Shown: positions 1 through 54,094 of the stretch, in pieces
Layout of the letters: each line of letters starts with the position of its first letter
Position numbering within the stretch: position 1 is the first letter of the stretch
Translations under genes and position numbers: made by a program
Assembly (NCBI GenBank): GCA_030682795.1
Contig: JAUXNJ010000037.1
Location: 1-54,094, forward strand
Length of the DNA: 54,094 nucleotides
Direction of reading: 5' to 3'
Source: Sphingobacteriaceae bacterium
GTDB lineage: Bacteria; Bacteroidota; Bacteroidia; UBA7662
Notes under the pieces: generated by a model
What the model was told of the DNA's origin: nothing
Database searches by the model: none
What the model saw: only the letters and a program-made list of their open reading frames with translations

Positions 1-141
1 TGAACAATGGAAGTGGGAATACAACCACTTCCGACCACATAGTTCTCTGAATGATTATTCTCCCCAAGAATTTATTAAATTGCATGAGGAAAATGCCTGA
101 AAACTCTAAATAAAAGCGTCCGAAGTATAGGGAGGACCTCA
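1..141 (+). mobile_element. Right end of an IS3-family insertion sequence (partial)
   Basis: The window opens inside an IS. The stretch contains the transposase C-terminus followed by a short non-coding tail ending around position 141 in GGAGGACCTCA. Read from outside, this end starts TGAGGTCC, which fits the TG...CA termini of IS3-family elements. The left part lies outside the window, so the element's length and partner inverted repeat cannot be checked. The exact last base is an inference. Confidence 0.7.
2..100 (+). CDS. IS3-family transposase OrfB, C-terminal fragment
   Basis: Thirty-two codons are open from the window edge to a TGA at 98-100. They encode EQWKWEYNHFRPHSSL followed by NDYSPQEF. 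The YNxxRPHSSL...sPxEF signature is the hallmark of the C-terminus of the rve/DDE integrase domain of IS3-family OrfB transposases. These enzymes cut and join the IS ends through a circular intermediate. The rest of the gene lies beyond the left edge, so it is partial because of the window. Nothing here shows whether the full copy is intact. Confidence 0.85.
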   Translation, partial: EQWKWEYNHFRPHSSLNDYSPQEFIKLHEENA

Positions 142-208
142 TGTTACGCGAAACTATATTTTCATATAGTTCGGTTTTGGGGGGAGGTCAATTATTGGCA
201 ACGCTTTT
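112..208. repeat. Nested imperfect palindrome spanning the IS end
   Basis: Three pairs of complementary arms share nearly one centre (about 161): AAAAGCGT at 112-119 with ACGCTTTT at 201-208, GACCTC at 135-140 with GAGGTC at 184-189, and ACTATAT at 153-159 with ATATAGT at 164-170. The outer arms on the left belong to the IS end. The right side could be a degenerate second IS terminus in inverse orientation, or the target may itself have been palindromic. Confidence 0.45.
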
Positions 209-672
209 TAGGTAAATATGGCATTCATACCCCAAGATTTCTAAGCAAGCTTTTACAAAACTAAGTAATCAGAGGACTTAGCCGATAGCAAGCTTACACG
301 ATATTCTACAAGCTTTAGCAATGCCTTCAAGTATTTTGCATACTGAGGGAGGATTTGGCGATGCTAGAGCGTGTTTCTGACTCGAGTTCGGGATTGCTCG
401 ATGTTGGTGTTTGGGGTGACCAATTGTAGATTTTTCCCTAACTACACCACCGGCAACACTACTTCTGCATAGCTCACTTATACTGTAACTCTTAGCGTCA
501 TTCGATTTTCCTTCATAAAGGTATTCACCGCCGGTTAGCATGTACTCTGTCGAGCAAGACCTTACGCGGCATATCCTTACTGCACTCCGGTATTCCAAGG
601 TGCCTTGTCATGCGCTCCCCGTCGTTGAAATTATCCTCTTCGCAAAATTCGGTAACTCTAAAGATTATAGAA
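209..672. other. Stretch without a recognisable gene
   Basis: No protein family is recognisable between the IS end and the small gene at 673. A leftward reading frame (598 to 278, with an internal ATG at 541) is open for about 87-106 codons but has no recognisable motif. It is rich in Ser, Cys and Lys and could be chance. No RNA gene or clear terminator was seen. Confidence 0.4.
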
Positions 673-897
673 ATGAGCAAGTCACATAAAGTAGCAGTTC
701 GAGCAGCAGCATGGGTAAAAGCCTACATCGGCCAATCAAAAAGCAGCGAGCAAATACCGAACGGAGTCGAAGTAACGATATGTCTCATTAATGCCGAACC
801 GTTCGTATTCGAATATGAAGGCAAGAAATATCTGAAGTTTGCGGTAGTGGAGCATAAAGAGCCTGATAACTTCGGCCGAACCCACGCGCTTACTTGA
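673..897 (+). CDS. Small hypothetical protein (74 aa)
   Basis: I do not recognise this protein. The ATG at 673 is preferred to an in-frame start at 610, because the sequence before it looks low-quality while the part from MSKSHKVAVRAAAWVKAY on has a normal protein composition. It has a basic, probably helical first third, then a strand-rich segment (EVTICLINAEPFVFEYEGKKYLKFAVVE). No membrane segment or signal peptide is seen. A plausible rho-independent terminator follows directly at 910-934, supporting a real monocistronic gene. Neighbours give no functional hint. Confidence 0.5.
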   Translation: MSKSHKVAVRAAAWVKAYIGQSKSSEQIPNGVEVTICLINAEPFVFEYEGKKYLKFAVVEHKEPDNFGRTHALT

Positions 898-909
898 AGT
901 CTTGTTCCC

Positions 910-934
910 AAGCCTCCTCCTCGGGGCTTTATTT
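910..934 (+). terminator. Rho-independent terminator after the 74-aa gene
   Basis: AAGCCTC (910-916) can pair with GGGGCTT (923-929, one G-U pair) around a 6-nt loop, followed by TTTATTT. It lies 12 bp after the stop at 897. The T-run is on the plus strand, so it serves the rightward gene and not the leftward gene that ends at 933. Confidence 0.55.
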
Positions 935-1502
935 ATGTATTCATGAGTTTTCTCCGTATTTTGATAAATTTGTCTTTAGCAGTTTGCAAACTGCTTTGGT
1001 AATAATCATCCACACGATAATATACCTTTCGGTCACAATCTTCAACTTGTGCCTGCATTCGGCTTTTAAATTCAGGGTTTGTCTCATTCTGAATTTTCGA
1101 TATATTGTTATCAAGTGTTCGAGCGGCTGCCAGAATTTCATGAGGTATAACTCTAATTTTTTCTATTTCAAGAGCCAAGTCATTTAAATCCACAATTTCT
1201 AATTGAGTTTTAGCTTCAGCCAATCGCATGAAATTCAAATGGCATGAGTCAAACTTAAGTTTAATATTAGGATAAACACCATTTATCCCTTCAGCTACTG
1301 TCCAAAAGTCACGCATGAAATTTATACTATCGATTGCTGTCGTTAAATCTTTGTATGCGGAATCTAGGACTTCTAACTTTCGTCTCAAAACCAATTCTGC
1401 CCTCCAAGAATTCACACCAACAGCGGCCATAATGGCTACAAATAAGGCACTTACAGCTTGTATAAATTCAAGCACAACTTCAGTTTTTTCCCATTCATCC
1501 AT
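933..1502 (-). CDS. Hypothetical protein with one N-terminal membrane helix
   Basis: This 189-residue protein begins MDEWEKTEVVLEF and has a single hydrophobic segment at about residues 10-30 (FIQAVSALFVAIMAAVGVN). It is followed by WRAELVLRRKLEVLDSAY, a pattern seen in many small anchored proteins in which one helix is followed by a long helical or coiled-coil cytoplasmic part. The rest is charged and helical, with no catalytic motif. No family name can be given. It runs toward the 74-aa gene and is separated from the next leftward gene by a 230-bp spacer, so it is probably transcribed alone. Confidence 0.6.
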   Translation of the reverse strand: MDEWEKTEVVLEFIQAVSALFVAIMAAVGVNSWRAELVLRRKLEVLDSAYKDLTTAIDSINFMRDFWTVAEGINGVYPNIKLKFDSCHLNFMRLAEAKTQLEIVDLNDLALEIEKIRVIPHEILAAARTLDNNISKIQNETNPEFKSRMQAQVEDCDRKVYYRVDDYYQSSLQTAKDKFIKIRRKLMNT

Positions 1503-1736
1503 TGGGTTTTAATTTGGGCGCACACTTCGTGCCGGGCTCTCCCCGCTACGTGGCAGCAAGCTTGATCCATGGCACAAAACGAACGCAGGTTAGTTCTGCA
1601 TTTTGTTTTACGAATATATGCACAATGTTGCGACAACGCCAAAGAACTAAATCAGAATAAAAGCCAAAGGCGCAAAGCTTCCTTTGAGTGCTGGGAAGGG
1701 CTTTCCAATGGGGCTTTATACCCCCTTCCATCAAAA
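1503..1736. other. Structured intergenic spacer
   Basis: No gene is supported here. The stretch at 1520-1590 has several short complementary blocks: CTTCGTGCC near 1528 with GGCAC and ACGAA near 1570-1580, and TGCC/GGCA pairs around a CCCCGCTACG core. It ends in an AT-rich part with GCACAATGTTGCGAC. The look is that of a dispersed intergenic repeat or recombination site, but integron attC consensus ends are not visible. Confidence 0.3.
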
Positions 1737-3611
1737 TCAAGAAAACAGCGTAGGTGGTTTGGTCCAATTGAAATTGAACAGGTAAGCGCTCTTTTCGTCT
1801 TTCAAAAAAAGGCCTTCTTTTTGAAGTTGGTTGCAGATACCCCGCACTTTTCGGCCAAGGCTTTCGTAGGTTTTGGCAACAATTTGTTTGCCGTGGAGGC
1901 GTCGATAGACCTCGGGGGTTAACTCAGCCGCTTTTAAAGCCTGCAAATTGTATTTGGAGTACAAATAGGTGAGATTAAGAATCTCTTTGGCTGCTTGGTC
2001 GTAGTTAATATAGTCGTGCCCAAGGAGGTCGGTGAGTTCGTTTCGGAAATCGGTTTTGAGCAATACCCTGTCGAGCACATAAATAGGCGTGAGCTCGGTG
2101 GATGCGGGGTGTTGCACCAGGATGTTGGCCGTTTTAAGTTCGTCGATTACTTCAAAGTGGTTGTTGCTTTCGCTGAGTAGGATGGTAAAGAAGCGCCTTT
2201 TATTGAGTAATTCTGACTTATAAAAATAGGCCAGCACGGCTTTGTGTTCGGCGGTGAGTTTGTTTTTGATGCCGAGCTCAATGTGGCGCTGAAAGCCTTG
2301 CAACCATGTTTCCACCGCGTCATCTACCAACTTACCCGTTGGGATGATGAGGCTCACCATGTTTTCTTTGATTTCGTAGTAAGGCAAATCGATTTTATTG
2401 TCGAGCGCAGCATTCACCAACGACGCCATGCCACGACCTTGGCTTTCGATTTTGTCGAATACCTTTAAAACAGAGGCTAATTTGGGGTTTTTGCTTTCGG
2501 GTATGCCAGGAACGAGTCTTCTTACTTGAATGTCTCCATCGGTATGCAGCACCTTGATTTTTTCCTTAAAACTGCCGGGGTTTTTGATTTCGATGAACTG
2601 GTTAGGCTCTACCCGTACGGTTATAAAATTGTTGATGCCGTAATCGCGGTGGGCAATGGCGTTGTTGATGGTTTCGCGGATGAGTATTTCAGGGTATTCT
2701 GGTTCGCTTTTGCCGCCTTCGTTGATGGTTCGGTTGATTTTGATATTGCCCCATATGTACCGGAAGGTTTCTTCCATCAAATGAATAACATCGGAGCGAA
2801 AAATTTTCTTGTCCTTGCCAATGTCGGAGCTCGTGTCGTAATAGGCATTGACCTCTACTTTGGAAGCCAAGTAATGAAAAGGGTCGGCGCCGCACACCAA
2901 CATGCCGAGGAGGGTTATCTCATCTTCTTTAATGAAGTGCTGGTTGGCTAAAAAAGGCTTGGCCTTGCTGAGGCTTGGCTTGAGGGTTTCGCTTTGGATT
3001 TCGCGATTGAGTAGGTTAACGTAATAGTTAATTTTGTCGAGGCTCAAATCGTTGATGCTGGCCTTGTCGATGGCCGTCAGTTCTTTGGCATAGGCCAAAT
3101 CGCGCTTGTATTCTTCTCGTCCCGCAATTTTTAAAGCAGGTATTGCTCGGTCTTGCGTGAGCCTTCTTTCGAAATATGTATCATTAAATGAAACGTATTT
3201 TAAATCATCCGAAAGGGAAGTGACAAAAATGACGCATAGATCTACGCTCTGCTGGCCAAGTTCCAGGCGGTGGTAATCAAAATGAATGTTATTAGTAACA
3301 TCTATTAAGTGGCCAGCGTGGTTTTTAAAGGTTTTTGTTTGTAAATCGAGGAGGTTATTTTCGTTATTCCGATTGAAGCCAGTGAGCGTATAGTTGCGGT
3401 TTTTCTCGCGTACGCCACAAATCACAATCCCTCCGTCGGTGTTCAAAAAGGCACAAATGGTTTCTTTGAGGGAGGTCCAGTTAAGGCCCGTAGATAAGTC
3501 TTTGAGCTCAACCTTTGCGCGCTCAACATCTATAAAAACCCCGCTTGCAACCGACTCCGTGATATTGCTCAGGATTTCTAGCACAAATTCAGACTTCAAA
3601 TCATTACCCAT
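1737..3611 (-). CDS. AlbA_2 (Schlafen-type) and HATPase domain regulator
   Basis: This 624-residue protein has an N-terminal AlbA_2 domain at about residues 25-165, recognisable from LKETICAFLNTDGGIVICGV, the conserved Schlafen AlbA_2 core (E...K...AFaNt.GG.l..Gv). About residues 300-400 hold a HATPase_c_4-like part with PEILIRETINNAIAHRDY. The C-terminus is winged-helix-like. This matches the widespread COG2865 group of predicted transcriptional regulators or nucleic-acid ATPases, often found in accessory and defence regions. The biochemical activity is not settled for the group. The ATG at 3611 gives full length. It lies between small unknown genes and tRNA-Glu, with no operon partner. Confidence 0.8.
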   Translation of the reverse strand: MGNDLKSEFVLEILSNITESVASGVFIDVERAKVELKDLSTGLNWTSLKETICAFLNTDGGIVICGVREKNRNYTLTGFNRNNENNLLDLQTKTFKNHAGHLIDVTNNIHFDYHRLELGQQSVDLCVIFVTSLSDDLKYVSFNDTYFERRLTQDRAIPALKIAGREEYKRDLAYAKELTAIDKASINDLSLDKINYYVNLLNREIQSETLKPSLSKAKPFLANQHFIKEDEITLLGMLVCGADPFHYLASKVEVNAYYDTSSDIGKDKKIFRSDVIHLMEETFRYIWGNIKINRTINEGGKSEPEYPEILIRETINNAIAHRDYGINNFITVRVEPNQFIEIKNPGSFKEKIKVLHTDGDIQVRRLVPGIPESKNPKLASVLKVFDKIESQGRGMASLVNAALDNKIDLPYYEIKENMVSLIIPTGKLVDDAVETWLQGFQRHIELGIKNKLTAEHKAVLAYFYKSELLNKRRFFTILLSESNNHFEVIDELKTANILVQHPASTELTPIYVLDRVLLKTDFRNELTDLLGHDYINYDQAAKEILNLTYLYSKYNLQALKAAELTPEVYRRLHGKQIVAKTYESLGRKVRGICNQLQKEGLFLKDEKSAYLFNFNWTKPPTLFS

Positions 3612-3868
3612 AGGTTAAATCGATTTGGGAAATATGTTCAATGTTAGATTGGCGCTTTTTCGAGTCATATAAATTCAACTGCGTTACCTTTCGCTAAAAG
3701 GCGACTTCCGATAGGGAATGCTTCCTTTAAATGAAAGTATTGCAATTTAGATTTGAAAGATAGTATTTTCGATGAAGAAGGGCCATTTCTTTTTTGCTTT
3801 TAGCTGCGGTGAAGCGCTGCGGGCAGCCTTACTTCTTCAAATCAATCAAAATGCATTGCAATTTTGGT
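3612..3868. other. AT-rich spacer before the tRNA
   Basis: No open frame or RNA of known type is seen. The region holds the upstream side of the AlbA_2 gene and ends at the tRNA-Glu terminator. Confidence 0.4.
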
Positions 3869-3903
3869 AAAAAAAAAGACCGACATCGCTGTCAGCCTTT
3901 TTT
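3869..3903 (-). terminator. Terminator of tRNA-Glu
   Basis: On the minus strand AGGCTGACA pairs with TGTCGGTCT (two G-U pairs) around a GCGA tetraloop, followed by a run of nine T. It begins right after the tRNA 3' end, a strong factor-independent terminator. Confidence 0.75.
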
Positions 3904-3904
3904 G

Positions 3905-3976
3905 TAGCCCGTAGGGGAATCGAACCCCTGCTACCAGAATGAAAATCTGGCGTCCTAACCCCTAGACGAACGGGCC
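3905..3976 (-). tRNA. tRNA-Glu (anticodon TTC)
   Basis: On the minus strand the sequence folds as a cloverleaf. The acceptor arm GGCCCGT pairs with ACGGGCT (first pair G-U). The D arm is TCTAGGGGTTAGGA, the anticodon stem CCAGA/TCTGG closes the loop TTTTCAT with anticodon TTC, and the T arm is CAGGGGTTCGATTCCCCT. The discriminator is A and CCA is not encoded. The gene carries its own terminator and stands alone. Confidence 0.95.
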
Positions 3977-4209
3977 GTCTTGAATGTGGGTGCAAAGATA
4001 GGGCGAAAGTGTAAATCTGCAAGGGGTAGGTAGAAAAAATTTGAAAAAAGCTACAGCCTTGTGGAGTGCGTAGGGGAATTGAGCCTTCATGCATTCGCTT
4101 TAGCGCTAAGGATTGAAGGAGTAATGGGCTGACTAGCTGAAGAAAAGCTGCGGCTTTTTTCATTCCCACCTTCTTTCAATTAGCCCGTGGGCATTCCTGT
4201 AGATTTCCT

Positions 4210-4217
4210 TATCTTTG
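4210..4217 (+). promoter_or_regulatory. Bacteroidota-type -7 box for gapA-pgk
   Basis: TATCTTTG fits the TAnnTTTG -7 consensus of the Bacteroidota primary sigma factor and lies 28 bp before the gapA ATG. No clear -33 TTG is visible, so this rests on the -7 match and position. Confidence 0.6.
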
Positions 4218-4245
4218 CACCGCAATTCGCACTAATCCTCACAAC

Positions 4246-5244
4246 ATGAAAAAAACCAAAATCGCGATTAACGGATTTGGCCGCATTGGCCGCCTGGCTT
4301 ACAAGTACCTCGTTGAAAACGACGCAGTGGAAGTAGTAGCCATCAACGACCTCACCGATACCAAAACTTTGGCGCATTTGCTCAAGTACGACTCGGTTCA
4401 TGGCAGATTCAATGGCACCGTGGGTCACGACGAAGACGGGATCATTGTAAACGGACATAAAATCAAGATTTACGCTGAGCGTAATCCAGCGGCTTTGCCA
4501 TGGGGAAGCTTGGGCATCGACGTGGTGATTGAGTCGACCGGTCGCTTTACCGATAAAGAAACGGCTTCGGCGCACATCCAAGCGGGTGCCCGCAAGGTGG
4601 TAATCAGCGCACCGGCTACGGGCGACCTCAAAACCATCGTATTGGGTGTAAACGACAACCAACTCGACGGCGCCGAGACCATTCTTTCGAACGCCAGCTG
4701 TACCACCAACTGCTTAGCGCCGATGGTAAAGGTGCTCGACGACAATTGGGGCATCGAAAGTGGCTTCATGACCACCATCCACGCCTATACTGCCGACCAG
4801 AATTTGCAGGATGCACCGCACAAAGATTTGCGTCGCGCTCGTGCTGCTGCTTACAGCATCGTGCCTACTTCTACTGGCGCTGCCAAAGCTGTGGGCTTGG
4901 TAATGCCGCATTTGAAAGGCAAACTTAACGGAAACGCCATGCGCGTACCTATTCCTGACGGATCGGTAACCGATTTCACCGCCATCCTCAAGAAGCCAGC
5001 CACCGTTGCTGAGGTAAATGCTGCGTTTAAAGCCGCTGCCGAAGGTCCGATGAAAGGCGTATTGCATTACGAAGTAGATCCGATTGTATCGATCGACATC
5101 GTGGGCAACCGTCACAGCTGTATTTTCGATAGCGATTTGACCATGATGATTGGTCAGACCGTGAAAGTGGTAGGTTGGTACGACAACGAAGCTGGTTACA
5201 GCAGTCGTATCGCTGATTTGGCTGCCCGCGTTGGCCAAATGTAA
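4246..5244 (+). CDS. gapA: Glyceraldehyde-3-phosphate dehydrogenase, type I
   Basis: This cytosolic enzyme oxidises and phosphorylates glyceraldehyde 3-phosphate to 1,3-bisphosphoglycerate with NAD. At 332 residues it has the usual length. The N-terminal Rossmann motif INGFGRIGR is at residues 8-16. The catalytic cysteine sits in [12 protein letters not shown] (about residues 148-159), with its histidine partner in [10 protein letters not shown]. The C-terminus has the conserved [11 protein letters not shown]. The ATG at 4246 gives [15 protein letters not shown], the standard start. pgk follows 3 bp after the stop, so consecutive glycolytic steps are co-transcribed. Confidence 0.97.
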
Positions 5245-5247
5245 GCC

Positions 5248-6441
5248 ATGAAAAGCATCCAAGACATCAATTTTCACGGCAAGAAGGTGGTGATGCGCGT
5301 TGATTTTAACGTGCCGCTCCACAAAGAAAGCCGTGAGGTAACCGATGATACCCGCATCCGTGCCGCCGCTCCCAGCATCCAAAAGATTTTGGGAGATGGC
5401 GGGTCGGTGGTGCTCATGTCGCATTTGGGCCGCCCGAAAGAGGGGCCTGAAGACAAATACTCGCTGCGCCACACCGTTGCTACTTGCAGCGCATTGTTGG
5501 GCGTGAATGTGAAGTTTGTAAACGACTGTATTAGCGAAGAAGCCTTTGCCATGTCTGCGGCCTTGCAACCTGGCGAGGTGCTTTTGCTCGAAAACGTACG
5601 TTTTTACAAGCAAGAAGAAAAAGGCGATTTGGCTTTTGCTGAGCAATTGGCCAAACATGGCGATTTTTACGTGAATGATGCCTTTGGTACCGCGCACCGT
5701 GAGCACGCCAGCACCGCCACCATGGCGCGCTTTTTTGGCACGAACAAAGCGGCAGGCTATTTGATGGCGGCCGAGTTGACCAATGCCGACAAGGTGATTA
5801 AGCATGCCGAGCGGCCGTTTACCGCCATCATGGGGGGAGCGAAGGTGTCGGACAAGATCATGATCATCGAAAACCTGCTCGACCGGGTCGACAATCTGTT
5901 GATTGGTGGTGGCATGGTGTTCACTTTCTTTAAGGCCATGGGCGGCAGCATCGGCAATTCGCTTTGCGAAGACGATAAGCTGGAGTTGGCGCTGCAACTC
6001 ATCGAAAAAGCCAAGGCCAAGGGCGTAAACCTGGTGTTGCCGGTTGATTCGGTGGTAGCAGATGCCTTTTCGAACGATGCCAACACCAAGGTAGCCGACA
6101 ATACCGCCATTGAAGCGGGTTGGATGGGGCTCGATTTGGGCCCGAAGGCCATAGTGCAGTTCACCGAAGTGATTGCCAACAGCAAAACAGTTTTGTGGAA
6201 CGGTCCAGCCGGCGTTTTTGAAATGCCCAAGTTTGAAGCCGGTACCAAAGCCGTGGCCGAGGCCATTGTGGCGGCTACTCATAAAGGTGCTTTCTCACTC
6301 ATCGGCGGGGGAGACTCTGCGGCAGCCATCAACCAATTTGGATTGGCAGAAAAGGTGAGTTATGTAAGCACTGGCGGTGGCGCTTTGCTGGAATACATGG
6401 AAGGCAAGGAGTTGCCGGGTGTGGCGGCGCTGACGATTTAA
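5248..6441 (+). CDS. pgk: Phosphoglycerate kinase
   Basis: This enzyme transfers the acyl phosphate of 1,3-bisphosphoglycerate to ADP, the ATP-forming step right after GapA. At 397 residues it has the normal length. Family motifs appear in order: [10 protein letters not shown] near the N-terminus, LMSHLGRPK, the hinge-side GGAKVSDKI, and the nucleotide-site GGGDSAAA near the C-terminus. The start lies 3 bp after the gapA stop, and the pair surely shares the promoter before gapA. CACGGAG repeats begin 5 bp after the stop, in place of an obvious terminator. Confidence 0.97.
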
Positions 6442-6769
6442 AAAACACGGAGGACACGGAGGGCACGGAGAATTTTCTTGTGCTTTGGTAGGTTTTCTTA
6501 ATTGCGTATAAATAGATCCCTGGGCGAAAGTCTGGGGATTTTTTGGTTCAAGGTTTCAGGTTCAAAGTTCAAAATTCAAAAAATTGTGGCAGGCTGCTGG
6601 AAGTTGGTGATTGTGGGAGTATGGGTTATTCTGTTTACACGATGGTGTGAAGGGGACAAAGATCTAGTTGAAAATGATGTGCTTATGCAGAGCTTTTATT
6701 AAGGGATTTAAGCCTATTATTATTTTGAGCATGAAATTGCCTAATTTAGATTGGTAATCATTCGGCCTC
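6442..6769. other. Repeat-bearing spacer between pgk and the HigA-like gene
   Basis: The spacer holds CACGGAG units (6446-6470) and a degenerate GGTTCAAGGTTTCAGG-type tract at about 6543-6583. A 66-codon frame (6502-6702) covers the repeat tract, resembles no protein and is not called. TATTATTATTTTGAGC at about 6716-6731 could hold the -7 box of the downstream gene. Confidence 0.45.
6446..6470. repeat. Three CACGGAG units at 9-bp spacing
   Basis: CACGGAG occurs at 6446-6452, 6455-6461 and 6464-6470, each 9 bp apart. The same unit with the same spacing recurs at 23025-23049, and inverted at 23127-23151, so it is a dispersed intergenic repeat of this genome. Confidence 0.8.
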
Positions 6770-7069
6770 ATGAAAAAGCTTAAAAATATTCTTCCAGGGG
6801 AAGTGCTTTTAGAGGAGTTTTTAATTCCGATGGAGATTTCTGCCTATCGATTGGCGAAAGAAACCTATCTGCCACAAACCCGCATTTCGGAAATTATTAA
6901 AGGCAATAGAGGTGTTTCGGCGGATACTGCTTTGCGTTTTTCTAAATATTTTGGAACATCGGCCAAGTTTTGGCTCGGGCTCCAGGATGATTATGATCTA
7001 AAAGCAGAACAAACTCAAAACGAGCAGCTCTTTGATAAAATCAAGCCCAAGCGCATTGAAGTTGCTTGA
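6770..7069 (+). CDS. higA: HigA-family antitoxin / XRE regulator, without a partner toxin
   Basis: This 99-residue protein has the HigA-type helix-turn-helix: LPGEVLLEEFLIPMEISAYRLAKE, then QTRISEIIKGNRGVSADTALRFSKYFG and AKFWLGLQDDYDL, a classic HigA/VapI antitoxin layout. HigA proteins bind and inhibit the mRNA-cleaving toxin HigB and repress their own operon. HigB normally precedes higA by a few bases. Here the 330 bp upstream are repeats with no RelE/HigB-like frame, and a strong terminator follows. It is therefore an orphan antitoxin or a stand-alone regulator. Confidence 0.85.
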   Translation: MKKLKNILPGEVLLEEFLIPMEISAYRLAKETYLPQTRISEIIKGNRGVSADTALRFSKYFGTSAKFWLGLQDDYDLKAEQTQNEQLFDKIKPKRIEVA

Positions 7070-7145
7070 ATTCCTTAGCGAAGTTCCATTTTGAATTACT
7101 GACTTAGTAGGGGTGGCACAGCACCACTTCTTTTTGATTTGCTTT

Positions 7146-7182
7146 AAATCCCCAATGCATACTGAGTATTGGGGATTTTTTA
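7146..7182 (+). terminator. Strong rho-independent terminator after higA
   Basis: AAATCCCCAAT (7146-7156) pairs perfectly with ATTGGGGATTT (7168-7178) around an 11-nt loop, followed by a T-run. The T-run supports the plus strand, and it insulates the cell-wall cluster downstream. Confidence 0.8.
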
Positions 7183-7235
7183 TGGCCCTTTTCGACTAAA
7201 ACCAAGCGGAGAGGGAGTTAATTCGGCCAAAATCC

Positions 7236-7259
7236 CCCCACTTTGTCCCACCACTTCCA
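7236..7259 (-). promoter_or_regulatory. Inverted distal set of MraZ-like boxes
   Basis: On the minus strand TGGAA, TGGGA and TGGGG occur at + positions 7255-7259, 7246-7250 and 7236-7240. The last two are exactly 10 bp apart, the first is 9 bp away. It mirrors the proximal set, which is why I list it. Function is inferred. Confidence 0.35.
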
Positions 7260-7445
7260 AAAACCGGCTATTGGAGCGCGTTTTGATGGTCTTAAGCAAG
7301 CATTTTGGAGGGATGCCAGCGGTGGCTAGAGAATTTAATGCGCCGGTAGCTTTTCTGTTCCGTTTTCAAAAACAGCTTAAAATGAGCATTTAAGCATATT
7401 GCACCTTGTGCAATAGTGCTGTGGATAAAAACCAAGTGTTTGTTG

Positions 7446-7471
7446 GTGGGGGAAAGTGGGAGAATGTGGAA
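7446..7471 (+). promoter_or_regulatory. MraZ operator: three GTGGRR boxes at 10-bp spacing
   Basis: GTGGGG at 7446, GTGGGA at 7456 and GTGGAA at 7466 repeat every 10 bp. Published MraZ binding sites are TGGGN direct repeats with 5-nt spacers upstream of the mra operon, matching these TGGGG, TGGGA and TGGAA boxes. They end 35 bp before the mraZ start, so autoregulation by MraZ is likely. Confidence 0.7.
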
Positions 7472-7506
7472 TTGTTTGTACCTTAGTGTTTGTAAAAGAC
7501 CCTATT

Positions 7507-7956
7507 GTGACCCAATTCCTTGGTGAATACGAGATCAAGCTTGACGCAAAAGCCCGCCTGGTGATGCCAGCAGGCCTCATGCGCCAGCTGCCCGCAGCGG
7601 CAGCCGGGAGGCTTGTGCTCAATAGAGGTTTTGAGAAGAATCTAGTGTTGTACCCTGCGAATGAGTGGGACGTAATCGTAGCAGAGCTCAACAAGCTCAA
7701 TCCCTACGTAAAAGAAAACCGCGAATTTGTGCGCTACTTTTTGCGTGGTGCAACTCCGGTGGAGCTCGACAGCGCCAACCGCATCCTCCTGCCCAAGCCT
7801 TTGCAGGAGTACGCTGCCATCGAAAAAGACATTGTGTTGTCGGGCAACCTCAACAACATCGAAATCTGGTCGAAGCAGTTGCATGCTGCGGCCATGGACA
7901 ACGAGCCAGCCGATTTCTCGGCCCTGGCCGAAAAAGTAATGGGAGGGCGGATTTAA
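7507..7956 (+). CDS. mraZ: MraZ, transcriptional regulator of the division cluster
   Basis: MraZ is an AbrB-fold DNA-binding ring that represses its own operon. I start it at the GTG at 7507 (MTQFLGEYEIKLDAKARLVMP), giving 149 residues, the family's normal size. An earlier frame start at 7456 would run through the operator boxes. The two SpoVT/AbrB-like repeats are seen: LGEYEIKLDAKARLVMPAGL at the N-terminus, and VELDSANRILLPKPLQEYAAIEKDIVLSGNLNNIEIWS in the second half. The stop overlaps the rsmH ATG (TAATG), so the two are translationally coupled. Confidence 0.93.
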   Translation: MTQFLGEYEIKLDAKARLVMPAGLMRQLPAAAAGRLVLNRGFEKNLVLYPANEWDVIVAELNKLNPYVKENREFVRYFLRGATPVELDSANRILLPKPLQEYAAIEKDIVLSGNLNNIEIWSKQLHAAAMDNEPADFSALAEKVMGGRI

Positions 7957-8867
7957 TGACCGAACAAGCCTACCACTTGCCCGTGATGCTGAGCGAGTGC
8001 CTCGACGGTCTCGCCATCAACCCCAACGGCACCTATGTAGATGTAACCTTTGGCGGCGGCGGCCACAGCCAGGCGATCCTTGAGCGCCTCGGTCCCAACG
8101 GCCGCCTCATCGCCTTCGACCAAGACCCAGACGTACAAGCTCATCTCCCCCAGGATGAGCGCTTTATTTTTGTAGACGCCAACTTTCGCTACCTCAAGCG
8201 CTTTTTGCGTTTGAATGGCGCTTTACCGGTAGATGGCATTTTGGCGGATTTGGGTGTGAGCTCGCATCAATTCGATGAGGCGGAGCGTGGCTTCAGCTTT
8301 AGGTTTGATGCCCAGCTCGACATGCGCATGGATACCCGCACCGAAAAAAGTGCCTGGCACTTGGTGAATGAATACGACGAGCAGCAGCTCAAGCACATTT
8401 TGCGCTTATATGGCGAACTTACCAATCCGGGTAGGGTGGCCAAGCTCATCGTGCTGGCCCGAACGCGGGGACCGCTCGATACCATCGAGCAGCTCAAGCA
8501 AGCCGTGGCGCCAGCCATGGGCGCAGATAAGCCCGCCAAATTCTACGCCAAAATCTTCCAAGCCATCCGCATTGAGCTCAATGAAGAAATGGCCGCACTC
8601 GAGGCCTTTTTGCTGCAGTGTGCCGAGGTGCTCAAGCCGCAAGGCCGATTGGTGGTAATGAGCTACCACTCGCTCGAAGACCGCCTCGTGAAGCACCTTA
8701 TTAAACAAGGTAACCTCGAGGGCAAAATTGAAAAAGACTTCTACGGCAACGACATCCGCGATTTTGACCCCTTGAACGGGCGTGCCATCATCGCCACAGA
8801 AGCAGAACAAGCACTGAACCCCCGCTCTCGCAGCGCCAAATTAAGGATAGGAGTACGTAGGTCATGA
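7956..8867 (+). CDS. rsmH: 16S rRNA m4C1402 methyltransferase RsmH (MraW)
   Basis: RsmH uses S-adenosylmethionine to N4-methylate C1402 of 16S rRNA in the decoding centre. The ATG at 7956 overlaps the mraZ stop and yields 303 residues. A much longer in-frame extension back to 7665 is antisense-like read-through of mraZ and is rejected. Motifs: HLPVMLSECLDGL, the SAM loop VDVTFGGGGHSQAIL, DGILADLGVSSHQFD, and near the C-terminus LVVMSYHSLEDRLVKHL with NPRSRSAKLR. It is coupled to ftsL by a 4-bp overlap. Confidence 0.96.
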   Translation: MTEQAYHLPVMLSECLDGLAINPNGTYVDVTFGGGGHSQAILERLGPNGRLIAFDQDPDVQAHLPQDERFIFVDANFRYLKRFLRLNGALPVDGILADLGVSSHQFDEAERGFSFRFDAQLDMRMDTRTEKSAWHLVNEYDEQQLKHILRLYGELTNPGRVAKLIVLARTRGPLDTIEQLKQAVAPAMGADKPAKFYAKIFQAIRIELNEEMAALEAFLLQCAEVLKPQGRLVVMSYHSLEDRLVKHLIKQGNLEGKIEKDFYGNDIRDFDPLNGRAIIATEAEQALNPRSRSAKLRIGVRRS

Positions 8868-9250
8868 TAGGCAATACCCCACGTCCCCAAAACGAGCCCC
8901 GGGCCACCGAAAATGGCAGCGCGAGCAGCGAACCTAAGCGTCGCTTCAACCTGTTTCGGTTGTTCGACCCGGAGAACTATTTGAAGTCGGAGCAGGTAAG
9001 CAAAAACCTGCCCTTCGTGCTGTTTTGCAGCTTTTTGACCTTGCTCTACATCGCCAACGCCCATACGGTGGAGAAGCGCATCCGCAAAATCAACAAGCTG
9101 GAGTACGAAATGAAAGACCTGCGTGCCGAGTACATCACCCTCAAAAGTGAACTCATGTACCTGAGCAAGCAAAGCGAAGTAGCCAAAAGAGTAGAAGTAG
9201 CCGGACTCAAGGAATTGCGGTCAGCCCCCAAGAAGATTTACCTCGACTGA
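8864..9250 (+). CDS. ftsL: FtsL-like division protein
   Basis: This small bitopic membrane protein lies between rsmH and ftsI, the standard ftsL position. Its 128 residues have a basic, disordered N-terminus, one hydrophobic helix (about residues 46-63, NLPFVLFCSFLTLLYIA), and a periplasmic coiled coil (VEKRIRKINKLEYEMKDL and on). FtsL sequences are poorly conserved, so the name rests on layout, topology and length. In the Bacteroidota this version is often annotated as FtsL-like. Its ATG overlaps the rsmH stop by 4 bp and its TGA overlaps the ftsI start. Confidence 0.85.
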   Translation: MIGNTPRPQNEPRATENGSASSEPKRRFNLFRLFDPENYLKSEQVSKNLPFVLFCSFLTLLYIANAHTVEKRIRKINKLEYEMKDLRAEYITLKSELMYLSKQSEVAKRVEVAGLKELRSAPKKIYLD

Positions 9251-11349
9251 TGAGCGTTAAAAAAGATATCGTAACCCGTATTTACATCTCCTTCGGGCTG
9301 ATGGTGCTGCTGGGACTGGGCATTATGGTCCAGGCCGTGCGCATCCAGACCGTGCAGGGGGCGTATTACCGCGATATGGCCGACAGTCTGACCACCGCCT
9401 ACCGCAACATCGAAGCCGTGCGGGGCAACATATACGCCGCCGATGGCAGTCTGCTCGCCACCTCCGTACCCATTTACGATGTGCGCATGGACACCAAAGT
9501 AGACGGGCTCACCAACGACATCTTTGAAAACAAGGTGGATTCGCTCGCCCAGGGCCTCAGCCGCATTTTTGGCGATTACAGCGCCCGCGAATATGCCCGC
9601 AAAATCCGCGAAGCCCGTCGCGCCGGCAAGCGCAACTTCTTGGTGCGCCGCAACATCGACTACCAGCAACTGCAAGCCGTAAAACAGCTCCCCATTTTTA
9701 ATATGGGAAGATACACCGGCGGTTTGGTGGTTGAGCAAAAGACCAAAAGAGAAATGCCATTCCGTCATCTCGCCAGGCGCACCATCGGTTACGCCATTTC
9801 CGGTGTGGCGCCGGTGGGACTGGAGGGTGCTTTCGACGACCAGCTGGCAGGCGTTGGCGGCAAGCGCCTCATGCAAAAGATTGCGGGCGGGGTGTGGTTG
9901 CCTATCAACGACCGCGATGAAATTGAGCCACGCGACGGCAACGACATCGTAACCACCATTGACATCAACATACAGGACGTAACCGAGGCTGCGTTGCTGC
10001 GGGCGTTGGAGCGCAACCAGGCCGACCACGGCTGCGCCATTGTGATGGAAGTTGCTACCGGCCAAATCAAAGCCATTGCCAACCTCGGTCGCGATGCCGA
10101 CGGAAGCGTGTACTACGAAAAATACAACTACGCCATTGGCGAAAGCGCCGAACCCGGCTCCACCTTTAAGCTTGCCAGCATGATGGTGGCGCTGGAGCGG
10201 GGCGATGTGAAGCTCACCGATTCGGTGGACCTTGAAAAAGGTACCTTCCGCTTTTACGACCGCATTATGCGCGACTCCGAGAAGCACGACTACAACAATA
10301 TGAGCGTGGCCGACTTGTTTGCCATCAGCTCCAACGTGGGCATCAGCAAAATCATCAACAATTTGTATGGCGGCAGTCCCCAAGTTTTTGTAGAAGGTCT
10401 CCACAAACTCGGTCTAGGCGAGCTCACCGGCATTGAAATCACCGGCGAAGGCAAATCTGTGATCAAAAATCCCAAAGAAAAGGGCTGGAGTGGCGTTACC
10501 CTGCCTTGGATGAGCGTGGGCTACGAAGTACGTTTGAGTCCGCTGCAAACCCTCGCCTTTTACAACGCCGTAGCCAATGGCGGCACCATGATGCGCCCCT
10601 ATTTGGTGCGGGAAATCCGCGAATTTGGCGATGTGCGCAAGCGTTTTGAGCCGCAGGTGATGAAAAGCAGCATCGCCAGCAAAAGCACCATCGAGCAAGC
10701 ACAAGCTTTGTTGGCTTTGGTGGTGGAGAAGGGAACCGGCAAAAACATCCAAGGAAAACAATATACTGCCGCTGGTAAAACAGGCACGGCTTTGATTGCC
10801 GACAATAGCCTGGGTTACAAAGGCAAAATCAAATACCGAGCGTCGTTTGCGGGCTATTTTCCTGCCGATGCACCGCGCTACAGCGTAATTGTGGTGGTGG
10901 CCAATCCTACCCAAGGCAGCTATTATGGCGGCACGGTGGCGGGACCAGTCTTCAAAGAAATTGCCGACAAGGTATATGCCTCGCACATCAATCCTTATTT
11001 GGAAGAAGGCAAAGGCAAGCGGGCGCCCAAGACGCACATCGTGCTTAAAAACGGCCGTTGGAACGAGTCTGAGCTCGTTTTGCGCAAGCTCAAAATCGAT
11101 TACAGCGGGGGTGCTGAGGGCGAGTGGATGCACAATGTGTCTAGCGACAGTCTGCAGCTCACCGATCTCCCTTTAGCAAGCACCTTGGTGCCACAAGTGT
11201 ATGGCATGGGTTTAAAAGACGCCATGTACCTTTTAGAAAACGCCGGCTTGCGGGTGGTGCCTGTGGGCCGTGGCCGGGTAACCCGCCAAAGCTTGAAGGC
11301 TGGCAGTCGCCATCAAAAAAATCAACAAATCGTCATCGAACTCAGCTGA
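9250..11349 (+). CDS. ftsI: Division transpeptidase FtsI (PBP3) with PASTA domain
   Basis: This septal class B penicillin-binding protein cross-links peptidoglycan in the periplasm. At 699 residues it has a single N-terminal membrane helix (about 13-30), a dimerisation/pedestal domain with RGNIYAADGSLLATS, and a transpeptidase domain with the active-site serine in STFKLA (about 304-309), SSN near 359 and KTGTA near 508. The C-terminal 60 residues (VPQVYGMGLKDAMYLLENAGL...) form one PASTA domain, absent from the E. coli protein but common in this phylum. The start overlaps the ftsL stop and the end abuts murE. Confidence 0.96.
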   Translation: MSVKKDIVTRIYISFGLMVLLGLGIMVQAVRIQTVQGAYYRDMADSLTTAYRNIEAVRGNIYAADGSLLATSVPIYDVRMDTKVDGLTNDIFENKVDSLAQGLSRIFGDYSAREYARKIREARRAGKRNFLVRRNIDYQQLQAVKQLPIFNMGRYTGGLVVEQKTKREMPFRHLARRTIGYAISGVAPVGLEGAFDDQLAGVGGKRLMQKIAGGVWLPINDRDEIEPRDGNDIVTTIDINIQDVTEAALLRALERNQADHGCAIVMEVATGQIKAIANLGRDADGSVYYEKYNYAIGESAEPGSTFKLASMMVALERGDVKLTDSVDLEKGTFRFYDRIMRDSEKHDYNNMSVADLFAISSNVGISKIINNLYGGSPQVFVEGLHKLGLGELTGIEITGEGKSVIKNPKEKGWSGVTLPWMSVGYEVRLSPLQTLAFYNAVANGGTMMRPYLVREIREFGDVRKRFEPQVMKSSIASKSTIEQAQALLALVVEKGTGKNIQGKQYTAAGKTGTALIADNSLGYKGKIKYRASFAGYFPADAPRYSVIVVVANPTQGSYYGGTVAGPVFKEIADKVYASHINPYLEEGKGKRAPKTHIVLKNGRWNESELVLRKLKIDYSGGAEGEWMHNVSSDSLQLTDLPLASTLVPQVYGMGLKDAMYLLENAGLRVVPVGRGRVTRQSLKAGSRHQKNQQIVIELS

Positions 11350-12806
11350 TGCAGTTATTACGCGACATATTGTACAAAGCCGGCGCCGTGGAAATACACG
11401 GCAGCACCGACCGCAACATTACGGCGGTGGCCCTCGACTCGCGCAAAGTAGTGCCCGGTGCGGCCTTCGTGGCGGTGCGCGGTAGCGTGGTAGATGGCCA
11501 TCAGTTTATTGCCAAGGCCCTCGAATTAGGCGCCGAGGTGATTGTGTGCGAGGAATTGCCTGCGCAGTTGCAGTCTGGCATCACCTACGTACGTGTAGCC
11601 GATGCGCACAAAGCTTTGGGCTGGATGGCCAGCAATTTCTACGACAATCCTTCCGAGCAACTCAAGCTGGTTGGCATTACCGGTACCAATGGCAAAACCA
11701 CGGTGGTGAATTTGCTTTTCACCCTCTTCACCCAGTTGGGTTATCCTTGCGGGATGTTGAGCACGGTAGGCAACCGCATTGGCAAGGTGGTGCTCGACGC
11801 TACCCATACCACGCCCGATGCTGTTACGCTGAATGCTTTATTAGCAGAGATGGTGGCGGCAGGTTGCAGTCACGCCTTTATGGAAGTAAGCTCCCATGCT
11901 GCGCACCAGCATCGCATTGAGGGTTTGCAATTTGCAGTGGCCATCTTTAGCAATATTACCCACGACCACCTCGATTACCACGGCACTTTCGACAACTACA
12001 TCCAGGCCAAGAAGTCGTTTTTCGACCGCCTGCCGGCCAGCGCCACCGCTTTGGTGAACCGTGACGATAAAAACGGGCTGGTGATGGCGCAGAATACCCG
12101 CGCTAAGGTAAAGACCTATGCGCTGCGCAACGATGCCGATTTGCGTGCCAAAATCCTCGAAAACAACTTTGCTGGCTTGCAGCTGCTGCTCGACGGCACC
12201 GACTTCCACAGCACCTTGATAGGCAGCTTTAATGCCTACAATTTGCTGGCTACTTATGGCGCGGCCATGGCCTTGGGAGAAGATAAAACCGAAGTGCTTA
12301 CCGCTTTGAGTGCCTTGAGTGCACCGAGTGGCAGGTTCGACTACGTACGCTCCGCGCGTCAGGTAACCGGCATCGTTGACTACGCCCACACCCCCGACGC
12401 CCTCAAAAACGTGCTCAACACCATCCGCGACATCCGCTCGGGCAACGAACGCATCATCACCGTGGTAGGCTGCGGCGGCGACCGCGACCGCGCCAAGCGC
12501 CCGGTGATGGCCGCCCTGGCCGCCCAGCTCAGCGACAAAGCCATCCTTACGAGCGACAATCCCCGCAGCGAAAATCCGGAGACCATACTCGATGAAATGA
12601 TGGCCGGACTTACGCTCGAGCACAAACTCCACACCATCCGCATCAGCGACCGGGCCGAGGCCATCCAAGCGGCTTGTATGCTCGCACAGCCCGGCGACAT
12701 CATTTTGGTGGCGGGCAAAGGACACGAAACCTATCAGGAAATTGCCGGTACCCGCCAGCATTTCGACGATAAAGAAGAACTCCTCAAAAACTTCGAAAGC
12801 TTGTAA
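11349..12806 (+). CDS. murE: UDP-MurNAc-tripeptide synthetase MurE
   Basis: This cytosolic Mur ligase adds the third residue to UDP-MurNAc-L-Ala-D-Glu. The 485 residues carry the P-loop [10 protein letters not shown] (about residues 107-116), HTTPDAV, and the central [13 protein letters not shown]. The specificity loop reads [10 protein letters not shown] (about 400-409). DNPR is the signature of enzymes that add meso-diaminopimelate, while lysine-adding enzymes have a different motif. The wall should therefore be of the meso-Dap type. The start overlaps the ftsI stop (TGATG) and mraY begins 2 bp after its stop. Confidence 0.96.
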
Positions 12807-12808
12807 GT

Positions 12809-13945
12809 ATGTTATACTACCTATTTGATTATCTCGACAAACATTACGACTTAGCAGGGGCTGGGGTGTTTCAGTACATCACCTTCCGGGCCTCGCTGGC
12901 GGCGCTGTTGAGCTTGCTCATCAGTTTGTTCATCGGCAAGCGCATCATCAACTTCCTCAAGGCCAAACAAATCGGCGAAACCATTCGCACCGTGGGTCCC
13001 GAGAGCCACTTCAGCAAAAAAGGCACCCCCACCATGGGCGGCATCATCATCATTATTTCGATTTTGATCCCCACCCTGCTCGTGGCCAAGCTCGAAAATG
13101 TGTATGTGATGGTCATGGTGCTGTCGACCCTGTGGATGGGCGCCATCGGTCTTACCGACGACTACATCAAAGTATTCAAAAAGAACAAGCAAGGCCTGCG
13201 CTCGCAATTCAAAATCATCGGTCAAATTGGTTTGGGCATCATCATTGCCGCCACCCTCTTTTTACACCCCGATGTACAGCAAATAGCGTTGCTCACCAAT
13301 CTACCTATTGGCAAAACCCTGCTCAATTACGGCAATTTGGCCCCAACCCCAGAGCTGGCTTGGGTCATTTACTTCCTCATCATCATCTTTATTGTAACCG
13401 CCGTCACCAATTCGGTGAACCTCACCGACGGCATCGACGGCTTGGCCGCAGGCGTATCGGCCGTGGTAGGTACCGGCTTGGGCATCCTCGCTTATATGAG
13501 CGGTAACACCATTTTGGCCAAATACCTCAACATCCTCTACGTGCCTTTGAGTGGCGAGGTGGTGGTGTTTTTGGCGGCCTTGGTGGGGGCTTGCATCGGC
13601 TTCATCTGGTACAACAGCTTCCCGGCGCAGGTGTTTATGGGAGATACAGGCTCTTTGGCCCTTGGTGGCGCCTTGGCAGCGGTGGCCATCATCATCAAAA
13701 TGGAATTGCTGTTGCCCATTCTTTGCGGCATTTTCTTCGTTGAAAGTCTCTCGGTGATCATCCAGGTAAGCTATTTCAAATACACCAAACGTAAATACGG
13801 CGAAGGCCGGCGGGTGTTCCGCATGTCGCCCGTGCACCACCACTTTGAGCTCACTGGCATTCCCGAGCCCAAAATTGTAACCCGTTTTTGGATCATCGCC
13901 ATCTTTTTGGTGATCGTAACCTTAGCCCTTTTGAAACTCAGATAA
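12809..13945 (+). CDS. mraY: Phospho-MurNAc-pentapeptide transferase MraY
   Basis: This integral membrane enzyme moves phospho-MurNAc-pentapeptide from UDP onto undecaprenyl phosphate, forming lipid I. The 378 residues contain about ten hydrophobic segments. Family motifs are all present: [13 protein letters not shown], the aspartate pair in [12 protein letters not shown] (about residue 115), [24 protein letters not shown], and SPVHHHFEL near the C-terminus. It follows murE by 2 bp and precedes murD by 1 bp, all in one transcription unit. Confidence 0.97.
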
Positions 13946-13946
13946 A

Positions 13947-15284
13947 ATGCAGCCTCGGATTGTCATATTAGGCGCCGGCGAAAGCGGCATAGGTACAGCG
14001 GTACTGGCGAAGAAGCTGGGGGCCGATGTATTTGTGAGCGATAGCGGCACGGTGAAGCCAGCCGTTGCGGCCGAGCTCAACGCCTTGGGCGTGGCTTGGG
14101 AGCAGGGTGCGCATACCGAGGCGCTTATTTTAAACGCCGACGAGGTGGTGAAAAGTCCGGGCATCCCCGACAACGCCCCCCTCATTTTGCGCCTGCGCTT
14201 CAACGGCATTCCGGTGATCAACGAAATTGAGTATGCCGCGCGGCACACCAAGGCCAAACTCATTGGCATTACGGGCACCAACGGCAAAACAACTACCACC
14301 TTGCTTACCTACCACATCTTCAAAAATGCAGGTTACAAAGTGGGCTTGGGGGGCAACATCGGCAAAAGTTTTGCGCGGCAGGTGGCTGAGCAAGATTTCG
14401 ACTACTACATCCTCGAAATCAGCAGTTTTCAGCTCGATGGCATGTTCAACACCCGCTTGGATGTGGGCGTGCTCACCAACATCACCCCCGATCACCTCGA
14501 TCGCTACGACTACCAGCTCGAAAATTACGTGGCTTCAAAGCTGCGCATTGCCCAAAACATGGGGCCAGAGCAGGTGCTGTTGTACTGCGCCGACGATCCC
14601 ATCACCACCCAAGCACTGGAGGGCGCCAGCATCAAAGCCCGCAAAATTGCCTTCTCCCTCAACCAAAAGTTGGAGGAAGGGGCTTGGAAAGAAGATAAAA
14701 ACATGATCATAAGCATAAACCAAGATACCATGACAGTCCCATTCGATGAACTTTCGCTCAAGGGCCGCCACAACGCCTACAACGCCATGGCCGCCAGTGT
14801 TCCCGCCAAATTGTACGACATCCGCAAGGAGGCCATCCGCGACAGTCTCAGCAGCTTTGAGCAGGTAGAACACCGACTCGAAGCCGTGGCGACCATCAAA
14901 GGGGTGGAGTACATCAACGACAGCAAGGCCACCAATGTAAACAGCACCTGGTACGCCCTCGAGAGTTTTAACAGTCCGATCGTATGGATTGCCGGCGGCG
15001 TTGACAAAGGCAACGATTACGAAGCCCTCAAGGAGCTGGTGAAAGAGCGGGTGAAGGCCATTGTATGCTTGGGCACCGACAACCGCCGCATCCACGAAGA
15101 GTTTGGCGCTTTGGTACCGGTAATTGTGAACACCACCAGCATGGAAGAATGCGTGAAGATGTCGCACCACCTGGCTGTAAAAGGCGACATCGTGCTGCTT
15201 TCACCGGCTTGCGCCAGCTTCGATTTGTTCGATAATTATGAGGACCGCGGTCGTCAATTCAAAAAACACGTAAAAGCACTCTAA
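13947..15284 (+). CDS. murD: UDP-MurNAc-L-Ala:D-Glu ligase MurD
   Basis: MurD adds D-glutamate to UDP-MurNAc-L-Ala in the cytosol. The 445 residues start with a Rossmann-like domain (IVILGAGESGIGTAVLAKKLG). The ATP P-loop [12 protein letters not shown] is at about 106-117, LEISSFQLD binds substrate, and NITPDHLDRYD is the central conserved block. The C-terminal part has YINDSKATNVNSTWYALESF and IAGGVDKG, the MurD signature. It begins 1 bp after the mraY stop, and ftsW follows after 9 bp. Confidence 0.96.
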   Translation: MQPRIVILGAGESGIGTAVLAKKLGADVFVSDSGTVKPAVAAELNALGVAWEQGAHTEALILNADEVVKSPGIPDNAPLILRLRFNGIPVINEIEYAARHTKAKLIGITGTNGKTTTTLLTYHIFKNAGYKVGLGGNIGKSFARQVAEQDFDYYILEISSFQLDGMFNTRLDVGVLTNITPDHLDRYDYQLENYVASKLRIAQNMGPEQVLLYCADDPITTQALEGASIKARKIAFSLNQKLEEGAWKEDKNMIISINQDTMTVPFDELSLKGRHNAYNAMAASVPAKLYDIRKEAIRDSLSSFEQVEHRLEAVATIKGVEYINDSKATNVNSTWYALESFNSPIVWIAGGVDKGNDYEALKELVKERVKAIVCLGTDNRRIHEEFGALVPVIVNTTSMEECVKMSHHLAVKGDIVLLSPACASFDLFDNYEDRGRQFKKHVKAL

Positions 15285-15293
15285 AAAAACAAG

Positions 15294-16475
15294 ATGTTCG
15301 AAAACTTGGGCATATTTAAACTTCGCGGCGACCGCACCATTTGGTTGATAGTGGGTATTTTGACCCTCCTCAGCATGATGGTGGTGTATTCGGCCACCGG
15401 CACCCTCGCCTACAAGGCGCGTGGGGGCAATACGGAGTATTTTTTGCTCAAGCATGGCGCTTTGGCCCTGTTTGGTTTGTATGTGATGTATTTGGCGCAC
15501 CGCATTCCACACCGCTACTTTAGTCGCATGGCGCAAGTGGGCCTGTGGCTGTCGATTCCCCTGCTCATTTACACCCTCGTAAAAGGCACCAGCCTCAACG
15601 ACGCCAGCCGCTGGATCACCATCCCCATCATCAACCAAACCTTTCAGAGCTCCGATTTGGCCAAGCTCACGCTCATTATGTATTTGGCGCGCATTTTGGC
15701 TAAGCGGCAAGACGATATTAAGAGCTTTAAGCAGTCGTTTTTGCCCGCCATTGTGCCGGTAGGACTGGTGTGCATGCTCATTGCGCCCGCCAACCTTTCC
15801 ACCGCCATGCTGGTGTTTTTTACCAGCTTGATGGTGATGTTTATTGGCCGCATCAGTCTCAAACAAATTGCCCTCATGCTTGTGGTAGGTGGCTTGGTGC
15901 TCAGCAGCTTTGTATTTGTAAGCTACCAGGCGGGCTGGTTCCGGGCCAAAACCTGGGTGAGCAGGGTCGAAAACTTCATTGCTCCCACCGGCGAGCAACC
16001 CGAGGTGTTCCAAACCCAACAGGCTAAAATCGCCATCGCTACTGGTGGACTGATTGGCAAAGGTCCGGGCAACAGCACCCAGCGCAATTTCTTGCCACAC
16101 CCGTATAGCGACTTTATTTACGCCACCATCCTCGAAGAGTATGGCTTGGTAGGCGGCGGCTTTGTGATGCTGCTTTACCTCGGTTTGTTGTACCGCGTAA
16201 CCCGCATCGTGATCAAGGCCCCGCAGGCATTTGGGGCGTTGCTGGCGATGGGACTGGCCATCAGTTTGGTGATTCAGGCGGTGGTGAACATGGCCGTAGC
16301 CGTGAATTTATTCCCGGTAACCGGACAAACCCTGCCTTTGGTGAGCATGGGCGGCACCTCCATCATATTTACCAGTCTGGCTTTCGGCATCATTTTGAGC
16401 GTTAGCCGCGAAATAGAATCAGAAGAAAACGAAACCCAACCGAGTCAAAAAGCAGATTTGCATGTCGCAGCCTAA
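15294..16475 (+). CDS. ftsW: FtsW, SEDS-family septal glycosyltransferase
   Basis: FtsW polymerises lipid II glycan at the division septum together with FtsI. The 393 residues are highly hydrophobic, with about ten membrane segments. Conserved SEDS features include the segment LNDASRWITI (the loop with the conserved Arg-Trp), GLIGKGPGNSTQ, LPHPYSDFIYATILEEYG (FtsW/RodA signature with the Asp-Phe pair), and PLVSMGGTS. The last 14 bp overlap murG, so expression of the flippase-side and polymerase genes is tied together. Confidence 0.95.
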   Translation: MFENLGIFKLRGDRTIWLIVGILTLLSMMVVYSATGTLAYKARGGNTEYFLLKHGALALFGLYVMYLAHRIPHRYFSRMAQVGLWLSIPLLIYTLVKGTSLNDASRWITIPIINQTFQSSDLAKLTLIMYLARILAKRQDDIKSFKQSFLPAIVPVGLVCMLIAPANLSTAMLVFFTSLMVMFIGRISLKQIALMLVVGGLVLSSFVFVSYQAGWFRAKTWVSRVENFIAPTGEQPEVFQTQQAKIAIATGGLIGKGPGNSTQRNFLPHPYSDFIYATILEEYGLVGGGFVMLLYLGLLYRVTRIVIKAPQAFGALLAMGLAISLVIQAVVNMAVAVNLFPVTGQTLPLVSMGGTSIIFTSLAFGIILSVSREIESEENETQPSQKADLHVAA

Positions 16476-17595
16476 GCGTCCATATCGTTTTATCATCAGC
16501 GGTGGTGGCACCGGGGGACACATTTTCCCGGCCATCAGCATTGCCAATGCCTTGCAGGCAGCTGCACCAGGCACGGAGCTGCTGTTTGTGGGCGCTTTGG
16601 GGCGGATGGAGATGGAGCGCGTGCCTTTGGCCGGTTACAAAATTGAAGGCTTGTGGATCAGCGGTATCCAGCGCTCGCTGAGTGCGCAAAATTTGCTGTT
16701 CCCTTTTAAAGTGCTCAGCAGCTTGTGGAAGTCCATCCGCATCATCCGCAACTTTAAACCCGATGCGGTGGTGGGCGTAGGCGGTTATGCCAGCGGTCCG
16801 CTGCTGTTCATGGCCCAACTGCTCGGCATTCCCAGCTTTATTCAGGAGCAGAATGCGTATGCAGGACTCACCAACAAGCTTTTGGCGGGCAGGGTGAAGC
16901 GGGCCTATGTGGCTTATCCCGATATGGAGCGCTACTTTAAGGCCGATAAAATTCAGATCACCGGCAACCCCATTCGGGAAGTCATTAAAAATATTCCTGC
17001 CGACCGCAGCGAGGCCCTGGCCTTTTTCGGTTTGGAGCCAGGCAAGCCCATTTTGTTGGTTTTGGGGGGAAGTCTGGGTGCCCGCACCCTCAACCGCTCC
17101 CTCGTAGCTGGCATGCCGGCTTTAGCGAAAAACAACGTGCAGCTCATTTGGCAAACTGGCGCAGGTTTTGCCAAAGAAGCCCGCGAGCGCATTGCACCAT
17201 TTGCCAAGGATGGCTTTTACACCAGCGACTTCATTAACCGCATGGATTTGGCGTTTAGCGCTGCCGATATCATTGTATCCCGTGCTGGCGCTGGTACCAT
17301 CAGCGAATTGGCCGTGGTAGGCAAGCCTGTGATTTTGGTGCCTTCGCCGCATGTGGCCGAAGACCACCAGACCAAAAACGCCCTCGCCCTGAGCAATCAG
17401 GATGCTGCCATGTTGGTGCGTGACGAAGCTGCCGAAAAGGTGCTCATTGATGCGGTAATTGATTTGCTGCACGACCAGCCACGCCAGCAGCGCATGAGTG
17501 CGCAAATCGGCACTTTTGCCCGCGCGCGTGCGGCCGAAGAAATTGCGGAAGATATGTTGGCCTACGTCATCGAAACCAGGGAGGACAGGTCATGA
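16462..17595 (+). CDS. murG: MurG, lipid II-forming GlcNAc transferase
   Basis: MurG adds GlcNAc to lipid I on the inner face of the membrane. The 377 residues have the glycine-rich N-terminal motif ISGGGTGGHIFPAISIA (residues 12-28), the acceptor-side GVGGYASGPLL with SFIQEQNAYAGLTNK, and the donor-binding SRAGAGTISELAVVGKPVILVPSPHVAEDHQTKNA split in two domains. It starts within ftsW (14-bp overlap) and its stop overlaps murC by 4 bp. Confidence 0.96.
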   Translation: MSQPKRPYRFIISGGGTGGHIFPAISIANALQAAAPGTELLFVGALGRMEMERVPLAGYKIEGLWISGIQRSLSAQNLLFPFKVLSSLWKSIRIIRNFKPDAVVGVGGYASGPLLFMAQLLGIPSFIQEQNAYAGLTNKLLAGRVKRAYVAYPDMERYFKADKIQITGNPIREVIKNIPADRSEALAFFGLEPGKPILLVLGGSLGARTLNRSLVAGMPALAKNNVQLIWQTGAGFAKEARERIAPFAKDGFYTSDFINRMDLAFSAADIIVSRAGAGTISELAVVGKPVILVPSPHVAEDHQTKNALALSNQDAAMLVRDEAAEKVLIDAVIDLLHDQPRQQRMSAQIGTFARARAAEEIAEDMLAYVIETREDRS

Positions 17596-18953
17596 TCGCA
17601 GCACGTTTTTCTCGCTTTTACTTTGTGGGCATTGGTGGTATCGGCATGAGCGCCATTGCGCGACTGTTGCTGCAGCGCGGCTTTGCGGTGGCGGGTTACG
17701 ACAAAACGCCTAGCGACATTACCGCTGCCTTACAAGCAGAAGGTGCAAGCATCAGTTTTGAAGACGAGCTCAGCAGCATTCCTGCAGCCATGCTGGAGGC
17801 GCAGCATACTTTGATAATTAGTACGCCGGCAGTGCCGGTGGGACAGAAAATCCCCGCTTTCTTCCGTGAAAATGGTTTTGAGATGGTGAAGCGCGCCAAA
17901 GCCTTGGGCATGATTACCGCCGATGGCATTACTTTGGCCGTTGCCGGCACCCATGGCAAAACCACTACCACCTCCCTCATTGCGCATTTGTTGGAGGTGG
18001 CGCAATACGCCTTCACCGCCTTGTTGGGAGGTGTAAGTACCAATTATGGCAGCAATTTGCTCAGCAGGGGCACTGAATACTTTGTAACCGAGGCCGACGA
18101 ATTCGACCGTTCGTTCTTGCAGCTGCAACCGGCTTATGCTGCCATCACCAGCATGGATGCCGATCACCTCGATATTTACGGCGATGCCGCCAGTATGCAC
18201 CAGGCTTATGCCGACTTTGCTGCTTTGGTGCGTCGCAAGCTGGTGTATCAGGTAAACGCGCCACTGCCTTTGCCGGCGGGATTGGCTACCCAGGCCTACG
18301 GTCCGGGTGCTGCCATCCAAGCCGCCAATATCCGCATCGAAAACGGTCGCTTTGTATTCGATTACCAAGGCAATGTGAACATTTTCGACCTCGTTTGCGG
18401 CATGCCCGGCTTGCACAACATCGAAAATGCCCTCGCTGCCATCACCTTGGTGCTCGAAATAGGGGTTCAGCCCGAAGCCATCCGCGAAGGCATGGCCAGT
18501 TTTAAAGGCGTAAAGCGTCGTTTTGAGCTGGTGTACGAAGGCGCTGGCAAGGTGTATATCGACGATTACGCCCACCATCCCACCGAAATAGCGGCTTTGC
18601 TCGACTCGGTGCGCATGTTATACCCCGGCAAAAAGGTGTTGGGCATTTTCCAGCCGCATTTGTTTAGCCGCACCCGCGATTTTATGGCGGGATTTGCGGA
18701 GAGCTTGTCGCAGCTCGACAGCTGTTTGCTGCTCGACATTTATCCCGCCCGCGAATTGCCGATTGAAGGCATCAGCAGCGCGGCATTGCTCAGCCAAATC
18801 AGCTGCCAAAAGCAATTGGTGGCTAAGCAAGACTTGGTGGCCGCCGTGGCCGCACAGTCGTTCGACGTATTGCTCACCATTGGCGCCGGCGACATCGATC
18901 GTTTGGTGCAACCGTTGGCGGCTTACTTACAAAAACAGGAGGTGCAGGCATGA
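17592..18953 (+). CDS. murC: UDP-MurNAc:L-alanine ligase MurC
   Basis: MurC adds the first residue, L-alanine, to UDP-MurNAc. The 453 residues show the N-terminal UDP-MurNAc loop YFVGIGGIGMSAIARL, the P-loop AGTHGKTTTTSLIAH (about residues 116-130), the acidic EADEFDRSFL and MDADHLDIYGD, and the C-terminal YIDDYAHHPTEIAALL, the MurC-specific Ala site. It overlaps murG by 4 bp and ftsQ by 4 bp (ATGA), consistent with one long polycistronic mRNA. Confidence 0.96.
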   Translation: MIAARFSRFYFVGIGGIGMSAIARLLLQRGFAVAGYDKTPSDITAALQAEGASISFEDELSSIPAAMLEAQHTLIISTPAVPVGQKIPAFFRENGFEMVKRAKALGMITADGITLAVAGTHGKTTTTSLIAHLLEVAQYAFTALLGGVSTNYGSNLLSRGTEYFVTEADEFDRSFLQLQPAYAAITSMDADHLDIYGDAASMHQAYADFAALVRRKLVYQVNAPLPLPAGLATQAYGPGAAIQAANIRIENGRFVFDYQGNVNIFDLVCGMPGLHNIENALAAITLVLEIGVQPEAIREGMASFKGVKRRFELVYEGAGKVYIDDYAHHPTEIAALLDSVRMLYPGKKVLGIFQPHLFSRTRDFMAGFAESLSQLDSCLLLDIYPARELPIEGISSAALLSQISCQKQLVAKQDLVAAVAAQSFDVLLTIGAGDIDRLVQPLAAYLQKQEVQA

Positions 18954-19717
18954 AAATGGTCAAAAAAATAGCCATCATTCTCGGCAATGTGCTGCTTTTG
19001 GCGGGTATTTTCACCGCTTTCGGCTTCATCAAGGCCGAGAAGAAGCGCGATGTGGTGCAGGAACTCGATTTGCGGGTTGACCACAGCGAAGGCAGCTTCT
19101 TCATCGACAAAGAAACCGTGGCCGCGCAGCTCCGCCGTTCGGGCTGGGGCAATTTGGTAGGCATGGCACTCGACAGTCTCGACTTGCTGGCCATCGAAAA
19201 AGCCATCTACCGCAATCCTTTTGTGGACGAAGTTTCGGCCTTCATCGATGTACAAGGTCGGTTAAGCGTTGAGGTGAGTCAGCGCGAGCCCGTGCTGCGC
19301 GTAGTAAACCGCCACATGGAAAGCTTTTATGTAGATGCCGAGGGCCGCACCATGCCCACCAGCGCCAATTATGCGGCGGCGGTGATGGTGGCTTCGGGCA
19401 ACATCGACGACCGTCCCGCTCCCGGCGATACTTTACGCAGCCAGCGGTTGCGTGATTTGTTCGCGCTGAACGAATACCTGCGCGACAACGAGCTGTATGA
19501 AGCCCTCTTCGTGCAATTGTACGTAAACGGTAAGGGCGAGTTTGAGCTCGTGCCGCGGGTAGGCAACCACACCGTTTTGATTGGCGATTTAAGCGATCTA
19601 GACGAAAAAATGGAAAAACTATTGGCGCTCTATCGCGATGCGCTCGATAAAGAAGGCTGGGAAGAATACCGGCAAGTGAATTTGAAATTTAAGGACCAGG
19701 TGATATGCAAAAGGTAA
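18950..19717 (+). CDS. ftsQ: FtsQ-like division protein
   Basis: This bitopic inner-membrane protein links early and late divisome parts. The 255 residues have a short basic N-terminus (MKMVKK), one membrane helix (about 6-27, IAIILGNVLLLAGIFTAFGF) and a periplasmic part. The periplasmic part has POTRA-like and beta regions: FIDKETVAAQLRRSGW, then AIEKAIYRNPFVDEVSAFI and GRLSVEVSQREPVLRV, the typical FtsQ pattern. The name also rests on position between murC and ftsA. The second in-frame ATG at 18956 is an alternative start. It overlaps ftsA by 13 bp. Confidence 0.9.
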   Translation: MKMVKKIAIILGNVLLLAGIFTAFGFIKAEKKRDVVQELDLRVDHSEGSFFIDKETVAAQLRRSGWGNLVGMALDSLDLLAIEKAIYRNPFVDEVSAFIDVQGRLSVEVSQREPVLRVVNRHMESFYVDAEGRTMPTSANYAAAVMVASGNIDDRPAPGDTLRSQRLRDLFALNEYLRDNELYEALFVQLYVNGKGEFELVPRVGNHTVLIGDLSDLDEKMEKLLALYRDALDKEGWEEYRQVNLKFKDQVICKR

Positions 19718-21030
19718 CAAACAAACAGGAAATCAAGTCTGAGATCGTTGTGGGTCTCGACATCGGCACAACCAAAATTTGTGCGATTGTGGGCACCAAA
19801 AACGAATACGGCAAGATGGAAGTGCTCGGCATGGGCAAGGCCGAATCGCTGGGCGTGAGTAGGGGCGTGGTGAGCAACATCGAAAAAACGGTGGACGCCA
19901 TCCGCAAGGCCATCAAGGAGGCAGAAGACGAGTCGGGCATCGACATCCGCGTGGTAAACGTGGGCATCGCTGGTCAGCACATCCAAAGCCACCAGCACCG
20001 CAATATGATGACCCGCCAGAGCACCGAGGACGAAATAGCGCAGGCCGACATCGACAAATTGGTAGACATGATGCACCGCATCCCGCAACAGCCGGGTTAC
20101 GAGGTGATCCATGTGTTGCCACAGGAGTTTATTGTGGACAACGAAGTGGGCATCAAAGACCCCATCGGCATGAGCGGCATCCGTCTTGAAGCCAATTTTC
20201 ACATCATCACCGGGCATGTTACCGCGGCCAACAACATCTATAAGTGTGTGCGCAAGGCGGGGTTGGAGGTATCAGGACTCATCCTCGAGCCTTTGGCCTC
20301 TTCTGAATCGGTATTGAGCGAGGAAGAAAAAGAAGCCGGCGTGGTATTGGTCGACATTGGCGGCGGCACCACCGACATCGCCATCTTCCAAGAAGGCATC
20401 ATTCGCCACACCGCGGTGATTCCTTTTGGCGGCAACATCATCACCGAAGACATCAAAGAAGGTTGCACCGTGCTGCGGCAGCAGGCGGAGTTGCTCAAAA
20501 TACGCTTTGGATCGGCTTTGGCCAGCGAAACGCAGGACAACGAAATTGTATCGATTCCCGGCTTACGCGGCCGCGAACCCAAAGAAATCAGCGTGCGCAA
20601 CCTCGCCAGCATCATCCAGGCGCGCATCGAGGAGATCATTGAGCTGGTGCATTACGAAATCAAGGCTTCGGGCTTCGAGAAAAAGCTCATTGCAGGTATC
20701 GTATTGACCGGCGGTGGCTCGCAGCTACGCAATTTGCGGCCGTTGGTAGAGTATCTCACGGGTATGGACGTACGCATTGGTACTCCCAATGAGCATTTGG
20801 CCAAGGGAGATGAGGATGTGAAGAGTCCGATGTACGCCACCAGCGTAGGCTTGGTGCTGATGGGCTTGAACGAGTTGACCAAGCGCGCGGTGAGCACCGA
20901 GAAGAACAGCAAAACCGGCAAGGATGGTCGTCCTGCCGAACCCGCCAAAATGGGCGGAGGCTTTTTGGAGCGCATTCTGAAGAAAGGCAAGGAGTGGATG
21001 GAAGATGGAGACCTTAAGGATTTTAATTGA
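19705..21030 (+). CDS. ftsA: FtsA, actin-like membrane tether of FtsZ
   Basis: FtsA polymerises on the membrane and anchors FtsZ. The 441 residues show the actin-fold phosphate-1 loop VGLDIGTTKICAIVG near the N-terminus, the SHS2-type 1C region, phosphate-2 VLVDIGGGTTDIAIF, and the adenosine motif IVLTGGGSQLRNL. The tail GGGFLERILKKGKEWM is amphipathic and fits the membrane-targeting helix. The ATG at 19705 overlaps ftsQ by 13 bp. A low-complexity tract separates the stop from ftsZ. Confidence 0.96.
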   Translation: MQKVTNKQEIKSEIVVGLDIGTTKICAIVGTKNEYGKMEVLGMGKAESLGVSRGVVSNIEKTVDAIRKAIKEAEDESGIDIRVVNVGIAGQHIQSHQHRNMMTRQSTEDEIAQADIDKLVDMMHRIPQQPGYEVIHVLPQEFIVDNEVGIKDPIGMSGIRLEANFHIITGHVTAANNIYKCVRKAGLEVSGLILEPLASSESVLSEEEKEAGVVLVDIGGGTTDIAIFQEGIIRHTAVIPFGGNIITEDIKEGCTVLRQQAELLKIRFGSALASETQDNEIVSIPGLRGREPKEISVRNLASIIQARIEEIIELVHYEIKASGFEKKLIAGIVLTGGGSQLRNLRPLVEYLTGMDVRIGTPNEHLAKGDEDVKSPMYATSVGLVLMGLNELTKRAVSTEKNSKTGKDGRPAEPAKMGGGFLERILKKGKEWMEDGDLKDFN

Positions 21031-21093
21031 TTAGCGATTAGCGATTAGCGATTTCGATTTGCGATTTGGATTTAGGATTTGGATTAGTGATTT
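21029..21093. repeat. Degenerate GATTAGC / GATTTG tract between ftsA and ftsZ
   Basis: Three exact GATTAGC units (21029-21049) start on the last two bases of the ftsA stop and decay into GATTTC, GATTTGC, GATTTGG, GATTTAGG units through 21093. This is the only large gap in the otherwise continuous cluster and lies in the ftsZ leader. Confidence 0.75.
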
Positions 21094-21138
21094 AGAGGCT
21101 TGAAACAAGAGAAAATAAAAAAAACAACATACAACGTC

Positions 21139-22764
21139 ATGGATATGAACTTACTAAACAACAATGTGGTGTTCGATTTACCGAACTCACGACCTAACAT
21201 CATCAAAGTGATTGGTGTTGGTGGGGCGGGCGGCAATGCCGTCAACCATATGTACGAATTGGGCATCAAGGATGTGGATTTTTTGGTGACGAACACCGAC
21301 TACCAGGCCTTGGAAAAGAGCCGGATTCCGCTGCGCTTGCAGCTCGGTCCGTCGCTAACCGAAGGTCGCGGCGCGGGTAACCAGCCCGAAATTGGTCGCA
21401 ACGCCGCCATCGAAACCATCGAAGAGGTGAAGCAGCTCATTGGCAACCACACCAAAATGGTGTTTGTAACGGCCGGCATGGGCGGCGGTACCGGAACAGG
21501 TGCAGCTCCCATCATTGCGCAGGCTTGCCGCGAAATGGGCATCCTCACCGTGGGCATCGTAACCCTGCCATTTGCTTTTGAAGGCAAGAAGCGCCTCGAG
21601 CAGGCCAACCGTGGCTTAGACGAGATGCGTCAGCATTGCGATACCACCTTGGTGATCAGCAACGACAAAGTGCGGCAGATTTATGGCAATTTGGCCTTCG
21701 ATAAGGCTTTTGCCCGTGCCGACGATGTTTTGGCAACCGCCGCCAAAGGCATTGCCGAAATCATTACCGTAGAAGGTTATGTAAACGTGGACTATGCCGA
21801 CGTAAAAACGGTGCTCGAAGCCAGCGGCAAAGCCGTGATGGGTTCTGCTACCGCTGAAGGCGAAGGCCGCGCCATGAAGGCCGTGGAGCTCGCGCTCAGC
21901 TCGCCTTTGTTAAACGACAACGACATTACCGGTGCTCGCAGCATTTTGTTGAACATCAGCAGCGGCACCGACCAAATTACCCTCGACGAAATCGGCGAAA
22001 TAAACGATTACGTGCAGGAGATGGCCGGCAGCGATACCGACATCATTTGGGGTAATTGCAACGACGAAACCTTGGGCGAAAGCATCCGCGTAACCGTTAT
22101 TGCTACTGGCTTTGAAGGTGGCGAGTCGCGCGGCAAAATCACCCATCCCCTTGGCAACACCCAGAGCCAGCCTGTGGCCAAGGCCCAGCCGGTGGCAGCA
22201 CCTTATGTGGCTCCGGTGGTAGAAGACCGTGCAGGTAAAACCGTATTGGTGCACAATTTCGACAACGAATTGGGCGCAACACCCGCTCCGCAGCCGGTAG
22301 CACAGCAGCCAACGCCGGCACCACAGCCAGTTGACCTGCCTTCGTGGATGCAGCCGTCGGTGCAAATGGCCCCTTCGCAGCCTTCAGTGAGCCAACAGGA
22401 GTCAGCGAATCCCCCTAAAATGGTGCGTTCGTTGTATGAAGCCAGCGAAGATCCAAGCAACGTGAATCCACGTGAGATTGCCGAAAACCAAGGTTTTCAC
22501 CAGCCGCCTATGGACGATATGTTGGCCAAGTCGATGCAGCGAATCCAGGCGTTGAAAGGGCTGAACTCGCTCAAGCGGGTGGATGCCGACAGTCTCGAGA
22601 GCCTAGAGCGTGAGCCGGCCTATATGCGCCGCAATGTAGACCTCGACCAGGTGCAGCACAGTTCTGAACCGGTGGCGAGTCGCTACACTTTGAGCAACAA
22701 TGAGGGCACGGCACGACCAGAGATTCGTCCGAACAACTCGTTTTTGCACGACAACGTAGATTAA
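21139..22764 (+). CDS. ftsZ: FtsZ, tubulin-like division GTPase
   Basis: FtsZ forms the cytokinetic ring. I use the ATG at 21139 (MDMNLLNNNVVFDLPNSRPN), 541 residues; a TTG further up at 21100 is less likely. The GTPase core has IKVIGVGGAGGNAV, the T4 signature GMGGGTGTGAAP (about 113-124), NTDYQAL and the T7 loop NVDYADVKTVL. After the core come a long Pro/Gln/Ala-rich linker (about residues 340-420) and a C-terminal block with AYMRRNVDLDQ, typical of Bacteroidota FtsZ. It has its own leader with GATTAGC repeats, so a separate promoter is possible. Confidence 0.97.
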   Translation: MDMNLLNNNVVFDLPNSRPNIIKVIGVGGAGGNAVNHMYELGIKDVDFLVTNTDYQALEKSRIPLRLQLGPSLTEGRGAGNQPEIGRNAAIETIEEVKQLIGNHTKMVFVTAGMGGGTGTGAAPIIAQACREMGILTVGIVTLPFAFEGKKRLEQANRGLDEMRQHCDTTLVISNDKVRQIYGNLAFDKAFARADDVLATAAKGIAEIITVEGYVNVDYADVKTVLEASGKAVMGSATAEGEGRAMKAVELALSSPLLNDNDITGARSILLNISSGTDQITLDEIGEINDYVQEMAGSDTDIIWGNCNDETLGESIRVTVIATGFEGGESRGKITHPLGNTQSQPVAKAQPVAAPYVAPVVEDRAGKTVLVHNFDNELGATPAPQPVAQQPTPAPQPVDLPSWMQPSVQMAPSQPSVSQQESANPPKMVRSLYEASEDPSNVNPREIAENQGFHQPPMDDMLAKSMQRIQALKGLNSLKRVDADSLESLEREPAYMRRNVDLDQVQHSSEPVASRYTLSNNEGTARPEIRPNNSFLHDNVD

Positions 22765-22857
22765 GCGTGTGGCGGCTGCGGCTGCCGGCGTAATAAAATT
22801 CCATGACGGTCCTGGCCGCTGGTGCGAAAGCATTGGTGCGCCGGGATTTTTTTTTGA

Positions 22858-22950
22858 AGACCGCTCGCCTGCGGCTCGCTTTACAGACCGCTCGCGTTGC
22901 TCGCTATTCAGACATCAGACCGCTCGCCTGTGGCTCGCTGTCAGACAGAG
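22858..22950. repeat. Three AGACCGCTCGC hairpin units
   Basis: Units begin AGACCGCTCGC at 22858, 22884 and 22916. Each contains GCTCGC followed after a few bases by GGCTCGC or GCTCGC. Inverted relatives (AAGCGCAGCGGTCT) lie at 23177-23190, 23205-23222 and 23226-23239, running into the stop of the next gene. Confidence 0.7.
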
Positions 22951-23021
22951 CAGGCCCTAGCGGTTGGGCTGTGGTGGTAAAATTGGGCAATGGGGGATGG
23001 GGATGGTGAGCGGTTTTTTTG

Positions 23022-23153
23022 AAACACGGAGTTCACGGAGGGCACGGAGCATGGCAAAATATATTGCGTGGGTTGGAGAAAGCTGCAGATATTAGCCTAA
23101 AAACGCTCATAAACTAAGGCAAAAACCTCCGTGTCCTCCGTGCACTCCGTGGT
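23022..23153. repeat. Inverted pair of CACGGAG triplets
   Basis: CACGGAG at 23025, 23034 and 23043 (9-bp spacing) faces CTCCGTG at 23127, 23136 and 23145, about 78 bp further. The arms can form a stem of about 27 bp with few mismatches. The left arm is nearly identical to the element after pgk. Confidence 0.8.
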
Positions 23154-23238
23154 TAACCCAACGCTGCCCCTCTGAAAAGCGCAGCGGTCTGATGTCTGAA
23201 AAGGAAGCGCAGCGACCGGTCTGTATAGCGCAGCGGTC

Positions 23239-23940
23239 TTACCTCACCCGCCGCATAAACTTCCAATGGTCGTACCCCAAACCCAACAACAACATCCCGC
23301 TCGGCAACCACAAACTGGCAAACGACCAGCCCGAAAAGAGCAGTCCGCCCACAATTCCCCCCGCAAAAAAGCAGCTGATAATAAGCATGCGCAATTGAAT
23401 GACGGGCCGTAGTTGCGCGTGTGCTTCGGCTTCTTTGTGAAAAAACCACTGCGACATTTCGATGCCGAGGTCGGTAAACAATCCCGTAAGGTGGGTAGTG
23501 CGCACCACGGCTTTGGAGATTTTGGTAACCAGCGCGTTTTGGAGTCCCATGGCAAACAGCAGCAGCAAAGCGATGCTGTCGGGCTGCCACGTCTGCAGCT
23601 TTTCTCCCGCCAAAGCCACACTTCCCAGCAAAAAAAACTCGAGCAAAACCGGCAGGAGGTAGCTGTTGAAGTGGCGGTAGCGGTGCGAGAACTCAATGAG
23701 GGTGTTCGACACAAAGGCGCCGGCGAAAAAGGCGAAGATGAACACAAAAAACACGAGCGCATCGGCCCAGTGCTGGTCGCGCACGTCGCCCATAAAGAAG
23801 GCGAAATGGCCTGTAACATTGGTAGTAAGCCGGCCGACCGCCACAAAACCCACTACGTTCACCGCCCCGGCTACAAACGAAAGTAAACTTGCAATGCGTA
23901 AATTTTGGGCGTGGGTGCGGGTGCCTTGGTGGGTAAACAT
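23239..23940 (-). CDS. DUF1275 (YoaK-type) membrane protein
   Basis: This 233-residue integral membrane protein has about six hydrophobic helices. The N-terminal pattern ASLLSFVAGAVNVVGFVAVGRLTTNVTGHFA is the DUF1275 signature (fvaGyvDa.g.......f.s..TGn). A second block, GLQNALVTKISKAVVRTTHLTG, matches the inner repeat (QNa....l....v.TT..TG). The substrate is unknown; the family has been proposed to be transporter-like but this is not shown. It is monocistronic and faces away from the T9SS gene. Its stop lies in the inverted GACCGCT repeats. Confidence 0.9.
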   Translation of the reverse strand: MFTHQGTRTHAQNLRIASLLSFVAGAVNVVGFVAVGRLTTNVTGHFAFFMGDVRDQHWADALVFFVFIFAFFAGAFVSNTLIEFSHRYRHFNSYLLPVLLEFFLLGSVALAGEKLQTWQPDSIALLLLFAMGLQNALVTKISKAVVRTTHLTGLFTDLGIEMSQWFFHKEAEAHAQLRPVIQLRMLIISCFFAGGIVGGLLFSGWSFASLWLPSGMLLLGLGYDHWKFMRRVR

Positions 23941-24006
23941 GCGTTAAATGTAATGTTCGGCATTTTTTTTGGCTTCGCGGCCAGTTACGGGCTACGGCAG
24001 GTCGTG

Positions 24007-24615
24007 TTATTGAATCAACAGTCGTTGTTGCCATTGTGCCCCGGTGCTGCTATTGCGCAGGTGGATGAAATAAATTCCTGCGGGCAGAGCCGGCAACCGC
24101 AGTTCGGATTCGCTGCCATGTTGCTCCCAGTTGAACAGGGGTTGGCCATGGGCACTGAGCAGCGTAATGTAATGCAGCTGCTCTGCCTCGTTTTGCCAGC
24201 GCAACGCTACCTGTTCACGGGCGGGATTGGGCCCCATTACAAAGCCAATTTTGTTAAAATCGAGCAGCCGAATCGACAACACCTCGCTGGGAATGCGACC
24301 GCCGAGCAGCAGGCTGTAAAAATACTTGCGGCCGTCGAGTGGCAGGGGGTCGTAGAAATCGTAGCTCACCTCTTCGGCTTCACTGCCGCAAACCCCGCCA
24401 ATGAGGCCAATGGTTTCGAACTGCAGACTGTCGGCCGAGCGCAGCAACTGGATGCCGTTGCAGGTGAAGCCCGCCTGGAGGGTCACGTCTATCCGCACCC
24501 CTTCGCCCAGCTGCAGCAAGCCAAAGCGCGCGATGCCGGTGCCCACAGGCTCTTGGGCCTTGGCTGGCGATAAGCTGCTGAACAGCCAAAGGATGAGCAG
24601 GGAGAGAAAGCGCAC
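24007..24615 (-). CDS. Secreted protein with type IX secretion sorting domain
   Basis: I start this at a GTG (24615) that gives a clean signal peptide: RFLSLLILWLFSSLSPAKAQ, ending in the cleavable AKAQ. The earlier in-frame ATG at 24777 would bury it. The product has about 203 residues. After a small beta-rich domain (about 25-120), the C-terminal 75 residues match the T9SS type A sorting domain: GPNPAREQVALRW, then LPAGIYFIHLRNSS and a basic LLIQ end. Such proteins cross the outer membrane through the type IX system and are attached or released. No catalytic motif is seen in the mature part, so the function is unknown. Confidence 0.8.
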   Translation of the reverse strand: MRFLSLLILWLFSSLSPAKAQEPVGTGIARFGLLQLGEGVRIDVTLQAGFTCNGIQLLRSADSLQFETIGLIGGVCGSEAEEVSYDFYDPLPLDGRKYFYSLLLGGRIPSEVLSIRLLDFNKIGFVMGPNPAREQVALRWQNEAEQLHYITLLSAHGQPLFNWEQHGSESELRLPALPAGIYFIHLRNSSTGAQWQQRLLIQ

Positions 24616-24775
24616 GAAATATATAACAGCTTTTTGCCTTAAAAAGTGCCCATAATTTTTTAGGTTTTGGCTGGAGGAGGGAGCGCGGTCATAGACCAAA
24701 TTCAGACCGATTGGGGAGCGAAGAATGCTGCTGCTACAGCCCAATTCTTGGACCGACTTTTGCATAGCTCGTGGC

Positions 24776-25255
24776 ATGCAAACACTTTTCCTCCTTCAAG
24801 CGGCAGGGCCCCTGCACCAGCAACCGGTGCTCGAACAGCTGCTACTCGACCAAATTTCAGTTTTTGAGCCCGATTTGGCGTCAGATTTTCCCCATACCCC
24901 AGCACCCTTGGCCGGCGAATGGCAGTCTTTGTGGCGGCCCACTACCCGGGTGGTTTTGTTGGAAGCGCCGGTGTATCCTGCCCCCAGCGCCGAAAAGCTG
25001 GCTGCCGAACGCGCGGCTTTGTACGGCAATACCCCGGCTGGTGCAGTGGCTGGTGCCGTAACCAAGTCTGCGCCCGCCGCACCGCAGCTGCCTGCGGTAG
25101 GGCGACTTTTTAGTCTACAGTCCGAACCCGATGCCCAATTACTCTTGCGGATGTATCAGTACGCCATCTCGCCCCAGGCTTCCCAAGCCGAGCTGCTGGC
25201 TTTTTTGCCGTTGGGCTTGATGAAAGGGGCTTGGGTGTGGGGAGAGGTGGGATAG
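24776..25255 (+). CDS. Hypothetical protein (159 aa)
   Basis: The ATG at 24776 (MQTLFLLQAAGPLHQQPVL) is preferred to an earlier in-frame start at 24725, which would overlap the control region of the divergent gene. The product is rich in Ala, Leu and Pro. It is probably soluble, with a Pro-rich central part (VYPAPSAEKLAAERAAL) and a helical end (QAELLAFLPLGLMKGAWVW). I recognise no family. It lies divergent from the T9SS cargo with a 160-bp spacer. Similar-length frames on other strands in this GC-rich stretch are less protein-like. Confidence 0.55.
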   Translation: MQTLFLLQAAGPLHQQPVLEQLLLDQISVFEPDLASDFPHTPAPLAGEWQSLWRPTTRVVLLEAPVYPAPSAEKLAAERAALYGNTPAGAVAGAVTKSAPAAPQLPAVGRLFSLQSEPDAQLLLRMYQYAISPQASQAELLAFLPLGLMKGAWVWGEVG

Positions 25256-25324
25256 GGCTGGTTTTCTGGGTGTTTCAATATTTGGGAAGCGCGTTCTTTG
25301 CCAGTACCGTAGCAAGGTTCGGAT

Positions 25325-26140
25325 TTATTTTGGGCTCCAGCTGATGCAATTCAGCGCGCCGCCTTTTTTGGTGACTTCAGGCATTTTGATGGCCGCCATT
25401 TTGCTGCGGTAAGCAGGGTAAAGCTGCTCCAGTCGCTGCTGCACGGCTGCATCCAACTGCGGATCGATGGCAGTAAACAGCAGCAGGCGGTCGGTTTGGA
25501 GGAAGTTGAGGTAGGGCCAGTAATTGCCTTGGGTATATTTAATTCCAGGGAGCTCCAGGGCTTTCACGTGCAAACCGGCTCCTTTCAGTGGATTTACCAC
25601 TGGCCCGTAGTCGTCGTAGTAGTAATTTATCAGTACAGTTTGGTCGTCGATGAAGCGAACCATGCTGTCGGCGTGGCCGTAGCGGTCTTTTTTATCTTGG
25701 GGAATAAAGACTACCTCTTTCACCTGAAAATCCTCCATCAACTTAGCTTTTAGAGCTTTTTTGCCGTAATGGAACCGGTTTTCACCCACCACCTTGTCGG
25801 CCATGATGAGGGTATTTCCCTGCCGAATCACATTGCCGCCGTCGATGATGAGGTCGGTTTTCACGGTTTGCAATCCCATGGCATCGCAAATAAGGTCGGG
25901 ATTACTTTTCTTGCCTCGCGTGCCAGCGGTTGCTCCTTGCAAATAATCCGGATCATAACGGTATTCCAGCAACCGCCCATCTGGCAAAGGAATGGGCATG
26001 AAGTCGCGGACCCAGATGTCGCGGGTGCCGAGCACCAGGTCGATTGGCTGTCCGAAGCCCTCGCAGGCGGCTTTGATTTGTTGGTAAACCCCAGGATGGA
26101 CTTCAGGCAGGAGGTGGGAGAGGTAGAGGGTGGTAGGCAT
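25325..26140 (-). CDS. Agmatine deiminase / peptidylarginine deiminase-like enzyme
   Basis: This cytosolic guanidine-modifying enzyme of the PAD_porph/agmatine deiminase superfamily has 271 residues, shorter than the usual 350-370, and begins MPTTLYLSHLLPEV. The catalytic features of the superfamily are visible: TRDIWVRDFMP (Asp pair), IDGGNVI, GHADSMVRF (His) and the nucleophile cysteine in KGGALNCISW near the C-terminus. Agmatine deiminases make N-carbamoylputrescine from agmatine. Which guanidino substrate this short form uses cannot be told. It is divergent from the RhuM gene with a 75-bp spacer and has no pathway partner nearby. Confidence 0.85.
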   Translation of the reverse strand: MPTTLYLSHLLPEVHPGVYQQIKAACEGFGQPIDLVLGTRDIWVRDFMPIPLPDGRLLEYRYDPDYLQGATAGTRGKKSNPDLICDAMGLQTVKTDLIIDGGNVIRQGNTLIMADKVVGENRFHYGKKALKAKLMEDFQVKEVVFIPQDKKDRYGHADSMVRFIDDQTVLINYYYDDYGPVVNPLKGAGLHVKALELPGIKYTQGNYWPYLNFLQTDRLLLFTAIDPQLDAAVQQRLEQLYPAYRSKMAAIKMPEVTKKGGALNCISWSPK

Positions 26141-26215
26141 GGTGCTTCCTGTTGTTGGTTGTGTGTTTGGGCATTGTAATATAGAACGGAATGCCTTATT
26201 TTAGTGGTACAGCTT

Positions 26216-27067
26216 ATGAAAAACGAATTAGTTTTATACCAATCAGATGATATGGCGGAGCGCATGGAGGTGCGGCTGGATGACGAAACTGTTTGGCTCA
26301 CGCAACAGCAAATTGTTAATCTTTTTGATAGTAGCAAGGCGAATATTAGCGAGCATATTAAGTACATCTTCGAATCAGGTGAATTAGAGGAAGCCGCAAC
26401 TGTTCGGAAATTCCGAACAGTTCAAAAAGAAGGAAGGCGCAGTGTAAGTAGGGAGCTTCAGTACTATTCCTTGGATGTTATCATATCAGTGGGATATCGT
26501 GTAAATTCAAAAAGAGGCACACAATTCAGAATTTGGGCCAATCAGGTACTCAAAGAATACTTGCTTAAAGGTTATGCGGTAAACAACAGAATGGATGCAT
26601 TAGAGAGCAATATGCATGACTTGGTTACCCGATTAAACAAAGTGGAATTACAAATCCACGCCAATCTTCCACCGACACAAGGCATCTTCTTCAACGGCCA
26701 AGTTTTCGACGCCTATGTTTTTGCAGCCGATTTGATTAAAAAGGCCAAATCGAGCATCATTTTGCTAGATAATTATGTAGACGAAAGCGTATTGACCCTG
26801 CTCAGCAAACGCAAGCCCGGGGTAGCCGCAACCATTTATACCAAAAGCATCAGCAAACAGCTGCAGTTAGATGTAGACAAGCACAACAGCCAATACCCCG
26901 CTATCCAAATCATACCCTTCGCCGATGCCCACGACCGTTTTTTGATTCTTGACGAAAAGGAGCTCTATCATTTGGGCGCTTCGTTGAAGGATTTGGGCAA
27001 ACGGTGGTTTGCTTTTTCGAAGCTAGAAATGCCGGTGCGCGACTTATTGCGCAAGCTGCCGGGCTGA
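26216..27067 (+). CDS. RhuM-type DNA-binding protein with PLD-like C-terminus
   Basis: This protein has 283 residues from the ATG at 26216 (MKNELVLYQSDDM); a GTG 12 bp earlier is possible. The N-terminal half is a RhuM domain: VRLDDETVWLTQQQIVNLFDSS, EHIKYIFESGEL, YYSLDVIISVGYRVNS and FRIWANQVLKEYL. The C-terminal half (about 160-280) has ADLIKKAKSSIILLDNYVDE and HDRFLILDEKELYHLGASLKDLG, like a single phospholipase D-type repeat with HxR in place of HxK. RhuM was named in a Salmonella pathogenicity island, and its role is unknown. The coding region contains a 25-bp palindrome at 26398-26422. It has no obvious operon partner. Confidence 0.85.
   Translation: MKNELVLYQSDDMAERMEVRLDDETVWLTQQQIVNLFDSSKANISEHIKYIFESGELEEAATVRKFRTVQKEGRRSVSRELQYYSLDVIISVGYRVNSKRGTQFRIWANQVLKEYLLKGYAVNNRMDALESNMHDLVTRLNKVELQIHANLPPTQGIFFNGQVFDAYVFAADLIKKAKSSIILLDNYVDESVLTLLSKRKPGVAATIYTKSISKQLQLDVDKHNSQYPAIQIIPFADAHDRFLILDEKELYHLGASLKDLGKRWFAFSKLEMPVRDLLRKLPG
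26398..26422. repeat. Perfect 12+1+12 palindrome inside the RhuM gene
   Basis: The arm AACTGTTCGGAA, a central A, then TTCCGAACAGTT form a perfect inverted repeat encoding TVRKFRTV. The same architecture occurs at 27212-27236 and, with one mismatch, at 27582-27606. Confidence 0.9.
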
Positions 27068-27177
27068 AAGGTTTTAAAACTAACGGCTTCACACAGATTT
27101 GGGCAGCAAGCTGCTGCCCAATTACCGCAGCTGATTTTGTGCAACAAACTGTTGCACTTTTGTTAAGCACCTCAACA

Positions 27178-27246
27178 ATATTTTTCAGGAAGGCGAGCTC
27201 GATAAAAGTGCAACTGTCGCAAATTTTGCGACAGTTCAAACGAGGC
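27178..27246 (+). pseudogene. Remnant of a second RhuM gene
   Basis: One frame reads NIFQEGELDKSATVANFATVQT. This matches the RhuM segment that in the intact upstream gene reads YIFESGELEEAATVRKFRTVQ. The frame is not open beyond this piece on either side, so it is a fragment. It contains the palindrome at 27212-27236. Confidence 0.6.
27212..27236. repeat. Perfect 12+1+12 palindrome in the RhuM remnant
   Basis: The arm AACTGTCGCAAA, a central T, then TTTGCGACAGTT. It keeps the AACTGT/ACAGTT ends of the copy at 26398 but has a different inner half, with matching changes in both arms. Confidence 0.9.
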
Positions 27247-27394
27247 TGAGCTCATCTGTCTCCATAAAGGTTCCAAATTGGCACCCTAATCTACAAAGCT
27301 CGAAGTTGACCGTATTGCAAACTTTGTGCTCTTGTAAATGGGGAAAAAGTCTTTACACCTTAAAGCATCCTATTAACCCATTAAACTACCCCTT

Positions 27395-27718
27395 ATGGAT
27401 TTAACAAAGGGCGATATTGAAAACAGGATATTCAGCTTTAGGGGTATACAGGTAATGGTTGACAGAGATCTGGCCGATTTATATCAAGTAGATACCAAAG
27501 TGCTAAACCAAGCGGTCAAAAGAAATGGCGATCGCTTTCCGGAAGCATTTCTTTTCCGACTTACAGCAGAGGAGAAAATTGAACTGGTCACAAATTGTGA
27601 CCGGTTGGCCAGTCTGAAGCGCAGTTCACAGCTACCATATGTTTTCACAGAGCAGGGTGTAGCTATGCTTTCGGCCGTCAGGATGCGGTTTGTAAAGCTT
27701 TCCTTTGATAGCTACTAA
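27395..27718 (+). pseudogene. ORF6N-domain protein, truncated
   Basis: The ATG at 27395 starts a clear ORF6N domain: IENRIFSFRGIQVMVDRDLADLYQVDTKVLNQAVKRN, then RFPEAFLFRLTAEEK and LPYVFTEQGVAMLSAV. ORF6N is a phage-type DNA-binding domain. The family continues after LSAV with L(R/K)s..A..vs..I...FV, but here the sequence changes at about 27677-27680 to RMRFVKLSFDSY and stops. At 107 residues it lacks the last third of the domain and any C-terminal domain, so it is almost certainly broken by recombination. The coding region contains a 25-bp near-palindrome at 27582-27606. Confidence 0.8.
27582..27606. repeat. 12+1+12 near-palindrome in the ORF6N gene
   Basis: The arm AACTGGTCACAA, a central A, then TTGTGACCGGTT, with one mismatch between arms. 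It encodes LVTNCDR, the variable stretch before LPYVFTEQG. Confidence 0.85.
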
Positions 27719-27931
27719 GACCGGCTCCTTGGTTTGTAAGGCAGCTTTATGAGCTTCACGGGTGGCATTTACAGTTGCGCCTTCTTCCTCATCCTTGCTA
27801 AGCAAAGCCCCTAGGACAGCCCTATCAGACCGCCTGCTATTAATTTTTCTAAAGCGTCGCCATTTACACCCATAAAAATAAAGATAGCCAATATTGATTT
27901 TGCTGTCAAGTTTGAGACTGCTGCACAACAT
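27632..27931 (-). pseudogene. Fragment of an unknown gene joined tail-to-tail with the ORF6N gene
   Basis: This leftward frame has 99 codons. The middle, DEEEGATVNATREAHKAALQTKEPVLVAIKGKLYKPHPDG, looks like a genuine small protein. The last 15 residues are antisense to the conserved ORF6N coding region, so the natural C-terminus seems lost at the junction near 27680. The start is uncertain. I know no family with certainty. It could be an intact short protein that reads through by chance, but the overlap argues for a recombination joint. Confidence 0.35.
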
Positions 27932-28059
27932 CCTCTTTATTAATGCTTAATATTTGCCGATTTCGGCTGACTGTCAATTTCATTTCAGCTACCCTGCTTT
28001 ATGATTGCCTGTTCAAGGTAAATGCAAGCAAGTTAATGTTCATGCTGGCTGCTTTTGGA
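27932..28059. other. Spacer before the tandem repeats
   Basis: No open frame, hairpin or known RNA was recognised in this AT-rich stretch. Confidence 0.4.
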
Positions 28060-28174
28060 TGTCAATTTGTAAAGTGAAGATTTGTCAATCTGTAAAGCAA
28101 AAGTTTGTTAATCTGTAAAGCAAAATTATGTCAATCTGTAAAGTAAAAGCTTGTCAATATGTAAAATTGAAAGC
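28060..28174. repeat. Five tandem 23-bp repeats (TGTCAATCTGTAAAGCAAAAG type)
   Basis: Units begin at 28060, 28083, 28106, 28129 and 28152, exactly 23 bp apart. TGTYAAT is followed by one variable base and TGTAAAR in every copy; the last third of the unit varies. The array ends about 30 bp before the -7 box of the ATPase gene. A further TTTGTAAAAT at 28181 overlaps the likely -33 region. Iteron-like spacing with no unique spacers rules out a CRISPR. Confidence 0.92.
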
Positions 28175-28181
28175 AATTTTT

Positions 28182-28210
28182 TTGTAAAATTATCAACTTT
28201 AGTATCTTTG
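28182..28210 (+). promoter_or_regulatory. Promoter of the DUF4143 ATPase gene
   Basis: TATCTTTG at 28203-28210 is a perfect Bacteroidota -7 box, with a TTG at 28182-28184 at about the right -33 distance. The ATG follows at 28227. The repeat array abuts the -33 side, so a protein bound there could act on this promoter. Confidence 0.75.
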
Positions 28211-28226
28211 CATCAACTATTTAGCA

Positions 28227-29480
28227 ATGAGTTACGCCCGTCGATTAATTGAGTCAGAAATAGCTGAAAAATTAAGTGCTTCAGGGGCCTTATTGCTCAA
28301 GGGGCCTAAGGCTTGCGGAAAGACCGAAACCGCTCGGCAGTTTGCCAAAAGCAGCATCCACCTCGATACCGATGCACAGGTGCCGGTGATGATGACTATT
28401 GACCCGGGCTTGCTGCTTGCCGGTAATACACCACGGTTGCTCGATGAATGGCAGGAGCAGCCACAGCTTTGGAATTTTGTGCGTCGGGAGGTCGATATCC
28501 GCAAGCTCAAAGGACAATTCATCCTCACCGGCTCGGCCAATCCCGAAGAAAGCATTGGCATGCACAGCGGAGCAGGTAGGTTTACAGTAGTTGAAATGCA
28601 AACCATGAGCTGGCAAGAGCTGGGCCATGCCAGCGGCGCAGTAAGTTTGGCCAAGCTGCTCGAAGGGGCCAAAGTGGATTTTAGAAAGGAAGTCCTGGAT
28701 TTAGACACCACCCTCGACCGCATGGTAAAAGGAGGCTGGCCAGGTTTGCGAAACGAATCTGTAAAGCAAGCAGCGCTCTTGAACCGGGCTTACATCGATT
28801 TGCTGGCCGAGGTCGACATGAGCCGGGTGTCGCAGGTACGCCGCGATCCGCAAAAAGTACGCTCACTGTTGCGCTCTTTGGCGCGTAACTTGGCTACCCA
28901 GGTCGACAATGTGACCCTTGAAAGGGACATCCAAAAGAAAGAAGATGCTGTTTTGTCGCGCCCCACAGTGATCGATTACCTCGATGCCCTCGCGCGCCTA
29001 ATGGTTTTTGAAGAGCAGCCTGCCTTTAACACCCACATCCGTTCGGCGAATGCTTTGCGGAAATCGCCCAAGCGGCATTTTTGCGATGTGTCGCTGGCCA
29101 TTGCCGCCCTCAAACTGAGTAAAAAGCAGCTATTAAGCGATCTTAAGTACTGCGGTTTTTTGTTTGAATCGTTGGTGTATCACGATTTGAAATGTTATGC
29201 CCGCGCCAACGATGCAGAGGTGTATCATTACCGCGATTCAACAGCACTCGAAGTGGATGCCATTGTGCAGCAAAGTGGTGGTGCTTGGGCGGCGTTCGAA
29301 ATAAAATTGGGCATGGGCATGGTAGATGCCGCCGCAGCGAATCTGTTGCGTTTTCGAGAGGTGATCGATCCTGCTAAAACAGCAGCTCCCGCTTCCCTCA
29401 ACATCATCACCGGAGGCAATATGAGCTATACCCGGCCCGATGGCATTAACGTAATTTCCTTGGCTTCGTTGGGTGTTTAA
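28227..29480 (+). CDS. AAA+ ATPase with DUF4143 C-terminus
   Basis: At 417 residues it has the normal length for this group. The P-loop LLKGPKACGKTETA is at about residues 23-36. Walker B is in RLLDEWQEQPQLWNFVRREVD, sensor-like GQFILTGSANP and the GRF turn follow. The C-terminal DUF4143 nuclease-like part has YCGFLFESLVYHDLKCYA, VYHYRDSTALEVDAIV and AAFEIKLGMGM, resembling a PD-(D/E)xK core (D...ExK). These ATPases are very common in genomes and their role is not established; defence and toxin-like roles have been suggested. It is monocistronic and sits behind the 23-bp repeats. Confidence 0.85.
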   Translation: MSYARRLIESEIAEKLSASGALLLKGPKACGKTETARQFAKSSIHLDTDAQVPVMMTIDPGLLLAGNTPRLLDEWQEQPQLWNFVRREVDIRKLKGQFILTGSANPEESIGMHSGAGRFTVVEMQTMSWQELGHASGAVSLAKLLEGAKVDFRKEVLDLDTTLDRMVKGGWPGLRNESVKQAALLNRAYIDLLAEVDMSRVSQVRRDPQKVRSLLRSLARNLATQVDNVTLERDIQKKEDAVLSRPTVIDYLDALARLMVFEEQPAFNTHIRSANALRKSPKRHFCDVSLAIAALKLSKKQLLSDLKYCGFLFESLVYHDLKCYARANDAEVYHYRDSTALEVDAIVQQSGGAWAAFEIKLGMGMVDAAAANLLRFREVIDPAKTAAPASLNIITGGNMSYTRPDGINVISLASLGV

Positions 29481-29708
29481 TTTTTGGTTTGGATAGAAGG
29501 CTTCGAAAAACGGTACGGGCTGGCTGGCTGGCGCTTCCAGTGTATCTCCAAACCAATGGCAATGCCGAAAGGGCTGGTAGGCTGTATCGCGCCGATGTGT
29601 TGTTAGTAAACTCGAAAATTGAAAAGCCATTTCAATTAGGAGCAAAGTTGGATGGTTAAGCGAGGAGTTGCTTTAGGTTTTGGGATGGAGAGAGGCGACA
29701 CTTCCGCG
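29481..29708. other. Spacer between two converging genes
   Basis: No terminator or gene was recognised between the DUF4143 gene and the end of the retron reverse transcriptase. Confidence 0.4.
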
Positions 29709-30773
29709 CTAATCCCACCTATCTGCCCGCGCATCAAAAGGGAGGTAGCCCGCTGCTTCGAGTTCCTTTAAGCGCTGCTTCAGCACGGTGAGACTGGCCG
29801 CGAAGCGCAAGTACATGGGGTCGTTTTTGCCGCGCACTTGGCCAACCCAGGCCACATTTCCCTGCAGTTTGGCCACAAAATGTTGCTGCTGCACCAAGGC
29901 TGAACCTGACTTGCCGAGGTGGCGGTCGGTGGCTTTTTCGAGGCCCGATTTTTCGGCATCGTGGAGCATGGCCCGGATTTTTTTCAGTTGCCGGCGGTCG
30001 ATGCTCAAGCGCTCGTTCACCACCACGCCGGTTACTTGTTGCTGGCGATTTGGACCCGTGAGCCGCATTTTACGGCGGTTGATTTTAAAATCGTGCTGCT
30101 CAATCAAGGCCACAAGCGCTTCTACTTCAGCACGTGAAAAAGGCACATCGCGCGAAAAGGTGAGGTCATCGGCATAGCGGGTATAGGTCATGCCCAAACA
30201 AGCGCAGTGGACTTCTAAGGCTTGGTCGAGTTCGAGACAAACCCAGTTCGAAAGCACGGGTGAGCTGGGTGCGCCGGTAGGCAAATGACCTTGGTAGGTG
30301 CTGAGCAAACTCAAGGCGATGGCTACTTGATCGGAAAATTGAAAATAAGGCCCCTTGAACAGCTCATACACCCTTTTCCCACTGATGTTTTGAAAGAAGT
30401 CTTTTAAATCGATGTTCAACAAATGCCGCTTGCCTACATGCGGCAGGGCATTTTGAACTACATTGGCGCGTTGGTTTTCGCCTTTGGGCAAGGCCACAAA
30501 GCCATGGGCTGCATTGGACTTTACTTGCAAATAATAAGCCTGCAGGTGGTGGTTGAGCCAGCGCTGCTTCTTTTTGAGTAGGCCCGAGGGGGCTTCCAAC
30601 TTCCGTTTGCCATTTCTTTTTTTGGGGATGTAAAAGCTGCGGTAAACTGGTTCATTCAGCAGCTTTTCAAAATCCGACTTGCCCATCTTCATGAACCTGC
30701 AAACATCGCCCGGCCGGTTGAGGGTTAACAGGAGCAGCGACTTGGTGATAGCAGGGGTAGGGCCCTGCACCAT
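29709..30773 (-). CDS. Retron-type reverse transcriptase
   Basis: Retron RTs copy part of their own non-coding RNA into msDNA, a branched RNA-DNA, and serve in phage defence. From the ATG at 30773 the protein has 354 residues; an earlier ATG at 30866 lies 6 bp from the RNA's a2 arm. Visible: YRSFYIPKKRNGKRKLEAP (RT0/1), the retron hallmark SNAAHGF (NAxxH, 87-90), the catalytic IDLKDFF and RYADDLTF (200-203), LPTGAPSSPVLSN, and VTGVVVN (247-253), the other retron hallmark. No maturase or endonuclease domain follows. The matching msr-msd RNA lies directly upstream, and a DnaB-like gene lies before it. Confidence 0.93.
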   Translation of the reverse strand: MVQGPTPAITKSLLLLTLNRPGDVCRFMKMGKSDFEKLLNEPVYRSFYIPKKRNGKRKLEAPSGLLKKKQRWLNHHLQAYYLQVKSNAAHGFVALPKGENQRANVVQNALPHVGKRHLLNIDLKDFFQNISGKRVYELFKGPYFQFSDQVAIALSLLSTYQGHLPTGAPSSPVLSNWVCLELDQALEVHCACLGMTYTRYADDLTFSRDVPFSRAEVEALVALIEQHDFKINRRKMRLTGPNRQQQVTGVVVNERLSIDRRQLKKIRAMLHDAEKSGLEKATDRHLGKSGSALVQQQHFVAKLQGNVAWVGQVRGKNDPMYLRFAASLTVLKQRLKELEAAGYLPFDARADRWD

Positions 30774-30871
30774 TGGCTGCCACGATATTAGAAATATCGG
30801 TCGCTGGGGCCTGAGGGGCAGGCGGTATTTGATCGCGCTTAAAACCAGGTTTTGTTTGAAAAACATAAAAA

Positions 30872-31034
30872 AGAGCCGTTGTAAATTATCTTTGATTACT
30901 CTGCTGAGGCTGGGGGAGCGAAACGCAGTGAGCCTCCACCAACTCAGCTGAGTAGTAAGAGGTTACTCCCCGGGTTGCAGGAACACAACCACTATGTCGC
31001 AGGTTTGACATCATAATTTTGGTACAACGGCTCT
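30872..31034 (-). ncRNA. Predicted retron msr-msd RNA
   Basis: The ends form a perfect 12-bp inverted repeat: AGAGCCGTTGTA read leftward from 31034 to 31023 (a1) and its complement at 30872-30883 (a2). Between them, in transcript order, come a hairpin ATGTC/GACAT (31011-30994, 8-nt loop), a hairpin GGTTG/CAACC (30990-30973, 8-nt loop), and a long imperfect hairpin at 30958-30896 (CTCAGCTGAGTAGTAA against TTACTCTGCTGAG). That is the order msr stem-loops, msd hairpin, a2 known for retrons, about 163 nt. The usual AGC after a1, whose G is the branch point, is not obvious. Confidence 0.85.
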
Positions 31035-31044
31035 ATGTCTTTGT

Positions 31045-32103
31045 TTAAAATGGAGATTCGGATCCTGGTATGGGTTCAAAACCAAGTCCGCTCAATCGAT
31101 CCATCGCAATTTTAAATGCTGGATCATTATTTTGGATGCTATGAAAGCGGGCAAAAGCCTGGTCGTGCCTCAACTCCACAGTGCCGGTTTTGCCATTTCT
31201 GTTTTTAGCGATGATGAGGTGGGTGTTTGCGGCATTATCTCCGTAATATTCCGTTTCGTATCCGTAATATTCAGGACGGTACAAGAAGAACACGATGTCA
31301 GCGTCTTGCTCAATGGAGCCGCTGTCGCGCAAATCCGCTAATTGTGGAATTTTATCGCCACCGCGTGTTTCTACCGAACGACTTAATTGACTGGCGGCAA
31401 TGACGCACACTTGCTCTTCGCGGGCGATTTTTTTGAGCATGCGGCTGATATAGCTCACCTCTGCCTCGCGGTATTGCCGGGGTTTGTTGGAGCTCAGCAA
31501 TTGCAGATAATCTACGATGATGACCTTGGTGCCATGCTCGGCAATGTGCTGTTTGCAGAGGAGGCGCAGGGCATCTATGCCGTTATTGAGTCCACCGTAA
31601 CAGTGCAGCTGTAATTTGTTCCCATCTTCTTGCGCCCTGTTTAGCTCCGCTTGCTCATGCTCTGGGAGTTGTTGGCTGCGGATCTTCTTGCCATCCATGC
31701 CACTCAATGCCGACATGATTCTCACGGCCAGTGCCGATTCGCTCAAATCGTAGCTGCAATACAGCACCGGCTGTTTGGCCGACAATTGCACGGCCAAATT
31801 CACCAAAAGTTGGGTTTTGCCCATGGCCGGGCGGGCGCCTAAAACCACCAACTCGCCAGCCGTAAAGCCCCCTATTACACTGTTGAGGTCCTCAAAATCA
31901 GTGCGCATGTATTGTTGCTCTACATTTTCCAGCTTCGAAAGCTGGTTTTGCAGAAACGTACCAAGGGGCAAAGTTTGCTGCTTTTTAGAAAAGGCGAGCG
32001 CGCTTTCATCGCACAGCTGTTGGAGCTGCACCAGGAGCTCTTCCTCCTCCATGCTGCGCTGTTGCAGCAAGGATTCGAGTTTGGTTTTCAGGTCGGTTGG
32101 CAT
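31045..32103 (-). CDS. DnaB-like RecA-fold ATPase, probable retron partner
   Basis: This 352-residue protein corresponds to the C-terminal helicase domain of DnaB. Walker A GARPAMGKT is at 89-97, Walker B KVIIVDYLQLL at 192-202, followed by AASQLSRSVETR, LADLRDSGSIEQDADIVFFLYRPEYY and AKNRNGKTGTVELR, all well conserved. The DnaB N-terminal primase-binding domain is missing and replaced by about 65 mostly helical residues with coiled-coil character (LLQQRSMEEEELLVQLQQL). The main replicative DnaB would be about 450-500 residues. The stop lies 10 bp before the retron a1 arm on the same strand, so gene, RNA and RT probably form one transcript. A role as retron effector or accessory is inference. 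Confidence 0.8.
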   Translation of the reverse strand: MPTDLKTKLESLLQQRSMEEEELLVQLQQLCDESALAFSKKQQTLPLGTFLQNQLSKLENVEQQYMRTDFEDLNSVIGGFTAGELVVLGARPAMGKTQLLVNLAVQLSAKQPVLYCSYDLSESALAVRIMSALSGMDGKKIRSQQLPEHEQAELNRAQEDGNKLQLHCYGGLNNGIDALRLLCKQHIAEHGTKVIIVDYLQLLSSNKPRQYREAEVSYISRMLKKIAREEQVCVIAASQLSRSVETRGGDKIPQLADLRDSGSIEQDADIVFFLYRPEYYGYETEYYGDNAANTHLIIAKNRNGKTGTVELRHDQAFARFHSIQNNDPAFKIAMDRLSGLGFEPIPGSESPF

Positions 32104-32371
32104 GCATTAAAATTAGCAAAGCACGGGCAACGTCTGGGGTGTTGTGGAAAAATTTAGGTGGGAAAGGCAGGTGGGGCTGGTGAAAACGGTACCCAGTTCC
32201 CCTTACCGAAAACTGCGTTTTACGCTTGTTTAGAGGGGGTGGTGAGAAAATGGTGCCTAGTAAGGACGAAAATGGTACCGAGTTCCATGAAGTCAAATTC
32301 TTTATTGTTTACATGATTATTTTCCGACTTTAGCCTTGAAACGATTTGATACCTCAAGTATAGCCACTGCC
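32104..32371. other. Divergent promoter spacer
   Basis: It separates the DnaB-like gene (leftward) from a small rightward gene. An AGCCTTGAAACG stretch at about 32330-32341 resembles a weak -7 box for the rightward gene. No other feature was found. Confidence 0.35.
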
Positions 32372-32725
32372 ATGAACACCATTCTCTTCAATCAGCCTGA
32401 AATCGCTACCCGGGCGAGTGTTCAGGCATTTTTTATGGATCTGCCTCATCAGTTGCCCATTAAAATAGACTTACGAATGGTGCAGTTCATGGCGCGAAAT
32501 GCTGCGCAAGAGTTTGTTAATCACGTAAACCAGCGAACTACCGATGGCCAAAAACTCGAAATTCATAATGCCAGCCCTGAAATACAACAAATGCTCCATT
32601 CCGCTCTTAAGCCCAATACGAATTTGAATCGGTTAATGGCGGGAGAAGCATTGAATGCAGCAGGTTTACACGTTGAACACATCAGCGACCCCAAAGCAGT
32701 GAAGCGGGTGCTCAGAGAGTTCTAA
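32372..32725 (+). CDS. Hypothetical protein (117 aa)
   Basis: The ATG at 32372 (MNTILFNQPEIATRASVQAFF) is preferred over an in-frame start at 32336. It is a small, soluble, helical protein with no membrane segment. There is an ARNAAQEFVNHVNQR helix in the middle and a C-terminal LNAAGLHVEHISDPKAVKRVL. I recognise no family. It points away from the retron and toward the HNH gene that ends at 32821, so it is not part of either operon. Confidence 0.55.
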   Translation: MNTILFNQPEIATRASVQAFFMDLPHQLPIKIDLRMVQFMARNAAQEFVNHVNQRTTDGQKLEIHNASPEIQQMLHSALKPNTNLNRLMAGEALNAAGLHVEHISDPKAVKRVLREF

Positions 32726-32820
32726 TTGATTTTTATAGCCATTATTTCTCAGACACTGTCTGGGATTTTTGCATTAAACAGTTGAAGTGGATATGAGTAG
32801 GGTATGAAAGCCCCACACGA

Positions 32821-33438
32821 TCAAGGATTCTTAGTTCTTCTGCTTTCCCAGATCGCTTTGATGGCTGCACCGACCTTGGCAAACTCCTCAAACGTAAACT
32901 CATCCGTTTTGGCGTTGTTGCACCAATAACAAGCCATCACGCAATTTTCAGGGGCATATTCAAAGTTGGAATTTTTCCGGTCGATTTCCAGCGACCAGCC
33001 GCGTTCCGATTTTTTGAAGAGTTTGCCCTGTTCACCCAGCTGCGCAATCACAGCTTCCGTAATGTTGCAGTATTCGCAATGCACTTGCTTTAGCAACGCT
33101 TCGAATTGAGCATGCGGAAAAATGCTTGCATACCGATCCGCATAAGCCTTTTGCCATTGGCTGAATTCAACTTCATGTGCCTTTTTCAATGCTTGCATGT
33201 TTTCGTACAAAGCCTTAACGGTAATATTTGAATGGCCAATGGTTTCTTCTTGGCTTTTTTGCCAATAAGCGGCGCTGTACAAATGCACCAGCTCGTCGGT
33301 GATTTTAAATTCAAGGAATTCAGACAGTAACAATTGGTTTTTGCCATGAAGGGCTACTTCAAACACGTATAAATCAAGCCGTGTTTTGAAGCTGCTTTTT
33401 TGGGCGCGAAGGTAGCGGGTCTTTTGGTCTTTTTCCAT
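32821..33438 (-). CDS. HNH endonuclease-like protein, last gene of the defence operon
   Basis: This 205-residue protein has a helical N-terminal two thirds and an HNH-type zinc ribbon at the C-terminus. CEYC lies near residue 120, then GWSLEIDRKNSNFEYAPENCVMACYWCNN carries the catalytic-type LEIDRKN (in place of DHI), the Asn, and the second CxxC; AKTDEFTFEEF follows. HNH proteins with this layout cut DNA. The N-terminal part matches nothing I know. It follows the acidic protein by 79 bp in the same orientation, so it may be co-transcribed with the defence operon. Confidence 0.7.
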   Translation of the reverse strand: MEKDQKTRYLRAQKSSFKTRLDLYVFEVALHGKNQLLLSEFLEFKITDELVHLYSAAYWQKSQEETIGHSNITVKALYENMQALKKAHEVEFSQWQKAYADRYASIFPHAQFEALLKQVHCEYCNITEAVIAQLGEQGKLFKKSERGWSLEIDRKNSNFEYAPENCVMACYWCNNAKTDEFTFEEFAKVGAAIKAIWESRRTKNP

Positions 33439-33517
33439 GTAACAATCTGCGAAGGAAATGCTGATTGGTATGCTATGAGTTCAACCGCATATTAGCATTT
33501 ATAGGAGGGAAAATAAC

Positions 33518-34300
33518 CTAATAACGTTTGATTTTCCTGATGCCAATATGTTCTTCTATGTACCATCGTAAACTCTCTAGCTCATCCTTATAGTCGGGCA
33601 TTGATTCGAATGCTTGCTCCAAATTTGCACGAAGCTCACATTCGTCGTTCATGAGGTAATCAAAATAGGAAAAGTCTGAGTGATTTGTCTTGAATACTTT
33701 GAAATAGTTCACCGAAAAACCCAAGTAGCGCTCGAAGTACTCATTGGTGTTGGCTGCTGATTCTGCGTCCCAACTATCGGTATCACCCATAATGTCTTCC
33801 ACTACCTTGGCTTCCTTGGTGAGCCAATGGGCCATGTCTTCTAAATCACAGGTAGTGATGGCTTTTTGTAGACGTTTTTGGAGCTCCACTTCTTTCCATT
33901 CGTACTCTTCATAGGTAGCCGATAATTCACTTTCATCTGCATTCCAATCTATTTCAAGGTCCTCTTCGAGAAAATCACGATAGTCTTGCTGTTGATACAA
34001 ATAGGCTGCAATAGCTATTTTCTTGTAGGGAGTAACACCGTTTAAAAAAGACTTGGCTTCGTCTAAAATCCTTTTTTGGGTATATTCCGTAAGTTCACCG
34101 TGATGATAGTAGTCCTCGTAAATACCAACACCTATCCATTTGGGTGAAGGTTGTGTGCCCAAATCGCCTTCCTCGTAATCTTCCATCAAAGCCTTCAAAA
34201 ATGGCCCCAATTGAAGTTTGCCGTGGTCTGCCAAGCACTTCAATACGTCATCGGGGAGCTGAGAATTCGTCGAGGCGGGTTGGTTTATTGAGTTTTCCAT
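33518..34300 (-). CDS. Acidic hypothetical protein (260 aa)
   Basis: I recognise no family. It is strongly acidic over most of its length, with blocks such as FLEEDLEIDWNADESELSATYEEYEWKEVEL, and ends with a basic tail, IGIRKIKRY. It is predicted soluble and mostly helical, with no cysteine motif or P-loop. It starts 54 bp after the McrC-like gene and is on the same strand, so it is probably part of the operon. Its charge could mean a DNA-mimic or regulator, but that is speculation. Confidence 0.6.
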   Translation of the reverse strand: MENSINQPASTNSQLPDDVLKCLADHGKLQLGPFLKALMEDYEEGDLGTQPSPKWIGVGIYEDYYHHGELTEYTQKRILDEAKSFLNGVTPYKKIAIAAYLYQQQDYRDFLEEDLEIDWNADESELSATYEEYEWKEVELQKRLQKAITTCDLEDMAHWLTKEAKVVEDIMGDTDSWDAESAANTNEYFERYLGFSVNYFKVFKTNHSDFSYFDYLMNDECELRANLEQAFESMPDYKDELESLRWYIEEHIGIRKIKRY

Positions 34301-34354
34301 ACTATAAAAATTGCGGGATGGTATTTATTTATGCCTAGTTAGAAGCATTTCGTC

Positions 34355-36589
34355 TTACTCCTTCAGCGAATCTTTTAAAATAGTTTTGATTTTATTGTTT
34401 TCAGGACTTTTGATAGACTTGAGCCTTGCATACCTGAAAGTGCGAATATGTCCATCCTCGAGATGTAATGGATGCTTCCATACACCAACCCTGCTCAATT
34501 CTAATACGAATATCTCTTTATCATCGTCAAGATAAAGTGGGTGTCCTTTTTTAAAGACCAATTTTCGAGCGATGCTTTGAAATTTATTTATACGGTAGTA
34601 GCTGCTTACGCCCTGGCCCTTAAAATAGGGTGCAAAATAGTTCACCATGCCTTCAAAAACGAGCGAGGGTTTTGAATGAAACAAAATGCTCGGATTATCA
34701 TCTTCCTCTAGATGCTTTTTGTAAGCTGACATTCGTTCGCCGGCAATCATGCCGATCACTAAACCCGCATCGTCATTTTGGTACATTTTACCACGCTGAG
34801 GAGGAGTATTTTGCAGAAGTGTTTCGGAATTGGCTTCTAGAATGTTTTTAATGTGTTCTTCCAACAAATGCTTTCCGCCATCGTAACCGGGCAAAACGGG
34901 AATAGCTCCAATGTTTACTTTTTTAATGGTATTGAAGTAGTGACTGTTTTCTTTGATGGCGTTGGCTTCATCGCGACCCGGGTAGAGGATATATCCACCA
35001 ATGACTTCTTTTGACCGGTATTGTCCGCCCTTTTCTTCGTAATAAATGGCATCGCGGTAGCGGTGCATTTGATTGATGGCATCTTCGGGTGGTGCGTCAG
35101 GCATTCCTTCCTTTTCGTCGGAAGCTAATCGGTATTTAGCATCGAACAAAAAGGTAAATACCTGGTCGTCGAGCAGGTCTTTTTTGTGAATACGTAATAC
35201 GATGTCGGGCTTTTGATGAGAGGTGTAGCTGCCCGTTTGGTATTTTTTATCAAAGTCGTTTAGGTATTGTAATTCATGAAACAGTTCTACCAGCTCTCCC
35301 GAAGGCAATGAAAAACTTACCCTCGATTTTCTGCCTTCCTTGATTTCAACATTAAATTTGCTTACCCTTATTTCTGCTAATTCTAGTTCATTTGGCTTTT
35401 CCTGTAGTAACTCCTCAAGCACACCTTTCATTTCAAGGAAGCACCAAATCTCATATAGTTCAGCAATATCTTTTAATTCGAGTTTATTTGCGCCTTCAAA
35501 AAACGAATATCCAGACCGCAGAAGCAGCCAGTTTCTCAAGATGCCAGCATAACCATGTTTGCGTTGTAGCACCAATGACTCTTGCCGAAAACCTTCGAAA
35601 GCGCCAATTTCTTTGAAAAAACGATGATTAGCCAGTTGCGACAGTTTTTCGCCCATGGCATTCATCTCAAATTGGTAAGCCGCCGTAAGTTTATTGCTGT
35701 ATTTGGTCTCAATGTATTTTTTAATGAGGTGAAATTTCTGCTGAACCTCCAACAACGCTGCTTTCACAAAGCGATTTTCAAAGGTATCAGTACGCAGTAC
35801 CTTCTCTTTGATGAGGTAACGCTTGTTGGGAATGTGGCGATGGCGGTGATATTGCTCCGCTAACTGTGGGCTTGCTTGCCTGATTTTTTCAGGTCGAACC
35901 CAATAGCTTTCTTCCTGCAATCGCCTATGGGGATTGCGAACCACATACTCCAAGTCTTCTACCAATCCCCGAAAAACCTCACTAAAAATGGCCCACCAAA
36001 TGATGTCATTGTTTTGGCCTTGAGAACTGGACTTAAAATTTTGATAGGTCTTTTTCAAAAAATCGAGCACCAAATTGGGATAGGCCTCTTCAATTTCCTG
36101 AAGGATGTTGCGATAATCAGTTTTGTAATCGAGCTTGATGGGAAATACTTCAAACCCCAAACTGGTTTCTTTGCTGCCTGTAGCTGTATTGTAGACGATT
36201 TTTAGCTGATGTTTACCGATTTCATTGCCAAAATTAAGGCTACCCATCAGCACAAACACATTTCCTATTTTTTTGAGTAGAAAAGCTTCTTCCCATTCTT
36301 TTATCCGCGTAAGTACACGCGCGTCAGTTACATCCTCATGAAACTCAATGTTGAAATGGTAGAGCTTGTTTTCGAAAAAAATGGGATGCGCCATAGTATG
36401 CGCTTCGTAATTAACAGCTTCATTAGTATTTGGATGCCATAAACTCAGTTCGCAGCCGGTTGTAAAGGCATAGGCTGTAGCCGTATCAATTTGGTGAATG
36501 CGTTTTTCAGCCTTGGCAAATGCAATTTCAAGCTGCCGTGTTTCGACAGTTAATTTGAAAGCGGGATGCTGAAATCTCAAGACTTCCAT
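34355..36589 (-). CDS. McrC-like DUF2357 nuclease subunit
   Basis: The ATG at 36589 overlaps the McrB-like stop (TAATG) and gives 744 residues; a start 9 bp earlier is possible. The long N-terminal part is beta-rich (about 1-200), then helical. A PD-(D/E)xK nuclease core sits at about 460-485: QKPDIVLRI, then TFLFDAKYRLA, as in the DUF2357/DUF524 group. In McrBC-type systems this subunit cuts modified or foreign DNA when driven by the GTPase McrB. Partner order B-C with coupled translation fits. It is much longer than E. coli McrC (about 350), as is common for this group. Confidence 0.8.
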   Translation of the reverse strand: MEVLRFQHPAFKLTVETRQLEIAFAKAEKRIHQIDTATAYAFTTGCELSLWHPNTNEAVNYEAHTMAHPIFFENKLYHFNIEFHEDVTDARVLTRIKEWEEAFLLKKIGNVFVLMGSLNFGNEIGKHQLKIVYNTATGSKETSLGFEVFPIKLDYKTDYRNILQEIEEAYPNLVLDFLKKTYQNFKSSSQGQNNDIIWWAIFSEVFRGLVEDLEYVVRNPHRRLQEESYWVRPEKIRQASPQLAEQYHRHRHIPNKRYLIKEKVLRTDTFENRFVKAALLEVQQKFHLIKKYIETKYSNKLTAAYQFEMNAMGEKLSQLANHRFFKEIGAFEGFRQESLVLQRKHGYAGILRNWLLLRSGYSFFEGANKLELKDIAELYEIWCFLEMKGVLEELLQEKPNELELAEIRVSKFNVEIKEGRKSRVSFSLPSGELVELFHELQYLNDFDKKYQTGSYTSHQKPDIVLRIHKKDLLDDQVFTFLFDAKYRLASDEKEGMPDAPPEDAINQMHRYRDAIYYEEKGGQYRSKEVIGGYILYPGRDEANAIKENSHYFNTIKKVNIGAIPVLPGYDGGKHLLEEHIKNILEANSETLLQNTPPQRGKMYQNDDAGLVIGMIAGERMSAYKKHLEEDDNPSILFHSKPSLVFEGMVNYFAPYFKGQGVSSYYRINKFQSIARKLVFKKGHPLYLDDDKEIFVLELSRVGVWKHPLHLEDGHIRTFRYARLKSIKSPENNKIKTILKDSLKE

Positions 36590-39500
36590 TAGTCCCAATA
36601 GGAGGTAAAGCCCTGGTTATCGAGTTTTGCTTTCATGGTTTTCAGCTTCAAATGACAATTCTCAAAATCCACTGGCAGCTTGGCGATGAGTTCATCGATC
36701 ACTTTTTCGCATCGCCCTTTGTCTCCTTCAATACGAGGCAGTAGCTTCATGTCTAAAACCTCATCCATGCATCTATTTACCCAGTTTGTTGGTTGTTTTT
36801 TCTGTTTGCTTCCATAGTAGCAGTATACCAGCAATTCATCTCTTACTCTGTAAGCCAATTTAAAAGGCGTCCCTTCGAGAATTTTATTGATATCCTCAAG
36901 TTGTTGAATAATGGTCTTACCTGCTTTGCCTAAACTTTGAAATGCCGTTTGTCCACCTTGCAAATTCCCAAATACCAAAGAAGGGTGATAGTATTCATCC
37001 GGATAATCCAGGTCGTTTATTGCTGTTTCTAAACCATCCATGAGGTTTACCTGATTCATTTCAATGGTCATAGCCCGATCAAGCACTTTACGACTGAAGC
37101 TGTGGGTGGTTTCATCCATGTTTACGGTTCCCATTACCACCAAATTGGCCGACAGCTGAATGCCGTGTTGTAGAAATTTATTCTGTAAAGACGGGTCGTC
37201 AGAGATACCTAAATCAATCCAAAACTGTTCTCCCATCGCATCAGCATAACGACTTAAATTGGCAGCGCTGATGAAAGGGTCAGTAATCATTTCACTGCCT
37301 TTGTAAGTACATGTTTCAATAATGCTCAGGTATTCTGCAAAATATTGCTCTACAGGTGCCAGGTTCATTTCATCGAGGCAGAGGAAAAATGGTACCTGCG
37401 GATAGCGATGAGCTTTGGCTAAAAAGCGCAAAAAGGTGGTGACTTTGTACTCTAATTTGCCACTTAAGCGGCTTTCATAACCAATGAGTTCCGATGAGTC
37501 GTGCCAGTTGGGTAAAACGGGAATTAACTCAAAGTTGCCTGGGCGATTGTCATCACGCAATTCATCCAAATAGCAAGTTTTGTAAGCCAATTTGCGGACC
37601 AACCTACTTTTGCCTGTACCCGAAATGCCTGCAAGGAGAATAAATGGCTTTGTTTGTATGGCATTGAAATATCGACCGTCTTCTGTTTCAAACGCAATGT
37701 CATTAGTAAATGAAATCGGTGCGATTTCCTCTTGATTGGTATCACCCTCGTAATTGTATGATTCAAAGGGCTGAAGATTTACTCTCTTAGGTTTCTGATA
37801 TGATTTGTGCCACACAAATGAATCAATACTAATGGAAGGCGATACTGGTTCAATGCTTTCTGCAATGAATGCAATTCGTGCGACTTGATCATCACTTGTA
37901 TATTCATCGAAATTTTTGTGCGCCCAAGCAATGCCCTCAAGTTCTCCCCAATTTTTCTTTTTGTAATTGTCTTCAGTAGCAACATCGGTGATGATAGCCC
38001 GATAGCGCACAAAGTTTTCGTGCGCATAAAACAATTCAAACGAACGATCTCTTTTGATTTTGGCTTCGAGTAACGAAATAGTATCACCGGTTCCCGACGG
38101 CATTTTTGACCACCATATTACAATTCCGTTGTTGCCTTCCAATGCTGAGATGGCTTCTTGAATCCAATTTCCTTTGTTCGGGTCATTGGCTACCAAGCCG
38201 CCAATACTTACATTCCAACTTGGCCGCACTTCGTTGTGATACAAAACACTGGTATAGAGTGCGGTTGTATTTTCGAGCAGTGCAGCCGAAATGCCATGTT
38301 TTTCGAAAAAGCCGTTTAAATCGGATACGAAAAGTTGTCGGTTGTAAGGTTTGTTGAGTAGTTTCTCGGCGATGAGTGCTTTATGATCTTCTGATACAAT
38401 TGGGATGCCAACCATCGGATTGGTGGCATATTCTAAGGCATTGCGGATACCGATGGTTAGACTGTCGTAGTTGTTGCCATTGATTTTGTAACGGAGCAAA
38501 TTGGCAATCCAGTCTTTCATGTAAATGCCTGAGGTAAATACCCGCTTATCTTCGGTTTCGTTCCACGCTATTTTATTGGTAGCATTGGCATCCATATAAC
38601 TTACCAACTGCCCCATCAAGCGGGCAAAATCCTGCTCTTCGCTGCCAGCAGCTAATTGCTGCTCAATAAAATCAAGGTATTTGCCACCGTTTGTTTCACT
38701 AAACAGGTTTGAGATGCCATGATAAAAATCAACAGGCTTTTGATGGGCTTTGAATTTTTCAAATACTTTGAAGGCTTTTTCGAACCAAATGGAAGTGGCC
38801 TCAGACAGTTCTTTGATTTTGGGATCGTTTTTGATTTTTTCAAAATCGATGACTGTGCTTTTTTCTTCCACGGTTCCTCCTAATAATTGAGCAATGTTGT
38901 TCAGTACTTCTGCTGGCGTTTCCGATTGAAATAGTTGCTGTAAATCACGCACTTTTTCAAGCCGTTGTTCTGGGTCTTTGACGCCATTTTGCCATAAAAT
39001 GTAGGTTTCTGATTGGCCTAACTGCCGACTCCAGTTCCAATCAGCAGGTATGCTTACCCGATCTATGACCTCAAATTTGATAAACTCTTCCCATTCGCCT
39101 GCAGCTTCATAACGGTGGTAATCGCTGTTGAAAGTAGATACATCGCGTTTAGAATCGTATGTGGGTTGAATGCCTAATTCAGCAATTTTGGTGTACAAGG
39201 CTTCTTTGTTGTGTCTATTCACTACAAAAACCACATCCTCTACTTGGTTGCCTCCAAATTTGGCTGAGTTCCAAAAAAAGTACTTTTTATTGGGGGCTAA
39301 CAACGGCGCGTAGTTAACGGCAGCGCCCGATTTGATTTCGTAGATTTTTGCACTGTTCATGCCGAGTAATTTTAGTTTCGGTATAATTTTAAACCCATGG
39401 CTTTCAAGTAACTTGAAGCAAGGGGTGTTTTTTCCACCGTCGAAGCTTCTGCGATCTAATTCACTCCCGTTTGCATAAATATTGGCATAGGATACTGCCA

Positions 39501-39636
39501 GTTTAGGAGGATACCTTTTGCCATCGTAGAGCACATCATAATACTGCGAGTCGCCATCGGTTGGAATGCCGCGCTCGTTAATGTGTTGAATGGCGCGTTC
39601 TAAATGTGCTTTGGTTATGTTGGTGGGTATCGACAT
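36589..39636 (-). CDS. McrB-like AAA+ GTPase with EVE-like reader module
   Basis: The ATG at 39636 overlaps the stop of the HNH gene, giving 1015 residues. The N-terminus (1-95) resembles the head domain of ScoMcrA-like proteins (YDVLYDGKRYPPKLAVSYA...SFDGG). A region at about 475-600 with WNVSIGGLVANDPNKGNW, IVIWWSKMPSGTGD and YRAIITDV looks like an EVE/PUA-type domain that could read modified bases. The McrB AAA+ domain follows: LLAGISGTGKSRL (Walker A, about 668), then FFLCLDEMNLAPVEQYFAEYLS, the McrB Walker B signature. It drives the McrC-like nuclease encoded next. Confidence 0.85.
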   Translation of the reverse strand: MSIPTNITKAHLERAIQHINERGIPTDGDSQYYDVLYDGKRYPPKLAVSYANIYANGSELDRRSFDGGKNTPCFKLLESHGFKIIPKLKLLGMNSAKIYEIKSGAAVNYAPLLAPNKKYFFWNSAKFGGNQVEDVVFVVNRHNKEALYTKIAELGIQPTYDSKRDVSTFNSDYHRYEAAGEWEEFIKFEVIDRVSIPADWNWSRQLGQSETYILWQNGVKDPEQRLEKVRDLQQLFQSETPAEVLNNIAQLLGGTVEEKSTVIDFEKIKNDPKIKELSEATSIWFEKAFKVFEKFKAHQKPVDFYHGISNLFSETNGGKYLDFIEQQLAAGSEEQDFARLMGQLVSYMDANATNKIAWNETEDKRVFTSGIYMKDWIANLLRYKINGNNYDSLTIGIRNALEYATNPMVGIPIVSEDHKALIAEKLLNKPYNRQLFVSDLNGFFEKHGISAALLENTTALYTSVLYHNEVRPSWNVSIGGLVANDPNKGNWIQEAISALEGNNGIVIWWSKMPSGTGDTISLLEAKIKRDRSFELFYAHENFVRYRAIITDVATEDNYKKKNWGELEGIAWAHKNFDEYTSDDQVARIAFIAESIEPVSPSISIDSFVWHKSYQKPKRVNLQPFESYNYEGDTNQEEIAPISFTNDIAFETEDGRYFNAIQTKPFILLAGISGTGKSRLVRKLAYKTCYLDELRDDNRPGNFELIPVLPNWHDSSELIGYESRLSGKLEYKVTTFLRFLAKAHRYPQVPFFLCLDEMNLAPVEQYFAEYLSIIETCTYKGSEMITDPFISAANLSRYADAMGEQFWIDLGISDDPSLQNKFLQHGIQLSANLVVMGTVNMDETTHSFSRKVLDRAMTIEMNQVNLMDGLETAINDLDYPDEYYHPSLVFGNLQGGQTAFQSLGKAGKTIIQQLEDINKILEGTPFKLAYRVRDELLVYCYYGSKQKKQPTNWVNRCMDEVLDMKLLPRIEGDKGRCEKVIDELIAKLPVDFENCHLKLKTMKAKLDNQGFTSYWD

Positions 39637-40328
39637 CAAGGATGGGCTCTTATAATATTATCATCGAGGCAGTCTTCGTAGGTGTTCTTGAAGGCGTGAA
39701 TCAAACCAGTACGAATACCTGGAAATTCCTCGAAAACTTGCATCCAAACCAACCAAAAACCATTGGTAATGGCTAATTCAATGATGTCATCATCGTTTAG
39801 TTTGCCATCTCTTCGTTGGATTAGTTTTCTTTCAGCCAATCGGAGAACATACTCGCGAGCCATATATCTATCATCTTGTGGTTGCCTTCTCGGTGTAGTA
39901 TGACCACAATCTAAGTTTAAGAGTCTGATTGTTTCTTGCGATATATTCTGCTCAGCGGCGTCAAGGCCCGGATTGCAAGAAATGGTGCCGTCAACGTTTA
40001 CTACAAATATTGGACGTGTATTGTGAATGTGTGGCCAATAAAATTCGTCAAAGTCTATGTTCTCCGCACCTTTAGCCAAATTGCAATTTTTGCAACTGAG
40101 AAGAAAATTGGTCCAACTGAATTCTAAATGCTCGTATCTAGCAACTGATTTCGGAAGAATGTGTTCGACTTCCATATTTACCATCGGTATCAATCGGTCG
40201 CAATAATTGCAATAATAGTTTGGTGAATGGCCAAAGTTTCGCAGTAAAACAGCTTTTGCATTGCCATAAGGCTTATATTCTGCGCGCACACCCTCTTCGC
40301 CCACATTCCATTTTATTACTGGTCTCAT
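39636..40328 (-). CDS. ptuB: PtuB-like HNH nuclease of a Septu pair
   Basis: This 230-residue protein has the HNH zinc finger CNYC at 40-43, MEVEHILPKS at about 52-61, then FLLSCKNCNLAKG with the second Cys pair at 79-82. This is the layout of PtuB and related HNH proteins. In Septu defence PtuA (ATPase) and PtuB (nuclease) form one complex. The gene follows the PtuA-like ATPase by 10 bp and overlaps the McrB-like start. The C-terminal half is helical and unassigned. The symbol is by context and family look; the HNH could also belong to a McrBC-associated set. Confidence 0.75.
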   Translation of the reverse strand: MRPVIKWNVGEEGVRAEYKPYGNAKAVLLRNFGHSPNYYCNYCDRLIPMVNMEVEHILPKSVARYEHLEFSWTNFLLSCKNCNLAKGAENIDFDEFYWPHIHNTRPIFVVNVDGTISCNPGLDAAEQNISQETIRLLNLDCGHTTPRRQPQDDRYMAREYVLRLAERKLIQRRDGKLNDDDIIELAITNGFWLVWMQVFEEFPGIRTGLIHAFKNTYEDCLDDNIIRAHP

Positions 40329-40338
40329 AGGCAGTGGT

Positions 40339-41604
40339 TTAGATTTTGCTCTCCGATTTCAACAAGGCCACATAAGCAGGATCATCTCTGAATTTCAATT
40401 CTAAATTTTTGAGCTCTTCATCAAAAGAATTGATTTTGAGATTTTTGTTGTTTTTCAATTGCTCCAATTTGGCGAAATAGGCATCGGCAGCTTTCAACTT
40501 TTCGAGGTATGCCTCACTGCGATGGGGATTTTCTACCTCCATCTCCTTTTCAATAATTTCTTCCAAACCCTTATTCCGATAGTCCCATTGCATATTTTTT
40601 CCCTCTAAATCAATCAATTCGTGGTTTTGTAACGATTGAATGATAAAGGGCGAATGTGTGGTAGTGATAAACTGCAATTTGGGAAAAGCCTTTTTGAAAC
40701 TCTCCACGATGGTGCGCTGCCATTTGGGGTGCAAATGCAAATCCAGTTCATCTATCAAGACAATACCCTCGGCTTCGGCAGCAGCATGAATCCCTAGATG
40801 TGGATTGAGCGTTACACAACGGTATGCCAAATCAGCCGACATGGCAATCACATTGCGGTATCCATCGCTGAGCATGTTCCAATAAACGCTTTTAGTTCTT
40901 CCATTTTGAGTTATGGTTTCGAGGCACATCGTATCTTCTTCTACATCGAAAAATACCCGAGACGTCCCTTCTAAAAACGTACCTACACACGCTTTAACTA
41001 CATTAAGCAAGCCAGCATCCTTGTTTTTCTGAAGAATGGCTATTTCTTGGGTTTTCATCCAAGCCATAAAGGTTTTGCTTTGTACCAAGGGTTCTGCCGC
41101 CTGAAAGTAACCATCAAACCTTGAAGATTTAGGCTTGGTTTTGATGCCTCCTGACTCCTTCCACAAACGGCCAGTGCCATAATAGGCGAAAACTGGTAAA
41201 GGTGTATCTGATCCGTTTTGTATTTCCTTTTGAATAAGCTTTGCTTTTTTCTGTAATTCAAGACTCTGCCCCAATTTTTTGGTAGTGCCTTCGATGGTGC
41301 TTAATTCGCGTAGCCAAGTATAGGCTTGTTGCCTAAACTCACCAGTGGCTTCAATTTGAACTGGCAAGTTCTTTTCCTTGGTCAACTCAAAATCCATCTT
41401 CCTTACATCTTGCTTTTTGATAGTTTTTGAATAATGCCCATCAATCCCCAAAAAGAAGGTGCTCATGCTCAATGCCAATGCATCTAACAGCGCAGTTTTG
41501 CCCGTTGCGTTGTTGCCTATGATGACATTGAAGTGGTCGTCGAATGAAAAATCTCGTTCCTTAAAACCACGGTAGTTTTTAACGCGAATGCTTTTGATTT
41601 TCAT
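40339..41604 (-). CDS. ptuA: PtuA-like AAA ATPase of a Septu pair
   Basis: The 421 residues form an OLD/SMC-type ABC ATPase. Walker A IIGNNATGKTALLDAL is at 28-43, with a long insert between. Then comes LSDGYRNVIAMSADLAYR (signature region) and Walker B GIVLIDELDLHLHPKWQ at about 277-293. The His switch is in FITTTHSPFIIQSL. There is no TOPRIM, so it is not OLD. Next to an HNH gene this fits PtuA of Septu. A plain RecF/OLD-like ATPase of another system remains possible. It is 13 bp after the Mod stop, as part of the operon. Confidence 0.8.
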   Translation of the reverse strand: MKIKSIRVKNYRGFKERDFSFDDHFNVIIGNNATGKTALLDALALSMSTFFLGIDGHYSKTIKKQDVRKMDFELTKEKNLPVQIEATGEFRQQAYTWLRELSTIEGTTKKLGQSLELQKKAKLIQKEIQNGSDTPLPVFAYYGTGRLWKESGGIKTKPKSSRFDGYFQAAEPLVQSKTFMAWMKTQEIAILQKNKDAGLLNVVKACVGTFLEGTSRVFFDVEEDTMCLETITQNGRTKSVYWNMLSDGYRNVIAMSADLAYRCVTLNPHLGIHAAAEAEGIVLIDELDLHLHPKWQRTIVESFKKAFPKLQFITTTHSPFIIQSLQNHELIDLEGKNMQWDYRNKGLEEIIEKEMEVENPHRSEAYLEKLKAADAYFAKLEQLKNNKNLKINSFDEELKNLELKFRDDPAYVALLKSESKI

Positions 41605-41617
41605 GGTTCTAATTTAC

Positions 41618-44239
41618 TTACATTGTTAGAATTTTGGTGCTTTCTTCGCCAAACTGACTGATTACACGCACGGCTACCTGACGGCCTTTGCGGTAGGGAA
41701 TGGGGTGACTGCTGTGGCCATACAAACGATCAAAAGCCTCATCGTCAATTTCGATGCGCAGGGTTTGCTGGGCTTGTTGTTTGCGTTTGTTGCGGCTTTC
41801 GCTCAAATTGCCTAAGCCTTTTTTCCATTTGTCGAACTCGTCTTTGTCGCCACCGCAAAAGAATACTTGCTTTACCACAAAGCTGCTGCCGTCGTAGTCG
41901 TCGTCTACCATCCAATAGGCAATGTCGTGGATGTCGCGGGGTTTTACCTCGTCTTTGATGGGGTCGTAAATGTCTAAGCCCAGGATTTCTGCCACCATTT
42001 CGTTGCCGTTTCCTGTTGACTTTAACACCACGTCGGGCTCGCCGATGGTGACGAAACTGCCTACATTTTTGGGCTTTTTAAGCAACCCGTCTTGCATCAA
42101 ATCGTCGTGCATGCGGGCTTTGGTGACTTCGAAGCTGCCCATGCTGCTGGTTACGCTGTCGTTGCTGATGTTGCTTTCAAAGGCAAAACCCAGCACCACC
42201 AACCAATCGGCATCGGGGCGCTGGCGACATTCTTTGATGGCCGCACTTACCGCCAATTTGCTCACGCTGCCAAACTTAGGGCCAATGTGCAAATAGGCGG
42301 TTTTTTCAAGGCCCTGTGCATCGTCGTAAAAGCCACGGGCATGCAGGTATTCGCTGTTGAGTTTTTCGATGCGCTTGAAAACCGCCCGCTCGTTGCGTAT
42401 GCCATTCATGATACCCGCACTGCGCAAATGATCGTAAATTCGCTCTTCAAAATTTTCATCGTGGTTGTATTGGGCGTCTAATTCTTCGGGACTTACCGGA
42501 TTGAAACTTTGCAGGGTTTCTACGGTGAACGGACCAGCCACGCGCAATTTGCCCTTGTCTTCATAAGGCTTGTCGTACAGGGTTTCGGTATCGGCAGGTT
42601 CGTCGTTGGCCAGGCTTTTGAGGGTAATGTGTGGCACTTCTTCGTACACAAATCCCTGGCGGATATCGCCGGTGCATTCATGCTCGGCTTTGGTGACCAC
42701 CATTTTTTTGATTTTACCGTCTTTTTCCTCGCGTTTTACCAAACTATCAGCATAGAGGTGGTAATAGGGGAAAGAAGCTGTCATCAGCCTTGTTTTGGCA
42801 ATGTTGAGAGCAATGCGGCTGGTATCTATGGTAATCCAACGGCGGCCCCATTGCTCCGCCACAAAAGCAGTGGTGCCACTGCCGCAGGTGGGATCTAACA
42901 CCAAATCACCTGGGTCGGTTGTCATGAGTATGCAACGCTGAATAGCTGTAGTGCTGGTTTGAACAGTATAGACCTTCGGGTCACTTCTGCTTTGAATACC
43001 ACCAATATCAGTCCATATGTTAATGATTGGATTAACAGGGAAGTCTTCAAAAAATCTTATGTATCTAAGTCTGCTTCCTTGGGCGAATACTCTGCCTAAT
43101 TTGATCAACCTTTTCATACCCTCTTCGTGTGTTTGCCATAACCTGCCTTTACTTGGAGAAAATACTCTACCCTCATAGTTGACATTGAATGTTTCTTTGA
43201 TACTTCCTGTTTGCGCAGATAAGTCGGAATCCGTAAACAGCCTTAAATCGTCTATATTTCCTTTGTAATTTGCGGAATTAGTAATGTTCCCGTCCCTATC
43301 TATGCCTTTTGTATATCGGCTGGCACCCTCATCACCTGGTTTTTTTTCTACAAACAATTGACGATATTTCAACAGATCAATTGATTTTGAATACCAAATA
43401 ATGAAGTCAGATGTTGATGGCAAAAATTTCGATAGAAGAGGACTGCTTTTCTGATATGTGATTATGCTAACAAAATTCTCACTCCCAAAGACCTCATCCA
43501 TTAGGTTTCGAACCAAGTGTACATTCTCATCACTGATCTGCACAAAACAACTGCCGCTTTCGGTCAACAATTCTTTGGCCACCAATAGTCTGTCGCGCAA
43601 ATAGCTCAGGTAGCTGTGAATGCCGTCGGCCCAGGTATCGCGGAAGGCTTTGATCATTTCAGGTTCGCCGCTCAGGTGTTCGTCGGCGCCATCTTTTACA
43701 TCGCGGCTGTTTAATTTCATTTGCCAATTGCCACCGTACTTAATGCCGTAGGGCGGATCAAAGTAGATGGTCTGCACTTTGCCGGCCATGCCTTCGCGTT
43801 CTAACAAGCTGGCCATGGTAAGCAGGCTATCGCCTTGTATGAGGCGGTTGCTCCAGCCATCTTGGTGGTGGTAATAACCGGCTACTTTTTCTTCCTCGTC
43901 AACTTCGAGGGCGTTGCCAAACAGGTCGTTCAGGCTCAGCTGCACGGGTTGCTTGTTTTCTTGCAGGCGGTAGAGGCTTTGCATGATCAGCTCGGGGCTG
44001 ATGTGCTCGTGCCGGTAGAGGCTGCGTATGTCTAATTTGAGCAGTTCGTCGCGGTTATCGTTGCCGTATTTGTTGAGCCACCACAACTCGGGGTCTTGGC
44101 CACGGTGTACCACAGGGTTTTTGGGCAGGCGCAGGTAATCGGTTTCGGGTTCCGATACCATGCTGCTAGCCGTTTCGTAGCCGGCTTCTTCTTGGCTGGG
44201 TATGTGGGGGCGGGTATCTTTGTGCTTATAGCTTTTCAT
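41618..44239 (-). CDS. mod: Type III restriction-modification methyltransferase (Mod)
   Basis: This is a beta-class DNA adenine methyltransferase of 873 residues, longer than the usual 600-700. Motif [16 protein letters not shown] is at about 158-170. Motif [25 protein letters not shown] comes later, around 446-470, the order expected for type III Mod. A target-recognition part of roughly 250-400 lies between. The C-terminal 350 residues, beginning near [11 protein letters not shown], are an additional conserved extension. Mod gives specificity and, with Res, forms the restriction complex. The ATG overlaps the Res stop by 4 bp. Confidence 0.93.
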
Positions 44240-47200
44240 CGGCTTTGATTTAACGCTTGATCGTTGAAATGGATGTCGTTGGTAAACATGGCTTGCGCAG
44301 GTATAACAACAACAGAGGGCGGGTTTTTAAGAAAATCAACAATGTCTTTTTTCATGTCTTTGAATTCGCTGTGCAGTCCAATATTGATGAAGTGCCAGGC
44401 ATCCATTTGGTGTTTGTGGCGTACGTTGTTTACGGCTGGTAGCCAACGGTTGCGTATGTAAAAGTCTTTGGCTTCTTTATCAGGGCCGTTGCTCATGCCG
44501 CTAATTTCTATCACCAGGTTAATGGTTTCGCCCTGGGCGGTACGTGCCCTGGCAATGAAGTCGGGTTCGTACCAGCGGTCTTTGCCCATCCAGGTGTAGG
44601 GCACTCTAAAGCCCAAGAAGGCATTTTTAACGTAGTACAATACGTGTTTATCGGCTACCAATTCTTCCAGCATTTTAGCTCCGAGTTGTTCCCACATGTC
44701 TGTATCGGCCACCACTGCATTTACATGGCTGTGTTTGGTGCCATATATTTTGCGGGTGGTAATACCTTGGGCGTATTTGGTGCTGCCTTCGCGGTTGTAG
44801 TGGTTGTAAACGGGCAGTATTTTGTCGTGCCGCTTTTGCTCGGCATAAACGCCCAGCATAATGTGGTCACATATACTTTTAGGGTCTTCGTAAAACAGCA
44901 TGTTTTCAAAGGCTCCACCTACACATTTTACTTTGTTGTTGAGCCAATGTTCTACAATCAGCCGCAATTGATTGAATTTATAGAACTGTTTTTCGCCCGT
45001 ATCGTCTACCCAATATTGGTTAATGAGGTAGCGAGTGATGTTGTAAATGAGTTCTTGTTGGCGCCGGTGCTTAACCTGTTCAAGTGTCATTACCTGTTTC
45101 TCGGCGCTGAAGGCGCTCCCTAACTCGGTGGTTTCGGGGTAGCGGGTGCCATCGAGTTCGTAAGGCATTACCTTACTGAAATCAGCCACTACTTCTTTTT
45201 CTACACTTTCGATGCGGTAGCTGATGAGATTAGGAAAGCGAATTTCAAAGGCACTGCGTTCGGGCAGGGCAAAAATCCGATTGATTTCTTGAGGAGGTGG
45301 TGGCGCAACAGAAGAACCGCTTTTGAACATTTTGAAAGGTACCCCAATAATGCGGGCGTATTCGGGTGGGAATTTGCCGCTTTTATCCAAAAAGTAACTT
45401 TGACGGCGCAATGCACGGCCAGCTACCTGTTCGCACAAAAGCTGTGAGCCAAATTTGCGTATACCCATGATGTGGGTAACTGTATTGGCATCCCAGCCTT
45501 CGGTGAGCATGTTTACACTCACTACGCAACGGATGTGTTGCCCCAGCTTTCCTTTTTTACCCACGGTATTGAGCACCTCACGAAGAATGGTACTATCGTC
45601 AATTTGATCAACCGATTTGTCTGGATAAGCAATGCGGAATTCTTGCTTGAATCGTTCGATTTCGGGAGCGAAAATGGCTTTGAATTCGGCATCAATCTGT
45701 CCAGCTTCTTCAATGGCTGCTGAATCGATGAGCAGGGTTGGTGGTTTGTTAAGTTGTTGACGCGTTGTGCTGTCGTAATTGGTAAATAAATCGAAATGCC
45801 CAGGTCGGTTACCCAGGTGTTCGCCTTTTTCGTCCTTTAATTCGTAGCCAGCAATGTATTTGTATACCTCACTGCTCACATTGGTGTTGTTGCAAACGAT
45901 AATAAATACAGGTGGGGTATCAAAAAGGGAACCTACGCGTTCGTATTCCTTTTTGTAGTCGCTGTAAAACTGATCTAAAGCATTTTTAATGAGGTGAGGC
46001 AAGTGGGGCTCGCCATAGTATTCCTGCTTTGAACGGCCCTTTTTGGGTAGATCTTGAGCAACGTGATCATACAAGTTTCGAAGCATGGGCATATCGAGAG
46101 CATGACTGCTGTCGCTTTCGGGTATATATGGTATTTTTACTAGGCCGGCTTCTATGGCTTCGATGAGTCCGAAATCGCTTACCACCCAAGGAAACAGGGT
46201 GTAAGGCTCATACCCCGATCCACTAAGATAGTAGGGGGTGGCACTGAGGTCATACACGGCTGAAAGGCGGAAGTGTTTTCCTATTTCGGCAATGCCATTT
46301 ACCCAAACAGAGGCGCGTTCGTTTTCTTCTTTTACATTGTCGTCGGCATCGGCTGTTTTTTTGCCCGATTTGGGTAAAGGATAATAGCAGTGATGGGCTT
46401 CATCGTTGATTACCAACAAGCGAGCGTCTTTTCTGAATTTACCTAACACACGCCGAAGCATGAGTGCAGCATCTTCTTTAGCTTCTTGTTTTTTGCCATC
46501 GGCACCAATTTTACCATCCATGGGACTGCGTTTATTGCCTTGGAGGGTGCGCAATTCAAATGCATGGTAGTTGGTAATGATGATCTTGGCATTAATGCCT
46601 TGTACTTGCTTTTCTAAATGTGGAGGAATAAGGCCCCGTTCGTGGTAATAATCACGTAGGTCGTTAGGGTTGCCACCGCTGGTGTCGACGTTTAGTACGC
46701 TCAAGCGGTCTTTGATGGTGATACCGGGTGCCACGAGTAAAAAGAAATCGGCAAAACGCGGATCGTTGCGGTATTCGTGCCGGTTAAAGTAGTGGTACAA
46801 CATGAGCATGGCCATTACCACGGTTTTACCGGTGCCCGTGGCCATTTTGAAGGCAATACGTGGCAGGGTCATCTCAGGTCGGTCATCGTTCACCGTTCGT
46901 GCGGCCTGTAGTTGGTTCAGTATATTTTTTCCTGCGCCTGTCTTTTCGGCAATTTCGTTGAGCCAAATGGCGGTTTCAACAGCTTCTTGCTGCGCAAAGA
47001 ATAGCTTTTTAACTGCATGTCGCTCGGGATTCAGAAACCAAAAAGCCAACAACTCTTTAGTAACGCGAGTGGGTGATTGATTTTCATATTTGCTTTCACG
47101 CCAAGCTTTAACTTCCTTCCTAATGAGATTGATGAGGTGGTTTTCGATTTGCTGGGCATTGGTTTGTTGATGAGCAAACATTACCTCTTGTGGACCTTGT

Positions 47201-47352
47201 CGAACAGGAATGGCGGTGTTGATGGTTGGGTCGAAGGGCCTGCGACTTTTTTCCTTTTTGGTATAGTCGAGTGTACCGTCGGGCAAAGTTCGGTAGTGAT
47301 ATTCAGGCTCAGCATAGGGCCCGTTGAGTATGGGGTTTTGGTTTTCAGCCAT
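44236..47352 (-). CDS. res: Type III restriction enzyme Res subunit
   Basis: This 1038-residue DEAD/DEAH-type SF2 helicase-translocase has a C-terminal nuclease. Walker [18 protein letters not shown] is at about 167-183 and [12 protein letters not shown] at about 312. Motif [14 protein letters not shown], motif [16 protein letters not shown] and motif [12 protein letters not shown] follow. The nuclease domain near 925-950 has [25 protein letters not shown], a PD-ExK-type core with E in place of the usual ExK lysine pair. It begins 2 bp after mazG and ends in mod (4-bp overlap). Confidence 0.93.
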
Positions 47353-47354
47353 GT

Positions 47355-47690
47355 TTAAAGTTCATCATATTTTTTAGCGGTACCTTTGGCTTTTTCTACA
47401 GGATACTTGGCAGCATTTTGAGCCATTTTCTGGCGTATAATTGCTGCTGGGTCAAAGCCATAGTGGTGTGCTAATAACAAAGCGAAAGATAGCACATCGG
47501 CCAATTCTTCTTGCACTTTTTCTGGCTTAGCTTCATGGGCGGCCTTCCATAGGAAACATTCATTGAGTTCGCCGGCCTCAATAGAGAGGGCTAGTGCCAA
47601 GTCTTTGGGATTATGGAACTGCGCCCAATCGCGTTCGTTGCGAAAGGCAATTAATTCGGCGATTAATTCGGCTATAGTGTCTTTTGTCAT
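47355..47690 (-). CDS. MazG-like nucleotide pyrophosphohydrolase
   Basis: This 111-residue protein is of the all-alpha NTP pyrophosphatase superfamily, closest in look to the RS21-C6/dCTPase branch. The metal-binding acidic residues are seen in LSIEAGELNECFLWK (ExxE) and EELADVLSFALLLAHHYG (ExxD). It hydrolyses (d)NTP to (d)NMP and pyrophosphate. MazG-like genes are found in some type III restriction loci, where dNTP depletion or house-cleaning has been suggested. It overlaps the TPR-peptidase stop by 4 bp and res follows after 2 bp, so it is a fixed part of the operon. Confidence 0.88.
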   Translation of the reverse strand: MTKDTIAELIAELIAFRNERDWAQFHNPKDLALALSIEAGELNECFLWKAAHEAKPEKVQEELADVLSFALLLAHHYGFDPAAIIRQKMAQNAAKYPVEKAKGTAKKYDEL

Positions 47691-49720
47691 TCTTGCTGGT
47701 ACATGCGCTGTGCCAACGCATACTCCGCATCATACGGCAACTGAAGTTGTTGCAGCATTTCGGGTACAGCGAGCGCCCAGCTCACGTAATAATAGGCAAG
47801 AATGTGTAAACCTGAAAATGATTTCGCAGGAAATGTACTGATTTTGTAGCCCGATTTGTCGGGATGGTACCCATGAACCCCTTGCATGGCGATTTCAAAG
47901 GCGATTTCTTTGATTTTAGGGTGCGCCATATTCTTAAAATACTGCAAGGCTTCTACCATGTACATCACTACAGCCATGTTAGTACCTCCGGCTTCTTGGC
48001 TTTTGCGGAATTTTTCCATTTCCGCTGCCTTTTCGTCGGTTGCCTCATTTTGGTCGAACGGGTCGTTTTCAATTTGCTGTAAAACCTGCTCTAACGGCTT
48101 TGCTCCTGCACGGTAGGTATTTTCGTCTACTAACTTAAAATACTTGTCGAGCTGGAGGTCTTCCGCCCAGTGCTGAACCAATTCGTATTCTTCTCCTGGC
48201 GCTTTTTCAACGGTGTATTCGAGGTATTCGTCATAAAAACCTTGGGCTTGCTTCAATTCTGTCGCTGTGGGTTCAAAGGCCTGCAAAAGGTCAATACCAT
48301 AGAAGCCCTTAAACTGGAGTGCACCAACGAGGTTGTAGATTTTGCTTTTTGACAACACATCTCGTGGTGAGAGCTCTACAATGCGCTTATCGGTAACCGC
48401 CTGGATGGCTTCGCGCAAGATGGCATACCATGAAATAAACTGGTAAGGACGCAAAGCCGGATAGGTTTTGTATAAATAATCTTCGATGAACAAATCGAGC
48501 GGGGCATTGAAAACTTGTCGGTTTAAGCCTTCAAACAGCGCCTGGGTGTAAGTTTGAATACTTTCTTCAGGCACTTCCATTTTGCGTAACTGCTTCAATT
48601 GGGGTTGAATAGATTGTACAAAAAGATGGCGGTGCTCTGCGCCTGAGGTGAATAACTGGTTAGTCCCAGCCTTTCTGGCATCAATTACCAAATGTAAGTG
48701 TACCAATTCATGCATGATGAGGTGCTCAACTGCCGGCCGACTGGTTTTGTAGCGCAATTGGTGTTCGTCGCGTTGATAGTTTTCAGCAAACTCAAATTTG
48801 GCTGCCGTCGGGATATCCTCAGCGGCAATGACCCGGACGGCTTTTGTGCCTTTTTCCTCCAATTGGAGTTGGTAGGTTGAACAAATGACTTGTCCTACAT
48901 CTTTCTTTACAGCTATTTCTGCTGAGGTAAAGGCCAATTGAATGGCGCTTTTTTGAAGTTCCTTTTGTTTACCACTTCCTTGAATGGCCTTGATGGCGCT
49001 TTCAAAAGCTTCGGCAGCTTTACCTTCTTTTTCAGCAAGCAATGCTAAGGCATAATGTGTGTTGGGGTAATTTGGCTCTAGCCGCAATACACGTTCAAAG
49101 TATTGCCTGGCTTCGTTCACTTTGCCCGCCTGCATCAAATAGCCACCAATGTTGTTGATGGTTATGTGATCGGTTGGGTTTGCTTTGATGGCCTGCTCAT
49201 AATAGCTCAAAGCGGTTGTGTAATCGTCGTAATGCTTCCCAAAGATATTGCCCATAAGAAGCAGCGCCCAGCCGTTTTTAGCATCCCAGCGCAATGCATC
49301 TATCAAACAATTAATGGCTTGATCGTATTCACCTTTTTCTTCCAAAATTTGCCCCATGATACGGTGATACTCGGAGTTAGTGGGATTATCAGCCAAAAGC
49401 TTTTGAAGCAGGGGTTCTGCTTTGTCAAACTCGCCTTTTTCGCACCATTGAACCACTTTTTTAAAGTTCACATCCTCTTTCTTAGTTGCTGAAACATGGA
49501 TGTCAATCGTTACCAAGCCGTCCTTAATGGTCACTTCTGGAACTTGATCTCCTACGCTGTAAAATGCGCGCAATGCGTCCTCAAGTCCAGCCAAATCACC
49601 TTGGCGAACGGTTGGGAATAGACTATAGAGAAAATCGTCGACGGGTTGAATGATACGCATGGAAGGCAAAAATAGGGAATATGATGGGTTTTTGGCAATT
49701 GTACGATTTGTAGTATTCAT
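47687..49720 (-). CDS. TPR protein with HExxH zincin motif, first gene of the defence operon
   Basis: This 677-residue protein has tetratricopeptide repeats at about 105-260 (for example EYHRIMGQILEEKGEYDQAINCLIDAL and TINNIGGYLMQAGKVNEARQYFERVL in two units). They are followed by a peptidase-like domain with VEHLIMHELVHLHLVIDARKAG around residue 334, an HExxH zinc site. The last 300 residues are helical and unassigned. A second in-frame ATG at 49660 (MRIIQPVDD) is an alternative start. A TPR-peptidase next to type III restriction suggests a partner-sensing protease, but its substrate is unknown. The gene begins the long leftward operon. Confidence 0.75.
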   Translation of the reverse strand: MNTTNRTIAKNPSYSLFLPSMRIIQPVDDFLYSLFPTVRQGDLAGLEDALRAFYSVGDQVPEVTIKDGLVTIDIHVSATKKEDVNFKKVVQWCEKGEFDKAEPLLQKLLADNPTNSEYHRIMGQILEEKGEYDQAINCLIDALRWDAKNGWALLLMGNIFGKHYDDYTTALSYYEQAIKANPTDHITINNIGGYLMQAGKVNEARQYFERVLRLEPNYPNTHYALALLAEKEGKAAEAFESAIKAIQGSGKQKELQKSAIQLAFTSAEIAVKKDVGQVICSTYQLQLEEKGTKAVRVIAAEDIPTAAKFEFAENYQRDEHQLRYKTSRPAVEHLIMHELVHLHLVIDARKAGTNQLFTSGAEHRHLFVQSIQPQLKQLRKMEVPEESIQTYTQALFEGLNRQVFNAPLDLFIEDYLYKTYPALRPYQFISWYAILREAIQAVTDKRIVELSPRDVLSKSKIYNLVGALQFKGFYGIDLLQAFEPTATELKQAQGFYDEYLEYTVEKAPGEEYELVQHWAEDLQLDKYFKLVDENTYRAGAKPLEQVLQQIENDPFDQNEATDEKAAEMEKFRKSQEAGGTNMAVVMYMVEALQYFKNMAHPKIKEIAFEIAMQGVHGYHPDKSGYKISTFPAKSFSGLHILAYYYVSWALAVPEMLQQLQLPYDAEYALAQRMYQQE

Positions 49721-49771
49721 TTATATTATTTGTGATTTGTTTATTATTTTGGGCAATCAAACTAGACCAAG
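49721..49771. promoter_or_regulatory. Divergent promoter region of the defence operon and the helicase gene
   Basis: Only 51 bp separate the two starts. The spacer is AT-rich. TATTATTTTG just before the rightward start resembles a Bacteroidota -7 box. Both directions must be read from this short stretch, so they are likely co-regulated. Confidence 0.45.
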
Positions 49772-52700
49772 ATGCCCATCCCACGACAGCTCATAGCTGG
49801 GTACTATTCCGATACATTGATGACCTCCATCAAGCGGGATTACAGCGATAAGGCCATTGAGGCCACGCTGGATTTACTTTCGTCATTAAGCCATTTTGAA
49901 ACGAATTTGCCAGAGTTTGAACCAGCGATTTCACTGGAAAGTCCCATTTACCAAATCGCAGCTGTTTACATAAACTACTTGCAACGAGGCAAACCTACGC
50001 TGTGTAGCATCGCTGTAGAGCAGGAACTGCAGAAGTTTTGGGGCCCCATTGAAAGAAAAGTATCAGAAACTGGTTCGCTGAGTTATGAGCTTGAAAACTC
50101 TGACATAGCATTTACAAAGCTGCTCTTTGCATCCCTTTGTATTATTGATCCCCGATTAAACAAAGGGGCTTTGGAGAATGCCATTTGGAGAAGTTGGCTG
50201 GGCAGCGATTTGGAGAAGAGATTCTTAATTCAATTGATGTCGAGTTTGAATGGCCCCCATTGGTTGCAATTGGTAGAGCCGCAACGGTCGATCACCAATA
50301 TTTTGAAGTATGCGTACGAATCAGGGGCAAAAGTTGCTGAATTATACAATCTGCCAATCGATGGCTTTGGTGAGCAAAGGGTAGACTTTAGTGTGGAGTT
50401 GCCCTGTGTGTTGGGAGATGCTAGGCGAGGTTTGGTAATGGAAGTGGATGGGTCGCAGCATTTGAACAATCGAGTGGTGCAAAACCATGACGATTTGCGC
50501 GACAAAGCCATTCAGGCTCTTGGCCACACCCAATGGGCGGTGCTTCGTGCAAGTTCTCAGCATTGGAATCAACTCCCACAAATTATATCACAATACAAGC
50601 TTTTTTTTGATGATGCTTATTTCAAAAAAGTAGGTGAGAACTACCAAAAGCCTTTGTATGAAACCGAGGAAGGAATGCGTGCCATGCACTTGGCCTTGAC
50701 CCCGCTAGCAGTAGCTAGGTTTCAACGGGTAATGTTGGAGTTGATTATGAATGGCACCTTGCGTTTTGATGCGGTAAATTGGCAAATCGGTATGGTTGAG
50801 CGTGATGTGGACTATGCTGTTACCGCGATTATTGACTTTTTAAAGACATGGAATTATTTGAGCGAACTGAGTGGCCTAAATGTAAAGTTACCTCCTATCA
50901 CAATACAGGTATTTTCTTCTCCAGAGTTCATTAAAGCCACTCATTTTAGGGTGGAAAAAAAACCTTTGAATGAAGCCGTAGATTATGTGGGCGATGTGCT
51001 CATTGATTTGAGTATGTTGCAACGCTGGGGTATGGTCGATGCAATTTCAAATAATTTTGGGGTGCCTGTTATTTGTGTACGATCGGCTCATTCCAAAAAG
51101 GCGCTTCGACAATTCTTGAGTGCGCCTATCATTGAATATCAAGGATTGCCGACAGAAGAACCAACAGGAGATGACAGTGCCCTTTCGTTCTTTGTACAGT
51201 CGGCGTTTCGTAAAGAAAGTTTGAGGCCAGGGCAGTTTCCAATTATCCGACATGCCTTACAATACCAATCGGTCATTGGCCTTTTGCCCACTGGGGGAGG
51301 TAAATCGCTCACCTATCAGTTGTGTTCGTTGCTTCAACCTGGGGTTACCATCATTGTTGACCCAATTAAATCGTTGATGCAAGACCAGTACTCTGGATTG
51401 AGGCGCAATGGGATAGATGCCGCAGTATTTGTGAATTCATCCATCAAAACATGGTATGAACGCAAGTGGGCGCAAGATCAGCTGACGCAAGGCAGGGTTT
51501 TGTTTGCGTTTATTTCGCCCGAACGCTTTCAAATTGCAGGCTTTAGGGCCGGACTCGATGAAATGACGCATATAAATCGCCGGTTTTTTAGCTATTGCGT
51601 TATCGATGAAGCCCATTGCGTTTCGGAATGGGGACATGATTTTAGAACCTCCTACCTGCGTTTGGGCGACAATGCACGCAAGTACTGTCGCACTTGGGAA
51701 GGGGAGCGAGAAGTAGCACTTTTTGGATTGACTGCCACGGCATCCTTCGATGTGCTTTCTGATGTAAAGCGCGAGTTGAAAATTGGCGATGATGATGTGG
51801 TTGCCAGTCTGGATGTGCGGAGAAAAGAACTCGTTTATCAGGTGCATGAAGTGCATACGGCCGGAGGATTGGGAACAACCGGGTACCAATTGAGTGAACT
51901 GGTGAGCACGGCCAAGCTTAATAAAATCAGAGAGCTCATTGACGACCTGCCACAGTCATTGGGTGGGCGGAAAGGAATCGGATCATTTTATGCCCCGAAC
52001 GAAAAACGGAAGTTTGATAACTCCATGTTAATTTTTTGCCCGCACAAGAGCGAACGTAGCCCCATGGGAGTGAATTATGTGGCGCCCAGGTTGCAAGATG
52101 GGTGGTTAAAGCTGGGCACCTTTGCAGGAGGAGATGATAACGTAGCTGATTCTTCGGCAAATAACCAGGATAAGTTCATCGGAAATGACTTGAATGCTTT
52201 GGTAGCCACCAAAGCATTCGGCATGGGCATTGACAAGCCGAACATCCGGGCAACCATCCATTTTAACTTTCCAAGTTCCATCGAGGCTTTTGTACAAGAG
52301 GCAGGACGTGCAGGTAGAGATAGAAATACAGCATTGTGTCACATTCTATACAGCGATGTTCCCCGAGTAGATGCAGGGATTGTTCAGTCGTTTCACAGCA
52401 ATAACTTTAAAGGCATTGAGCATGATTTTGAGATGCTTTTGGAGTTTTTGGAGGAGATCAGCTTTCCAGCGGCAAGGCGACTTAATGAAGTTGCTCAACT
52501 CATTTTTGAGCGATTGGGCGAAGTGGTGAATGTAACGGTATGGGAAGGAAATACTGCCAGAAGATTGTATGTAAACAGGGCTTTTGGGGTTTCTTATGGC
52601 TACATTGATTTGGAAAATATGAGCATCAATTTTGGTGCTAAGCATGCCTCTATTTCGCTTGAATTAGCTGATCAAGTCATGCAATTGGCTGTAGATTTCA

Positions 52701-53914
52701 TTGAAAAGAATGGGCCGAGGATAAATCGCCACGTTTGGTTGCAAGAGCAAGTGCTCGACAACAGACAGCCAGGCATAGAGAAAGTGATGCAAGCAACCCC
52801 TACGCATCAGGCCTTACCCGACGTTGTAGTTGGCTTTAGAAATAATAAAATCGCAGAAATTGCCAGGTTGCTTGCGGCAAAGGTTAACCCTCAATTCAAC
52901 GAAATAATCGTTTACCGAGCTGCTAATTATTGCGAAAGTAGTGATGAGTTTATTCAGAAGTTAAGGTCTGAATTTATAAGTGCTAATGGTGCGAACGAGG
53001 CAGAAAGTTTAAATGTCTTGGCGGTGGAGCCCTTGCTCGCGCAGTTGGCGTCTTTGTTCTTTCAGATAAGGGAAGAATCAGACACGTTTAAAGCTGTGTA
53101 TAGGCTTTCTCTACTGGGCATCATCAGCGATTATGAAATGGACTATGCGGCCAAGCAAATTGTTTTGAAATTAGCGCGTAAAACCGATGCGGACATTTTG
53201 CAGCATCTTAACGATTACCTTAGCAGGTATCTATCTCCCAAAAAGGTGAACGATTTGCTTTCGAAGTTACCGGGCTTGAAAAAAGGCACCATGTTACGTG
53301 ATTGTGCATGGCTATTGATTGAGTACGTGTATTCGTTCGTTGGAGAAAAGCGAAAACGGGCCATGGGCGATATGCAAGAGTTGTGTGAAGCAGGTATACG
53401 CATTCAAGACTCTAAGGACCTTGCGAATAGAATTGCGTTGTACTTCACATCGAAATACACCGATGAGATGCTCGAAATGACGAATGACGGCCTTGATTTT
53501 GATATGAAGTGCCTGAAACACTTCATTGAATTAACAGATGGCATTTCTGATAATCTGGAGCATTTGCGTGGCTCGAGTTCACGCATTTTGAGCGATAAGC
53601 CCGATAATGGGGCCTTATTGCTCATTAGAAGTTATGCAGCACTGTTACTTGAGACGAGAATTAAGCGAGGAAAGTTGATGGTAATGAACCAATATTTGGT
53701 AGATCGCGCAATTGAAGATTTGGAAAATGGGTTGCTTCAGTTTGCATCCAATGGATATGATTTGTTGGAAGTGCTGAATTACATCCGAAAAGAAATACTT
53801 TATCACAATAAAGCTTTGGAGCCTATTTTGGAAGAAGTTTCCTTATTACTGTCTATTAAACAACATAGCAGTTGGTTGAAAAATTTTAATAACACATATT
53901 TAGCTAAATCATGA
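49772..53914 (+). CDS. RecQ-family helicase with N-terminal nuclease-like domain
   Basis: This 1380-residue protein starts at ATG 49772 (MPIPRQLIAGYYSD). At about 195-285 it has QRVDFSVELP, then GLVMEVDGSQH and DDLRDKAIQALGHTQWAVLR, resembling a Vsr/DUF559-type PD-(D/E)xK fold. The RecQ core follows: LRPGQFPIIRHAL (Q-motif-like), LLPTGGGKSLTYQL (Walker A, about 503), VIDEAHCVSEWGHDFR (about 611), GLTATA, KAFGMGIDKPNIRATIHF and EAFVQEAGRAGRDR (motif VI, about 840). The last 500 residues are not recognised. Housekeeping RecQ is about 600-730 residues, so this is an accessory enzyme. It diverges from the defence operon, and a second gene overlaps its stop. Confidence 0.85.
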   Translation: MPIPRQLIAGYYSDTLMTSIKRDYSDKAIEATLDLLSSLSHFETNLPEFEPAISLESPIYQIAAVYINYLQRGKPTLCSIAVEQELQKFWGPIERKVSETGSLSYELENSDIAFTKLLFASLCIIDPRLNKGALENAIWRSWLGSDLEKRFLIQLMSSLNGPHWLQLVEPQRSITNILKYAYESGAKVAELYNLPIDGFGEQRVDFSVELPCVLGDARRGLVMEVDGSQHLNNRVVQNHDDLRDKAIQALGHTQWAVLRASSQHWNQLPQIISQYKLFFDDAYFKKVGENYQKPLYETEEGMRAMHLALTPLAVARFQRVMLELIMNGTLRFDAVNWQIGMVERDVDYAVTAIIDFLKTWNYLSELSGLNVKLPPITIQVFSSPEFIKATHFRVEKKPLNEAVDYVGDVLIDLSMLQRWGMVDAISNNFGVPVICVRSAHSKKALRQFLSAPIIEYQGLPTEEPTGDDSALSFFVQSAFRKESLRPGQFPIIRHALQYQSVIGLLPTGGGKSLTYQLCSLLQPGVTIIVDPIKSLMQDQYSGLRRNGIDAAVFVNSSIKTWYERKWAQDQLTQGRVLFAFISPERFQIAGFRAGLDEMTHINRRFFSYCVIDEAHCVSEWGHDFRTSYLRLGDNARKYCRTWEGEREVALFGLTATASFDVLSDVKRELKIGDDDVVASLDVRRKELVYQVHEVHTAGGLGTTGYQLSELVSTAKLNKIRELIDDLPQSLGGRKGIGSFYAPNEKRKFDNSMLIFCPHKSERSPMGVNYVAPRLQDGWLKLGTFAGGDDNVADSSANNQDKFIGNDLNALVATKAFGMGIDKPNIRATIHFNFPSSIEAFVQEAGRAGRDRNTALCHILYSDVPRVDAGIVQSFHSNNFKGIEHDFEMLLEFLEEISFPAARRLNEVAQLIFERLGEVVNVTVWEGNTARRLYVNRAFGVSYGYIDLENMSINFGAKHASISLELADQVMQLAVDFIEKNGPRINRHVWLQEQVLDNRQPGIEKVMQATPTHQALPDVVVGFRNNKIAEIARLLAAKVNPQFNEIIVYRAANYCESSDEFIQKLRSEFISANGANEAESLNVLAVEPLLAQLASLFFQIREESDTFKAVYRLSLLGIISDYEMDYAAKQIVLKLARKTDADILQHLNDYLSRYLSPKKVNDLLSKLPGLKKGTMLRDCAWLLIEYVYSFVGEKRKRAMGDMQELCEAGIRIQDSKDLANRIALYFTSKYTDEMLEMTNDGLDFDMKCLKHFIELTDGISDNLEHLRGSSSRILSDKPDNGALLLIRSYAALLLETRIKRGKLMVMNQYLVDRAIEDLENGLLQFASNGYDLLEVLNYIRKEILYHNKALEPILEEVSLLLSIKQHSSWLKNFNNTYLAKS

Positions 53915-53972
53915 ATACCATTGATAAAATAAATGAGTCTCTCCTTTCGCTTGAAAAGGGGAGTGTTCACTA
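53911..53972 (+). pseudogene. Start of a gene cut off by the IS256-family insertion
   Basis: The ATG at 53911 overlaps the helicase TGA by 4 bp and reads MNTIDKINESLLSLEKG, then runs into the IS end and stops at 53970-53972. The natural gene therefore began here and was a translationally coupled partner of the helicase. Only about 17 codons remain, too few to name it; the rest may lie beyond the IS. Confidence 0.65.
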
Positions 53973-53989
53973 AACTGTGTCAAAGGTAA

Positions 53990-54035
53990 TGAGCGGTAGC
54001 CTTCCGGGGGGTACCCCCCGGAAGGCTACCGCTCA
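53990..54035. repeat. Perfect 46-bp palindrome in the IS end
   Basis: The arms TGAGCGGTAGCCTTCC (53990-54005) and GGAAGGCTACCGCTCA (54020-54035) enclose a GGGGGGT/ACCCCCC core. All 23 pairs match. The transposase stop codon lies within the right arm. It could act as a terminator or block read-through at the IS end. Confidence 0.95.
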
Positions 54036-54094
54036 AATTTATGGATTTGTAGCCGCTCCCCAAATATTATGTTAAGCTGGGTCAAGGTTTGCCC
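54026..54094 (-). CDS. IS256-family transposase, C-terminal fragment
   Basis: Twenty-two codons are open leftward from the window edge to a TAG at 54028-54026, reading GQTLTQLNIIFGERLQIH and KFER. The W.....f.qL.I.FegR pattern is the typical C-terminus of mutator/IS256 DDE transposases. The rest lies outside the window. The adjacent terminal sequence and the interrupted gene support the call. Confidence 0.65.
   Translation of the reverse strand, partial: GQTLTQLNIIFGERLQIHKFER

Follow-up and report, generated by a model that had tools for sequence, protein, structure and literature searches.

A retron locus with a DnaB-like helicase partner, read as a new retron type, in a Bacteroidota defence island

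Is the structured stretch that precedes a reverse transcriptase (RT) gene in a Sphingobacteriaceae defence island a genuine retron RNA, and which protein would serve as its effector? The question arises from a stretch of 54,094 nucleotides (contig JAUXNJ010000037.1 of assembly GCA_030682795.1; hereafter the window), for which a preliminary description, made from the letters alone, had proposed a retron msr-msd RNA directly upstream of an RT with NAxxH and VTG motifs. Retrons are sorted by effector, with 13 types named on this basis (PMC12548924, PMC11555353) and sixteen subtypes counted elsewhere (PMC13405049). The way in which msDNA controls the effector is established for a minority of types. 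At the window locus, the putative RNA (30872..31034, minus strand, 163 nt) lies between the RT gene (29709..30866, minus strand) and a gene absent from the preliminary description, which encodes a DnaB-like helicase motor of 352 aa (31045..32103, minus strand) and stops 10 nt upstream of the RNA.

The 385-aa RT was recognised as a retron RT through Pfam RVT_1, the PADLOC retron RT models and its motifs. NAxxH in region X (N139, A140, H143), YADD, and VTG in region Y (residues 278-280) are all invariant in the RT family alignment, so that both motifs named at the outset are present. The best PADLOC models, RT-Protease_XI (7e-87) and RT-TIR_XII (4e-79), cover only the RT part of the protein (residues about 44-367), and neither Pfam nor PADLOC revealed a C-terminal fusion; the enzyme is accordingly annotated as having no fused effector domain. 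Among solved structures, those nearest to it by sequence profile are the RTs of retrons Ec67 (E 1e-59) and Ec86 (E about 1e-50). A second RT of the host genome (L001; G000:C35, 172627-173247) has a stronger RVT_1 match (5e-45).

The predicted fold of the 163-nt RNA has an energy of -62.6 kcal/mol, compared with -41.5 +/- 4.4 kcal/mol for dinucleotide shuffles (z -4.8), none of 200 shuffles being as good. Its outer boundary is a perfect 12-bp a1/a2 inverted repeat, formed by AGAGCCGTTGTA (a1, 31034-31023, minus strand) and TACAACGGCTCT (a2, 30883-30872, minus strand); the repeat had been reported before, and its ends proved exact to the base. The two msr stem-loops and the long msd hairpin of the preliminary description are likewise present in the fold. 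Stem-loop 1 (30994..31011, minus strand) is paired in 71% of alignment cells, in a region where the relatives align poorly, and stem-loop 2 (GGTTGTGTTCCTGCAACC; 30973..30990, minus strand) in 97%, with compensatory changes in two of its five pairs. The predicted msd, or reverse-transcribed part, occupies 30891..30972 (minus strand) with putative ends, and contains the hairpin at about 30954-30897. The stem of this hairpin differs in sequence from locus to locus and, in many loci, the hairpin alone often folds just modestly better than shuffles. A pseudoknot that would pair the hairpin loop with the bases following stem-loop 2 passed p<=0.05 at no more than 8 of the 38 loci. The hairpin tip, CTCACTGCGTTTCGCTC (30916-30932, minus strand), resembles CTCACTGCGTTCCGC in many relatives and is no genomic repeat, occurring as a single copy in the host genome; it is possibly a conserved sensor element. 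No Rfam family matches the RNA at gathering score, and allowing E values as high as 10 added no relevant match.

Conservation was assessed on a covariation alignment of 31 sequences, in which 91% of cells are paired and both-sided changes occur in 19 of 28 pairs. The covariation score is 0.280, against 0.125 +/- 0.008 in shuffles, none of 500 of which reaches it; slid versions of the pairing score 0.033-0.090. Across the 31 sequences, compensatory changes occur in eleven of the twelve a1/a2 pairs, the twelfth being invariant; the a1/a2 pairing, whose lack of conservation in close homologues the preliminary description had named as evidence against its reading, is thus both conserved and covarying. 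The related loci that were read carry the same RNA at the same place: in most of them a1 starts about 4-20 nt past the stop codon of the DnaB-like gene, and only a short gap separates a2 from the start of the RT. A covariance model built from the 31 aligned RNAs (R1), which scores the window RNA at 115 bits, finds the RNA in eight further loci of the DnaB-RT type outside its training set and gave no match in the searched retron loci without DnaB. Of 390 whole genomes, R1 hit 12, always at the expected place in the DnaB-associated RT set. The covarying a1/a2 repeat, the stem-loops, the hairpin, the adjacency to the RT and the conservation in distant relatives all support the original proposal, and on this comparative evidence 31034-30872 (minus strand) is almost certainly a genuine retron RNA.

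The branch site is less conventional. The usual AGC context, reported as not evident after a1, is indeed absent. The a1/a2 duplex leads through a short bulge into a 6-bp inner helix, in which AATTAT (31013..31018, minus strand) pairs with ATAATT (30884-30889, minus strand), and then to a guanosine at 31012. This guanosine, G23 of alignment A3, is invariant and stands at the end of the duplex in a non-AGC context. In relatives the inner helix reads ACTTAT/ATAAGT, ATTTAT/ATAAAT or GATTAT/ATAATC, with compensatory changes in three of its six pairs, the remaining three being invariant. The earlier suspicion that the priming G sits elsewhere, or that the subtype is unusual, is thus borne out by an invariant G behind a helix that the preliminary description did not mention. 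Since retrons place the branching G at that position, G 31012 (minus strand) is proposed as the site of 2'-OH priming and is, judging by alignment and fold, most likely the branch.

The gene upstream of the RNA encodes a linker region and a C-terminal RecA-type ATPase domain, and its product is the predicted effector or partner of the retron. It matches Pfam DnaB_C at 2.3e-75, and its residues 11-324 align to positions 119-434 of TIGR00665 (DnaB) with 266 bits, below the cut-off of 385; the DnaB linker and motor are kept and the N-terminal primase-binding domain is missing. When modelled with AlphaFold2 (mean pLDDT 78), the protein matches structures of DnaB, loader- and ssDNA-bound forms among them. 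The Walker A Gly and Lys are invariant among 11 aligned DnaB-like proteins, and the Walker B Asp, the motif-H3 Arg and the finger Lys are kept in all 38 loci of the family described below. The catalytic Glu (SLEM in the host DnaB) is replaced by Asp in 26 of the 38, including the window, so ATP hydrolysis may be weak. Three divergent loci (L043, L044 and L075) encode longer DnaB-like proteins of 436-446 aa. From these features we infer a working, possibly slow or regulated, ring motor that is uncoupled from primase. A motor protein without a nuclease or any other obvious toxic domain is an unusual choice of effector. A further DnaB_C protein, an orphan of 299 aa (L252:5110-6009, minus strand) in a genome of the window's genus, was considered as a family member and rejected, there being neither an RT nor an R1 match nearby.

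Relatives of the RT were sought at increasing distance. None was found within the window's order, which is small. In a class-wide search, 27 of 395 genomes gave matches with E values no higher than 1e-30; those of the upper group are about 35-47% identical and have frames of similar length. Scanning viral and genome contigs with a single sequence returned nothing; an alignment-based profile scan gave 80 loci from GTDB contigs and another 80 from viral contigs. The family considered here comprises 38 related loci, namely the window, 13 loci from whole genomes, 23 distinct GTDB loci and one viral contig. The viral locus (L130:4865-7607, on an IMG/VR contig) is a DnaB retron beside an integrase and phage-type repressors, and a 252-aa gene there, of no known family, overlaps the end of the RT by 4 nt.

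All 38 loci, each of which extends far enough upstream to show it, have a DnaB_C gene immediately before the RNA and RT and in the same orientation. It was found at none of about 54 loci whose RTs fall below the clade's score, among them RTs with long C-terminal extensions. When 416 neighbouring ORFs were compared all against all, the DnaB-like and RT families were each present in 38 of 38 loci, and the next family in 10 of 38. Distances between RTs and between DnaB-like proteins correlate across the 38 loci (r 0.81), and in the 13 genomes the RT follows the retron DnaB (r 0.84; 0 of 2000 permutations) and not the host DnaB (r 0.03), which indicates that the pair moves as a unit independent of its hosts. 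All 13 module-bearing genomes checked have a separate full-length host DnaB of about 500-530 aa, and these host proteins form a clade of their own (support 100), apart from the retron DnaB-like proteins. Taken together, the DnaB-like protein is very probably a functional partner of the retron.

The FastTree phylogeny of the RTs places 29 DnaB-associated RTs, including that of the window, in one clade (support 97), with weakly supported deeper branching; the nearest branches include RTs with long C-terminal extensions. Retron-like RTs in or near this clade adjoin Cas1 at L079 (RT 6055-7092), L092 (RT 2737-3747) and, as judged by eye, L042, and have there neither a DnaB-like gene nor the RNA. 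It is possible that the DnaB-RT lineage was recruited to CRISPR adaptation at these Cas1-adjacent loci.

The surroundings of the locus bear on its role. The window is a defence island. Its McrBC-like pair (34355-39639) consists of a PDDEXK_7/DUF2357 protein and an AAA protein of 1016 aa. HNH and P-loop ATPase genes that look like PtuB and PtuA are found at 39636-41604, an N6 DNA methylase with a restriction enzyme of the BPTD_3080 type at 41618-47352, and RhuM/ORF6N genes at 26204-27718. The 1016-aa AAA protein is matched only by the candidate defence model PDC-M26A. Across 39636-47352, the PtuB/PtuA-like genes directly adjoin the methylase and the restriction enzyme, an arrangement that looks like a restriction-modification operon with Septu-like genes set into it. 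Two genes between the retron and the McrBC-like pair (32821-34300; 205 and 260 aa) have no match in Pfam, PADLOC or NCBIfam. These defence-island neighbours, together with the viral-contig setting of L130, support a defence role of the retron, short of proof, and the role is probably anti-phage. Two other neighbours were set aside. The PtuAB-like genes, which correspond to the type I-A retron effector pair and were weighed as the effector, are separated from the retron by 9 kb, have restriction-modification genes both in the gap and on the far side, and belong to no family that is conserved beside relatives; the downstream AAA/DUF4143 gene (28227-29480, plus strand) is on the opposite strand and is not conserved.

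How might these parts work together? In studied retrons the partner is a growth-stopping effector (PMC12548924, PMC11555353), held by the RT-msDNA until phage release, and by this analogy the DnaB-like ring would be the held toxic partner. In the folded transcript, a1/a2 and the inner helix would offer G 31012 to the RT, which would prime on the 2'-OH of this G and copy the msd in the upward direction, starting immediately ahead of the AGATAATT strand, to yield a branched RNA-DNA hairpin, the msDNA. As in studied retrons, the RT-msDNA would bind the DnaB-like ATPase ring and hold it inactive. The ring could then be freed or activated by a phage, either through what the phage does to the msDNA or through one of its replication proteins, and the freed helicase, working on DNA in replication, would halt the growth of the phage and probably that of the cell as well. 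We consider it somewhat probable that the locus is a retron operon of a new type in which a DnaB-like helicase is the effector, held by RT-msDNA and freed or activated by phage action; that the partner acts by stopping growth is given similar, better than even, credence on the strength of the same analogy. More tentatively, and with rather less than even confidence, the helicase effector may be released on phage replication stress and attack or jam forks, the msDNA being primed from a UAUG-context G after an extended a1/a2 and serving as a loading or blocking substrate for the hexameric helicase.

The main rival makes the DnaB-like partner a non-toxic device for delivery or sensing. On this view the msDNA hairpin would be the site from which the helicase ring is loaded onto replication intermediates of the phage; alternatively, a ring seated on msDNA would detect the SSB or replisome proteins of the phage. 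Retention of the linker and of an ssDNA-translocating motor, with loss of the primase-binding domain, would suit such a device, as would inheritance of the module as a unit; the growth-stopping partners of studied retrons (PMC12548924, PMC11555353) speak against it, as does the fact that only the DnaB-like gene is conserved nearby as a possible effector, and we regard it as unlikely. A helicase that adjoins a producer of RNA-DNA hybrids in a constant one-to-one partnership could also be an msDNA maturation or housekeeping factor, unwinding the hybrid or displacing strands within a module of non-defence function. Retron RTs of neighbouring clades, however, manage without a DnaB-like gene, none of about 54 RT loci at greater distance having one, which leaves this explanation improbable.

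Two further alternatives were weighed. Before relatives were compared, it was conceivable that the DnaB-like gene was a degenerate copy of the host DnaB, an unrelated neighbour of an effectorless retron; co-occurrence in 38 of 38 loci refutes this, as do the matching trees, the lack of likeness to the host phylogeny and the largely kept motor motifs, so that its probability is now negligible. Alternatively, the structured stretch could serve the RT gene as a leader RNA or a terminator-like element, given its position between two genes of one operon and the T run at its end. Against this stand the covarying long-range a1/a2 pairing with an invariant G where the duplex ends, the pair of msr stem-loops, the msd hairpin and the adjoining RT with NAxxH and VTG, and we hold it to be very improbable. 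The helicase-effector retron remains the preferred reading.

A DnaB-like effector would come from a class of proteins that by nature form rings around single-stranded DNA. This offers a testable link between msDNA and a translocating ring, and suggests that replication is what the retron guards. The DnaB-associated retron is widespread and common in Bacteroidota. It is easily overlooked because annotation tools would report a 'replicative DNA helicase' and an RNA without an Rfam family. The covariance model R1 and the non-AGC branch context are new aids for finding and engineering retrons.

The order of the window locus agrees with the canonical effector-ncRNA-RT order of retron operons, as drawn in PMC12548924. 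As judged with the PADLOC-DB models, the locus has none of the accessory proteins or fusions that define the known retron types I-XIII, and no retron accessory model of that database matches the DnaB-like protein, which is matched weakly by mad8 alone. Searches of the open literature for retrons with DnaB, helicases or new types, a body of text outside which the founding type classification falls, retrieved no description of a DnaB retron, the full-text matches for retron and DnaB being judged by title, abstract and counts. The best PADLOC relatives of the window RT belong to type XI, a fusion of RT and trypsin-like protease, and type XII, an RT-TIR fusion; in contrast to these, the window RT has no C-terminal effector domain and is accompanied by a separate DnaB-like gene upstream, and R1 misses their loci. 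Retron Ec67/Eco2 (type I-C, RT-Toprim), the source of the closest solved RT, has its effector as a fused Toprim domain, whereas the window partner is a separate helicase motor; the Ec67 msr appears to have a similar GGTTGTG...GCAACC stem-loop. Retron Ec86/Eco1 (type II-A) shares the canonical logic of effector, RNA and RT, with an alignable RT; its effector is a nucleoside deoxyribosyltransferase-like protein and its branch context is conventional. On the helicase side, the motor domain and fold are common to the retron protein, replicative DnaB and phage G40P-type helicases, as are the motor motifs apart from the catalytic Glu; the partner differs from replicative DnaB in having no N-terminal domain in most loci, a score below the curated cut-off, Asp mostly in place of Glu, and a separate clade. 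Mad8 of the MADS defence system, whose model gives weak HMM matches to all 11 aligned DnaB-like proteins (1e-6 to 1e-8), is a related P-loop ATPase used in defence, its model involving neither RT nor retron RNA. We read the combination of a DnaB-like protein, an msr-msd RNA and an RT as a new retron type, undescribed in the sources searched, and its constant DnaB-like partner is what sets the window locus apart as unusual.
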